From the NCBI GenBank assembly GCA_963971425.1, contig OZ020520.1, positions 28,923,535 through 28,987,534 on the forward strand: a DNA stretch of 64,000 bases, read 5' to 3'. Numbering within the stretch: position 1 is the stretch's first letter; each line of letters starts with the position of its first letter. Shown piece after piece: positions 1 through 64,000 of the stretch. Source of the DNA: Bryoerythrophyllum caledonicum. Lineage: Eukaryota > Streptophyta > Bryopsida > Pottiales > Pottiaceae. The notes under the pieces are model-generated. The model did no database searches, was not told the DNA's origin, and worked only from the letters and a program-made list of their open reading frames with translations. A program made the position numbers and the translations under genes.

Positions 1-457
1 TCATTCCTATACATTTAAATATTACACAGTCTCCAATAAAATAAAATAAACAATACAATTGATATAATGGATAAATAGACATTAGTACTAGCTCGTTTTT
101 TACAATATAGTATTTTTTAAAACATGAGGTAGTTATTGTATATATATTTATGCTTTGTTACTTATAAGCAATGAAGACAATTATACAATAATGATAGACA
201 ACGCACTCTAAATAAACTAAGAATTTATATCAATTTTAATATCATTTGAAGAAACATATAATACTTGTAACTTGTTGATATGAAAGAGCCATTTTTATCA
301 TAATATACTATACAAAACAATAATAATACAACAAATATAAAGATTTGTATCCATAAACCTATGAATAATATTAAAGAAAACGAGATATAATTAAAAAAAA
401 ATTGATGAATAACAAACTTATGTATGAACTACAAAGTAATCCTAGCTTCTTAATATT

Positions 458-970
458 CTACTCACATGAAGCACTCTTTTCCCAGTGGGAACCCCTATAT
501 GTGAAACCCTCCTTTTTGCAGCGTTCACAAGTTTCAACTTTATGAAAGATGCCATTGCAACTTGTGTAAAACCTAGATTTTTTCTTCTCCCATGATAAAC
601 CTAGGTTGCACTTAGAACAAAGACACTCCCATGTTGTGGTCTAAAATAAAATTTATATTATGGAAGTATAAACTCTCCTCCGGTTATAAAAACCCTTCTG
701 ATTATAATGTGTGCGTTCTAGAAACCAATCAATGAAACAAAAACCATGATCTGTCATATCAAGATGAGGGAAAGTAGAATAGTTCTCGGTGGTTCCCATA
801 CGTGAAAATGGAGTGTTTCCCATTCTTCCAATATTGAGATCACCACTTTCATATAAATCCAACAGGCTTCAAATTTTGTCAGGAAATAATCCTTTCATAT
901 TCTGAAAGAATTGCTCTGCTACACCATCACTTATAAGCTTCAACTCCTCGGCGGTAGGCAGATCCTTCAT
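458..970 (-). pseudogene. Unrecognised gene relic with Cys-rich zinc-ribbon-like C-terminus
   Basis: Reading leftwards from an ATG at 970, the frame gives a helical acidic stretch (MKDLPTAEELKLISDG), then an in-frame TGA near 870, then an open stretch to 653 that includes GRMGNTPFSRMG. A separate open block at 640-458 encodes about 60 residues with paired cysteines (CLCSKC, TSCNG, CERCKK, SASCE) and ends in TAG. The two blocks would join in phase across a 33-bp gap, but that is too short for a normal plant intron. The cysteine pattern suggests zinc binding; this is inference, and I do not recognise the family. The single stop and the doubtful junction suggest a decaying gene. The ORF at 1249-1719 on the same strand may be its upstream exon. 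Confidence 0.4.
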
Positions 971-1248
971 CTTATCCCCTTGTTCCTCCTAGCTAATACC
1001 TTTCCTTTTCCATTCTTTTTCATTTTTTCTTCTAATCTCATCTTATTCTTAACCTCTTGCTTTGTCCGCTTGGCCAGTGGATGTACATATCTAACACAAG
1101 ATAATACAACCGCATTAATAAAAATATTTGAAATAAATAAATAACATCACATATTAATATTGAAAAGACAAATATTAACTCACCTTCCCAATCCTTGGAC
1201 TATTCTGTATTCAAACTTAACCATTTCTCAAGCAAATTTGTCTTCAGC

Positions 1249-1719
1249 TCAATCAACATATGCTCCATTCTCCCATAGATATTGGGCCTTTTCATTGAGC
1301 CATGCACAGTCTCCCTCCGAGATTCTTTGAGGAATACAAATGCCCACAACTTCATTGTCGTCTAGTAAAATACAATAGCCTATAAGCTCTTGACTTGTCA
1401 CCAAACATTCTTCAAAGTCAAACGAGGTACCGAGACTTTGGTAATCAAAAATCTTCTTTACCTTCGCCACAATCTTCACAGAACTAGGAATGTCCATTCC
1501 CTTGTTTTCAAGTTCTTTTAAAACAATTTTGGCATCATTTCCATACAAAATAACATTCCCTGAAACAACCTCTTCCACCGACGACTTCAACCCCTCCAGA
1601 TCATTCAAATATATGTATGCGTAATGATCGGTTGATAATCCATGATCAATCAAGACCTTCTTATGCTGGTTATCATCATTGTGGTGTGAGACTTGCTTCA
1701 ACAAATTCAAATAGCGCAC
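1249..1719 (-). CDS. Hypothetical protein, possible upstream exon of the 458-970 gene
   Basis: This is an open frame of 156 codons on the minus strand, ending in TAG. The protein is acidic, without membrane segment or signal peptide, and contains motifs such as SFDFEECLVTSQELIGYCILL and ISEGDCAWLNEKAQYLWENG. Its base composition is more gene-like than the very AT-rich flanks. It lies about 280 bp upstream, on the same strand, of the Cys-rich relic at 458-970, so both may belong to one gene split by an intron. I do not recognise a domain and assign no function. Confidence 0.35.
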   Translation of the reverse strand: MRYLNLLKQVSHHNDDNQHKKVLIDHGLSTDHYAYIYLNDLEGLKSSVEEVVSGNVILYGNDAKIVLKELENKGMDIPSSVKIVAKVKKIFDYQSLGTSFDFEECLVTSQELIGYCILLDDNEVVGICIPQRISEGDCAWLNEKAQYLWENGAYVD

Positions 1720-2203
1720 TTATATTTTGCACCATCGAGGTCTTCAGAAACACCCAATCTATTTTTCTTTTTTTCAACATTCAGAACCGTTTATTTGTCT
1801 CCTTATAATAGACCTTCTCCGGAACAAAATTATATTATTTTCGATTAAAATCCTAAAAGCACCTCATATTTTACCAAAATAAAGTAAAAAAAATCAAAAT
1901 CAACTTCAAACAAAATACAACAAAATAATTATCACAAATGAATAAACAAATAAAAAATACTAAAGTTAGAATTAAAAGTATAAGCATTTTAATAAAAATC
2001 CTACATACAGCAGAACTTCAACATACACATTTATAAATTCACAAGAAATTCCACCACCAACAACATTAAACGTACAAATTTTGAAAGAAGCCAAACTCAT
2101 GCCTCTAAAATAAACTTTCAAACATACGACAAGCCTAATCTACAATAAATTCCATAAGTAATGCAGAGTCAAGAATAAAAAAACTCTTATAATGTAAGAA
2201 GAA

Positions 2204-2650
2204 AGAAATGAGGAGTGATCCAATGGAAATACGGATAAGTCCGAATGAATGCACTTGCAACAAAACTCCAAGACCCAAACACTGGCTTCATCAGAGAATT
2301 CGGAGATACAACTACCAAAGGGACCATTGTTCGGATCTCCTCATCGTAAAAATGAATACACTCAACAAAAAACAAAGTTTAGAGCACATTTCAATCGACC
2401 AACACCAATTTTCAACCTAGTTTCCAACCAAGTATACAATGATTTTTATGAGTAAGAGGGAAGAAATGAGGAGAGGTCCAACGGAAATACAGATATCTCC
2501 GGATGAATGCACTTGCAACAAAACTCCAAGACCCAAACACTGGCTTCAATAAAGAATCCTGAGATCCAACTATCAAAGGGACCATTGTTTAGATTCCCTC
2601 ATCGCAAAAATCAATACACTCAATTGAAAACAAAATTTCAAAAGTGAATA
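2204..2650. repeat. Tandem duplication, about 190-bp unit, period 258 bp
   Basis: The block starting agaaatgaggag at 2204 recurs at 2462 with about 85% identity. Both copies contain cttgcaacaaaactccaaga and the following stretch to 'caatacactcaa'. Short ORFs through it are not convincing genes. Confidence 0.75.
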
Positions 2651-3419
2651 AGAAGTACCTAAACTCATATATAAATTTCAGTAAAAATTACTTTATAGGT
2701 TGCAAAACAACTTTAGAGGCTCGATTTAGAATACTTACAAAAATATAATTGCCAATGTTGTAAAGCTTTGTTCCCTCAATTTCTAAACTTGGGCAGATAT
2801 CTAAATTTTTTATTAGTAATGGTAAACTCTAAGCCCTCGGATATGAACCTTACTATACAAATAAATTGTACACAACAACATCCTAGGCTAGGGAACGTGA
2901 ACCCTAAACCTTGTCACTACCAATACTGGACCATAAACCACGCAATCCATAAAAATTCTACATGACAACATGCTAGGCTCGGAAGAATGGCAAGTGAATC
3001 GGCCTCTACCAATTCCAATGCAAACCACACAATAGTATACACATAGGAATTGAAATGAAGAGGGGGTAGATGCTTGCGTACCCCATCCATGCACACACCT
3101 TTGAATCCTTGAGGGCTGATGTCATATTGTTGAGGTGCTCCCAAGCAATCCGCTTCACCAACTCTTCTTTGCAATATAAATCATTGCTTTCACACCATGC
3201 AACTATCAAATTCGATCCGTTGCAAACAAATGCAATGAAACCATTGATGATTTTGTATGTTCCAGACTTTCAACATGCAAATTTTTTGGGATAATTACGT
3301 TATGCATTCCAAGCAATTGAATCTTTGTATGCAAACGAAGGCAAACAAGCTACTCCTTGGCGCTCAGGGACTAAATTTTGTGAATTCAAGAACAGAGATT
3401 GAAATACGAAAAGTTCAAT

Positions 3420-4055
3420 ATCAGGCTTACACATATCGCATGTTGCCCATGCATCAAATTTCTCATGAAAGGAATTTGACTATGCTTACACAACTAGCCT
3501 AGATGCAAAATCTTCATGGTGTTTATGTGTCCAGAGAATTGGTTGACTTGCTTGACATTCTACACTTGACCTACATGTTTCTCTCACTGTTGCAATCGGT
3601 TGTCAAATCCTGAATTTGGTTAGAGAATCTTGTTACGATTGCATTGAGCTTCGACAAAAAATACTGAAATAAATCAGGCTCAGACACACATTGCATATTG
3701 CCCGGGCATCAAAATTCTCATGCATAGAATTTGATTATGCTCATGCAACTGGCGTACATGCAATTTCTTTGTGGTGTTCAAACGCACAGAGAATTGGTTG
3801 TCTTGCTTGACATCACACACACTTAATGGAGCCTAGCTAGATCAAGCCAATCTCACGGGTACTGTAGCTTCTTACCAAATGAGCTTGCGAAGTGGTGAAG
3901 TCCACGATTGTTGTCTGCAATATTGGATTTCGGAGAGAATGGTTTGAACTCAACATGCTTCTCCCACTTTTGCAATCGTTCGTCAGATCTTGAGATCGGT
4001 ATGAGAATCTCATTATGATTGCATGGAGTACTGGCATAAAATACTGAAATAATTA
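3420..4055. repeat. Diverged tandem duplication
   Basis: Two related blocks share caggctyacaca...ttgcccatgcatcaaa, 'cagagaattggttg.cttgcttgacat' (3420-3560 against 3675-3815), and 'tgcaatcg.t.gtca.atc...aaaatactgaaataa' (3590-3672 against 3966-4055). Neither holds a supported gene. Confidence 0.6.
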
Positions 4056-4342
4056 AAGAACCAAGTTAGCTATCAAGGTACATTGTGATCTTGTGTACAT
4101 CAATGTCATAATATTACACGTTCTTTCAAACACGAGAAATCTACGAGAAACAGTAGTAAATAACAATTCACACCTGGTTGACGAATTCCTCCTAGGTTGA
4201 GATGCTAAAAAATGCCCGTCTAGTTCACTCCGGGTTCAGAACCACGTACACACTATTCTACAATACTCTTAGAAATTAGACAACAACCAATGTTTTGCCA
4301 GCTTGAAGCATCTCTACTTGACCAAAGTAGCACCGATCTAGG

Positions 4343-4370
4343 TTTAGGGTTTAGGGTTTAGGGTTTAGGG
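4343..4370 (+). repeat. Interstitial telomere-type repeat (TTTAGGG)4
   Basis: Four perfect TTTAGGG units follow 'ctagg'. TTTAGGG is the usual land-plant telomere unit. Degenerate TTTAGGG-like text also fills 5218-5465 and 44085-44150. Confidence 0.85.
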
Positions 4371-5712
4371 TTACATGTGTGTTCCCGAAAAAGTGACATA
4401 CTTTTTTAGGAATTTTGAAGTGACCTATCCCCCTCCATTGTTGATAGTTGTGATTCCGAAAATGTAAAAACATTTCCCTAATCTTACTCCATTTGGAAGA
4501 TATAGGTGAGTTGACTTTGAATTTTGTGGTTGACTTTTTTGATATTTAAGGAATTTGGTAATTTTGAGATGACGTACATCTCCATTTTAGGGCATTGTGA
4601 ATCTAATGGTGTGTTTAGATTTTCTAATTAAGGCATGGTTTGAATGTTATAGAGGGTTTAATAAATATTTAGGGTGATGTATAAAATCTTCTATTTTTGG
4701 AATTTAGATGTTTTGAAGAGTCGTACCCCCCATTTTTGAGGGTTGTGATCCCAATGGTGTCAAAACATTTCCCAATTCGTTCTTCATTTGGAAGATATAG
4801 AAGGTTTGACTTTTAATATTGCTATTGACTTTGGCGGATAATGACTTTAAAAGTTATTAGTTTTTTAGTTTTGATACGTATACCCCCACTAACTTAGACA
4901 TGAAAAATCCATTGGTGGTGTTGAAATCGTCTAAAATTGCTTGCTAATTAAGATGTGCTTTAATGGACTTTTTATTGACAGTTAGATTGACTTTTTTACG
5001 GGGTTCTTGTTGATGATTTGGTTTTTAATACATCGTAGGTTTGAGTATGAGTGTTTTAAAATGATATTATACTTGATGTTTGAACGTTGTACGAATGAGT
5101 TATTTATGGATGAAGTTTGGTTTTGGTAACTTCATCCATTGATTTTTCGTGCCCTTGATGGATGATAATTAAGTGAGTTACCATTATAAAAAACTATTAA
5201 AAAATTCTAGGACGTGGTGAAGGGTTTAGGATTTAGGATTTAATAATTTAATACTAGAGTTTAGAGTTTAGAGTTTAAGGTATAGATATTTAGTACTTAG
5301 GGTTTTGAGTTTAGTACGTAGGGTTTAGACTTTAGGCTTTAGGATTTAGGTATTTAGTAGGATTTAGGATTTAGGGTTTAGTTATTTAGTATTTAGAGTT
5401 TTGAGTTTAGAGTTTAGGTATTTAGTACTTAAAGTTTGGTATTTAGGGTTTAGGGTTTAGATATTAAGGTTGTAGAATTAATGTATGATGAAGAAATATA
5501 AGGTTTTTAGAAATTGCTGAACAACAAATTATGATAGAAGATATATATTACAATAATATTATAATAGAAAATGTATAGTAATAATAGTATAAATATATAA
5601 ATATATATATATATTTATATATAATGAACAAAAAAATACTTAACCAACAGACCTCACATGGTCTCTCCAATCGGCTCCATAAAGACCTATATAGTGACGA
5701 GCAGCCCCTACT
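4371..5712. repeat. Dispersed repeat R, copy 1 (non-coding arm)
   Basis: This stretch opens with gttacatgtgtgttcccgaa and is matched in order by 10440-11577: the 'aaaagtgacatac' start, the 'gaatgagttat.atggatgaa.tttgg' middle and the end 'acatggtctctccaatcggc'. The decayed coding region at 5829-7492 directly follows copy 1 but is absent after copy 2, so R is probably a mobile element arm. Positions 5218-5465 hold degenerate TTTAGGG-like text. Confidence 0.6.
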
Positions 5713-5828
5713 CGGTCAACATATATATCAATCTTGGGCAAGTACCCACGACCATAGGCGCTCATCAACATCAACCCTGGAACCGTACGCTCTCTCATTG
5801 TACTATGCAAAAACCACTCAGCATACTC

Positions 5829-7492
5829 TTAAAAATCCTGGATAAGTGGGCGAACCTCTGGTGAATCTAACTCAGCACCATCATACGTATACTCTATTTG
5901 CAACTCGTCCAACCGCTCCAACCTCTGCTCTTCAGCGTGAACTGTATGCCTAGCCCACTCTCGTGCGTGTCGGAGGTGATACACCATAAACTTGTCACTC
6001 CATCCAATAGCCAGGCGAGCAAATGTGAGAGCACTCTGTACCTCGACAGATGGCGCATGCTTATCTCTGCCGTGAACTGTAGCTGCGAATGTTGCCACCA
6101 TCTCCTCATTGAGTGTCATAAATCCGACTATGGATAATGCTCTACTGCTAAAAGGCCCTCGCAATGCACCATGAATGCCACTAACGCTAAACAGATCATG
6201 CTCGCTACAAAGCCGACGTCCATCAATCACCATCTCTGTCTGAACAACAATCTCTATCCTGATGCCCAAGAGTCGGCTACTACGCTCATCATTTGTCATA
6301 GTAAACCATTTGTCTAATAAATCATGTAGCTGCTCTTATCTGTTACGTATAATGCGCATAGTACCAAGCATCTAATCTAGCATCTACTTCTGTATCACAA
6401 AGAAAATCTCGTGACACAGTGCCTAATAATCTTGACCCGAGCTATAAGCGGGTCAAAAACAGGCCTGAAATCCACAGATCCATAGTCCTCCTCATTGCAC
6501 ATCTCGTGCACGGTACCCTTTGTAAACCTCCTGGCCCGGCGTTGTGCATCACTGAACTTGAAGAACAACAATCTATTGATACTGTAACGAGTGCCGTAAT
6601 CAAATAGATTATTCTCCACTAGAACAGAAGAACCCATCTTTGCACGATATCGCTGTATAAACCGATCTAGCATTGGCTCCGCTCCTGGAATCTCCCACTT
6701 CATTCCAAATAATGAAACTCGCCATAGCCTGGCGCCCAAGGAATACAGCGCCTGTGACATCGCTAAAATCGGAACATTAACTTGGTTACGTGATAATGTA
6801 GAACTATCAGTAGTCATGGTCAATATCAAGCCAAGTACCTCCCGTAGCGTATCTACTAACTCCACCTTGAATGCATCTCTCTGATCTGTATCACTACCCG
6901 CAAACACCTTGACCACTATAGGATCAGAAATGACATGCAGCCAATCACTGAACTCCGGAAGATCTCGTACCTTCACCCTACGATTAGCCGGACGGGCCAT
7001 GATCCCAAACAAGTCCGGCAAATCCTCGGTAAACATCATAAAACAGGCTGCATCAAGATCCATGTTCACTAGATCATTGACACTCGGAAACTCCGCCTGA
7101 TCTATGTACGGACCAACAATATGAGGAAACTATAGCAGTTCCACTGGAGCTTGTTTGTCAAACGGATACCGATCGTACAAGCGTCTGAGAGTTGGCTCCT
7201 CACAAACTCAAGCAACTGGTGGGTTGTATAAAACATATCGTGGGCGTGAAGACACCGGTCGACACACTGGAGGAACTGGTGGTCGCGTTGGAACTGCTGA
7301 TCGTAGCGTAGCAGCAACAAATAGACTCATGCGAGTAGCTGATAAATCTTCATCCGAGTTGCCGAGATCTACAACGGAGAGTGTATGCCTAGCAGCAATA
7401 GGTGGACGCCTTCGAGCTACAGATGCATCCTCATCTGAGCTGTTGAGATCCACAATAGAGACTGAATGCTTAGCCGACATTCTGAGAAGCCT
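5829..7492 (-). pseudogene. Decayed unrecognised coding region, probably element-borne
   Basis: On the minus strand one frame runs from MSAKHSVSIVDLNSSDED (ATG near 7480) to 6395. It is interrupted only by a TGA at 7210-7208 and a TAG near 7131. Beyond 6395 a further open block (6299-5829, starting MTNDERSSRLLG) follows after a frame change and more stops. The N-terminus is acidic and proline/arginine-rich; the middle is globular (DLPEFSDWLHVISDPIVVKVF, FGMKWEIPGAEPMLDRFIQRY). I recognise no domain. Its position at the end of dispersed repeat R suggests a transposon protein rather than a host gene, but no catalytic triad is visible. Confidence 0.5.
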
Positions 7493-7703
7493 GCGATACA
7501 CAAAGAAAAAATATTAAAAATTATTTATAAACTACACTTCAACATTTTTATTGAACAAATATATTTTTAAAAAACCAAATACCTAAAATAATACTATGGT
7601 CTCTAATTTTCTAATTTTAGCATTAAAAATATAATGTTAAACACATGTGCACCAGATTTTTGAAGTAGAAGAAGAGTAGAAGATGTTAAAAATCTTCCAA
7701 TGC

Positions 7704-8181
7704 AACTATCGAAGGTGAACCTCTGGTTTGAATTTCGGTTCGGCACCTTAATGCCAAATAATTAATTGAAGTGAAAAAATGACATTCGTCATTCAAAATA
7801 ATAATAATGTGATTTTTGGCAAGAAGTCATAGACTACTGTATTTTACCTAAGAAGAAGAAGAAGAACGCCGGTCCCTGAAGGGGCCGGCATGAATAAAGT
7901 ATCTGTTCATTCCACCACTAAGACCATGCCCACCATATTTTACCTACTTTGATGTCTATGGGGATTGAACTCAAGACCTTGGGATTCCAAATCCAAGAGT
8001 TCATGCATGAGAAGCCATGAATGAAGACCTTTTCAAGCCTTAATCCCCTTTTATGTCTCTCAAAGCGACAAAATCTGTAAATATACATTTTCAATAAATT
8101 TGGCATTTTCAAAAAATTATTTTCCGCTTAATTCGGCATGAACTTTTCTAAATATTTAAAGCCAAACTAGAGGTTCACCTA
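7704..8181. mobile_element. MITE-like element with AGGTGAACCTCT terminal inverted repeats
   Basis: The left end reads AGGTGAACCTCTGGTTTG. The right end, reverse-complemented, reads AGGTGAACCTCTAGTTTG, followed by further matching sequence. The 478-bp interior holds a GAA microsatellite near 7849-7865, a small GC hairpin (gccggtccct...ggggccggc) and, on the minus strand, a tRNA-SINE-like B-box string (gagttcaatcccc). No coding capacity. The superfamily is unclear because no clean target duplication is visible. Confidence 0.6.
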
Positions 8182-8189
8182 CGGTATGT

Positions 8190-9880
8190 GCTAAGAAATT
8201 ATTAACAATACACTTCAAGTTTTGCATACATCAAACCCTTCTCATATTCTTTAAATTCAAAAATCCTTACGGTAGATGCAAAGGTTTCCATTTCCTTACC
8301 AAGAATTTTTTTTGGTTAATTTAGATGGACAAAAACTCAAATTTCTATCGAATTTAGAGCCAATTAAAGTTTTGCTACACTATTTGTTATATCTCACACT
8401 AAATTACTGCACTATTTGTATATGTTACAAACAAAAATTGTAACTTTTGAACTGTAAATTAGATTCCTACAATATTATGTCTATGGGAAGCTACTAGAAA
8501 GTTGCGCATTCAATAAAAAATCTCAAAAAATCATGCCTAAATTTGAAAACGTGGTACCCTACCAAAACTCATAATGTCCCCCAAGGGAACATAGGAAATT
8601 TAGGAGTTAATAGTAGTAAAATCCACCATATCTTTCTATTATTTACTCATTAATATCATCAATTATACCAATTCAAAAATGTGATTGAATTTTTTTTGAT
8701 ACTATAACAATCTCTTGTAATCAAACCTTGTAATTTAAATTTTAGGTGAAAATTAGCAAATAAAAACTAGACTTTTAAAAACAACATTTTTAGTATAGAT
8801 TTTGCTGCTTCATCAAATTTTTGGAATTTCAAAAGTTGTATTAGAGTTTTCTTGGAGGTGAAAGGGGATGATCTTGTATCTCACACTACTTTATCATCTT
8901 ATTTCATCGTCTTATTTCATGGTCTTATTTCACCACATGGAGAGAGTGACTAGACTTATAAAAGGTCTGCACCTGCTTGGTATGCTTCTTTTGACTCTTT
9001 AATTTTATTTCTATTTACATAAAGAATGTATTTTGTTCCAGTTCAAGGGTAAACTTTTCATGTCATGTAACTTACAACAAAGTCCGTGTAAGAGAACTAG
9101 ATGTCAACTCTTCAAGAACTTAGGGTACTATGCGGGAGCTTTAGATTGCGTTTAGTAGGGCCTCATAGCATTGATTGCCATGGATTTCACTGGTGCAAAA
9201 ATTGGAGCAAATTTTTTCTCATGCTTTCTTGCCATAAATGTCACCTTGCCTTTCTCTTTTCCCTCCTTCAGAAAGGACTACTAGTAAAACTCTATTATCT
9301 TGACACGTGTAGCGTGATTTAACTCATAAGGCCAATGAACTTTTATGGCCTATAAGAATCTAAGAGTCTTCTAGATCATGAAGAATGACATCTACGCAAT
9401 GGATACATTTCAGCACAAAAAATCTACAAACTCATTTCACAAATATCATTGTAGCTCGCAGATGCTTGCACTGGTTGCCGTGGCAATGGTCTCAATAGAT
9501 GCCCATCTTCCCCCACCTCGAAGTCATGGTCTATTTTTTCCTTCGAGGTCGCTTATAGCCAAAACAACCCATATATGATCGTTCCGCCTTAGAGGGTTAA
9601 ATATAAATGCTTCATTTGATGCCATTAGTTGCTTCATATTTTTTCAACCATTGATGGTTGAACAAATGTTATTAATTCTTTATACTTCACAATACTTTAA
9701 AATAAATGCCGTCAATGGTTGCATGCACCATCCTAAAGCCCTAGTGTAAAGAATATTGGATTTTTCATGCAATTGGTTCCTATGGGATGGATTTTGTGGA
9801 GGTCACTGTGGATGTGCTAGATGGCACAAGGAGGTTCTAGTTTATTACACAAGCCATTTTGTTCCCAGATTTTTTATGTG
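8190..9880. other. AT-rich intergenic stretch, no supported gene
   Basis: Short ORFs here (for example 9101-9322 and 9378-9578) show no domain, intron signal or codon bias. Around 8573-8610 a fragment 'cccccaagggaacataggaaatttaggagttaa' matches the end of repeat family X described at 14027. Confidence 0.6.
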
Positions 9881-9884
9881 AATT

Positions 9885-10294
9885 GGCACTTTCTGAACAT
9901 CCACTCCTTATCCAATTTCTTTGAGTATGCTACACCCTTTCTCAACCACTAGAAATTGGTGTACAAGGAGTTGATATCATGATCAACATGATGATATAAA
10001 ATTTAGACCTTGTGTAGTGCAAAACTTTGACACCAAGTGAAGTCAAAGTCTACTGATCCACTCAACGTAGGGATGAAAATGAACCATTTTCTCCACTTTA
10101 AACACTATAATCTTTCAATCCATGCAGTCAATGTGGATGAAGTTTTGTAAGTATGTTATGCATTGAGTTTTGAATGAGATCCCATGGTTAAAAAAAGAAA
10201 TACGGTTTAATGTTTCCTTCCTTACTCATTGCACTAAAATTAACAGTTTTGAAGCGTTGTTGGTGTCAAAATGTCAAGGAAATTTAGGGGTTAA
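9885..10294 (-). mobile_element. Repeat family X, partial copy ending at TTAA
   Basis: The order of blocks ('aattggtgtacaaggag', 'agaccttgtgtagtgcaaa', 'tttgaagcgttgttggtgtc') is the reverse complement of the copy at 14027-14685. It ends 'ggaaatttaggggTTAA'. Non-coding. Confidence 0.6.
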
Positions 10295-10439
10295 TCTCCT
10301 GAAATCCTAAATTTTCTTGAAAAAAATACATATCCAGAACATGGACTTAGATCACATGTTATCAGAGACTAGAACCTATCGTCTCAATAGCAACGTCCCT
10401 AGACAAAATAGAAAATCTAGAAGAAAGTGGGTTTTAGGG

Positions 10440-11577
10440 TTACATGTGTGTCCACGAAAAAGTGACATACTTTTTTTATCATTTTGAGGTGACCTTACCC
10501 TCCCATTTTTTATGGTTGTGATTCCGAATATGTAATAAAATTTAATTATGCTATCACGGTTTGGGAGATATAGATAGTTTGACTTTCCAAATTTGAGTTG
10601 ACTTTTTTGATTGGTGAGGTATTTGAACTTTTTGAAATGACGTACTCCCCCCGTTATAAGGTATTACAAGTCTATCGGTGTGCTTAGTTTAGTTAAGTAA
10701 TATACGGATTAAAGGTTATTGAGGGTTTTGTTGCTGCGCTAGGTTTAGAATTTAAGGTGTACTATTTATGGAATTTTAATATTTTGAAATAATGCACCCC
10801 TCCATTTTTGAGGGTTGTGATTCCGAAAACGTAATAAAATTTAATTATGCTATCACCGTTTGAAAGATATGATAGGGTTGACTTTTATTGACTTTTTTGG
10901 AGGGTTCACGTTTGTGTTTGGGTTTTTACCATCTTGTAGGGCCGAATGTGCTATTTCCAAATGGTATTACATTTGATGTTTGGACTTTGTATGAATGAGT
11001 TATGGATGGATGAAATTTGGTTTTTGATAACTTCATCCAATGATTTATCATACATATAGTGGAATATTATTAAGTAGGTTACCATTTTGGAATGCCATTT
11101 TAATTCTCTTGGACGTGAACAACTTTATTTAGATGAATTAATGTTTTTTACATGTGTCAATATGGATGGTGTGATATTTGGGTATTTGTATACAAAGTAT
11201 TATTTGTAATTGGAGTAGCGTGTGGTCTAGAGGCTAATGATAGGAGTTCAAAATAATATTGCATTCCTTTATTGGACCTTGTATGAATGAGATAATGATG
11301 GATGAAGTTGTAATATCAAAATTTCATCCATCTATAACATCTACTTTAAGTGTTGGATGAAAAAGTGTAAGATCATTTTGGAAATGGCATGGATGGTAGT
11401 TTAGGATGGTAAATTTTACAAGAACATTGCAACCATGGTGAAAATGTCAAACAAATGAAATGCAAATAATGTATGCATATATATAAGTGTAAATACAAAA
11501 TACAATGCTATCAAATAGAACGGACATGGTCTCTCCAATCGGCTCCGTAAAGGCCTATATAGTGACGAGCAACCCTA
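10440..11577. repeat. Dispersed repeat R, copy 2
   Basis: This copy is collinear with 4371-5712 from 'gttacatgtgtg' through 'gacatggtctctccaatcgg' and 'agtgacgagca'. The coding region found after copy 1 is absent here; a PIF-like MITE follows instead. Confidence 0.6.
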
Positions 11578-11582
11578 TGAGT

Positions 11583-11770
11583 AGAGTTGGCCATGATCAT
11601 GGCCTTTCAACTCTACCTTTGGACTTTCACACTACAAGGACCCAATTTCCACAAATTGTATATTTTAATATTTTTTCCAACTCCAAAACTCGGCCTCTTG
11701 ACATAGTTTGGCCTCTGATGAAGTTTGGTCTTTGGTCTAAGTGTGAATCGCCCCTCAGTACTTGTGCAAG
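11583..11770 (-). mobile_element. PIF/Harbinger-like MITE remnant
   Basis: Positions 11598-11705 are an inverted copy of 13540-13650. The end 'gtgtgaatcgcccc' resembles the PIF terminal repeat of the element at 18149-21510. No ORF. Confidence 0.45.
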
Positions 11771-12189
11771 TCATGTTGGCTGATTTGAGTATGCTACACA
11801 AAAGATGGTATTTTGTCTAACCGGACTATGAAATGCTATAATTAGTTTAGTTTTGAAGAATTTTTCTACTTGGAAAACAACTATCTATACTACTTATATA
11901 GGAGGTCCGGATTGTTGTAATTATAGTTGGTAATTATATTTATCAAGAGTCAAAATTTATAGCATTTATAAACTTAATAATGTAGTTGGTCTAGATTCCA
12001 TCAAATAGGTAAAAGATCCAAGGTTCTTTGGACGCCATTGAAAGGTGAAACTATATATTTCTGATTGACTGCTTTCAACATGCCTTTTTTTGCAATGAAT
12101 TTTGACAAAGTTTGATACGTTGCGTGTCGGGCCTTCTTATTAATAATTCGACATTTATAATTTTGTCCACATCTTAGGTTCATTACAAT

Positions 12190-12740
12190 ATTATTCAACT
12201 TAATCCCTAGGAGCAGCTCCACCAGACAAAAGCAGTCCAAGAAATATTCATGACCTTGCGCGCTTTCCAGGTGGAGTGGTCCATCCGCCGGTTGAACTTG
12301 GCGCCCCGGTCGAGCAGAGGCGCGGGGTTCTTTGCAAGGGCGACCATACATTATCACAGCCCATCATCTCTACTTGGCAATGGACACCTAATGTGAAGTC
12401 ACCATGTTTACTCAAGCAAGCATCCCTGACTGGCCGCTCTCACAAGGTTTGTCTATTCTAGCGTTTGCGTGCAAAGTTGCAGCGTTTACGTGCAGAGGCA
12501 TAGCATTTATTTGGGGTGTTTAATCGGGGTCGCTAGCTTGTGGGACTTCCTACATTCGGCATTGGGATTGATCTCCAAACAATCATGCCAACTGCTCCAC
12601 ACCCCTCCCACGTCTTCTGGCCATCATGGCCGGATTGCCGTCGAGAGTGGAGATGCTCTAAAGGACCACAATATGATTTTGGAAAATGAACTTCAAAACT
12701 ACCATTCATAGGCCAATATATCAAATTTACAAGTAATGAT
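12190..12740. other. Moderately GC-rich stretch, possible gene debris
   Basis: Positions 12190-12460 and 12500-12680 are less AT-rich than their surroundings and contain ORFs of 60-118 codons on both strands (for example 12001-12357 minus). None has a recognisable domain, and no splice-compatible model could be built. I see nothing else here. Confidence 0.3.
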
Positions 12741-12744
12741 GACA

Positions 12745-13066
12745 TTCTACTTTTAATTGGAGGACCTTGTTATGTGCTTTTGGAAAAGTATACCATAGTT
12801 TTTTTACATAATTTTGAAAGATTTTAGCAATAAGAGGAGTTTAATGGTCTTTATGCACCCTAATTTTACAAGGTCGACACTCTAACTCCCACAAAAACTA
12901 CTTTTGGGTAGCATAACTTTTTAATCAAATGTTGAATTTAGAAAGAAATGATTCTCCCACAAAACTTACAGAAATACCCATCTACAGTAAGAATTTCAAA
13001 GAGAATTATTGAAAAGTAACACCACAAGAATGTACCCAGGTTCTAGAAAGACCCTGTGAAGAACAT
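12745..13066. mobile_element. Repeat family X, partial copy
   Basis: Blocks 'cttttaatcaaatgttgaattt', 'acagaaatacccatct' and 'gaatttcaaagagaatt' match the right half of the X copy at 14027-14685. It is truncated at both ends. Confidence 0.5.
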
Positions 13067-13436
13067 TTGGTCCTTCAGGAGTGAACAGGGACAGGTGTCT
13101 CCGCCTGAGACAGCCACACGATGATCAGACAAGGTAGGTACAAGTGCATCACCAAGTGCCCAACTTCCAAGGCTGCGGAACCCAGACGTGCCGGCAGAGT
13201 GGTGACGAACTTCAAGTTGACTTCGACTCTTGAGCGAAGCGCCGGATGTAAGAACCGGACCGTCACGAATATGCTCCCAGCATCCCGAGGGTTGTCCGCC
13301 ACTCCAGATGGGTTTTGATCAAAACCCGACGCACCCCACAATTACGGGGGCGAGCCTGGAAAGGGTGGGAGGATAAGTTCAGTGTCACGACTGGATCTTG
13401 GCACACCAATCGACTCCTGCTAACTGAGACTTGAAA

Positions 13437-13660
13437 GGGCCACTCCACACCTAACGCCCGAGTCGAGAGACCGTTGGTTTCCACCAATGAGGGGTTTCAC
13501 AAGCGGACCGTGGACCGAAATATGTCGAGGGACCGAAATATGTCGAGAGGCCAAGTTTTGGAGTTGGAAAAAAATATTGAACTGTGTAATTTGCGGAGTT
13601 TGGGTCCTTGTAGTGTGAAAGCCCGAGGGACTGAGTTGAGAGGCCGTGACCCATATCATT
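13437..13660 (+). mobile_element. PIF/Harbinger-like MITE
   Basis: The left end GGGCCACTCCACACC, followed by 'gagtcgagagaccgttgg', matches the left terminal region of the 18149 PIF element (GGGCCGCTTCATATC, then 'ggtcgagagtccgtcgg'). The interior 13540-13650 recurs inverted at 11598-11705. A direct repeat gaccgaaatatgtcgag occurs twice near 13520-13550. Confidence 0.5.
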
Positions 13661-14026
13661 TGGAAAATCTCAAGTCGAGTTTTACTTCTTTAAGGTCCTA
13701 ACTTTCTAAATCTTCCTCTTTCATTATTCTCTTGCCATGGAGTCCACAAGGGAACACATTTTTGGTTAAAAAATATCAAGAAAATGGTCAAAATGCTCAT
13801 TACACACAAAAAAAAACTCCAGCATAAGCATTGGCACATGAAAAATCCAGGTAAAAAAATTTAGGTGAAAATTCCCAAAAAAAATTCAGGTAAAAAATTT
13901 GAGTAAAAAGTTGCGTAAAAAGTTGCTCGAAAAAGTTGCATAAAAAAATTGGGTAAAATGTTTTAGGGTAAAACAAGTTACTGTTTTAATCAAATGGTTG
14001 AGATCTTGTCAAATCTTAATATTACA

Positions 14027-14685
14027 TTAACCCCTAAATTTCTTTGACAATTTCACACCAAAAACACTTCAAAACTGCTTGTTTTTAGTGCAATAAGTAA
14101 GGGCAAAACAAAAAAAGTTTACTTCTAGTTTTAAATGTAGGATCTCAATTAAAACTTATAAAAAAACTTACATAAAAAATTTCATACAGTTTGAGCGCAC
14201 GGATTGTAATATTATAGTGTTTGAAGTAGAGAAAAGGGTCCATTTTCTTCCATGCATTTAGTGGATAAGCAGACTTTGAGTTCACTTGGTGTCAAATTTT
14301 TGCACTACACAAGGTCTAAATTTGTTTCCATCACGTTAAGCATGATATTAGTTCCTTGTACTCCAATTTTTAGAGGTAGAGAAAGGGTGTAGCATATTCA
14401 AGAGAATTGTGCAAGGAATGGAGGTTCAACAATTGTCAATTTGCGTTATATTTTTTTGTGAATTTAGTATGTTTGAGAATGAGAATCCAAACGGTCAATA
14501 AGAAGGTTTACACCACTTTTTCATTAAATGTTGGATTTAGGAAAAAAAATAGGTTTACACAAAGCTTTTAGTAATGTCCATCTCCATTAAAAATTTCAAA
14601 GAAAATTGTTACAAAATGACACCATAAGAACCTGCATGAACCTTCTAGAGTCCCCCAAGGGGACTTGCGGAAATTGAGAGGTTAA
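14027..14685 (+). mobile_element. Repeat family X, complete TTAA-bordered copy
   Basis: The element starts TTAACCCCTAAATTTC and ends GAAATTGAGAGGTTAA (with mismatches), so imperfect terminal inverted repeats lie inside TTAA borders. TTAA targets with CCC-starting repeats are the hallmark of the piggyBac superfamily. That assignment is inference because no transposase is present. Longer relatives lie at 17188-18145, 41653-42313 and 53340-53985; this 659-bp copy looks like an internal deletion derivative. Confidence 0.6.
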
Positions 14686-14689
14686 TGAA

Positions 14690-16165
14690 AAACATATTTG
14701 GCACCTCGGCAAGAGTTTGGTCTGAATGAGAATAGAAATCCAAACTTCGCTTGAGGGACCAAACTCTTGGCGCCAAAACCTCCAAAAAGTGTTGCCATGT
14801 AAGCATTTTAGATGCCCTTGGCTTCTTGACCCTTAGTGCGTGTGTGAAAGCGGAGAGGCCGACGAAGGCTGATTTTGAGACTCTAGACCAATTGAATTGC
14901 AAGTAGCAGTTGGTCTCTCAACCCTTAGTCCGCCTGTGAAACCCCCTCAGATTGCTAGAATGGCCGAAGTTTGGCCTTTAGGCCTCCACACGTGCGCTCG
15001 AAGTCCAAAGGCCGCCGTCCTCCATTGTGCCTACATGGCAACACTTTTGGGGAGTTTTGGTGCCAAGGCAACGACCTCTCGAGCAAAACTTCGATTGCGC
15101 ATTTTAGTTGATTCAGACTTCCTTTGAGAGTCCATCATTTTTTTAATAAAATAATCACTAGAGAGCCTTCCTTCCTCCTTCCTTGGATGCACATGCACAC
15201 AATACTCCTTCTTTTATGGCAATTACAATCTTTGTTTTAGCTTCCAACATGTGCTGTAATTGTTCTTTTGTACCCAATTTTTGAGCATTTTGGCTCAATT
15301 TTGGTTCTCTTGAGTGCCAGATTCGACTCATGTGTGAGGTTACATGCAAAAATGGTTGTTATGCTTCCAAGGTCAACCGCACCGCCACAACTTGCCACAA
15401 GAAATTCACTCAAGTTTTTGCTTCTTACAAACAGGACAAATCGGCAAACCTTCCCTCACAATCACTGAAGTAGTACTTAAACCTATCCTACATAAATCAC
15501 CAATCATGGCTAAAGTATTTCCAATTGCTAATTGAGATAGCATTATAACAAGCCTACATTCAATGGTAATATTTTTTCTAAGAAATGTATCCTTTCCTCT
15601 CAAAACACGCCTCAAAAGATTACATAGATACTTTAAAGTAGATGGAATCACCCTCATTTGCTTTTGAAATTCTCTCTCCGAATAAGACCCCATAAGACTA
15701 TGTTCCAAAAATCCTCCATACCTTTCAAATTACCAACAAGACCTCCCAAAATCCACCCTTTGTCCTTGAGCAAAAAATACAGCCATCATCATCATTTGGA
15801 CATTTTGTTGAAATACTGCAAGTTTTTGCAATGCCAGAATGCCTACTGTAACATGCGTCATTACCATGAAAACCGAAAGTAGAACAAGAATACGTTCCCT
15901 TCTAGAATCCATGGTAAAAGAATGAAATAGGAAAATTTCAGAAAATTGATCCATTCATGTAGCAAGAAATGACTAGAATCTTTGCAAATTGTATGGGGTT
16001 TGGCCTTTCAACTTGGCCATTGGGGCTTCGCACCACGACCGGCCAAAGGCTTCAATACATATATTTTAATGTATTTTCTTAGCAAAAAAGTTTGGCCTCT
16101 CGCCATTGTTTGGGCTGAAATTTTTTACGAACAATTGCTTGACTTGGCCAAGTGTAAAGCGGCCC
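14690..16165 (-). mobile_element. Rearranged PIF/Harbinger element with head-to-head left arms
   Basis: Positions 14897-15130 are a direct copy, and 14695-14880 an inverted copy, of the left arm of the 18149 element (shared 'gtgcctacatggcaa', 'acttttgg.gagttttgg'), forming a large imperfect hairpin. A fragment of ORF1 (HAKMVVMLP, 15340-15440, +) joins directly to the N-terminal part of a transposase frame (15954-15400, minus; contains MDSRRERILVLLSVFMVM and LQKLAVFQQNVQMMMM). This marks a large internal deletion. The right end 'aagtgtaaagcggcccTAA' matches the PIF terminus and its TAA/TTA target. Confidence 0.6.
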
Positions 16166-16384
16166 TAAATTACCAACCCATTGCGACCTAACTGAAGTCT
16201 ACAAGGTTTGGATTCTTCTTCTTATCTTGAAAAAAGATTACAGTCCGTCAAAGAAGCCTGGACAATTTTGTGCCGGAACATATGGATAAACTTGTTTGGA
16301 TAAAAAATGAAATCATATTAGATGAAATAATAGGATATATTACCTCGAGTATACAAGGTAAATGACAGGTATACATTTGCTTAA

Positions 16385-16680
16385 CTCTTTAGCGCTGAGG
16401 TGGTCGTTTTTGGGTCGATTTTGTGTATTTCCGATTATAGCTCCTTTTGTATAAGTTAGATGCACTTTTTTTTGTTGCTACGTGTTTGGCACTAGTTCAT
16501 TCACTTCAAATGGAACAATTCCTTGGCGCATTGGTGCAAGCATTGGAAAGCTAGAATGGTTTTTGTGAAGTGGGATCAACAATGAAATGTATCCTCTGCG
16601 AAGATGCTATTATGCATGATCTACTACACTTGTAGATTCTACCAAGCTCATGTAACTGAAAGCTCATGGCGTTGAAAGGG
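16385..16680. mobile_element. TTAA-bordered MITE a (piggyBac-like)
   Basis: Bordered by TTAA at 16381-16384 and at 16681-16684. The left end is CTCTTTAGCGC; the right end reverse-complemented is CCCTTTCAACGCC. No ORF. It shares interior text with MITE b ('aatggtttttgtgaagtggg'). Confidence 0.55.
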
Positions 16681-16684
16681 TTAA

Positions 16685-16956
16685 CCCTTTAACGCCTACG
16701 AGACCTTGGCATGGCCAGTTTTGGTGTTTTTCTCATGTAACTCTTTCCACAAATGGCCATTGTCTCTCATGTCTTTTGGACGGATTTAAAGCTACTTGTT
16801 AGCTTTCCAACGTTCGTTCTAATCTCCAATCCATGTAGGCATTGACGAACTACAATGATTTTTGTAAGGCGGGGTTCCAATGAATGTGATTTCTGCCTAT
16901 TCCATTATGCTCATAGATTCTCCGAGGCCCTTGTGGTCGAGGTAAGCGTTAAAGGA
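16685..16956. mobile_element. TTAA-bordered MITE b (piggyBac-like), sharing a TTAA with MITE a
   Basis: Bordered by TTAA at 16681-16684 and 16957-16960. Left end CCCTTTAACGCCTAC; right end reverse-complemented TCCTTTAACGCTTAC. TTAA target plus CCC-starting inverted repeats fit piggyBac-type MITEs; no transposase of that kind is in the window. Confidence 0.6.
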
Positions 16957-17187
16957 TTAACTGGGGATTGTCCTTGGCCCATTAAAGACAAAGGGATCCA
17001 CTAATCTCTTCTAATGAAATATAATAGTCCATCATGTAAAGTTGGGATCATGGCCATCTTTGATCATTGACCCATAACCATCCACATGCCATTTGAAAGG
17101 AGACAAACTTGAAGTTAAGTTACAATTTTACTTTCAATTAAGTTATTTTCAATTACTAAATTATAAGTTTAGATTAAATGATATGTT

Positions 17188-18148
17188 TACTCAACCCCTA
17201 AAGGACCAAGTGTCAAAAATGGGGTTTTTTGAAAGTTTGGTTTGGTTCCTATGGTGTCAATTTATAACATTCCTCATTGAAATTTTTATTGTAGAAGGGC
17301 ATTAGCAAAACCTTGGCGGGAATATTATTTTTTCCTAAATCCGACATTTGATGAAAAAGTAACGGGGATTAGAATCTCAAACGGGGAGAGTGGGTGCGTT
17401 GGGCACCTCCAAAGACTTTTGCTAGAACACTCTATTGAATGTGAAAATTTTATTACTAGCAAATAATATTATTTTCTTTCATATCGTCAAAAAAATTCTT
17501 GTCTTTTATGAAAAATAGCATATTAACCCATCTCAAACATTTCACACATTGTCTTAAATTGTTGGGCAAGGTACCAAGAACATTCATCTTTTTGACATAA
17601 AACATAGAGATCTTCATATCTTTTACTTTATTTTATTTTTTCACAACAATATGTGGTGTAAATCTTTTATTTAACATTCTAGTTATCAATTTTAAACATA
17701 TTAAATTCACAAAAAATTAAAATGTGAAATGGAAATTTTTGAACCTCCACTTCATGCACAATTGTTTAGAATATTCTACATCCCTCCTCTACCTCCAAAA
17801 ATTGGTGTATGTGGAACTAGCATCATGCTTGACACAATGGAAATGGATTTAGACCTTGTGTAGTGCAATTATTTGACACCAAGTGGAGTCAAAGTCCGCC
17901 GATCCACTTAACGTAGTAAAGAAAATGAACCATTTGCTTGATTCTGAACACCACAATCTTTCAATTTGTGCAGACAAAGTTTATGGAATTTTGAACGTAT
18001 GTTCTTCTCTAATCTGAATGTATGATAAGTTTTACTTGAGACCCCACAATCAAATTTAGACATAGAATTCTTGTTTCCTTCTTTATGTATTGCACAAGAA
18101 ACCAACAATTTTGAAGTGTAATTGGTGTGAAATTGTCACGGTACGTTA
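17188..18148 (-). mobile_element. Repeat family X, long copy split by a PIF element
   Basis: It runs from 'acccctaaaggaccaag' and ends 'ggtgtgaaattgtcacggtacgTTA'. The last bases (TTAGGGGTTAA) resume at 21511 after the PIF insertion. The order of blocks matches 41653-42313 and 53340-53985. Non-coding. Confidence 0.6.
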
Positions 18149-18663
18149 GGGCCGCTTCATATCAAATCCAAGGTCGAGAGTCCGTCGGTTTCTACCAATG
18201 AGATTACTTGAATGGTCAAAGTCCGGCCTCTCGGCCTTTGCACCAAAGGCCAAGGTTCAAAGATTGTCATCTTCCAATGTGCCTACATGGCAATACTTTT
18301 GGAGAGTTTTGGCGCCAAGGCGACGGACTCTTGAGCAAAACTTGGGTCGCCGTTTTTAGTCAACTCAAACTTCCTTCAAGAGTCTATCAATTTTTTCGAT
18401 AAAATAATCAAAATCTGACAAGATCTGGACCGTTAGATGAAAGAGGCCGAATTTTTTGGTTGATTTTTTTTGGCATAAGTAAAAATGGCCGTTCTTTTGT
18501 TCAGGGAGTGGAAGTGACTGCTTGTCTTCTTCTCTCGCTCTTAGTCACGTTTTTTTTGGTTAGGTCTTGATTTTTTCAAGTATTGGTGTTCTTGTTTTTT
18601 TTTTTTTTGGCACCGTTAGAAAAGTTGGATCATTTTTCTCAATACCTCCATTATTTTAGCAAC

Positions 18664-19806
18664 ATGAGTCTTGAAGGTTCAAAATATTTTTATGGGCCAA
18701 ATTTGTGTGGTACATTTCAACATTTTCCAATTCAAGTTAGAGAAGAAATAGTAGAAATTGGAAGAATTGAGGAGAAGATTGTAGATGGAGAGGATTGTGA
18801 GATCATAGGGTCCTCAAAAAAGAGAGCTATTTCAAAGAAGAAGGTTGCAAAAGAGGTGGTGGTCAAAGTTGAAGGAGAGGAAGCAAATCGGACGTGGTTG
18901 GATTCGGAGGTCCTTCAATTGATTGCCTTGAAGGGAGAGATGGAATCTGAGTTTCAGAGATACGGCAAGAAACAAGGTCAAGTTTTCAAACCCTAAACCC
19001 TGAATTTTGCAAAAGGTTTGATGATTGTGAGGTCAATTGGAGGCCCAATTTGAGGCCAAAATGCCTTCGCCTTCGCCTTTGCCGGCGCCCGGCCACTACG
19101 GCCCCCCTTTCCCCCTACTATGGGGGCATGAAGGCTATCGGCATTGGGATTTGAGCCCTAGTCTTCCCCGATTCAACCAAACACTCTCCACCAAGCCCTA
19201 TCTCCCTTCGATGTCCAATGCCTCATTCTCCTTCTTTTATGCTCATACAATTTTTGTTTGAGCTTCCCAAGGTGGGTTGTAATTGATTTTTCAAGGCCAT
19301 TTTTTAGCATTCTCACTAATTTTTTTCATGTTTTTTGCATAGAAATTGACACATGGGTGTGGTTGCATGCAAGAATGGTTGTTATGCTTCCAAAATTCAA
19401 CCATTTGGTTGTGGCTTGCCAGAAAAAGTTCACTCAAGTTTTTGCTTCTTGCAAGGAAGACAAAATGGCAAATGGCATTTCCGGAAACAATGGCCAAGAA
19501 AGTAAATTCTACAATGCTATGAACAAATAGTACCATCAAGCAGGACAAGTTTTCAAGCACGTTTCTGTTACAACAAATGACAACTCTACATTTTTTGACA
19601 ATTTTCCACCGGGAGCTAAAAGTGTTCCGTCATTGACACTGTCATCAACAACATCAAAAGGTTAGAAATTTTTTCAAGAGCGTTCCCTTGAGATTTTTAA
19701 ACGGATGGCAAAAACTAGTATAGGATTAATGAAAAACTTCAAGGAAACAAATAAGCTATTAGAGAGGGTTAATCACCAATCTCATCGCCTAATTAATAAG
19801 CTCTAG
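18664..19806 (+). pseudogene. PIF/Harbinger ORF1, Myb/SANT-like DNA-binding protein, broken
   Basis: The first block (ATG at 18664 in MSLEGSKYFYG, or 18583) is open to 18996. It has a basic stretch (SSKKRAISKKKVAKE) followed by ANRTWLDSEVLQLIALKGEM, which fits the tryptophan-bearing helix of Myb/SANT (trihelix-like) ORF1 proteins. The protein normally assists the transposase in binding DNA. A second block (19370-19806) encodes HARMVVMLPKFNHLVV and a helical C-terminus (SIGLMKNFKETNKLLERV) but contains in-frame TAG codons at 19528-19530 and 19663-19665. These stops mean a non-functional copy. The intervening 18997-19369 may be an intron. Confidence 0.6.
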
Positions 19807-19948
19807 TAAATACTTTACTCCAATTTAGAATTTCCACTATTGTAGGTACAATTCTAAAATTCAAGGTTTGATTTCTGTACTAAATGGGCTTTGTAACAGC
19901 TGTCCGCTAATAGTAAATGAACCCGAATTGAATCCGCCAACATATTCT

Positions 19949-21260
19949 TCATTTTTTCTTGACAAATTTTTCTTCTTTCTTCTTGTTCACCATCTCCTTC
20001 CATTCTCGCTCTTCATCTGGTTCTATAAACGGTGTCTCTTTGGTTTTTAGATTGTCCTTTTGTAATTTTCTCATTTCTCTTAGTGAAGATTTGAGGGCTT
20101 TGAACATATCTATCTCCCGCATATTGCCTAGGTATGTATTTGCTTCCACTTACAATTCCATTTCTGCATCCTTTGCCCAATCCATATTGAATTCGTCCTA
20201 TACCATGATACATAAGTTATGTAGACATAGAAATGCGGTAACCACGTTGGTACATTTTGTAGCGGCATATCTATCATTTTTAGCTATATACGCCATCTAC
20301 CCTTTAGAATACCAAATGCCTTTTTGACCACCATTTGAGTGCTTGATTGGATGAAATTCCAATGAGCCTTTCTCCTATACAAACCATCTCTTTCTCCCTT
20401 GAATGGTGAAAAAAACCAAGGCCGCATAGGATATGCAACATCACCAATAAATTTGAAGGGTAAAAATGAGCCTCTCATAGTTTTCTTCCCTATTTCTAAT
20501 TTATGAAATAAAGCCCAATCATGAATTTGTCCAGCCCATCCAAAATCATAATCCCAAAATTTGCAATTTGCATCTACAACCCCTTGAAGTAGACATGAAT
20601 AAAATCATTTTGTGCAATAGTATGCAATAGGATCATGACACGGTGCTAGGATAGGGATATGACTACCATCTATTTCTCCTAATATTAGTAAAATGCCATG
20701 TATTGCCTCAAAACCAAGATGCAATCTCCTTCATTCTTGTAAAAGTTGGTTTTTTAAAAACCAATGGTTGTAGATAATCCTAATTGCTTCACAATACTCC
20801 CTCATAATTATTGAAGTTGTACTCAATCCTATTCCAAATAAATCACCAATCATAATTAATGAATTTTCGGTTGCTAATCAAGAAAGTGTTACAACAAGCC
20901 TACATTCAACGGTGATGCTTTCTCTAAAATTTGTATCTTTTTTTCTCAAAATCAGCTTCAAAAGATGACATAAATACTTAAAAGTAGATGGACTCACCCT
21001 CATTCGTTTTAAAAATTATCTCTCCGAATAAGACCCCATAAGACTATGCATTGCAAAAACCCTCCATACCTCTGATATTGCCAATAAGTCCTCTTAAAAT
21101 CCACCCGCCGTCTTTGAGCAATAAATATTGCCATCATCATCATTTGAACATTTTGTTGGAAAATTGCAAGTTTTTGCAATGCCAATATGCCTACTGTAAC
21201 ATATTTCATTACCATGAAAATTGAAAGTAGAACAAGAATACGTTCCCTTCTAGAATCCAT
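19949..21260 (-). pseudogene. PIF/Harbinger transposase (DDE_Tnp_4), heavily decayed
   Basis: Reading leftwards from MDSRRERILVLLSIFMVM (21260), fragments in shifting frames include FQQNVQMMMMAIFIAQRRR, then AYPMRPWFFSPFKGERDG and MVVKKAFGILKGRWRI (20478-20284), and a helical C-terminus ending near 19949. The 'YP.RPWL..PF' and 'MVVE.AFG.LKGRWRIL' strings are diagnostic of PIF/Harbinger DDE transposases. Here the expected catalytic glutamate before AFG is lysine. Many stops and frameshifts separate the blocks, so no active enzyme can be made. A shorter relative lies at 15400-15954. Confidence 0.75.
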
Positions 21261-21884
21261 GGTAAAAGAATGAGAGAGGAAAATTTTAGAAAATTAATCC
21301 ATTTACGTAATAAAAAGTGAGTGGAATCTTAGCAAATGATATGGGTTTGGACTTTGGACTTGGGCTTTGGGGCTTCACACCTCAACCGCCCAAAGGCTTC
21401 AATATGTATATTTTAATGTTTTTTTAAATCCAAAAGTGTGGACTCTCGCCTTAGTTTGGACAGAAATTTCGACGGACGGGCTCTCAACTTGGCCGAGTGT
21501 GAAGCAACCTTTAGGGGTTAACTAGGGATTGCCCTTTGGCTCATTGACGATGTTAGGGATCCACTAAGATTGTAGTCCTTAATAATACAACAAATATCAC
21601 ATAATACAAAGTCACGCGTCGGATGGCAGGACTCGTGCTAAATCCACGTGCGATCTATCATCCACCCCTCGTCCATCCGTCCGTTCACTCGGTGCGGCCA
21701 ACTTCAACTTCATACACCATCACTCCCCACCCCACGTTCAGTCACAACATCACCGTCGTTGTCAGTAAGCTCACGCACATGTGTGCGGATGAGCATGTGT
21801 TGGGGCCCCAACGATTGGTGATGGGCCCCACTAAACAAAAGGTAAATTTGGATATAAATGTAAATTGGTTTCCAGGTGTAAATG

Positions 21885-22012
21885 CATTGGGAACTCTTTG
21901 GGAACATGGGGAACATGTTGGTAACGGGGAACGTTAGGGGAACACATTTGGGGAACATGATGGGGAACTCTGGGGGAACAACATGGGAACTCATCGAGAA
22001 CGCAATGGGAAT
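21885..22012 (+). repeat. Minisatellite-like run of GGGGAAC(ATG) motifs
   Basis: About ten irregular copies of 'ggggaacatg / gggaactc' occur in 130 bp. This is simple sequence about 1 kb upstream of the HAD gene; no gene is seen between 21530 and 22900 apart from its promoter region. Confidence 0.6.
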
Positions 22013-22916
22013 GTTGTGGTAATAACATGGTTAAAAAGGTAAATGAGAAGAGGGTAACCAAATGGTTTGGTTAGGAACCACATGGGATTTTACCGTGAGG
22101 AGCCCAACCCGGACTTTGAGGGACCATATCTGGGAGATGAAGCATGACCCATATGGTCGTCATGTGCGTCTGCTTAGCGCCTGGCTGCTGAAGTGTCTCC
22201 TTGGGCCTCACGCCGCCAATCGCCGGGCTTGGCGACTTCCCTGGCCAGGTCCGTTCCTGCCTATTCCGTCACTACCATTTCATCTCTGCGTGTTGGTACA
22301 TTGGCTACTCAGTCTCCCTCGTTCTGGGTGCCTCAGAGCGACCGGGTCGCTTGTGGTGGGTGCGCCACTCACGCACGTGCTCTCTTTACATCTTTTTGCT
22401 CGTTCCTTCGTAGCGCGTGTTAGTGTTCGAAATTGCGATGATGATGGTGTCCCTAGGTTGTGCAGGCCCATTATATAACGTAGTACTGAGCACCCGTGGA
22501 ATACTCATCGTGGAGTGAGTATTACACGGAGGGGAGTTTTCTTGCGGTTCATGGTTTGTTTTTCGCCGAGGTCGGTGGACAGAGGAGCTTTGTTTCGACT
22601 TCGCTCACATTGTGATGTTTTGCACCTGCTCTCCCATCTGCCGAATTTGTGGATCTGGTTAGAGTTTGGGATTGTAACCGTGTACGATGTGTCGCCTTAG
22701 GCAGCGTTGCTTCGGAACTTGTGCTTATAATCTGTCAGTGTCGACTTTTAGCCATTGGTTCTACCACCGGACCACGTTTACGGAAGGGCAATGCTTGTTT
22801 TTGCAAGTGCTTGGTTCTCGCTGCATACGAAAAAAATAGTTCTACCTACCGGTTGTACGTCTAAAGTTTTTGGGTCTGCGAGGGACGCGTGACAGCCAGT
22901 GAAGGTTTCCTAGGGC

Positions 22917-22924
22917 TATAAATA
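22917..22924 (+). promoter_or_regulatory. TATA box of the HAD-family gene
   Basis: TATAAATA lies 143 bp upstream of the start codon at 23060, in a GC-richer stretch. Transcription probably starts near 22950. Confidence 0.6.
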
Positions 22925-22973
22925 ATTCCACCTGGCTAGGTTTGACTGCTAACACCAGCAAGTGGTCGCTTTC

Positions 22974-23090
22974 ATGTGCAGAGAATTGTGCAGCTTGGAG
23001 ATAAGCGTGAGAGGCAGTTGGGGAGTGACGTTGTTGGGTGCTTTGTTAATATCTCAGCTATGGCAGTGGCGAACAAGGACGTGGTGGTAG
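22974..23090 (+). promoter_or_regulatory. Overlapping upstream ORF (38 codons) before the HAD gene
   Basis: If transcription starts about 30 bp after the TATA box, the first ATG is at 22974. Its frame (MCRELCSLEISV...) differs from the main frame and ends in TAG at 23088-23090, after the main ATG at 23060. Overlapping uORFs usually reduce translation of the main ORF; use in this plant is not shown. Confidence 0.4.
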
Positions 23091-24203
23091 CGATGGATGA
23101 GAAGCCAGTGCCCGCACGCTATGGAACGCTCATATTTGATCTGGACGACACGTTGTACCCTCTGAGCAGCGGCCTGGCGGATGCTTGCCGATTGAACATT
23201 GAGTCCTATATGGTGGAGAAACTGGGTATTGATCCTGTCGTCGTGCCCGACATGTGCACCAGGCTTTACAAATCTCACGGTACCACCATGGCCGGACTCT
23301 GGGCGGAAGGATACTACTTCGACCACGATGATTTCCACAAGTATTGTACCTTCTCTGTCTTCAATTCTCCACTTCTATCTATCTATCACTGTATGCTCGT
23401 GTCTGTCTTTCTCTCCTATGCATAATATTATGTCAAGAGTTATGTACGAACTGTGTTGCTCCCTGTGGAACTGCCGTAGGCGATTTGTATATCTTTTTTG
23501 GATGCGTGTTGAAGGTGTCGAATATTAGTTTACTTAAGCCCTCAGGGTCGACGACTTAGAGTGATCGTGGTTCGTGGACAACTTACCATCAACTCTGTGC
23601 AACGTTTTTAGAGAATAATGTATTCTCAACTAGAATGTGATGGTGGGCGTATGCAGGTATGTGCATGGGCGTCTACCATACCATCTGCTTAGACCCGACC
23701 CGGTGCTACGCAATCTTCTTCAAAGCATGCCGCAGCCCAAGTTCATATTCACGAACGCTGACAAGATTCACGCCGACGTGGTGCTGAAGAAGCTTGGGGT
23801 GGAGGATCTGTTTGAAGGCATTATCTGCTTTGAGACTTTCAACAGCCACTGCGCGGTAGCCAAGGAGAGGCGACAGAGTGGGGAAGAAGCCGTGAAACTC
23901 GACACTTCCGTCCCAATTGTGTGCAAGCCAGCAGTTGCGTGCATGCAGGAGGCCATTCAGCTGCTGCAGATCAACCCTGCCAAAACCCTCTACTTCGATG
24001 ATAGTGCCAGAAATATCTTCGAGGGCAAGACTGCGGGGTTGCATGCCGTGTTGGTCGGCAGCCTGGTGACGTGCGAAGGGGCAGATTACAGCATTGCTAG
24101 CATCCACAATGTGAAGGAGTCCATTCCTGAGATTTGGGCCGAACCCCACTTCTTCGATGAGTTACGCCTCTCCCGGAAAGTGGCAGTGGAGACCGTTGCA
24201 TGA
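23060..24203 (+). CDS. HAD-superfamily pyrimidine 5'-nucleotidase-like protein (SSM1/Sdt1 type)
   Basis: Two exons, 23060-23340 and 23657-24203, joined at K|Y across a canonical GT-AG intron, give 275 residues and TGA. HAD motif I is FDLDDTLYP (near residue 25), motif II FTNAD (about 125), the conserved lysine lies in the VCKPAV region, and motif IV is YFDDSARNI. All are intact, so a Mg-dependent phosphohydrolase is predicted. The closest known group is plant/fungal Sdt1-like pyrimidine 5'-nucleotidases, which dephosphorylate UMP/CMP. Length fits the family. The cap region (YMVEKLGID, MAGLWAEGYYFDHDDFHKY) is typical. The ATG at 23060 is chosen because upstream in-frame codons include no ATG. 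No signal peptide; likely cytosolic. It is preceded by a TATA box and an overlapping uORF. Confidence 0.9.
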
Positions 24204-24721
24204 TGGATGGATGAGCCTTCCCTGCTCGCTCCACCCGGATTCATTTTCCTCCCCCTTCTGTAATTGGGCAATAATTACCCATTAAATATCGGGGATGGTG
24301 TAGTATACATATGTATGAACTAAGTGATTTAATCCATCTTGCTAGAGTTCAGTGTACGTACTCAAGCTTAGACATTGAATATTAGGTTCTAAGTGGGCGT
24401 TTGTGGAGGAACTCAATTCAGAATTGTGTAGCAGAATTATAGCTGCAACTGACACTTTGAAGCGTTGGTGATTGTTCATTTTAATGCTTCTGTTAATGCT
24501 TTTAGTGTAGACATGGTAAGTGACTCGAGATTTAAATTGGATGATTGAGATTGATCTTCTTTTGTTAGAGTTTCACCCAGGTAGCCTGTGAATAATCGTC
24601 AGCATCACAGCCTGAGCAACAGGAGGGCCATTTCTTTGTTTTAGCAACTAAGGTTTGGGCAGGTGTTCGTGAGACTTGAACTCAAACCACTGCACCAAGG
24701 CCACGGTGCCTGGATTGTTTA

Positions 24722-26122
24722 GGGCCAGTTTATACTTGGGGCCGGATTGAGGGCCGGCCAGAACTCTCCATGTTTCAACCAATAGGGTTTCTCAATCTCT
24801 CAAAATCCAACCCAAGAGCTTTAGGGTGGTGCCACACAGGGGCAGGCAGCTCGGCCTGCTGCCTCTGATTGGCCGAGCCAACCTGTCACACACCACACGA
24901 GTGGCAAGCAGTTGTCTGGCAATCCGAGGTGGCTTGTTGCTCCGGCAGGGTAACACTACCAGGGACAACCCCCTGGTAGTTCGAACTTTTTGGTCCACCT
25001 CGGCATCATCGGGTCCACCATCAACATGGCCACCCCCTCACATCCGCTTCTCTTGGTCAGCAGGGAGCTTTGCCGCGGGGCCCTCTCTGTCGCTCGTGTG
25101 GTGGAGGTGAAGGACCAGACCATGACGTGGCCCAAACGACCTAGGCTAAACCATAGCTTGCAAGGAGATTTGGCATGCCTGCCGTGTGGTAACGGCCTTA
25201 TACTTGGGGCTGGCTGGAACTACTTTTCATCCTACGTGTCGCCTTAGGTGGCATGGTTTTGGCACCAAACCTTCCGGCCCCAAGGGAGCAATTGGGACGA
25301 GGTTTGGGTTGGCCCAAACTCCCATCTAGGGCCGGATTTGGTTCCTCCGTTGGATCCTTCAAATCTCTACCGTCAATTAATTTTTTTTTAAAAATTGTTT
25401 TATTTTTATTTTTTATTTCGAAAAAATAAAATTTAATTCCGGAAAAATAATTTTTTATTTCGAAAAAATAACTTTTTATTTCGAAAGAATAACTTTTTAT
25501 TTCAAAAACAAAAATCGATTCAAATTTATTTTTATTTTTATAGAAAGTAAAAATACTCCTTCTTTTTGGATATGCACCAAAAAAGGGGACTTGGTCAAGC
25601 AAAGTAAATAAATCTCTTTTTTCCAATAGTCAAAATAGGAAGAGGAATTAGAAGTTGCATATGTACGAAAAAAAACTCTCTTTTATTTTTGACCTTTTAA
25701 AGTTAAGAGAAAAGGAGAAAAATTTATGAGAATAGAAAAAATTCTCTTATTTTATTTTTAAAATGTAGTAAGGAAAGAAAACACATAAAGTAAATATATG
25801 AAACCTATTTTTCTTTAAACTAGGAAAGAAACAAAGACAAAAGCTTGACACATGTGGTTCTATAATTTTTAGTTGAGCCTTATGCAAATCTAAGAATTTT
25901 TAAGACATTTAAAAATTGGAAATTTAGCCCTAGAATCCGGCCCCAACACTTTACATTGACTAGGGCCAAGATGATGAATTTGAAATCCGGCCCTAGAATC
26001 CGGCCTCAATGCTTTCCATTATTTGGGGCCGGATGGAAGAATTGGGGCTGAGTTGAAGGCCGGATTGAAGGCAAATCCGGCCGGCCTTCCATCCGACCCC
26101 AGGCCTAATGTAAACCGGCCCT
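24722..26122. mobile_element. TIR element with GGGCCGG-rich ends
   Basis: The left end GGGCCAGTTTATACTTGGGG continues with GCCGGATTGAGGGCCGGCC. The right end reverse-complemented, GGGCCGGTTTACATTAGG, continues with 'tggggtcggatggaaggccggcc'. Length about 1.4 kb. The left third is GC-rich with the string 'gggccggatt' recurring; the right part (25380-25560) is runs of ATTTCGAAA and A/T. ORFs inside (for example 25198-25626 minus) are low complexity. A 12-bp direct repeat tggattgtttag lies at 24711-24722 and 26136-26147, slightly offset on the right. Confidence 0.6.
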
Positions 26123-26149
26123 ATATACCATGGCTTGGATTGTTTAGTA

Positions 26150-27437
26150 CTTGAAAGAGACAACCGTAAACATTGGTCGGTTTTGGTACCACTGTGCCGA
26201 ATTATCTAATTTTCCAAGTCACAGAGGTTTAGATAAAATGGGTGTCACCTAGGTCTTACATGGTTTCACCTTGGCATTGGAGTTTTCTTGAAAGTATTTG
26301 GGACTTAAACCCTGACTCTCACCCCAAAATGCTAATAGGGGTTGTACACTTGAAAGTTCACTTGTTTTTGAGAAACATGGTGGTTTGGTTAATTTTTGGG
26401 ATTTATTCCATAAATTATGGTTCTTTGTCAGCCAACCAACATGCTACAAGGTTAATCATCTAGGCACAGTGACGGTCCAAACATAGATGCAAGGTGGCAT
26501 TGGTGACTCCAAATTACTAATTTGGTTACATTAGCTTATTCCATGCGCGTGGCCCATAAAATATGGAGGGTGAGAATTTTCACCCTGAAAATATTATTGT
26601 ATTTAAATCTCACCCTGCTTTGGTGAATAAAGAAAGACACAAGGTCCTCAAAGGATGCTGCACCGGGTCTTTTTGGTTGACACAAGGTAGCCACCCTTTA
26701 AAACACAGACTTTTAGGAAAACTCTATTATATGGGTATCATTTAGACAAATATCTTGATTTAGTGTACTGACACGTTGTCCCCAACATGTGATGTAAGTT
26801 TAGATAATAAGTTAACTAAATTTGTAAAAGTAAAAGTAAAAGGAAAAAAATACCATGTGTCCTCCTCCTCGAAAATATCTCTTAGATATCTAAGTTATCA
26901 CTTACGTCCCAGTAATCCTTTAGGTATTGATGATATCCGCTCTGTATATAAATATATATTTATGTAGAGAAAAGATTTTCCAAATCTTTTGGACATTTTC
27001 TTATTGAATAATTGAATGTATAATGTACGACAGTGATCAACGCGTAGGGTACCACAGGATGCAAGTTAGTCGACAGAGCTCGTATATTCTCCACCGATGA
27101 CGCTCCTGCAAGCAATGCCCGTCTGCAAACGTGTGTATGAGAGAGAGTGAGAGACAAAGTCATCTGTGCTGGAAAATGCATGGTAGGTTAGTCGGCAGCA
27201 GATGAGCCTGAATCTTTGCGGGTGACTGAGTTAGTCGGCACGCAAGCAATCGCCTAAGTCTTGAGCGATCATTGTTCGTTGATGGGTTTTGCCGAGTCTC
27301 ATCTTTTGTTGGGCTTTGGCTAGTTAAGTTCCTTTGTTCGGCGGCAGGGAAACGCACGTATGTCAGGTGTTGTCCTTTTCTTTCGAGGGTTTTTTTAATT
27401 AGGTTATGATTCTAGATTGTGAGATCTAGTCGTTAGG
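26150..27437. other. Intergenic and upstream region of the RING/IBR-PARP gene
   Basis: I see no supported gene in 26150-26960. A TATA-like 'tatataaatatata' lies at 26943-26957. The more GC-balanced stretch from 27010 to the ATG at 27438 is likely promoter and leader, perhaps with a leader intron. Confidence 0.4.
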
Positions 27438-30260
27438 ATGGATTGGTTGGACCATTATACGAACCAGAGCTCAGCGGATGTTGAAGAAAAGGCTTACCAC
27501 TTACAGATGTTACCATCTAAATTACCACCAGAGTACCCTACCATACCGAAGGTGACGTCCCAAGCGCCGAAGAAGTTGTCTCCTCAGAGTGCCGCGTCTT
27601 CGTCGACTAGGAACGGCGAGGCGCGACATTCAGGTGGTTCGGGTATCATGGCTTCTGTTGCGAGAAGCCACGGTTCCCCTTCTTTGGGTTTTGGCGCCAG
27701 CGATCCTGAAGGAAGCTACCTCTTCGCAGCTTTTGGCTTGAAATTAACCCTGAAGGAGTGTGGCAGATGCAAGATGATGGAACCACGCGCCGAGTTTATC
27801 CGCACAGGAGGTGGGTTCTTGTGTTATATCATGTTTACTCCCGTATTAATTAATGAACATGTTGTTTCATTCCGTCCAGGCTTCCCTTGAATTTCTGTTT
27901 TCAAGTGGAGGCTTCATCATTATGGATCATGCAATTCGCATGCCTGATGTCGTCTGTTTCTGATATTCACTCTGGTTACATATTGCCCTTGGCAGACTGT
28001 GGTCACGAGCACTGCAGGGGCTGTTGCGAAGCGCACGCGGACATGACGGTGTCATCGAGGAAGAGCTCGCAGATAGAATGCCCTCATGCGGACTGCCGTC
28101 ATGTGTTTGACATGAACAAGTGTCGTGCTTTGCTCTCGGAAGCGGGTTTCGACATTCTGAGACTTCGGCAACTGGAAGCTGCCACCCCCGCATTCAAACG
28201 GGTCTATTGCGCCTTCCCAGACTGTTCCGCCTTTATCCCGAATGAATCTGAAAGTCAGGGCAACGAGTCTGCGGCGTTGGACACTCGTATTGAGTGCCAT
28301 TCCTGCGGCCGTGGACTCTGTTTGCAATGCAGGGTTCCATGGGAAAGAGAGTGCGATGGTTGTACTGCTGTAGCGGCGCACAACACTTTTATGGGAACGA
28401 AAAGTGAGATTCTCCTCCTCTGGATTATAATTGCTTAGTCATCTTGTTTCTCATAATTGCCCCAACTTCCGTTTCGATGAGCTCCAGGCTGGTCCTCGGC
28501 TCCTGTTTCTTTGCTCAATGAATAAATGAATTTTTGTTTGGCTGGCAGATTGTGCTCATGAGTACTGCACCAACTGTTGCAAACACCATGCGGAGGGGGA
28601 GATCAAGAGGGGGGCCTGGCAGATAGAATGTCCCCATTCGAACTGCAGTCACAATTTCGACATTGTCCAGTTTGGGACTTTGCTGTCTGAGAAGGAATGC
28701 GAGATTCTAAACATCAGACAATTGGAGGCTGCTACCCCAATGTCGGAACGAGTCTATTGCCCCATCCAGGGTTGTGGTGACTTTGTACCATATCATGTCC
28801 GACCTGAAGGAGACGGTTCCGCATGCTCGGAAACGCGTATTGATTGTCATAGCTGCCACGGTGCCTTCTGTTTGGACTGCAACGTCCCGTGGAAGTTGCA
28901 CTGCGAAAAATGCGGGGAAATGAAACCACACAAGTTGTTCATAAGCACAAGCGGTGAGTTTTTGTGATTCATCTCTGTGAACCTTGTCCTAAACTTCATT
29001 CCGTGATGTTGTGTTTCAAGTGAAGCGAGCTGGTATATATTTCCAGAAGTTATCATCAATTTGAATCGCATTCTTGTCTCTCTTGTTTGGGTGGCAGAGT
29101 GTGCGCACAGGTACTGCACCGACTGTTGCAAACAGCATGCGGAGAGGAGGGTCCTGAGGGGGGATTTGGCCATAGAATGCCCTCATCCGAGCTGCCGTTG
29201 TGTATTTTCCATTGATCAGTGTATTAAGTTGCTCTCCCAGGCAAGTTTCAACATTCTTAACATGAAACAACTAGAAGCTGCCACTCCCGCTCCGGAAAGG
29301 ACCTATTGCCCCTTCTCAAGTTGTGGCGTCTTTGTACCGTCATTCAACTCGGGTAGCAGCAGTCTTTCTCCAGACGATGTGCTTGTTGTATGCTATTCAT
29401 GCAATGGAGGCTTTTGCCTCGATTGCAAAATTCCATGGCATGCAAACAAGACGTGTGCAGAATATCGTGCCCACGTTGAGAAGATTCAAAAGGAGAAGTA
29501 TCTGAAAGAACAAGCTCTGGTTGCCAAAAATGGATTTGAACGATTCGGTGAAGAGCAGGCATCCACCAGTGGTGGAATATGTCGTATCCCACTGCTACCT
29601 TCCTTAAATTTTCAGGGTTTGACTCCAGAAGAGTGCCACTTCCGATTGGCCGAGTCACAATTCTTCCGAATGTCTACCAACAGGAGCAGGAAGGTGAGAA
29701 CTCAAACCTTCTTGGAAGATAATCAAAGAAAAGGATCATGCAATTCATTGTATGCAGTAAGCTCTTTGGCATTTTTTTTGTGGCTCTTTCATTTTATCAT
29801 TTTATTGGTAATTTGATATCTTTGAGGTTGTGCACTGACTGACTCATCTATCATTGGGCCAATGTAGGTCATTAAAGTTGACTTCATAAAGAATGCTCAA
29901 CTTGAAGAAAAATTTAATAGAAAAAAAGAAGAATTTCGACAATCAAATGTATCAGTTGAGACACGACTTGTGTTCCATGGAACTGATGCAAACGCAATCG
30001 ATAAGATTGCAACTGAAGGCTTTAAAATTGGAGGTCAGGGTGTAACCATGAAATATGGAGCTTCTTATGGGCATGGTGTCTACACAGCTGTGAACCCGGA
30101 CGTATCAGTGACCTATTGTGGAGGGTCAAACATGATGCTATTCTCAATGGCAATCCCGGGTGAATTGAACAAGCATCATAACTATGGAGCAACTGCAGAT
30201 GTACTTGTGATTAGGGATGTAAACCAATTGCTACCAAGATATGTAGTTCACTACTCGTGA
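27438..30260 (+). CDS. Fusion of three RING1/IBR zinc modules with a C-terminal PARP catalytic domain
   Basis: Five exons with GT-AG introns: 27438-27810, 27996-28403, 28549-28953, 29098-29693, 29868-30260. They total 725 codons and stay in phase. Exon 1 (residues 1-124) is a Ser/Pro-rich leader ending in CGRC, the first zinc pair. Exons 2, 3 and 4 are homologous; each encodes CxHxxCxxC (CGHEHCRGCC, CAHEYCTNCC, CAHRYCTDCC), IECPHxxC, a linker LEAATP and an IBR-like part (VYCAFPDC, CHSCGRGLCLQC, PW). Exons 2 and 3 end with a new C-x2-C that supplies the first pair of the next module. No RING2 with its catalytic cysteine is seen. Exon 5 encodes a PARP fold: VETRLVFHGTD, SYGHGVYTAVNPD, LPRYVVHYS. 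Predicted role: mono-ADP-ribosyltransferase tethered to ubiquitin-ligase-type zinc modules. It converges on the hydrolase gene at 30879. Confidence 0.85.
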
Positions 30261-30878
30261 TCAACGATTTACAAAATGTCCAACAACGCCCTAAATCATT
30301 GGTCAGTGATAGAAACGTAGTCAGAATATTTTAGAAGCTGAGTTGTACACATCTATGTTCCAACCTTTGCTGGAGGCTTTCACTGATAAGCACACCATTC
30401 ACTGCTGCAGGGAAATAAAGGGTAGAATGTTCTGTGCCTGAACTGCATTGTTCAGAAACTGTAACCAATCTAAGGTGCCTTTCAGTTCCAGTACGCGAAG
30501 GTATTGTAAACGCTGAGGCCCAAGTCATAATCGAAATTCATTTCGCGTTCATCCTTGCCATAGTGGCTGTGATACTGAAATGGTATTTATTACGTGTACT
30601 AGGTAAAAAAATTCAGAGCCACTTTGTGGTCTATTACACCACATCTTGTCACTTAAAAACTAGCCCTCTACATTAGGATGCCGCCAATCGCATGATGCCG
30701 TGCTCCAAACCTTTCCACGCTGAGACAATTTGGAACCCCACATTGCATTGAAGTTTCAAGTATACTAGCACAGAAACATTCACAACCAAGTTCGTTCTGA
30801 TGCCTCCGCAGAACCACCAGGCTGACTAAATCCTAAAACCGCCGTGCCTTCACTTGATGTAACTGCAGCACTATGCAC

Positions 30879-33214
30879 CTAGTCCCCGAACTTTGCACGT
30901 TGCGAACCCACAGATTCCAGGAGAAGGGCGTTGAACTGTTCGGGATCATCCCACATTGGCCAATGTGAACACTGCACCACCAATTCAAGTTGTGTATGAA
31001 TGAAACAGAAAGTTCCAAGCTAAGTCAACCAAGAGAAGCGTTTGTCGCAATTATTGTGATTGCTAAAAAACCGTGAAGAAGGAATTGAAGTGCTGACATG
31101 AGGGAGAAGCTTGACGACGGAATTTGGAGCGATTGCCATGGGGATCACAGCCAGCTCCTTCCGAAGATATCGATCAAGCTCCCCCCAAATGAGGTCAACT
31201 GGCAACTCCACACGAATCGGTCTAGCTGCATCTGAATCTGGTGACCAGTGCCCCCGCATCGCTGCTCGGTAATAGTTGATGCCGCCCTCTGCAGCCCCCG
31301 CTTTCCCATATGCTCTCACATGCCTGCAGCAAGTCGCCCAGTTCAAAGACTTACAATCCTTGACATGATTTTCAACACTTGAATCCTCTCGAAAAATGCC
31401 AAATGCGCTTGCAGCAAACAGATGTGTATGTATAGGCTTGGCAAGGAGCACCACCTCTCAATATCAATGTGCTGGATTGCCGCATTGCTAAACGATGCCT
31501 TCAAGTACTTAAAACTGCACTTGCTCACCAGAACAGCATTGTCAACGCAAACACTGACCTTATAATATACAATTTGTCGCTATCAAGAAGCATCCTGTTC
31601 AAGCCATATCAAACCAAGTCGCGGATATCTTGAAACTTACTTTGCATGAGTCATAAACCATTCAGGAAGCCACGGCAGCTGGAAGAACCCTGGCATTGAT
31701 ACAAGTAGGCGACGTCATCAACAATAGTCAGCAGGATAGGCATTGGCATTGTGAAAGAACCTAACAGGTATCAAAGTACCAAAAAGAAAGTCCTCTGGAA
31801 ATGAAATGCATTAAGTCTAGGTCGTGCATGGAAAATTTGGGATCTCAACTCCTCAAACCTAAGTTACCCGTCACTTACCAATGTACGAACTCTGCCGAAG
31901 CTGACGGAAGTTGGAACGGAGGGCTTTAGCGAATACAGATGCGTGTGCCACGTTGACGATGACTGCCTTCTTCACCTTCTCCGGGAAGTCTTCCGCAATT
32001 GCCCACGTCACGAATCCTCCCCAGTCATGTCCCACCTGCACTTAATGGAAGCTGAAAATCAGAAATTCCATTCTGGTCGGCACATCTTGAAGAATAGGCG
32101 AGGTGGTGGATGCAAAACATGACTGACCACCGTGACTGGTTTGCCGTTGCCAAGCTCATCAATAATGCGCACAATATCCGAAACCACCAAGCGTCGGCTG
32201 TAGTTCTGGATGCCTTTGGGCTTCGAGGAGGAGTTGTAGCCTCGCAGATCGGGTGCCACCACGTGGTATCCTGCTCCGGCCAGCGCTTGAAATTGGTTCT
32301 TCCACACATACCAAAAGTTCGGGAAGCCGTGCACCAAAACAATCTGATTCGCACAACCGAATACCACAAACAGGCTGAGGACTTGTTAAGCTCTCGAAAC
32401 TAACCTAAACCACAGATTCATGGATCCATCTTACAAGAATTGAATTTTTGGGGCATAACCCAAAAATGGCATTCTAAGTGACCCACCAATTCCCCGTTCT
32501 TGTCTCCACATTCCACGTAATGAAGCTTCACATCGTCGTTCCACAGTTCACCATGCAGGACTCGACACCCTTGGACCACCTCTTCGGTGCCCGCTTCGTC
32601 GTCCTTCCCTTGATCCATTTCCAAATGCCCTGGATACGGCTGCGCCACAGCATAACTCCTCGACAGAGCTGCATGCACAGAGATTTGCACGACGTGTTCA
32701 AAATGGGAGGAACAACAACAACATCATTAATCTCAATGAGCAACCAAATTTATATGGTAAGAAAAGAAACCACACCAGGAGCTTGCAGTGGAGCTGATTG
32801 GACCGACCCTGAGCCGAAGCGGCGACCTCGCCTGCCGAACGTCAGCCGAAGCCCACCCAATCCTAAGCGTTGGCACAGAGTAGATGCGGATCTCCCAGTT
32901 GCATCTGTGCATGCAAATTGGGGCAGCTCAAGGAATCATAAACACAGACACGGGCGGATCCCTCAGGCACCCCAAGCATGAGTTTAGATAAAAATGATGT
33001 ACTCACCGAAATGAAGACGGCCAACTGTGGCCAGGATTGAGACAGTACTCGGCACGACCTGCTGCGATACATCCAAGAGCAGGAACAATTGTGAGCATGC
33101 ATGCATGGCCCTTCCATGGCAGTTAAAAAAGGGAGAGCTAGGATTTAGGGTTTCAAAACATTTTAATACCTGCTTCAGAAGCAGCGAGCCGATGATGCTG
33201 CGGAGAGCAGCCAT
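30879..33214 (-). CDS. Epoxide hydrolase-like alpha/beta hydrolase, nine exons
   Basis: Exons on the minus strand: 33214-33170, 33061-33007, 32668-32487, 32343-32128, 32035-31879, 31689-31641, 31514-31455, 31407-31098, 30971-30879. They total 1167 bp (388 residues) and all phases close. Core motifs in order: oxyanion HGFPNFW, VVAPDLRGY, nucleophile Asp in VGHDWGG, lid tyrosine in GGINYYRA, acidic Asp in LIWGELD, and catalytic His in PHCSHW. This Asp-Asp-His set is that of epoxide hydrolases and EPHX3/4-like proteins, so epoxide opening to a diol is predicted; haloalkane dehalogenase-like chemistry cannot be excluded. The N-terminus MAALRSIIGSLLLKQ and the following exon are hydrophobic and may be a membrane anchor or targeting peptide. 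Exon 2 may begin three bases later (CAGCAG acceptor). Confidence 0.88.
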
Positions 33215-34487
33215 CAATCAAAGAAGCCTTCACTTCTAAACACCAACATACATGATCATGTAGTGCAGGGCAATAAAACTGAGGAAGAAAGCCGTGCCAT
33301 CCGGATGGAAAACAACAAAGAGGCTTACATATCCAAATCTGTAGCAAAACTAGGTCTAAACGGTATTCCTGTCTGCTACACACACGACGACCTCAAAGCA
33401 GCAATTTCAGTCGAGGTTTTTAACACCTGAGCCAGCTCGACTACTAATTTAGAAGATTTAACTGTATATGTCATCTTTGCTGAAATGACGGAAAAAGTTC
33501 AGAGGATTGCAATAACAGAAGGACCAACACAAAGGAGCCACTTACATGCAGGGGAGGAGGAACATATCGGCTAAGATTCGATTGGGAAAGCTTCCCGTCT
33601 ACATCACAGAGATAGTAAAGGTCAGATTGGTGTACAATGCAATATGGGTGGATACCCCTGCAGTACATCCACGCACAACACACACGCTAACCGATGCGAC
33701 GCGGCCAGACAACCTCACTCAAGCAACTAGGTCACATTCAATACGCCAAGGAGTACACTAGAGCCCTGACTCCCACACTAAGCACCCATAACCCTACAAT
33801 CGTAACACAGAATCAATCACAACTTGACAATTTAAAATTTCCTCAATATCAAGCATCATATAAACCAACGGAAGGGTGCACTCACAGATCAAGTGTGGCA
33901 TTGTCCTGGTTCCCTTGCGTGTCGTCATACAGGCCCACACTCGACGAGCATTGATTCGGAACCTCCGAACAAAAGTGAGACGGCGAATCGGAACCTTTCT
34001 CGCTGCTCTACTTTCTCCTCCTTACCTAGTTACCCGCAACCAGAAGCCCCTCGTCCGTCACCACAAGTGCGTGCACCTGCCCCTGCTTACATGCATGGTG
34101 GGCATGCAGAGATTTAATAATTCATTGCATGTCAAGTAACTCCCACATGTCGTACACCTGGGCGGTAGATGTTGGAGTCATGCGTCACGTCGCTACGAGG
34201 TCTTAAGTCCGCTTGCAACCTTGCGTGGTGTGGCGCAGCATGCACTCCAAGGCGCACCGTGCACTCGGAAACCAAACTGGACGCAGGTGACGAAAATCCT
34301 GTCGATAGTCTGCTCCAAGTCTCCAGAAGCATCAATGAAACCCATGATCTCAGCTTGCTCGTGAAGCAATCAGTCCAAGGCTGATAATGATCCTGTCTAG
34401 CAACTGGAAGAGGGAGCTGACAGGCTTGAAAGATTGGTCATGATAAAGACTACCTAGCTCTGTGTGTCCATCGATCAGCTGGTTGCA
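33215..34487. other. Intergenic region between two divergent genes
   Basis: It separates the start of the hydrolase (-) and the start of the reductase relic (+). ORFs of 60-87 codons on both strands show no domain. A shared promoter zone is possible but no clear TATA pair is seen. Confidence 0.4.
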
Positions 34488-34879
34488 ATGGAGAAGAGCA
34501 GGATTCTCATTGTGGGTGCAGCCGGAGAGATTAGCAAGTTCATGGTCCCCGCAAGCGTGAAGCTAGGCCACCCCACTTTCGTGCTGGTGCGCCCGGGAAG
34601 CGCTGCCGCCGACCCCGCGAAGCAGGCACTCTACGAGGAGTCCGAACGCCTGGGGGCCACCCTCCTCCCTGTAAGTTGAATGTTCGTATGTTGCAATTGG
34701 TTGATTGATTGGTTTCAAGGATTCTGTACATATAAGCCTTTGGTTTTGGATGCGCCAGGGAGATCTTGGCGACCATGCTAGGCTTGTGGCGGCGCTGAAG
34801 GAGGTGGACGTGGTAATCTCCACGGTCGGAGGCGGCGTGCTGCTCGACGGCCAGCTCAAGCTCATTGACGCATCAAGGT
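34488..34879 (+). pseudogene. Isoflavone reductase/PCBER-like gene, 5' exons only, cut by copia
   Basis: Exon 1 (34488-34670, MEKSRILIVGAAGE...) and exon 2 (34759 to about 34878) are joined by a clean GT-AG intron. They encode the N-terminal NAD(P)-binding part of the PCBER/isoflavone-reductase family: ILIVGA, GHPTFVLVRPGS, KEVDVVISTVGGG and QLKLIDA. The family makes lignans and isoflavonoids with NADPH. The glycine-rich loop is altered (GAAGEIS where GxxGxxG is usual). Family members run about 310 residues; here only about 101 remain. Coding similarity stops at 34878, where copia gag sequence begins. No downstream exons are seen after the copia LTR. Confidence 0.75.
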
Positions 34880-35786
34880 AATGTTCTCAAGGGACTACCG
34901 CGTTCTTCTGAGAGCACTGTGCAGACACTTTCGCACCTCGATCCAACAATGTCATTTGATAAACTAAGCGCAAATCTCCTGTTGGAGCAATTTAGGCGTG
35001 AGCATCGAAATGCATTACACGGCGAGGACGAGGCTTTGTCCGTAATAAACAAGCAACAAGGCGGAAGAGCAACAACTCAGTCCCACCATCAACGAAGCAG
35101 GGGTCGCTGGGGTCGAAACCCCCTTGGTGGCGGTTTTATTTAAGGCAACATGGGGTCAACATCAACAAGGACCACCAAGACGAGGCTACTCCGGTGGTAG
35201 AGGTGCTGCTTGGAGACCGACACTGCCAGGACCGTCAACAGGAACGAGCAGACCTCCAATGGTGTGCTACACGTGCGGTAAGCCCGGCCATATTGCCAGA
35301 AATTGTAGACATGCCCCTCCGCAGCCTGAGAGTAGTGATTACGCCGATGCAGCAGAGGTATTCGACGCACACTTTTATGATCAATACCCTCAATACGATT
35401 ACCCTGGTCCTTATTACCATCCTGGTGCTAGTCCATGGTACGTTGATAGTGGTGCAACATCTCATATTGCATCAGATGCCAACAAGCTAGATTATGCACC
35501 ACATTCTTCAGGCTTTGACAGTGATGTTAAGACAGGTGGAGGAGAATCCCACTCCGTGCAAGGAACAGGAACCTCCACCCTTCGTACCTCCACGGGAGAA
35601 ATAAAATTGGAGAATGTTTGTTATGTGCCGACCTTGAGGAAATATCTTGCTTCCGTTGGATCAATCGCTGACTTAGATCACACTGTAGTCTTTACAAAAT
35701 CGCTCTATTGGATTTACAAAGCTGACCAAGTAGTTGCAGTAGGTCATCGCGATCTTAGGAATGGGCTATACACCACGCACTTGTAG
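34868..35786 (+). pseudogene. copia gag remnant, zinc knuckle and protease
   Basis: The gag tail (VLKGLPRSSES, MSFDKLSANLLLEQFRREH) lies in one frame to about 35120 and continues in another. The CCHC knuckle CYTCGKPGHIARNC lies near 35262-35310. The aspartic protease active site WYVDSGATSHIA is near 35436, and the protease domain runs on to 35786. A frame change near 35120 separates the gag tail from the knuckle. Confidence 0.85.
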
Positions 35787-35818
35787 AGATAGATGATGAC
35801 ACCAAGTATAAAGCACTT

Positions 35819-36653
35819 TTGGTACAGACAGGTGACGATGCCAAATTGTGGCATCGTAGGGTTGGACACTTGAGCAACTCAGGTTTTAGTTTCTTGTCTA
35901 GATCAGCTCATATATCAGGCCTACCATATATCAACGTTGGTACCCGCATATGTATATATTGCTTAGCCGGGAAACACCATAGACAACGATTCCTGCAAAA
36001 ATCGTAAACTCGAGCAAATCAACCAGGTGTTTACATACATGCAGACGTCATGGGTCCACTTGAACGTCCTTCATTAGGCGGCTCTAGATTCATCTTAGTC
36101 TTCATTGACAATTTTCCTAGAAAAAGTTGGACATATTTTTTGCGGCACAAAAGTGAGAAGTTCAAATATTTTTGCCACTTTAGACTCAAACTAGAGGTAG
36201 AGACCGGCAACAGGCTGACCATACTACAATTAGATAGAGAAGGTGAATACCTCTCCGATGCATTCAAAAATTATTGTTTCACGCATAGAATTGAGCGTAA
36301 GCTGACACAGGCCAAAACGCCCCAACAGAATGGCTTCTCATAAAGACGAAACATGACAATCATGGAGAGGGCGCGCAACATCGTTAGTCAGCAACGAAGC
36401 AATTGCTATGGCTGAGTTTTTAATTAACAGGAGTCCGACGCAAACCAATTTCGGGGTTCCTCCAGAGTCAAATTATACAGGGAAACCAATTGATCTTCAC
36501 AACTTAAAAATCTTCAGGTGCATGGCTCACCTACATGTTCCAAAAGGCGAGAGACAGAAGCTAGATGCAAGAAGCCGCATGTGCATGTTTGTTGGGTATG
36601 ACACCAAATCTAAGGCGTACGGGCTTTATGACCATATGAAGAAGAAATCGTAA
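35819..36653 (+). pseudogene. copia GAG-pre-integrase and integrase remnant
   Basis: LWHRRVGHLSNSG is the zinc-binding pre-integrase motif. HADVMGPLERP carries the first integrase Asp and LQLDREGEYL the second; TPQQNGFS then ends in a stop, just where the catalytic Glu region should follow. The core continues at 36408 (AEFLINRSPTQ) in a shifted position. Non-functional. Confidence 0.8.
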
Positions 36654-37379
36654 TCAGTCGTGACGTGGTATTTAATGAAAATCAGGTGGGATTCAAATAA
36701 TATATGCAAGCGCCACCAATTGCGACTATGCCAACTTTTAGGTGCGCAATACCATTGGCAGGTAAGGATTCAACGCTGCCCAACGGTGATTCACCAAATA
36801 TAAACAATGATAGAACCTCTCCCAGCCACTACTCTCCAAACGGTTTGGCATAGCTTAATCACAACCTCTACAGGTCTTTACCTACTGAGAGAGTGGAGCT
36901 GACTTTACGGCTGCTTTACAGTCACCACACCAAGTTGACACAGCGTCCATGTAGGATGGATCTTCACCCACGGCCATAGGTCGCAGCCCTATGACCGTGA
37001 TTGACCTTATGGACTCCGAGAGACGCCTCTTAGAAAGCCATCGGCCAACAAGTAGAAGCCGACCACGACCAAACAAACGCCGAACGCTGCAAGACAACCA
37101 CCGAACGACGCCGAAAAGCAGCTACAAGGAATCAACGCTTGTCCAATGCATCAACCTTGACGGATTTTGCGCAGCAAGTACGCTATTCTACTAGAGAGAG
37201 AAAACCGTCGACACGTTTGCGAGATTACTGGGCTTTGAATTCAGAGATCACTGTAGAATTGCTGCATTTTCATGATGTGGCACAACATCCTGGTTAACAA
37301 CAAGCAATTGATAGTGAGATTAGTAGCATATTGAGAAACCATACTTGGGAGGTCATCAATAGACATACAGGTAGAAAAA

Positions 37380-38640
37380 ACCATCACGGCCAAGTGGATT
37401 CTAAACGAGAAGAGGGTTGATGACACAACCAAATTAAAAGCCGATATTGTCGCAAGAGGGTTTTAGCAACCCGAGGGAATTGATTACGATGCCATCTTTG
37501 CACTAGCAGCTAGATGGTCAACAATTCGAATCATCTTGGCCCTAGCTGCAAAGAACAATTGAGATCTCTATCACATGGATGTGGGAACAACCTTCCTCAA
37601 TGGGACAATGAATGAAGATATCTTAATGGAAATCCCAGAAGGATTCCCTGATGCCGGAAATCCTGCAAAAGTTTGTCGACTGAAACGCGCATTGTATGGA
37701 CTGAAACAAGCGCCACGCGCCTGGTATTCTAGAATGGACGCATGGTTGATCTCATAGCGCCTTTCAAGATCTCAGCACGATCCAAACCTATACTTGTCAA
37801 CTCAGAACGGCAAACGCATCTTTGTCCTTCTTTATGTTGACAATTTACTTATCACAGGTGATGATAAAGTCAAGATTGCCGGTTTGAAGGCAGTAGTAGA
37901 CAGAGAATTCAAAATGTCAAATGTGGGCCTTGTTCACTTGTATTTCAGTGCAGAAATCTAACGCATATTAGGTGGAGTACTATTGACGCAGACCGCACAT
38001 ATAAAGAAGCTCCTACAACGATTTGGGATGGACGATTGCAATCCAAGTCAGCTGCCCATGGACCCAAATATTGAAGTGAACACAAATCAATGGGAACTGC
38101 ATTTGTTAACACCAAACTCTATTGCTCTATGGTTGGAAGCCTCATTTATTTAACCAATACGCGTCCTTACATCTCCTATGCGGTTGGCTGTATTGCACGG
38201 TATATGTCCAACCTGGAACTCACACACCTCCAAGCTGCAAAGCGCATACTTTGGTACCTCAAAGGTACCATGCACCACGGTCTCTTTTTCTCATCTACAT
38301 CTTCTAATCAATATTATACTTATGCAAATGCGGATTGGGGGAGGGATCTTGACACCCGCGGGTCTACCTCCGGGATCTTACACAAGCTAGGTGACTCATG
38401 CGTATTTTGGTCAAGCAAGCTTCAACCCACATAGTCATTATCCAGTACTAAGGCTGAATATTGTGTTTTGACTGATGCCTCGAAGGATGTTCTTTATTTT
38501 GGACGTCTTCTTGATGAGATTGGCATTCATATGACCAATGCTACTCAGATTTACAGTGATAATCAATCTTGCATTAAACTTGTGCAAAATCCAGTGCTAC
38601 ATGTACGGACAAAGCACATTGGTATATAAGCTCACTTTAT
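37380..38640 (+). pseudogene. copia reverse transcriptase and RNase H remnant
   Basis: The region has [29 protein letters not shown] and LLYVDNLLITG; the catalytic YVDD box reads YVDN. RNase H follows from 38090 (VGSLIYLTNTRPYISYAV, YTYANADWGRD, STKAEY). Internal stops at 37466, 37757 and 38433 separate the blocks. Confidence 0.85.
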
Positions 38641-38920
38641 CCGCGAAACTTCAGATCAAGGACATACATAAGTTCTGTTTACTCGTACTTCATCATAGCA
38701 AGCCGACTTCTTAACAAAGCCACTCTCATACCAGAAATTTATCCAAGACAGAGAAAACGCCGGAATTATGCTCCACCGAACTAAGACGCTATTGCACCCA
38801 CTGTAATACTGTTGCCAGCTGTATTCCGCCGAATCTTCTCTTGGTGATGATCCATTGCTCAACAAAGCCCTAGGCAGCACAATCAACCTGCAACAAATTC
38901 AACACTTCACAAACGTCGTT

Positions 38921-39131
38921 GGAGCGAGGGAGGGTGTTGAAGTATGGAGCCTTCCTGACGAACGTAGACTACTGATCATCCATTGTTCATCCATTGCTGA
39001 TCTTTTTCATTATGTAGCTCTATCTGTACAAACGTGCTCGTGTATATATTTTGACCTTGGTCGTCTTGTAACTTAGAGCGCACTTGCGCGACTCATGCAC
39101 TTTTCGTCTCATATCTCTTCGCATTCCAACA
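38921..39131 (+). repeat. copia polypurine tract and 3' LTR
   Basis: The purine tract GGAGCGAGGGAGGG (38921-38934) is followed by a 197-bp LTR that starts TGTTGAAG (38935) and ends TTCCAACA (39131), giving a TG...CA structure with TGTTG/CAACA inverted ends. No matching 5' LTR is found at the other end of the element. Confidence 0.8.
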
Positions 39132-41500
39132 AGTCTAGTATGGTGTGGGATTTCTATGGATTATGGCTGTATTGGCAGTTTTCAGTACTTCTGGCACAAA
39201 TTTTGATTGCAATTTAACATGTTTTATATTACTGCAGTAGGGCAAATGAAACATTTCAAATAGTAGTGTGAAAATCGCTGACATAGGATTGATTGTAGAG
39301 GTTTTCGTCGTCAAAGTTTGGATCCGGGATCAATAACCAACCGTGGAATGAGAAGTCCATTTTGCCCAGGGTGTTTGCGCCAAAGCGAGCGGTGCGGCAG
39401 ACGCTCCAGTGACATTCCGCACACGTTCATCTACAGCGGTGGATTTGCACGCTAGATTTGGGTATTTGTGGCGCTGCTGGATATGCTATTCAGTAGCTAC
39501 GTGCAGCTTCGTAGAGATAAGGTCACTATTTGGAGCGACGGCAAAGGGCTACGCATGTTGCAACATCTCTCAATCCCAATTGTACTTGTTTTCTCTTGAA
39601 TCTATTATGGATCAGGTAATTCAAAAACATACAAGATTATGAGCCACGAAGGTGGCGAGGGAGGACCTAGCCTCTGATTGTCCTCCATAATCTTGGGTGG
39701 TTATGAAACGTTTGTCATAATTTTACTTCCAGCAAGTGGTTTGCCCTAGTCTTGCACGGTTGCATTCAACATTTTACTTTTCGCTATTGGATATGGTGAA
39801 CTTTGCCTTCCTTTGCTCTCTATGCATGAAGAGTCTTGAAATCACTAAGTCATGTTCACCACTAGTATTGCGGTGCATAATCAATGCTACTTGCTAATTA
39901 GAGGACCTCAATGCCCTCAAGCATTATCGGTTCTAATCCCTCTCCTCAAGTCCAATAATTACATGCCTAGATTGTTCATGTCCGGACTTTGATGTTGGTT
40001 TGCAGTTGTGACCACGGCCGAGGTCGACATTGCAACACTCACAGTGATGGCCGCGGACGATTTGCGCCCTTTGAATAAGCAACTTGTGGTTAGACACAAG
40101 CCCAATCTCGTGATGCTCAACAACCTTGTGTAGCTTTGGGAGAAGAAAATAGGTCACTCTCTTCATAAGACGTATGTTCCGGAGGTGGAGGCGCATAAGA
40201 TCATGGAAGGTAAAGTAGCAAGCCTTGATACATCCATTCTATTTGGAATTGGTTGAATTGCCCAATCCTAATCATATTTCATACTCCGTAATTCCTCACC
40301 TTTATAGATGATTCTACTATGATCATGATTCATTTCTTATGAAGGTAATAACATAGTTATTTTTTAAAGTCACCCTAAATTCAACCCCTCTCTTAATTTA
40401 TTATAATACTACTTTTTTCTCACTCTTAAGAGCTATTAGATCAACATGAGCATTTGGTGGTCTCTAAACTCAAGTTAGAAGTAGTTCTAGTCGCCTTTGA
40501 GAAGGAAGGAGGATTATGTTTTACCATGAATCTTAACTACCTTTTCTTCGTTCAGACAACTATGGAAATTTAAAGCTTAACTTAATGAGGAAAGAGGTCA
40601 AAACTCATTGTACAAATAAATCGGATTTTTTTTGGAGGGTAGAACACGAATTCCTACAATGACATCTTCCACGCCATCATGTGGGCCAATGTGGTTGGTC
40701 GTGCAGTGTTTGAACTTGATCCCAACACTGATGTAGATGTTGATGAGCTCTACCCCAAGCTACAAATTTGTCACAATGGACAAATATCTTGAAAAATTTG
40801 TTGACAAGAAATGAGCATTGGTGGTCAACATGAGGATACAAGATATTAGTATCATATGAAGTTGTTGTACTAATCTATGCCCCTGTGGGCATGGACTTAC
40901 AGACATTTTATTTGTACTTGTCTTCTGAAATATATAAAATGAATTTTACAATAGACATTGTACTTTATATGTGCATGTGTATAAAATATGTGCATAAGTT
41001 TTCAACAATTTTTAGTAATATGCACAAGTGTTCAACTGTATATTGTAATAGTCAAGCAATCAGACAACACTATGCCTCCATCTTGCCCTCTTCCACCCTT
41101 CCACTCCCTCTCCCTCTCCTTTCATCTCTCCACCCCTTCCTTCCCATTTGCTCTCCCTCTCCTTCCTACCCCTCCTTCATTTGTTTTCTCTTTCCCCATA
41201 TCCCTTTTTTCTTATTTTCTTTTTTTGAACCACATTCTTTTTGGATAAAAATATTTTCAACATAGATTTCATCATTTTGTTTTTTGAAAAAAAGAAGTTG
41301 CTTTTCCATATTATCTTCTATTTAATCTTCCTCTCTTTATTCTTTTTATGTCATTTTATTTTTAGTTGGTGCCGTCATGCTTTAAATATTTGTTGGTAGT
41401 TTGGTGTTTATTTTTTTGTTAAAAATGGTTAAATGCTCAATCATTGAATCTAGTGTTTCACAAAAGGCTTTCTAGCTAGTATGTATCTTAAAGATATCCA
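39132..41500. other. AT-rich intergenic stretch with repeat fragments
   Basis: No supported gene. Around 39990-40200 a GC-richer patch has short ORFs on both strands without a recognisable domain. Positions 40470-40610 hold a repeat also found in the deacetylase intron at 63515-63695. Positions 41060-41180 are a CTCTCC-rich pyrimidine run. Confidence 0.5.
40470..40610 (+). repeat. Dispersed repeat shared with 63515-63695
   Basis: Both contain 'ggtggtct.taaa', 'ccatgaatctta.c..cc' and 'gaggtcaaaact' in the same order. The nature of the repeat is unknown; no tRNA-like boxes were recognised. Confidence 0.5.
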
Positions 41501-41505
41501 TATGG

Positions 41506-41643
41506 CACTCAAATTTAGTTCTACAAACTAATTAGAACCTCCCAATTCTACAAACCAATTAGTTCTACAAACCAATTAGAACCTCTCAATTCTACAAACC
41601 AATTAGAACCTCCCAATTTAGTTTGTAGAACTAAATTTGAGTG
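41506..41643. mobile_element. Foldback element built on a 27-bp minisatellite
   Basis: The ends CACTCAAATTTAGTTCTAC and its reverse complement enclose about four copies of 'ttctacaaaccaattagaacctcccaa'. Total 138 bp. No target duplication is seen. Confidence 0.65.
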
Positions 41644-41652
41644 GCACTACAT

Positions 41653-42313
41653 AAGGCCTTAATCCATCACCATCATGTCAAGCATAATATTATTTACTTG
41701 TACACCAAATTTTAGAGGTAGAAAAGGGGTGTAGAATGTTCAAAACAATTGTGCAAAGTGGAGGTTCAAAAATTGCCAATTATCCTTTTAATTTTTTGTG
41801 AACCAAGGATGTCTAAGAATGAAAATCCAAACATTCAATAAGAAGGTTTACAACACATCTTGTAGGAAAAAATAAAATGTAAGAAACATGTAGATCTCTA
41901 AGTTTTATGTGGAAAATAAAAAGTTTTTTGGTAGCTTTCTCAACCATGTGTGACAACATTGTGTGAAAATGTTTGACTTGGGATAGTATGCTATTTTTAA
42001 CTAAAGAAAAGAAATGTTTTTTGACAATATAAAAGGTAATAATACTACTTGCTAGTATTATAAATCTCACATTTCGATAGAGTACTCTAGCAAAAGCATT
42101 TGGAGCTACCCAATGTGCCTCCTCTTGAGAAGTTTCTCTTAAAGATGGCATAACTATTTCATCAAATGTAGAAAAAAAATTATCCACACGAAGCTTAAAG
42201 AAATGTCTATCTACTATACAAATTCAAAGAAGAATGTTATAAATTGATACCATAGGAACATGCCCAAACCTTCAAAAGTCCTCTCAGGGGACTCTTGGAA
42301 ATTTAGTGATTAA
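41653..42313 (+). mobile_element. Repeat family X, 5'-truncated copy
   Basis: It matches the 14027 and 17188 copies ('ccatcatgtcaagcataatatta', 'gtacaccaaattttagaggtag', 'ccaaacattcaataagaaggtt') and ends 'ggaaatttagtgatTAA'. Confidence 0.55.
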
Positions 42314-45300
42314 TAATGATTGTCCCTCACACCTTCCTCTTCTCACTCATTATCTCTCCCTCTTAGTCATTCCCTCTTTGTCTCCGTTCTTAATTTGGTT
42401 CTAGGTTTTTTTTGTCCCACTATTCCTCATTCCTCCATCTTTGTTTCTTTTAGAATTGTATTTTCTATTCTCACTCTCTTCCTCCCGCCTCCTCTACTTC
42501 TATTCTATTTTTTTAAAAATAATTTTGATTGTCCGTCTCTTCCATTTGTCCCTTTCATTCTGATATATATAAGAAAATATTTTATTCTTGGATTCCTCTT
42601 GGGGTTTTTTCTTTGGTTTTATGATGTGTCTTCCTCTTCCATTTATTGTTCTAATCGAATTGTTAAAGTTGTAACGTTTTTTCTAAAATGGGAATGAAAA
42701 TAAAACTAGAATGCACATCTATCCTACATGGCATACACATAGTTTAAAATTTTGGTTTTCTTTTTGTTTGTTTAGTTATAACTAATAATAAAATATAAAA
42801 TGAACTCTTTTTCTAGGATCCCTACTAGGATTATTTCTCCAATTTTATAATGATGGTTCAATTTTTATATAATATTAAGTCCACACTTAAATTTAAACTC
42901 TTTTATAAAGCTCCACCAATAGGCTTCAAAGAACTAAAGGCATTACAAATCATTGAAATGATTTATTCTCAAAGAATAAACATAACTTCTACTTGGAAAG
43001 CATCAAAAAATCTAACAACATTCTAAATTACATTAGCCAAATTCTAATAATTTTTTTTAAGAACATATGTATCTAGATTTTCAATAGAATTGCACTATAC
43101 CAAAATTTACAATCTCACTTCAAAGCCATAGCAATTGAATTGATTTATTTGTTTATATTTTGGACAGAACTAGAACATGCAACCACCAATTTTAAGCTCT
43201 AAATCTATGAACCACCACAAATATGCAAGGAATCCAAAAAAAATCCTTTAGTCAAAACATCTTGCATATTGAATGATATCACCTTATTCTGGATAAAAAA
43301 TATAATAGTATAAAAAGTTTAGGAAAAAGATGGGATAATAAATTCGCTGGAAAACCATGTCAAGTTTATAATGCAAATATTTAAAGATGAATTGACACAA
43401 AATATCCAATTATTTCCTTATCCGTAAACTTTGTCACTTATTCTATGATATGGAATTACATCTTAAATACTTTAATCAAATTTAGTACCCTTCATTTATA
43501 AGTTTTTTACTCATTCTGACAATCCCTATACAAATGCATTTTTTATTCTTCTTGAATGTATGACAAAATAATTAGTTCATAGACGCTTCTACAAATAAAC
43601 AAGCAAACAAACAATGAAAAAGATGGAAGAAGGTGGAGGAAGAAGGGTTGATGGGACTCCAAAGAGCTTTCACATGGAATCAAATGCTACATACAAAGAC
43701 AAATTGGAATCTTTGTATTTCATGTGGACAGATGGTGGATGCCTGGTCCGCATGTCGCATTTCTAACGGGCAACTTACAATTTGAGCTACTGACACTCGT
43801 CTACTGATATCTGGGATCTGCCCTCGTCTCAGTTGTCTTCCCTCCCTTGTCCGGAACCTCCTGTAGTGAGTAACCCTAGACAACAACCATTCCAAAATAG
43901 TAAGCGCGACCATATCAAAGGTGAACCAATAAGCGCAACCAAGGTGATGGTGAATGCAACTATATAGCGGAGCGTCGGAAACAAGTGCGACCAAGTTGAA
44001 GGCGAATACAACGACCTCAAGGTGAGCTATGGGTTTTTAGTTTCTTCAAGTTTCTAGTTCCTAGTTTCTTTGTGATTAGGGTTTTAGGGTTTGGGTTTAG
44101 GGTTTAGGATGTTAGGGTTTAGTTTTAGGGTCATCCTAAATCCTAAATCCTAAACGTATAAAAAAAGACCCCATTTCATCATTAATATCTTTATTTTCAA
44201 AGTGTAGTCTAAACTACTGATTCTGTAATTGTCTTACAAAATCTTTATCACGTGACAAACACTTTAAATGTATGGCTAAATTAGGTACACGCTTGCTTCC
44301 TTCTTCTCTAACTGAAGCTCTTCTCACTTTATACACCAATTGGTTTGGACGAAAGATTTGGAAAATTTGGATATTTTTGTATAATTCTATTGGTTTGTTA
44401 TATATTTGTACCAGTTTGAAAATTTGAATAAGATTATAAAATATTAGGTTAAAGAGCCAATTACTTTTAGAATAATTACCTATTAGATAAAGATGACTAA
44501 TTAGACCAAAAACCAATGTAGTTGAAGTTCTTGCATAAGGAAATACTAATTGTTTGTTGTAATTGCATTAAATTTAATAGGAAAACAAAAAATGGATATT
44601 GAGAAGATAATTTTTGGAATTTAAAATGCTTCTTATATATTCAAAGCACGACCAAATTTGTAGGGCCTCTATTAATCCCTTCAAATTTTCTAATTGGTTT
44701 GCTTTTAATAATTAGATCAAAATGATGGAAGGAAAATTTTAATATATCCATTTTGGAAAATTCTAGCATTTGTAAATAAACTAGAAACAAATGAATTTAG
44801 ATTGGATGCTTGTTTCTACAATGTCAAAAAATAAAGCTTAGATCAAGAAAATGAAATGGAAGTTACATAAAATTTGGTGATTTTTACTATGATGCATTTT
44901 GATCTACATATAAAACAATCACTCCTAAGTCCTTTAATGACTCCTACACTACTAGATGAATTTTCCATTACTTTTTGGCCATAAATCTCTCAAAAAGTTA
45001 AATTAAAGAAAATAAACTTCCTTTAGCATCATAATTGATCAAATAGATTTCAAAAAATAGTTGGATTGGAAAATAGATGAATCAACTGCAATTAACCTAA
45101 GAAATTATTGGTCGCATTTACAAGAAAGGTAGTAAGCTTGATTGGAAAAGGCCACAGAAAATTATGTTATCATCTTCAACACCAATTCCATACACTTGTG
45201 GATGCATATTCTACTCTATCATTCTATTCAATCCCTTATTCTACATCTTTGTTTAGCCTCTCTATACAGGAGTCCATTATTTTCTTGTTGATATCGCCGA

Positions 45301-45423
45301 GGTCCTCCTATTGTGTGATATAGCCTGGCCTTTATTTTCTTCTCATTTTCTGATGTTTTTAAATTTTCATTCTGCTAAGGATCAGGCGCCGTCGGCAGTG
45401 TCAACCCGGGATTTGCCTAAATA
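42314..45423. other. AT-rich region without supported genes
   Basis: Pyrimidine-rich 42320-42560 and A/T-rich 42700-43600 and 44200-45300 give only low-complexity ORFs. 43680-44020 is more GC-balanced but has no recognisable domain. Degenerate TTTAGGG-type repeats with an inverted CCTAAA run lie at 44085-44150. Confidence 0.5.
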
Positions 45424-45673
45424 CCCCGGTCGAGTGTTGCACCAAGCCTCAGACTTGGAAGGGTGGAGGAGGGTAGGGACAAAACCGGCCCCTATTTTTG
45501 TATTGGAGGGGGGCCCTATTTGATTCATGAAAGAGTAACTTCAGGAGATTTGAGGCCGCAGGGCCCAATTTTGAAAAAAAAAAACCAAAAAAAGCCTCTA
45601 GGACCCTAAAACGGACAGGGCCAGAAAAATGGACCCACCCGAGGCTGAGGTTTGGTGCAACGCTCGACTGGGG
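45424..45673. mobile_element. MITE-like foldback with about 40-bp inverted repeats
   Basis: The left CCCCGGTCGAGTGTTGCACC and the right end (reverse-complemented) CCCCAGTCGAGCGTTGCACC continue to match for another 20 bp. 250 bp; no ORF. Confidence 0.7.
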
Positions 45674-46508
45674 TCAATAAAGTGATCCGTGAATAAGGAG
45701 ATCCGTCAATCCAAAGGGGTAGGGCTGGCCCAGACTAGACGGGGGGGACCTGGGCTGACTTCCCATGAGATGAGAGTCTTGGCAAGGATATGTCGGGGAT
45801 TCTGTGAGGACTCAGGTGGCGGTTGCGGTGTATGTCTACCTCGTTTGCTTTGAGATCGGTTTCTCCCATTTCGGGTATTGGAGCTTGTTGCGTGCGGTTT
45901 CGGATCTTCTTTGTTTCGGTTCGCGCTGCGTGCACCTACGTGCGTTTTCGCGGGTGTCGAACATTTTGGAGCATCCACGCCTGCAGTTTGAGTGCTTGTG
46001 GTGAGTGTTTGTTTTCTTTTATCTGTGCTTTGTCTCTTAATGTTTGTGCGCGGTGTGCCGGTTGCATCATCCTTTTGTTGTGATAGACCGTGAGGGCTTA
46101 TGCAAGCCAGTCGGTGTTTGTCTACCAGCAGCGCAGGTTTATCTAGTCTCAGTTTTTATTTTTGTTCCAGTCTAGTTTGGGCGCGTTCCTTGTGAGTATC
46201 TCCTTTGCAAGTGTCTGGTCGTGAAAATCTCTTGTCTGTCTGCATACTTAAGTGTCATCGTAGCAGTGCGCTTCGTGTTGCTGGTTCCCATCTCCCTTTC
46301 TGATCGGATTTGTGTTGTGCCTGTGCCTGATGCATACAAGTAAGAGCAAAGAGTGGGCTCTACATGTACAGAACACTTTTGTGTTTGGAAAATATTTTCG
46401 CTTTGTTATTTGCTAACACGAGTATATACTTGTTTCGCAGTTGGGGCTTCTTGCTAGGGCTTCTTTCTAGAGCTTCTTGCCAGTGGTATCTTGCCAGTGG
46501 AATGAGCT

Positions 46509-48498
46509 ATGAAGCGTGTCTGGTTCAAGAGAAATGACGGAGAGGGGATCCTCCCAGTTTGGACCTCGACTGATGGCAAAGTTGACTTCAAGGCTCTGAG
46601 CCACCACTTTTTCTTAAACCTGGAAACGATTACTTTGAATGGCGACGTCTTTCCTCTGGACTCGACAGGGACATCAGATGCATCATGGATGCAAATCAAG
46701 GATGCCTTAGGAGTGGAAGGAACTGAAGAGGACCCTGTGTCAGTCCATGGCAATCCAGGTGTTTTTCTTGGCTGCGTTGTTTTGTTTATTAGGTTCGTGG
46801 TACAAATTGTAAGGTAATGCCTGTGGCGACAGCACTGCCAGATTGGTCCGTAGAGTAGCAACTATTTTGCCTTGTTTTAACCTGATCCTGTCTATTTTTA
46901 CGTCTGCAAGTCTGATGATGAGGAGGCTCTTTTGGTAGTGTTTCTATGTTCTTTTTTGTTGGGCGGGCATCTGAAATTTTCTATCCTATCACACCTGTTC
47001 AAGGTTTGGGTTCCCTCTTGTTTTGCAACTTCAGTAATTAAGAATCTTCAGAGCGTGTGATTACTTGAACGGCCTAGAATGTGGCTCATGGTTGTCTCTC
47101 ATGGTTGTATTGCATTATGAATCAGTGCATGCGTTAGAGCCTGTCGCTGAAGTGGTGAAACAGGTTAGCTTACGGCTAGGATGCATAGAGCGGATTCTCG
47201 TGAAACAGGAGCAGACCCTCGTGAAACAGGAATAGACGGTTGTGAAAGCTGGAAGAGTTGCATTTACAGCTGGATTCAAGTTCGTCCTCTGGCGTCAATG
47301 AGTGATGTTGATAAAGGTATTCGAGTAAGTAAAAGCACTGTGAGGCTCATTATGCCAAAACCTTTGTCTGGTGAGGACTCATGAGTCAGAAGGTTTGTGG
47401 CCAGAAGATTGTTGGAAAAATTTGAAGGGGCTTAGTCCAGAGAAGTACTTCAAAGAGCTTCTGAGGGGACTGATAGATGATGCTTCAACATGTTGGAAGA
47501 TAAAATTTACAGGGTCTTCTCCATCCGTTTGTGGGCTCGTTTTAAAGCCAAATGTTTTCATTTACAAACGACCTCCATCAACTGGGGTTGATCCAATTCC
47601 CTTAACGACGGGTAATACTTGAGTTCCAGTCAGGTGGGGGTAAGTACAAGAGATATTTCAATATTGGAAAAGCTGCAAGATATGGGGAGAAGATGTTGGA
47701 GAGCTTAATGGGTTTCAGGCGCTCGGTACTAGTAGGCGTCACAGATTTGGAGATGGTGCAATGGTTTAAGGTCATCATGGAAGATAAAAAGAGGTTCACG
47801 TATGAAGTGCACGTCGAGTTAAACGATGTGCGTGGGTCCGTGTGCGCCCTACTGAAGAGCAGTCTCAGCGACCTTGAGGTTGAAGTGCCAGTACTAAGTA
47901 TATCTAGGGTCGAGTACGAGCCAATCCGTTTTCTGGGGTCTGGAGCTACAAGTAATGTTCTCTGTGTGAAAGACGAGGATGACAGAGAATATGCGGCAAA
48001 AATTCCGCTTCATGGGAAGAACTTGCAGAATGACTATCGAATGTTTACTTGCTTGAATGATGTGAAAGGAGTGCCCAAGGTGTTAGGCTGGTTTGACGAT
48101 GAAAAGTCCCTGAGAATCTATCCAGTAGGGGAAAGGATATCGCAAAAGTCAATTTCCTGTCGTTGGTCATTGGTGCCAAGGCTCGTGGATGTTCTTGAAA
48201 GGGCGCACGAGCACGGCATCATTACGGCATCATTAATCGCGATGTGCGGCCGGACAACATCATGATTGCCAAAAGAGAGTCAGAAGAGACTGAGATGCTC
48301 TATATCCTGGATTGGGGTTATGCTGTTACTAAGAAAAAGTCTTCTTGCTTCAGTGGAGGAGTGATGTATGCCTCGGAGCGGATTTTAGAACAGTTGGCAG
48401 GCGCTGATCACCAAGTTGTGGTCGATGAACGGGATGATACTGAGGCGCTTGTTCACACCATTTTTACATTAAGGTATAGGGAGAAGTACAAAATGTAA
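46509..48498 (+). pseudogene. Protein-kinase-like gene, broken by an 11-bp duplication and a stop
   Basis: Exon 1 (46509-46758, MKRVWFKRNDGEGILPVW) ends at a GT donor. Later coding blocks lie at about 47130-47280 (a heptad-like LVKQEQT repeat with TAG at 47233-47235), 47395-47620 and 47640-48240. The last has a glycine loop FLGSGATSNV and YAAK lysine, then HEHGII. There, acggcatcatt is tandemly duplicated (about 48212-48233), shifting the frame just before the catalytic loop. The loop resumes in the next frame as RDVRPDN with LDWGYA (DWG, not DFG) and YASE (APE-like). Substrate unknown. The N-terminal region is not recognised. It converges on the F-box gene; similar DWG kinase chemistry appears in the gene at 57054-58634. 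Confidence 0.65.
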
Positions 48499-48537
48499 CG
48501 AGGGTTGGATCGCCAGGACTTTGATGAAATGCGAAGA

Positions 48538-49896
48538 TTACGTTCTATCGTTTGCAAGGGATTCTGCCTTGGTGAGGTTCTTTCTCCACAGTTCACTGAC
48601 CGAAGGCATGACCGGGCTCATGGCCTTGCAAGAATAAAACTCATATTGGAAATTTGGCGTCATGGGCAGAGGCGGCGGAATCTCTTGCAACGCATCCCAC
48701 GTGCATGTCCTCAAATCATAAACTCTTGTGATCCCACTCTTCCGGCTCAAAAATACAATACCCTTACCCAATCCAATCACTTGAAGACGCATTTCTGCAA
48801 CTGGATCATGCACGACCCTAATCATTCCGAACAACTTCATCATGGCCGCCACAGTCACTCTTAACACCGTCCTGAGCGTCCTCTCCTGCAAATCGATCTC
48901 ACTAACTTGATACGTCCAGTCGTTCTCCTCATCCACCCATGATGCAAAAAACAACCGATTGTCGCTCACAAAGAAATTCTTGCTGCATAGCGGTGACACG
49001 TCGATCACGTCCACACCGGTGTACTTCCACTGATCCTCAACGTGGTTGTAACTCAACAGCCACCTGAGTCCTAACCTCGACCTGAGTCGTAACCTCGGCC
49101 GTCGGTCAGTATGAGAGCAAAGAGCCCGTGCCAACACATACAGCAAACCGTTGAACCACACAATACCCTCCCTACCATAAATACTTTCGCAACCGGTAAC
49201 CACCGGCAAGCTTGAGCTTCGCCATGCACGAGTTCTCGATTCGTATATGACCATGAAAGGATTCTCCTCACTCCAGCGGTTCTACAACCCGTCATGAGGC
49301 AGCACAAAAATTGTGTAGCAACCAGTGCTGACGTCAAAAACCATATCCACCGTCGAGGCATACGGGTTAAACTTGTCAAGAGTGGGCAGAATTATTCTGG
49401 ACTCTGTCTGGGCGATCGGGTGGGCGATCAGGTGGGCGATCGGGTTGCAAATGAACACCGTCGAGGGCTTGTGGCCTGGCGTTAGATGGCACACCAACCC
49501 CCGGTCCATGGCCACGCACCCTTGGTAGCCATAGAACGAGTTGATAATGGCATTGACCTCGTCATCGGTCAGCTTCGTCTCGATGGTGTACCACCGCTTT
49601 GCCATCACGTCCAAGAAGGCCCATCCACGACTCGCACGACGAGAGAACCGGTCGTTTACAGCGTGGTAACCCCCCCTAATCGTGTCTGCTTTAATGTAGC
49701 TCAGAGCAACAAACAATGTTGCTGCATCTTGTGTTGCGCTTCGGATGCAGAGAGCGCCAAAATAATCCGGGTTGCAGATGAGCCAGTTCCATCTCTTGCA
49801 TACGATGCGGAACCTGCACAAGATCGGTGCTGAGAGGTAGGACAATACTCTCTCCGCGATCTCGGAAGGAAGCGCACCCCACAAAGCCGCATCCAT
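48538..49896 (-). pseudogene. F-box protein gene with one in-frame stop
   Basis: Reading leftwards from 49896, MDAALWGALPSEIAERVLSY begins an F-box (residues about 8-45, ending CKRWNWLI), the segment that binds SKP1 in SCF ubiquitin ligases. The rest resembles the plant F-box-associated region: GLVCHLTPG, TVFICNP, FVLPHDG, then after the stop TRAWRSSSLPVVTG, WFNGLLYVLAR and IVFLSRKSG. A TAG at 49284-49282 interrupts a frame that is otherwise open for about 453 codons on both sides. It is a recent nonsense allele, a sequencing error, or readthrough; a pseudogene is the simplest reading. The substrate is unknown. No intron is needed. Confidence 0.75.
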
Positions 49897-51209
49897 ATCC
49901 TACATCTGTGATGAACTAACCGTATGTCAGCTGCGACTGGAAGATGATGCAGACCTATGACCCATTTGAGAAGCCGATGAACTCCGCTAGCTCAATTACA
50001 ATGCAAGCCTGATCATAGCTCCAGGTTTTAACAAACACGTCAAGTCAGAATTTACACCACCTAATCTGATCGAAATATATACCCACAATTTTGATGATGA
50101 ACTTGTTATGTGATCTTCACTAGATTAAAAGTCGCGCATGAGGTTATGAGAACCTAGATGAAACCTCTAACGACAAAGTTTCCGCAATTGAGACGACGCT
50201 GCAACCACTGAAGGGTCCGCACACAACTTGCTAACAGACTTGAGTTGTGTGTTAGAAATGATTGTGTTGGCTCCACCGTCAGTACAGGCAGCCTCGTCGT
50301 CTTGTCCACAATGCACGCCGTTGGTGCTGAAATGGTATCACCTGACAATTGCACAATATATCGTGTTATCTCGCGCTGGTTTCTTATCATACCAGTAAGA
50401 ACACCCGTCGCCCCCCATTGGGCAATATATAACATCAAACTAAAAGTATCAAAGTGAAAGCATCAAAGCAATATTTTGTAACTTAAACTAAAATTGTAAC
50501 TTGACTTGAACTGAAATTGTAACTTAACTTTTGTCAAATTATTTTAATTTTTTACTTTTGTCTATATATCAATTTTAGTTTTGTCATATCAAGTTTACAT
50601 GTGATTTAATTTATTGCAATTAGTAACAAGAGATTCCTCTAAAATGCCTTGGTCCCTAAGGGGTAGAGTGTCCTATAATGAACTCGTTCTTTTAGCAGGC
50701 TGTGCCGAAGCTCTTGAAGCACCAATAAGTTACGGCTGGTTCATGTCTACCTGGGGTTCCACACCAAAGTTACCTTCAGATCGACGTCCCATTACCTCAC
50801 AGGTGCGTCGTCCTGACTCTTTCTTAACTTTGTGTCTTTCTGTAGTGCTAGAAATGGTGAATTCCTACAATATTTGACCCAATAGTGGTGCACCTGGGTA
50901 GAAATTTTGCTGCAAACCTTGAATTTGTTACGAGTAGGCGTAGTTCCGGTTTGAGAATTCAGCCTTCGAGCCAAAAGAGCAAGCAAGTAGCTACAAGGGA
51001 TGATTAACTTCCAGCTCTGGGCTCTGATCGATGATCGATGTAGTGAACACTGATATTGTGGACGGGGTTCTCGACCTCAAATCTATAGCTGTGATGTTGG
51101 ACACAACAGGTTTGAAGCTGCATTTTGGATGAAGCTGGAGCGTGAGTGAGCATCATGGTTCTTGAACTCTTAATGGGGCACATGGGATGTGCAAGGATGT
51201 CGAGCTACA
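49897..51209. other. Intergenic flank left of the hAT-like unit
   Basis: Short ORFs (50154-50438 minus, 50614-50877 plus) show no domain. The sequence just before 51210 resumes at 59337 after the hAT-like unit, giving the pre-insertion order. Confidence 0.4.
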
Positions 51210-51399
51210 TTTGCAGACAGGGTTGTCATAACAGACGGGTTGAGGTGATCGGACGGGACAACCGGACGGGCGGTCCGGACGGCACGGACGGACGGTTCGG
51301 ACGGATTGCCCGAAGTGTGCCCAGTAATTTTTGGCAAGTAAGAAATTTTTACTGTGATCGCCACGTCACATACGGACGTGTCACGCCACCGTGGCACTA

Positions 51400-51552
51400 G
51401 GGCGGGGACGTCTCCATGAGGGGCGGGGACGTCACAATGAGGGGCGGGGACGTCTCCGCCCCTCCCGGGTAAGGGCGGGGACGTCTCCGCCCCACCAGGA
51501 CAGGGCGGAGACGTCCCCGGCCTTACTTGGGCAGGGGCTGGGACGTCTCCCC
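51400..51552. repeat. GACGTC palindrome array I (six units)
   Basis: Units of the type GGGGCGGGGACGTCTCCGCC recur every 25-33 bp. The array begins 182 bp inside the left end, mirroring array IV at the right end. GACGTC is also a core recognised by plant bZIP factors. Confidence 0.8.
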
Positions 51553-51786
51553 AACCCAGGAGAAGGAGGCCTTTGGGGCATTTTGGGTGCTTAGGCACTC
51601 CTCTCCATGAGGAGGGTGGAGGTTTTAATATAGGGTACCTTATTTTTGGTTCCGACAAGATTGCGACGCACTTAAAATTAGACGCAGGTTATGTCTACGA
51701 AGGAAGGCTTTCGGGAAAGTACTACTTTTGTCCTTTGACCGCATGCTCTCCAATAATGAACACCTTTATTAGCTCCCTAATAAACC

Positions 51787-52044
51787 AAGTAGTGGATAGC
51801 ATGGGAGCTATGCAAGTCCCCATCCATAACGGGTAGTGTACGCCTCTAGTAGAATGTAATGTGCAAGTTCTCTAAATATATAATTTAAACACAATTGGCC
51901 CACAAAAGATTAGGAATGTACCACATACCATGAAAGCAAAAAAATAGACCAAGTAGTGGATAGCATGGGAGCTATGCAAGTCCCCATCCATAACGGGTAG
52001 TGTAAGCCTCTAGTAGAATGTAATGTGCAAGTTCTCTAAATAAA
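51787..52044 (+). repeat. Direct duplication of about 90 bp
   Basis: ccaagtagtggatagcatgg and the following sequence to 'gcaagttctctaaata' occur at 51787-51880 and again at 51949-52044, nearly identical. A short part (tagcatgggagctatgcaag) is also found at 53768-53787. Confidence 0.8.
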
Positions 52045-52151
52045 TTGTACCATTATAAACAAAAAGGATATTTAAAACCATATAATGTTTAGAGCAAAAG
52101 TATTGTTCACAAAATTGATTTGCTACGTCCTAAACCTTTAAATACTCCTAG

Positions 52152-52829
52152 TCAATAGTAACGTTGGTGAAGGGCTCGTTCGGTCCTCCTCAGCCTACCA
52201 CGTGCTTGTGCCTTTTCGCTCGCGACTTGGACGTGGGTTCCGTCGGAGTCATCATCTGAACTTGACGTGTTAGTATCATAGCTAGGTGTGTCGTCCATCA
52301 CAGTCATGAACTTGCCCAATCCACCTTCCGGATACTTGCGCCATCCCATTGGAATTATTCCATTTTCAGGGCGAGGAATTTTTACCTTCCCCGGCATCGA
52401 CTTCAAAGTGGACCAATCCACTATCTTGCCCAACTTCACCTCCGCATGAACACCCCGCGCAATGAAGAGATTTACTTCGTTGCGTTTGACCAATGGGACG
52501 TCATACAATACCTGATAAACTTCGATGCATCGGTTTTTAAACGCCTCGTCGATGCAATGTTTCAAGTTTGCCTTGTGGAAGCGCCGGTGATAGTTGTGTC
52601 GCGCCTCTGGGAAAGCCTTGTCGATGTGGCACCACTCGATGTAGTTCGCGCAATCATCAAAACTCCATGGCTCCACTACGTCCTCCCAACCTCGAAAAGC
52701 CAACTTCTCGGGATTTCGAAGAACGTGCAACCGCTTCCGATGGGCGTTCCCCGCTCTTGCACGGGTCTTGTCACGCTCCTCCTTGGCCAATTGTCCGGAT
52801 GAAGACATGGTGTGCACGTGTGAATGCAA
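52152..52829 (-). pseudogene. Truncated copy of the RING/coiled-coil gene (N-terminal domain only)
   Basis: 225 codons (first ATG at 52829; the next, MSSSGQL, at 52805 may be used). The protein aligns along its length with residues 1 to about 220 of the larger gene at 54348-56516: RKRLHVLRNP.KLAFRGWE, CANYIEWCHIDKAFPE, RRFHKANLKHC, NEVNLF.ARGVHA and RYPEGGLGK-like segments. It stops before the coiled coil and RING finger. Upstream leader sequence and palindrome array II are also duplicated. It may be a stable short paralogue, but loss of the RING suggests a truncated duplicate. The Cys/His pattern is kept. Confidence 0.7.
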
Positions 52830-52956
52830 AATTCTGGCGTGGATGGATGAATGAGACCTCGCACAACGCCCACATCCAGCTCAATGAAGAGATGGTGGAT
52901 AGGAGTATGCGAGGTGGGGACAAATGAGGTCCCCCTCCATTAAAATAGTAATCCGG

Positions 52957-53036
52957 TGGGGGCGGAGACGTCCCCGCCCCTGCCGGGTATGGGGCGGAGA
53001 CGTCTCCGCCCCACCAGGGCAGGGCGGGGACGTTTG
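52957..53036. repeat. GACGTC palindrome array II (three units)
   Basis: Includes one perfect palindrome GGGGCGGAGACGTCTCCGCC(CC) and two imperfect units. It lies upstream of the truncated RING copy, in the same relative place as array III to the full-length gene. Confidence 0.8.
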
Positions 53037-53339
53037 CTTGTAAATTGGGGGGGGGTTTGTCCCCACAAAACTTTCCAAGGAGGCGTTTGAGGCCACTCTT
53101 GCTTGGCCGAGGCACTCCTCATCTCCATGAGGCGGGTGCACAATTAAATATGGGGTGATTTATTTTTGGTTCCGACAAGATCCTAATGCACTTAAAATAA
53201 CATGCAGATTATGTCTCTCCCTAGTTCTAGGGAGGAAGGCGAAATGGAAAGTACAACTCTTGTACTTTGACGGCATGCTCTCTAATAAGGAACACCTTTA
53301 TTAGCTCCCTATTAGTTTTGGAGCAAACATTAGAGTGTA

Positions 53340-53985
53340 GAAGATTATTTCCTTCCAAATTAAAAAAAAAATCCTTGTCTTTAGTGGAAAATAACGCTTC
53401 AACTCAAGTCAAAGATTTTCACATATTGCCAAAAATATAATGGGCAAGGTACCAAAAACAAAAACGTCTTACCACATAAAACTTAGAGATTTTAACTTTT
53501 TATACTTTTGATTTTTTCCACAACAATATGTGGTGTAGACCTTCATATTGACCATAAATATACATCAATCTAAAACATATCAAGTATCTAAAAACTAAAA
53601 CGTTACTTGCCCATTTTTTAGCTTCCACTACTAGCATAGTTGACTTGAATAAGGTACACCCTTTTTCTACCTCTAACAATTGGTGTATAAGGAACTAACA
53701 TCATCCTAAACTACCATTAGTAATGGATTTAGGCCTTATCTAGTGCAAAAATTTGATACCAAGCAGTGAATAGCATGGGAGCTATGCAAGCCTTTCAATC
53801 CGTGTGGTTAAAATTTATGAAATTTTGTGGGGACATTAACAAAGAAGTATTTATTGTGATCCTACGGTTAGATGTAGAAATAAAAAGGTTTTGTCTCCAT
53901 TCTTAGGCATTATACTATAGCCTCGTAGTTTTGAAGTGTTTTTGGTGCAAAAATGCCTTGGTCCTTTAGGGATTAAAAATGTTTG
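53340..53985 (-). mobile_element. Repeat family X copy inside the hAT-like unit
   Basis: It matches the 17188 copy ('attcttgtctttt', 'gggcaaggtaccaa', 'cacaacaatatgtggtgta') and ends 'ggtcctttagggaTTAA'. A piece is replaced by tagcatgggagctatgcaag, which also occurs twice near 51.8-52.0 kb. Confidence 0.55.
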
Positions 53986-54347
53986 GAGGTTTAAAACTTG
54001 GTCCACACCATTTTTTTTAATACAAACGCACAAATCCTTATGAGGCTTAAGTACATTTATAATCACATGGATTAACACCACTATTATCAAGTAGAATGTA
54101 GACAGTACTATTCATAAATTTTTTTAGTATCCATAATATAATACGAAAGTGGAAAAAATACATGAAACGCTAAAAGATGAAGCATTGTAAGAAAATTGTC
54201 TCTTGGCACCGCAAAAACAAAAAAATACACCTAGTCAATATTCATCGGGCTATTAGTAGTGCCACTCGCCCCTGCCTCGTTGTCGTGTGCCCCTACGTGC
54301 ATAGGGAGGTCTTCATCTGAGCCCAATTCAAGTCTACGAGACGCCGA

Positions 54348-56516
54348 TCATATTCTCCTCGCTGGTCCATCTTCATCCAACACGGCCCTTAGGATTTGGG
54401 ACTGCATGAGCTGGTCGAGCGCTTGCCGTGTCCCTGGACTGTGCACATCGAGCAAGAAGTCGATTCCGTCATTTCGGAAAATTTCTTTCCACTCTGATTC
54501 CGATAATTGTCTTAATTCTTGCGGGTCTGGTTGGTCAACGTCATGAGAAATGCGATCCCCGTTGTTGTCTGTGATGCGAATTCCGTCAACGGCCCACAAC
54601 CATTGCCGTGGATGAGGTCCGAAAAGAAATTGCTCCCCATTCTCGTCCCAATGGCCATTAAAGCATTGGTAGAAGAAATTTCGTTTTCCTTGACCGTATT
54701 TGTCCTTTAACGGGATCAAATTCTTGCACACCCGGACAATCTACTCCGGGTCCCTTTCCCAACCCCACTCGTTTGAGAGGTGCATCTTATCCAGCGAGTG
54801 CATCTTCAGTTTCCAGCTCCACACCAAATCTTTTCCCCACATATGTGATTGATCATGAGCGTTCGTCACATTGAACTCCCAATGCGGGGGCATGTATGGA
54901 ACTAATCCAAAAAGTTCGTACAATCGCTCGTGAACAGGGGCCTTGCACAATGAGCACCGCCGGCGTACGACCATCAAGCTAATCAAACAAAATGGATGGT
55001 ACAAGTGCTCACAAGTGCCTAGATGCATCCCACCTTCTGGACCAAATGGGTTTAGACAAATTGAGCAAGTCGTACCGTCGGATACGAAGCTCGAAGGTTG
55101 TGGCCACAATAACATTGATTTGCCCCGATGATCGAGGGTAGATGAAACCTCCTTTTTGAAATCCCATTTGTAACGGGACCAATCGATGGTTGTTTGCCCA
55201 CCAGCGGTTTTCACCATCGCCATTTCATCCATCTTGAAAAGATCATCTATGAGGGCCCACGATGTCAAACCAAACACCCTCTCCTGGTTGTTTTCGGTAT
55301 AGTTATTGTCGATTTTTTGGAATTCCGCCACCAATTGTCGGGACCGATCGACCGTGAATACGCATGCCAACTTCCATTGATAGTAATGTTCTACCAACAC
55401 ATCCAAGCGACTTTGTAGTCTTGAATTCTCTTCAAGCGCTTTAGCGAGCTCTTTGCCGCCGTCACCCCCCACACCCTTTTCTTTGTTGACCATAGCTTTG
55501 TCTGCGTTGATAAGGGCCTCATCAAACGACAATGAATCGTCTTGAGTTGACACGTGTACAAGCACTTCTTCCTCCCGTCGTGGATTCCGATCTTCTGTGG
55601 TCATTGTACTAGTTTGAAGGGCAAGTCGGAGCTCCTCCATATCACGTCGTTGCTGGTCAATAACAATGTTTTTATCATTGACATCAACTCTCAACTTGCG
55701 AACCTCATCGCGCAATGACAATAGTTCTGTTGTCTTCCCTTCCAATTGGTTCAACAAGGTTTGGATAGTGTTGGCAAAAATAGCACCAGTAGAGGCTTCT
55801 AAAGTTCGATCAACAACCGCGGGGGATTGTACCTGAGCCCCAACTTCATTAACAGTATTGTTAACGACTACGTTAACCGTTTGTTCCGCCCTCCTTCGTT
55901 TGGTGCGCGCTTGTGTCCTTTGGCTCCTTGTGATTGGAACGTGGGATCCGTCAGAGTCTGTATCCGTGTTTGAGGGATCGGTCTCGTACGTGTCGACCGG
56001 TTCAGTCTTCGCCATCGATTTGCCCAATCCGCCTTCTGGATACCTCCGTGTCCCCATTGAAATCAATCCATTCGCCGGAGAAGGAACTCTTATGCTATCT
56101 CCCATGGCTTTCAAGGTGGACCAATCCACCCTCTTGCCCAACTTTACCTTCGCATGGACACCTCGCGCAAGGAAGAGATTTACTTCGTTGCGTTTGATAT
56201 AAGGGATGTCGTACAAGACCTGGTATACTTCAATGCACCGATTTTTGAACGCCTCGTCGCTGCACTTCCATAAATTTGCCTTGTGAAAGCGTCGGTGATG
56301 ATTGTGTCGCTCCTCCGGGAAAGCCTTGTCGATATGGCACCACTCGATGAAGTTTGCGCAATCCTCGAAACTCCATGGCTCCGGAACTTCTTCCCAACCT
56401 CTAAAAGCCAATTTAACAGGATTCCGAAGCACATGCAACCTCTTCCGCTGCTTGTTTCTCGATCGTAGTCGACTCTTGTCTGGTTCTTCTTTATTCATTT
56501 TTACCGGCGTGGCCAT
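54348..56516 (-). CDS. RING-H2 protein with novel N-terminal domain and coiled coil, one in-frame stop
   Basis: Starting at ATG 56516, 591 codons lead to TAG at 54743-54741, after which the same frame stays open for about 130 more codons (VCKNLIPLKDKYGQGK to 54348). Order: a conserved Cys/His-rich domain (residues 20-170; CANFIEWCHIDKAFPE, RRFHKANLWKC), an acidic and basic linker (KRRRAEQ, possible nuclear signal), a coiled coil (about 245-305), and a RING-H2 finger (about 484-525; CSICLNPF, GTCEHLYHPFC, CSLC). The RING implies E2 binding and ubiquitin ligase activity; the target is unknown. TAG may be a true end or a nonsense change. It shares a promoter region with the divergent kinase gene; the N-terminal domain is duplicated at 52152-52829. 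Confidence 0.75.
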
Positions 56517-56647
56517 GGGTGGGGAAAATCTGAATAATATATGTGATGCGAATGGATGAAGTCCTCACATGACGCCTACAACCAACTCAATTAAGAGGTG
56601 GATGAAGAGGGAGTATGTGAGGCGGGGACAATTAGAGGTGTGCACGA

Positions 56648-56656
56648 TATTATATA
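56648..56656 (-). promoter_or_regulatory. TATA box for the RING gene
   Basis: TATATAATA on the minus strand, about 130 bp upstream of the ATG at 56516 and on the left side of palindrome array III. Confidence 0.5.
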
Positions 56657-56688
56657 GCCGGTAGACGAAGCACTGGTCTAGGGTCCCC

Positions 56689-56835
56689 GGGCAGGGGCGG
56701 GGACGTCTCCGCCCCTGCCCGTATGGGGCGGGGACGTCTCCGCCCCTTACCGGGCAGGGGCGGAGACGTCTCCGGCCTCTACTGGGCAGGGGCGGAGGCG
56801 TCCCCGCCCTGCCCAGGTAGGGCGGGGACGTCTTC
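56689..56835. repeat. GACGTC palindrome array III in a divergent promoter
   Basis: Five units in 147 bp, including GGGGCGGGGACGTCTCCGCC. The array lies between two outward-facing TATA boxes, so it could act as a shared upstream activating region. This role is inferred. Confidence 0.8.
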
Positions 56836-56855
56836 GCAAAAGGAACCCTACACCA

Positions 56856-56863
56856 TATAAATA
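56856..56863 (+). promoter_or_regulatory. TATA box for the kinase-like gene
   Basis: TATAAATA followed by GGGG, 190 bp before the ATG at 57054. Similar text ('ttaatataggg...ttatttttgg', 'attaaatatgggg...ttatttttgg') lies right of arrays I and II, suggesting that those are copies of the same promoter. Confidence 0.6.
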
Positions 56864-57053
56864 GGGGATTTTTTGTCCATATTCTCTGCCAAGTCCACTC
56901 CCTAGGCCTCACGTGTCAGTTCGCTTTGCGGCCTGAAAGTGAGTTTGGTGGGTGATCGGGTTTGGCCCATTTATTGTACCCAGACTCTTTGCGGTTTTTT
57001 TTTAAAACCATCAACTTGGAATTTCGACCACGGTAGGGAGTTGACAATCACAT

Positions 57054-58634
57054 ATGGCGGGAGAAGGAAGTAGGTCGATGGAGAAGCGCCCAGTATTTAT
57101 GGACTTGGATGATGTTGATGAGACGGTTCTTCCGTCCACCAACACGGAGTTGACTTCGGGATCATTGAATCCGTCGTCATCAAGCGGGAAGAAGCGGAAG
57201 AAGTCACCAAATCCGGATATGCCCCCGCACGAATACATGGTTGAATGTAGAGGGATTGCCGTCGAGTTTTACAACCCTCTGACGACAGGGGCGTTGACGA
57301 GGAACTATTTGATCCACAACAAAGAGGGATACCACAAGTTGATGATTGACATGCGACACGAATTAATGTCAAACCTTGATAAATCTGAGAAATTTAATAA
57401 TTTCTCAGATTATTGGTTGCATTTGGAGTGGTTGGACACACAAGTGACCGCACTGACCACCAATATCGTTGCGAACTGGTGTTACGTCACAGGGAAGAAG
57501 GAGGATGAGAGCACCTGGAACCTGGAGGAGCGCGCACTAGTGGCGAAGATGAGGATGATCCAGGGCTTCGTTCAACAATACTTTTCTTCCCGTAAGAAGA
57601 AACTAGCTCCTTGAAAAGCGACTATTGAGGAACAACTTTTGGATCACTACATTGGTGGAACTTTCAAGTGGCTTGAAAGTTGCGCTAAAGTGATTCCAAT
57701 GCCAGGGCAGAGCGCGGTGGGTGGCTATGGGGCTGTACGGAAGGTGATGATAACCAAATTGGAAAACATTCCAAGTTGGATTTACTTCGCCGGAAAGACT
57801 CTGACCAACACCAACGAGAGGAAGAAGCGCCGAAACATCATCAACGAGGCTGGAGGGTGTCCGGTAGTACATCCAGGGATCATTAGACTTGCGTACATCC
57901 ACCCGAAAACTATGGAAGGGTACACGCTCTGGTGGAATGGGGGATCTCTGGCTTCTTTTTGGTCCAAGTTTGACTCGAAAGTGGACGAAGCATTGCCATT
58001 TGAACGGATTGAGATGCATCCGAATACCGGGTTGTCAATCCAAGAGCTTCGGTGGGTAAAAACTTACCGCCAAAATCGAGTGAACCTCGCGCTATTATTG
58101 CTTGTTATTGTGGGAAAATGCCACGACGCAAATTATATACACAATGACATCTCTCCATCGAATGTTTTGCTCCACTTTGATGAGTGGAAATCCGATACGG
58201 TGTACATCGGAATTTGCGATTGGGGGCTTTCTAGTCGAGTTGTGGAGAATGAGCCATCAAGGTATGGTTTTCAATTCAAGGAGGAGCTTCAACAAGAGAG
58301 AGAGCGGCGACGGTTTGTGGCACCAGAACTGTTCTATAATTTTGGGCCGCAGGACTCCACCAACTCGCTTGAAGTCATGCAACGGTCACACCTCTACTCC
58401 AAGGCAGCAGATGCATTTGCGGTGGGTTGGATTTGTGAAAAAATTTGGAAAGAAGATTGGGACACTTCGTATTTCACCAGCAAAAACACGGAGCAATATG
58501 TAAACCTGAAGCTAAAACTTACAGCGTTGCAAAAACAACTGCTCGAAGAACGGTCTTCTGTACCAGATGTTTTAGACACATTAATGAAACCCCCCCACAA
58601 CTGGACTATGCCTTTATGTTGTTACCGACAATAG
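57054..58634 (+). CDS. Protein-kinase-like gene inside the hAT-like unit, one in-frame TGA
   Basis: ATG 57054 opens 186 codons to TGA at 57612-57614; the same frame continues without break to TAG at 58634, about 526 residues in all. The first part (MAGEGSRSMEKRPVFM, KKRKKSPNPD basic cluster, helical middle) is unrecognised. The kinase domain follows the stop: glycine loop GGYGAVRKV, candidate lysine in FAGKTL, HPGIIRLAYI, catalytic loop IHNDISPSNVL (HND where HRD is usual), CDWGLS (DWG for DFG), VAPELFYN and the F-helix Asp in AADAFAVGW. All core catalytic residues are present, so activity is possible if the TGA is bypassed or absent in other alleles. Substrate unknown. It is divergent from the RING gene. 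Confidence 0.75.
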
Positions 58635-59046
58635 TTTTTTGTTAATTAGCTGCATTAGTTTCGCATGTGGTGGTTAAATAGGCAATACGGCATCTTCGTA
58701 GAAGAATATGTGTAATTGGCAATTGCCATACGTCATATTTTAATCAAAATTGGATACGTCCAAATCTTAAATTCTAAATCCGAGATTTGCATTTGTTCAA
58801 GCACAAATAACAATTGATACACTATTGATACACTAAATGTGCACAAGTGAAAGAAATAAATTTATTATTTCTACACAAATTGATACATAGTGTAGTAAAT
58901 GGCATTTAGTGTCTGGTTATGTCACTACACTAAGTGCCTCATTTGCAATTGGTGTATGGGTTCACATTTAGTGTATACTACAGTAAACATAAATTTTAGT
59001 TTACCAACATAGTGTCAATAGTTAAACACTATTAACTAACTCATGA

Positions 59047-59132
59047 AGGGGCGGAGACGTCCCCGCCCTTGCACTAGTAGAGGCGGAGACGTCCCCGCCC
59101 CCACATGGGCAGGGCGTGGACGTCTCTGCCCC
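59047..59132. repeat. GACGTC palindrome array IV (three units)
   Basis: Units GGGGCGGAGACGTCCCCGCC and two variants lie about 196 bp inside the right end, matching the spacing of array I from the left end. Confidence 0.8.
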
Positions 59133-59421
59133 ACCTCCCTCTTGCCATTAGTCCCCGATCCTACTCAAACATGACCCTCTCCTACGTGGCAGCTATGTGG
59201 TGCCAACATGGCTGCCACGTCGCCTGTTTTTTACCTAGTGGGTAAGTCAACCCTTAGTTGACTTACCTGGACGGGCGAGAGCTCTACCGGACGGGCGTAC
59301 CGGACGTCCGTCCAGTATGACAACCCTGTTTGCAGATGAATTGGTTTGTTTCCCTCTTATGCACAGGAGTACATCTAGACTCAGGGCAAGATGGTGCTGC
59401 AGCCGATGGGTCGGTTGCTAC

Positions 59422-61087
59422 AGTGGTCAGCAGAAGTGTTCGGACAGTAATTACAATCTCAATTTAATAGTAACACTTGTCGAGTTTGGTAGGTAGGTGC
59501 TGATTTTTTCAGCTAATTATAACTAAAGAGCCACTTGTAAACTAGAAAGAGTACCATCATTCACATTGAGCCACTTGCATGGGCTGCAGTTCATGATGTG
59601 TCAATCATGGGTGTCCAATTCATTATGCACACAAGTTGTGCATCTGAAAAATCTTGAGAATCGACATGTATTTATGGAGACCTCTTGCATTTCAAGACAC
59701 ATTGTGATTGAATAAGATTGCTCTTGATTAGCTATGGCTCCTAGAAGGACTCTTGCTGAACGTAAGTTAGTTCTTCAGATGCATGAGAGAGGGAATTCGT
59801 ACTCCGAAATTTCAGCGGTTCTAGGCATCTCTCGAAGCACTTGCCATGCTATTGTGCGGAGGTTTACAATGAGAGGTCATTTGAGAGATGCTCCTTCACA
59901 AGGGAGACCTCGAATTCTTGATGAACGTGGTGATCGTGAGGTTGTAAGGTTGTTGAATGCACCATCTAATGGTACAGCTGCAGCAGTGGGTAGAGAAATG
60001 CGATCTCAAGGATTGGATTTGAGTGATGATACAATTAGAAGATGTCTTCAGAGGCAAGGATTGAGAGCACGAGTGAAAACTAAGAAGCCATTCTTGTCAA
60101 AGAAACACAAAGCACGTCGATATGCATGGGCAAAGAAGTGTAGGCATGCAAGTTGGATGGACTGGAGTTATGTGGTTTTTTCAGATGAGTCAAAATTCAA
60201 TTTGTTTGGCTCAGATGGGAGGCAGTATTGTTGGAGGAAGAGAGGAGAGCATCTTTTAGATCAGCATGTGCAACCTACTATCAAATTTGGAGGTGGAAAC
60301 ATTATGGTTTGGGGATGTATGACTTGGGAGGGAATTGGCAACCTTCGTCTTATAGAAGGAAACATGGATAAGTTTGTGTATTGTGAAATTTTGGAGATGG
60401 AGCTCATGAATACTATACACATGTATGATTTAGGAGAGGAGAATGTTATTTTTCAGCACGACAACGATCCCAAACATACTTCTAAGTATGTTACAGATTG
60501 GTTGTTAGCACAGAAGTTTCAACTAATTTGGCATCCGGCTCAATCTCCTGACTTGAATCCTATAGAACACCTTTGGAATGAAGTAGATCGTCGTATGAGA
60601 ATGTCAAAGAAGAAACCCACTAACAAGAAGGATTTGTGGGAGAAATTGCAAGAAATTTGGTATAGCATTGAGATTGATACCGTGAGGAAATTGATCATGT
60701 CTATGCCTGAGAGAGCTGCAGATGTTTATCAAGCAAAAGGTGGCTATACACGATGGTAGTCATTATGATTGTACATTCAAGTTTTTAGGTAGTCCTCATG
60801 ATTCTACATTCAAGTTTTTAGCTTGATTTTGTAGCTCATGGCTTTGTTTCCAATGTAAATAGATAACCACTTCACTTTTTGCATAAAGAATTGGACACCC
60901 ACATCATGTGTTTTATTTTTGATTGATTTCTTGATTGACATTTTTTATTATGAATGTTATGTTACATGTTTTTTGTAACTATGTGATTGTATGTTTAAAT
61001 TTTTACAACTTGAATGTGAGTTACGTAAGAAAACTAGCTCATATTGGAAGTGGAAGCGTCCTGTCCGAACACTTCTGCTGACCACTG
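59422..61087 (+). mobile_element. Tc1-type DNA transposon, apparently complete
   Basis: The terminal inverted repeats are 27 bp and identical (starting CAGTGGTCAGCAGAAG and ending TTCGGACAG inwards), at 59422-59448 and 61061-61087. The element is flanked by TA at 59420-59421 and 61088-61089, the Tc1/mariner target. Total length 1666 bp with one intact transposase gene. It lies 84 bp right of the hAT-like unit's target duplication. Confidence 0.93.
59734..60759 (+). CDS. Tc1-like transposase, DD34E
   Basis: 341 residues with no stop or frameshift; ATG at 59734 is the first in the frame after a stop. An N-terminal helix-turn-helix (AERKLVLQMHERGNSYSEI) is followed by the GRPR linker motif (residues 57-60) and a second HTH that bind the inverted repeats. 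The DDE catalytic triad is D151 (VVFSDESKF), D243 (FQHDNDPKHTSK) and E278 (SPDLNPIEHLWNE), with 34 residues between the last two. The enzyme cuts at the element ends and inserts at TA. Length is typical for Tc1 transposases. Plant mariner-like elements are usually DD39D, so this subtype is unexpected and may be acquired from another kingdom. No intron. Confidence 0.95.
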   Translation: MAPRRTLAERKLVLQMHERGNSYSEISAVLGISRSTCHAIVRRFTMRGHLRDAPSQGRPRILDERGDREVVRLLNAPSNGTAAAVGREMRSQGLDLSDDTIRRCLQRQGLRARVKTKKPFLSKKHKARRYAWAKKCRHASWMDWSYVVFSDESKFNLFGSDGRQYCWRKRGEHLLDQHVQPTIKFGGGNIMVWGCMTWEGIGNLRLIEGNMDKFVYCEILEMELMNTIHMYDLGEENVIFQHDNDPKHTSKYVTDWLLAQKFQLIWHPAQSPDLNPIEHLWNEVDRRMRMSKKKPTNKKDLWEKLQEIWYSIEIDTVRKLIMSMPERAADVYQAKGGYTRW

Positions 61088-61095
61088 TATATATG

Positions 61096-62220
61096 GAGCT
61101 TTCTCAGCTTGCTGGTGCTGATGGCACACTTTGGAGATGTGATTCCCATGTGCAACGTGCCTAGAGCTTTGACTTTCCCATTATCCACTCGACCGAGAAG
61201 CTGCTCATCCACCGGGGCGCGCAGCACATGCCCAACACGTCCTCCATCTGGCTCTAGCCTTCCTACAACTGCTCAGCGAACGGGTAGAACAACTCGTGTG
61301 GGTACGTGATCTACGCGGACGCCATTCGGATGTGCAAATCCACTTCCGAAGTGGCCTCGTTCAGCACCTCCTTCACTTCCCAATTAATGAGCGGGCGCAA
61401 CTCCACCGGGATGTCGTTCATGTTGATCCCTGAGAACCGGGCCACGGGCTACATCGGCTCCTGTTTGTGCCTCGCTCCAATGCCTCGGAACGACGACCCC
61501 GCGCACCACGTCTTCGCTGTGGGGTTCGATACTTTTGTGAACCTCGACTTCGACGACCCAAGCAACAACCACATCAGCACCAACTCCACCAAGGTGTACA
61601 ACCTCCGCAACGTGGCCACTGCGTGCGATGTTCTCCACACGGACAAGGACTTCACCTTGTGGGTCGACTACAACTCCATCACCCAGGCTCTCGCATTATA
61701 CTCCACCGAAGGCGCACTGCTGAGGGGGATCTCCAAGCCTGCCAATCCCATCATCCAAGTCCCTCAACTCAATCTCAGTACCATGTTCAACGACTACATG
61801 TACGTTGGATCCAGCGCCGAGTACCCCGAGGTGAAGAAAATCAAGTCCTGGAGCTTTTAAACTGGCAATTTCGGAGGTGGATCGACCATCATTCCTGTCA
61901 TCGTCCGAGAGAAATAGCTGGAGTCTAACAACCAGAGGAAGACTAGCATAGGGGTTGGGATCATTGCCGGAGCGATTGCTGCAGGGTGCGGGATATTCGT
62001 CGCAATTTTGTGCGTCTTTTGTTTCGTGCGTTGGCGGCGACAGGTAACTAAGTCGTCGTCCAGAGCTGCAGATGGGCAGGCAAAAAATATGTATCCGAAC
62101 CAGATGATGTGGCAACGGGAGTTTTCGTTCCAGGAGGTCATTGCGGCGACGACGAACTTCAGCAAGGAGTTTCTGCTAGGCGAGAGTGGGTTCGAGCAGG
62201 TGTTCCGCGGGGCGAATTGA
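61096..62220 (+). pseudogene. L-type lectin receptor kinase, 5' half with several in-frame stops
   Basis: One frame carries a legume-lectin domain (GRNSTGMSFMLIPENRATGY, HHVFAVGFDTFVNLDFDDPS, DFTLWVDYNS, YMYVGSSAEY), then a membrane helix (GIIAGAIAAGCGIFVAILCV), then a stop-transfer RWRRQ and the start of the juxtamembrane/kinase region (FSFQEVIAATTNFSKEFLLGES). This is the layout of plant LecRKs, which sense carbohydrates or other ligands at the plasma membrane. TAG codons before 61306, TAA at 61858-61860 and TAG near 61915 interrupt it. The frame ends at 62220 right after the glycine loop, so the kinase domain is missing. The Tc1 element lies immediately upstream. Confidence 0.8.
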
Positions 62221-62394
62221 AGCCATTTAGAACTTTTTCCAGGTGTAAGTCTTCATGGATGTCACATGTGAACTGTTGCACATATCACAGCTATGATGGA
62301 AATTTCCAAAGCCGATGCAATCTGGAGGTTTTGTCTTCTTTCCTTGAATCGTCACCGTCAAGGTGCAACTTTTTCTCTGTGATTTGCTAGGTTT

Positions 62395-62645
62395 TTCATG
62401 TCTGATTGAGCCTGATCAGGAGGGTTCAGCTCTTCTTAAAATCATGGTCTCGTTTGAGAGTTCTTCGCAGTGGTAATGGTAGCTTCTGTGAGCTTACAAG
62501 AAGACCGAACTAGGTTTTTCATGTTTGATTGAACCTGATCAGGAGGGTTTAGCTCACCTCATGTCTTTAGTGATCAAGTCATGGTCTTGTTTGAGGGTTG
62601 TTTGCAGTGGTAATGGCAGCGTCGACGAGCTTACAAGAAGACCAG
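62395..62645 (+). repeat. Tandem duplication covering the deacetylase start region
   Basis: 'gattgarcctgatcaggagggtt' through 'gagcttacaagaagacc' occurs twice, offset by 137 bp. Each copy has an ATG (62476 and 62613) followed by similar codons. Confidence 0.8.
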
Positions 62646-64000
62646 AGGCAGCGTATCGAAGCCAGCAAGCTCTACTTCGATGTGCCACAGGACGAGAAGG
62701 CAAGGTTTTGGATGCATACACTCACATGCATTTTTTTGGGTGAAATACTGAGATCATGTATTTGGGTGCAAGATCCGGTGGTTTACTCGAGTTCTTACAA
62801 CATCTCGTTTCTGGGCATCGAGAAGCTGTGAGGAGCCCTAACCCTTAAATTGTAGTTTTTGCTGATACTTTTGTTGTATCTGATGCTGATGAGCATTTCA
62901 GAGGAACCTGAGATGCTTAAGTGTTGGGCCGCAGGCATCCCTTTGATGCATCCAAGTGGGGCCGCATACAAAAGTTTCTCACTGATGAGGGAGTTCTGAA
63001 ACGGAAGCGCATCGTGGAGCCTGCTGAGGCCACGAAAGACGATCTTCTTGTGGTATGTTGATGTGCCCTACTTCTCATCACCATTCATAGCGTTTGCTGT
63101 GAAGTGCTCGACGCGTCTTTTTGGTTACAGGTGCGCACTGAGAAGTACCTGGACAGCTTAAGGAGCAGTTTGGTGGTGGCACAAATTGCAGAGTTATTTT
63201 GAGATTTTTGTGGAAAAATGAATTTGATGGACTCTTTTACAATTTCTAGACGTTTTCATGTGGTCATGACTTACCAGGTGCCACCAATAGCGCTTCTGCC
63301 GAACTTTCTAGTGCAGTGGAAGGTCTTGCAGCCCTTCCGGAAACAGGTGAAGTCGACCCCAATTGGTGCCTCTCTACTCCATTTCACAGATGCTTAGTTC
63401 TTTGTTAAGTCACCCAAAGTTTGAAAATAATACGGTCGCTCTTTTGATTTCTAGTACTACTATTTGTTTACTCTCACTATAAGAAGAGCTTGCTGGTCTC
63501 TCAACTAGAGTCCTTTAGTTCAGTCCATGGTGGTCTTTAAAGTTAGAGCTAGTTTTAGCCATCTTCGAGAAGGAGAGGTCTCATGCTGTGCCATGAATCT
63601 TAGCCGCCATTTTCCTCCTTGAGCTGATTATATATCTTGAGCTATGTAGGACTGATTTTATTCATTTGAAATGAGAAGAGAGGTCAAAACTTGTGGTATC
63701 TTTGCCTGATAAAGAACTCTAATGCATCCAGACATGGAGCAAGGTTTTTAAGGATATTTACCATTTTTAGTTTTTACTAAATTTCCTGGAATCCAGGTAG
63801 GTGGGACAATTCTCAGTGCAAAGCTAGCCAAGGAGAGGGGTTGGGCCATAAATATTGGAGGCGGATTTCACCACTGTTGTGCCAGCGAAGGTGGTGGATT
63901 CTGTGCTTATGCGGACATCACTCTAGCCATCCAGTTTGCATACACACGTCTGGCAATCTCAAGGTGCCCAATCATCTTCTTATTTCATTCCAGTTTACCA
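62613..64000 (+). CDS. HDA2: Class IV (HDA2/HDAC11-type) histone deacetylase, 5' part
   Basis: Exons seen: 62613-62704, 62753-62827, 62935-63052, 63131 to about 63192, 63278-63346, 63797-63963; the gene continues beyond the window. The order SSKLYFD-like start, YNISFLGIEKLHPFDASKW, IVEPAEATKDDLLVV, LLPNFLVQWKVLQPFRKQ, VGGTILSAKLAKERGWAIN and IGGGFHHC matches plant HDA2. GGGFHH contains the tandem histidines of the active site; the zinc-binding Asp/His lie in exons beyond the window. It removes acetyl groups from histone lysines (or other acyl-lysines). The junction after exon 4 is off by one base for a canonical GT donor. The symbol is by family resemblance. Confidence 0.85.
63515..63695 (+). 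repeat. Dispersed repeat within the deacetylase intron
   Basis: It shares ordered blocks with 40470-40610 ('ggtggtcttta', 'ccatgaatcttag', 'gaggtcaaaact'). Confidence 0.5.

Follow-up and report, generated by a model that had tools for sequence, protein, structure and literature searches.

A transposase-less hAT copy in Bryoerythrophyllum caledonicum is a deletion derivative of an element carrying RING, RING-N and kinase genes

Introduction

Most hAT elements encode a transposase alone. The question raised by the present locus is why an 8.1-kb unit with hAT-type ends, and with no visible transposase, should hold a RING gene and a protein kinase gene. A reading made from the sequence only had taken these genes to be the cargo of a non-autonomous family. 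We examined the unit within its window (the whole analysed stretch of 64,000 nucleotides of B. caledonicum contig OZ020520.1, positions 28,923,535 to 28,987,534), compared it with other copies in the host genome, and searched for relatives outside the host.

Results

Ends of the element and hAT membership

The unit (51218–59328) is bounded by perfect inverted 13-mers, CAGGGTTGTCATA and TATGACAACCCTG, and carries a perfect 8-bp target site duplication, TTTGCAGA, on both flanks, as the sequence-only reading had claimed. At spacings of 300–20,000 bp, these ends were the sole combination in the window of a terminal inverted repeat (TIR) of at least 9 bp with an 8-bp duplication; 60 dinucleotide shuffles yielded four such pairs in total at 9 bp, and no pair reached 10 bp. 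The 13-mer has no further copies within the window, and occurs 798 times (381 + 417) in the 437-Mb host genome versus twice (1 + 1) for the control. Coordinates of all features are given in Table 1.

Table 1. Features of the 8.1-kb element and its flanks (window coordinates)
Feature	Position	Strand	Basis or remark
Left target site duplication TTTGCAGA	51210..51217	.	Direct sequence match
Left terminal inverted repeat CAGGGTTGTCATA	51218..51230	+	Perfect pair with right end; 798 genome copies vs 2 for control
Left subterminal GGACGG repeats	51251..51304	+	GGACGG at 51251, 51264, 51277, 51286, 51290, 51299
Left GACGTC-motif array	51404..51555	.	Hybrid of transposase-promoter and terminal arrays
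RING-N gene, 218 aa	52152..52808 (ORF 52152–52829)	-	Without RING domain; stop-free in window copy
Array upstream of RING-N	52959..53033	.	Motif sites
RING-H2 gene, 761 codons	54234..56516	-	In-frame stops 54741–54743 and 54348–54350; RING-H2 at residues 484–524
Central array between divergent RING and kinase genes	56694..56838	.	Motif sites
Protein kinase gene, 525 codons	57054..58634	+	One in-frame stop 57612–57614; GGYGAV, FAGK, HNDISPSN, DWG, APE
Right subterminal motif array	59048..59132	.	Motif sites
Right subterminal GGACGG/CCGTCC repeats	59269..59313	.	At 59269, 59289, 59308
Right terminal inverted repeat TATGACAACCCTG	59316..59328	-	Perfect pair with left end
Right target site duplication TTTGCAGA	59329..59336	.	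Direct sequence match

In a six-frame Pfam scan, the window copy yielded Pkinase, RING models that fell short of their gathering scores and a small number of other sub-threshold matches, but no transposase domain, in agreement with the earlier description of a hAT-type, non-autonomous copy with long genes. The two sister copies that were scanned, E26.6 and E5.5, contain the transposase domains PF04937 (best 1.8e-33, in E26.6) and PF05699 (best 3e-6, in E5.5). At E<=0.01, Pfam reported no N-terminal BED zinc finger; inspection by eye showed a C-x2-C plus H stretch in E5.5.

Full-length copies and the deletion in the window copy

Elements for comparison were chosen by length from the 100 TIR places that head the list for C1, where nine of the 29 neighbouring inward pairs were fetched. 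All six fetched copies of 12.0–12.6 kb showed one order: TIR, array, kinase (-), array, RING (+), array, RING-N (+), array, hAT transposase (+), array, TIR. The transposase region of E26.6 was matched by the other four 12-kb copies at 91.6–94.6% DNA identity. Both RING and kinase were present in seven of the ten elements examined, and the 8-bp duplication was perfect in six of the ten, matched at 7/8 in one and at 6/8 in another, and was absent from two (window copy included in both counts). Other sites thus hold further copies with these ends and genes, as had been predicted.

The window copy aligned with E5.5 at 96.6% identity over E5.5 positions 1–7887, after which the alignment jumps to 12385–12638; the overlap of the two aligned blocks places the junction within about 51442–51493. 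The window copy is a deletion derivative of a four-gene hAT, having lost approximately 4.4–4.5 kb including the transposase, with the junction in repeat arrays. That the element has this four-gene anatomy we regard as close to certain. Since RING and kinase travel with the transposase in the six 12-kb copies, they are integral genes of the element, and the window copy has merely lost its transposase; the cargo interpretation was, therefore, rejected. None of the seven elements bearing the gene set had all four genes free of stops, so that no autonomous copy was found among them.

Kinase gene and its pairing with RING

The two open reading frames at 57054–57614 and 57639–58634 (+) are one kinase gene, as shown by a gapless alignment to the relative P0030. 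The eukaryotic protein kinase catalytic motifs (Lys, HxD...N, D(F)G and APE) were recognized as FAGK, HNDISPSN, DWG and APE, and 30 of 32 kinase members had a Pkinase domain. The protein is Ser/Thr-kinase-like, its best PDB matches being weak ones to VRK1. When the best 121 of 2116 candidate places in the genome were scored (window copy included), all 121 lay at 90–100% identity.

The kinase lay divergently upstream of RING in all 30 of the best-scoring RING loci (window copy included). This 30-locus comparison is the proper test of pairing; a second comparison, which gave at least 39 of 59 RING places, used only the upper part of the 121 kinase places. Of the 15 kinase places listed for C1 up to 38.6 Mb, 13 had an exact TIR at one or both expected ends. 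The gene pair without such ends, which the sequence-only reading had named as its refutation, was not found in this comparison, and the idea of a host-gene pair that merely lies between two ends was rejected, as the pair recurs in many TIR-bounded copies.

RING and RING-N genes

The earlier count of two coding genes plus a duplicate was partly right. The open reading frames are real; however, the RING frame, first read as 54741–56516 (-), is longer and holds two in-frame stops, the kinase is one gene with a stop, and the supposed duplicate is a separate, conserved short gene. The zinc ligands of the RING protein are of the C3H2C3 RING-H2 type with canonical spacing (C-x2-C-x14-C-x-H-x2-H-x2-C-x10-C-x2-C). 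A zf-RING_2 domain was reported at E<=0.01 in 21 of 31 RING members, the window protein's own score being below the Pfam gathering score. Scoring of the best 59 of 3487 candidate places (window copy included) showed that all 59 were full length and 17 stop-free. As RING and kinase carry stops in the window copy, it would probably make at best a shortened RING protein and no working kinase.

RING-N is a paralogue of the N-terminal domain of the RING protein. We rejected the possibility that it is a degenerate RING duplicate, as it was conserved and present in 7/7 elements (uninterrupted in four, with stops in three). Comparison of RING-N with the RING N-domain in E26.6 gave a dN of 0.245 and a dS of 1.098 (ratio about 0.22). 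No DNA-binding fold was identified in the RING-N domain, and its Pfam MmlI match was taken as chance because it was below the cut-off and reached E<=0.01 in only one of 31 members.

The median dN/dS, as a descriptive value, was 0.53 for RING, 0.39 for RING-N, 0.56 for the transposase and 0.47 for the kinase, i.e. below 1 for all four genes. Tblastn pieces of less than 80% identity were excluded (E27.6 lost 518 of 754 RING codons and E34.5 lost 32 kinase codons), as were pairs with dS <=0.01 (31 of 435 kinase pairs among 30 loci).

Motif arrays

Sites of the GGRGACGTCYCC motif occur close to both ends and ahead of each gene, mostly 29–33 bp apart; the window contains 14 of them inside the element and none outside. 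In seven elements, 59 of 76 neighbour spacings were 29–33 bp and 73 of 76 fell within 2 bp of a multiple of 10.5, values that are not independent because the elements are related by descent. Much of this phasing could be plain tandem duplication of a 31–32-bp unit. In certain copies the 'array' amounts to one motif site.

Relatives outside the host

Among prokaryote genome contigs, the kinase had no match and RING matched one contig, L055, of a second organism. Its RING gene is 39% identical to a close relative, P0001, and the contig has seven copies of nearly the same motif at a 21-bp period, one with a changed core. The contig contains only one hAT end, identical at 12 of 13 bases and accompanied by GGACGG-like subterminal repeats (CCGTCC). 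The kinase was absent from the 1.9 kb upstream of RING, and none was found in the genome record. Inverted arms of 30 and 48 bp were considered as TIRs and rejected; the sequence places them immediately outside the hAT end (at 4829), which makes them flanking repeats.

The 11-mer CAGGGTTGTCA occurs seven times in the L055 genome record (control 1) and by itself is therefore weak evidence. What sets the L055 end apart is its 13-base match, the neighbouring CCGTCC repeats and the RING gene; a count of two short words at the other six places gave one or two GGACGG/CCGTCC each and no GAGACGTC. No relatives were confirmed in IMG/VR viral contigs, plasmids had no match for the element DNA or P0001, and P0030 was unmatched in phages.

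Discussion

The main reading is that of a multi-gene hAT whose RING and kinase proteins would regulate the element via its arrays; for anatomy and mechanism together we estimate a probability of roughly 0.6. In this reading, transposase from other copies would mobilise, or would once have mobilised, the window copy in trans. RING, like its short form RING-N, would bind the phased GGRGACGTCYCC arrays located at the ends and ahead of each gene, RING-N possibly acting as a competing short regulator. The RING-H2 domain and the kinase would modify proteins on element chromatin, either host silencing factors or the transposase, and such modification may keep the element promoters open in the manner of the VANC anti-silencing proteins of VANDAL elements. 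Judged from sequence and arrangement, the part in which RING and RING-N are array-binding regulators is possible, though short of an even chance. Slightly more tentative is the wider proposal of a hAT lineage with its own ubiquitin/phosphorylation module, kept over deep time and in more than one organism, in which RING and its short form bind helically phased, element-only arrays and, with the kinase, remove or block host silencing.

The array core GACGTC is also a classic, plain plant bZIP site, and host factors could therefore read the arrays. The arrays would then be promoters used by host ACGT-binding bZIPs, and RING and kinase would act elsewhere, for instance on host silencing, cell-cycle or repair proteins. 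The promoter positions of the motif sites and the Ser/Thr-like kinase with its weak VRK1 matches are consistent with this, whereas arrays near both ends, and a near-identical motif before an L055 RING gene only 39% identical to P0001, are not readily explained by it; we consider it unlikely, while giving it more weight than the alternatives below.

Less probable still is a proliferating, Ds-like deletion subfamily, with RING and kinase retained and the transposase missing, of which the window copy would be a member. Neighbouring TIR pairs of less than 12 kb do occur (3.7, 6.3, 9.9, 10.5 and 11.1 kb among the 29 listed), but three of these were fetched, and both genes were missing from the 6.3- and 9.9-kb pairs, the 3.7-kb pair having a RING fragment alone.

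The arrays might also serve transposition: like the subterminal repeats of other elements, they would be sites where the transposase or accessory proteins bind and bring the ends together. Their location near both ends would fit, as would the GGACGG subterminal repeats outside them; however, motif sites are also present between genes, well inside the element and distant from either end, and we think this reading improbable. Finally, capture and spread of a host RING/kinase pair by a Pack-type, non-autonomous family is highly improbable, since, despite the transposase-less window copy, the same genes accompany a transposase gene in the six 12-kb copies, no RING locus of the 30 lacks the kinase, and in another organism a near-identical hAT end has a related RING gene next to it.

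With the hAT superfamily (Ac/Tam3/hobo type) the element shares the 8-bp duplication, a short TIR (13 bp) starting with CAGGG, a transposase with DUF659 and hAT dimerisation domains, and short subterminal repeats; it differs in having three additional genes, together with motif arrays that lie between genes and close to both ends. Three regulatory-looking genes (RING protein, short relative and kinase) beside the transposase are unusual for the class, and among the titles and abstracts listed by searches of an open-licence library none described a four-gene hAT of this kind, subscription papers and Repbase reports being outside the scope of that search.

Accessory genes are described in other DNA transposons. 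Fungal hAT7 elements carry a TET/JBP dioxygenase, thought to counter silencing (PMC12730594); they are likewise hATs with an accessory gene, but they are fungal, have a 7-bp duplication and encode a dioxygenase instead of RING and kinase. IS3EU elements (PMC12730594) carry an alpha-kinase gene opposite in orientation to the transposase, an arrangement shared here, although their transposase superfamily is a different one, they are fungal, and the kinase here is a Pkinase (PF00069). VANC proteins bind tandem repeats of short motifs, which lie in noncoding parts of the element that encodes them (PMC10398659); VANDAL (Mutator-like) elements also combine element-specific repeats in noncoding regions with dedicated accessory proteins; the transposase is of the MULE type there and of the hAT type here. 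VANC function has been shown experimentally in VANDAL (PMC10398659) and its counterpart here is hypothetical, the likeness described being one of arrangement.

Deletion between arrays suggests how copies could lose the transposase and retain the remaining genes. A transposase alone is considered sufficient for most DNA transposons. A high-copy hAT with RING, a short paralogue, a kinase and motif arrays offers a testable case of a transposon that may regulate itself or host silencing via ubiquitylation and phosphorylation and, if the proposal is true, it would represent a RING/kinase-based, element-specific anti-silencing system.

Ends and gene content of the window copy

The sequence-only reading had described the element as bounded by inverted ends and an 8-bp duplication, and a search of the window bore this out: the 13-bp inverted end pair occurs there once, and it is the sole TIR of at least 9 bp accompanied by an 8-bp duplication at 300–20,000 bp spacing. 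Among 60 shuffles used as a control, four such pairs turned up, each of 9 bp; no pair reached 10 bp.

Within the element, kinase ORFs accompany a RING ORF and another ORF that resembles the N-terminal part of the RING protein (RING-N, which has no RING domain). The claim that these genes occur without a visible transposase was verified by scanning all six frames of the 8.1-kb unit with Pfam: no transposase was found, and the matches were Pkinase, RING models that fell short of their gathering scores, and a small number of weaker hits. The RING frame, interrupted by two in-frame stops, could be aligned with its relative P0001 all the way to the end (66% over 763 columns), and the kinase frame, which contains one in-frame stop, aligned without gaps to the relative P0030 (525 residues, 67%). 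The ligands of the RING-H2 domain are intact, as are the catalytic motifs of the kinase. Protein searches, in which about 8000 candidates were scored for the RING protein, yielded at least 29 RING and 30 kinase relatives, and at least 82 after a RING profile. These were mainly metagenome-type entries without names, one being assigned to a Bacilli MAG. When the first 59 relatives were compared with the window by tblastn, all 89 matches fell within the element and none elsewhere.

Coordinates of features in the window and on L055, a contig of a second organism
Feature	Position	Description
Left TIR, CAGGGTTGTCATA	starts 51218	13 bp, perfect inverse of right end
Right TIR, complement of CAGGGTTGTCATA	ends 59328	13 bp, perfect
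Target site duplication (TSD), TTTGCAGA	both sides of 51218–59328	
Tc1/mariner element	59419–61089	~90 bp right of hAT unit; 29-bp inverted ends starting TA; 341-aa transposase (PF01498, PF13358)
Two adjacent ORFs	27887–29816	RBR-like RING/IBR cysteine patterns (by eye)
Gag/protease-like ORF	35124–35786	CCHC knuckle and DSGA motif (by eye)
Legume-lectin and F-box domains	in window	
Inverted arms on L055	816–910 and 4832–4906	30 and 48 bp (93–96%), outside the hAT end

The Tc1/mariner element next to the hAT unit is probably young, since its ends are perfect and its transposase is uninterrupted; it would be unusual in the host if this is a land plant. The two adjacent ORFs are perhaps a tandem duplicated host gene, and the Gag/protease-like ORF is probably part of a Copia-type retrotransposon.

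Full-length copies and the origin of the window copy by deletion

The host is probably a green plant, as the legume-lectin and F-box domains of the window suggest. The 13-mer TIR occurred 381 times forward and 417 times in reverse in the 437-Mb host genome, compared with 1 + 1 for a reversed control. The first 100 TIR places listed on the host contig C1 formed 29 neighbouring inward pairs, nine of which, picked by length, were fetched. Six of the nine measured 12,021–12,638 bp and had one gene order in common: kinase, RING, RING-N and then another long gene. The search for more copies with these ends and genes was successful. A 3.7-kb pair contained a RING fragment, and the pairs E6.8 (6,270 bp, host stretch L021) and E35.5 (9,873 bp, L023 and L024) contained neither RING nor kinase. 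In the host genome (G000), E6.8 and E35.5 have motif sites between their TIRs and no matching TSD; they represent either chance pairing of ends from different copies or other derivatives. The expectation that every copy has its own 8-bp duplication held in part: among ten elements, including the window copy, the TSD was perfect in six, matched at 7/8 and 6/8 bp in two, and was absent in two.

In the two copies scanned, the long fourth gene matched PF04937 (DUF659; best 1.8e-33) and PF05699 (best 3e-6), which identifies it as a hAT transposase gene. The transposase region of the remaining four 12-kb copies showed 91.6–94.6% DNA identity to that of the sister copy E26.6.

The re-oriented window copy was 96.6% identical to the sister copy E5.5 over 7.9 kb, after which the alignment jumped from ~7980 to 12385, and relative to E5.5 the window copy is missing ~4.4–4.5 kb containing the transposase. 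The window copy is a non-autonomous derivative of a multi-gene hAT that has lost its transposase by deletion. Because GACGTC arrays of one kind occupy either side of the junction, the deletion likely took place between arrays.

RING and kinase as genes of the element

The RING protein was full-length in all 59 scored places of the host genome (best 59 of 3487 candidates, window copy included), 17 of them stop-free, and the kinase part was found at 90–100% identity in all 121 scored places (best 121 of 2116). All 30 top-scoring RING loci, among them the window copy and two fetched elements, had the kinase divergently upstream of RING. For 13 of the 15 kinase places listed on C1 below 38.6 Mb, an exact TIR was present where an element end was expected, on one side or on both; by arithmetic, the chance of such a match is ~1% per place. 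Median pairwise dN/dS values, which pool living and dead copies and carry no significance test, were below 1 for RING (0.53), RING-N (0.39) and each kinase part (0.47) in seven elements, for the transposase (0.56) in six, and for RING (0.44) and the kinase N-part (0.52) among the 30 loci. All four genes were stop-free in none of the seven elements, so that no autonomous copy was seen among them. Since RING-N and the RING N-domain differed by dN 0.245 and dS 1.098 in one copy, RING-N has been kept since an old duplication.

Capture of the genes as cargo was rejected, as multi-gene hAT copies carry kinase, RING, RING-N and transposase in one order. The proposal of a cargo-bearing non-autonomous unit was right in that the window copy is non-autonomous, but RING and kinase are, judged from these comparisons, integral genes of the element, and six 12-kb copies have a transposase. 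The original observation stands; instead of a carrier of captured cargo, the unit is now read as a multi-gene hAT that became a deletion derivative.

Motif arrays and recurrence in a second organism

All 14 window sites of the motif GGRGACGTCYCC (at most one mismatch) were inside the element. In seven elements, sites were located close to each end, in the interval separating kinase and RING, and before RING-N; the six full-length elements also had sites before the transposase, and four copies had one additional site within the transposase region. A reversed control pattern occurred twice in total, both times in E5.5. The sites were mostly clustered, with a single site in some copies. Within clusters, 59 of 76 neighbour spacings, counted in related and hence not independent copies, were 29–33 bp, and 73 of 76 deviated from a multiple of 10.5 by no more than 2 bp, as did 16 of the 17 outside 29–33 bp.

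L055 (CADCWO010000051.1) is assigned to a cyanobacterial MAG, of which it is probably a eukaryotic contaminant. Its RING gene encodes 801 aa (39% identity to P0001) and is preceded by seven copies of GGAGACGTCCGCGCCCC spaced at a period of 21 bp, of which one is altered in its core; by eye, GGAGACGTCCGCGCCCC differs from GGAGACGTCTCCGCCCC of the window at 2 of 17 bases. On the downstream side are a smaller array, CCGTCC repeats and the end CAGGGTTGTCAAA, the single hAT end of the contig, which is identical to the window element end at 12 of 13 bases. No kinase was found in the contig or its genome record. The position of the inverted arms on L055 would fit an insertion of the element close to an inverted repeat of the host. 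The array period is 21 bp in L055 and ~31.5 bp in the window family, both whole helical turns. Three features of the window family, the RING gene, the motif array and a hAT end, recur in L055 and have thus remained together across deep divergence.

In searches of open-licence titles and abstracts, no hAT element carrying both a RING and a kinase gene came up. PMC12730594 describes a TET/JBP dioxygenase in fungal hAT7 elements and an alpha-kinase gene, oriented opposite to the transposase, in IS3EU elements. The nearest tested precedent for a mechanism comes from VANDAL elements (PMC10398659): their VANC protein binds tandem repeats of short motifs in noncoding regions of its own element family and lifts silencing. 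By analogy, RING and RING-N may bind the motif arrays, and the RING-H2 domain and the kinase could modify proteins at the element, with the outcome that expression of the element would be maintained.
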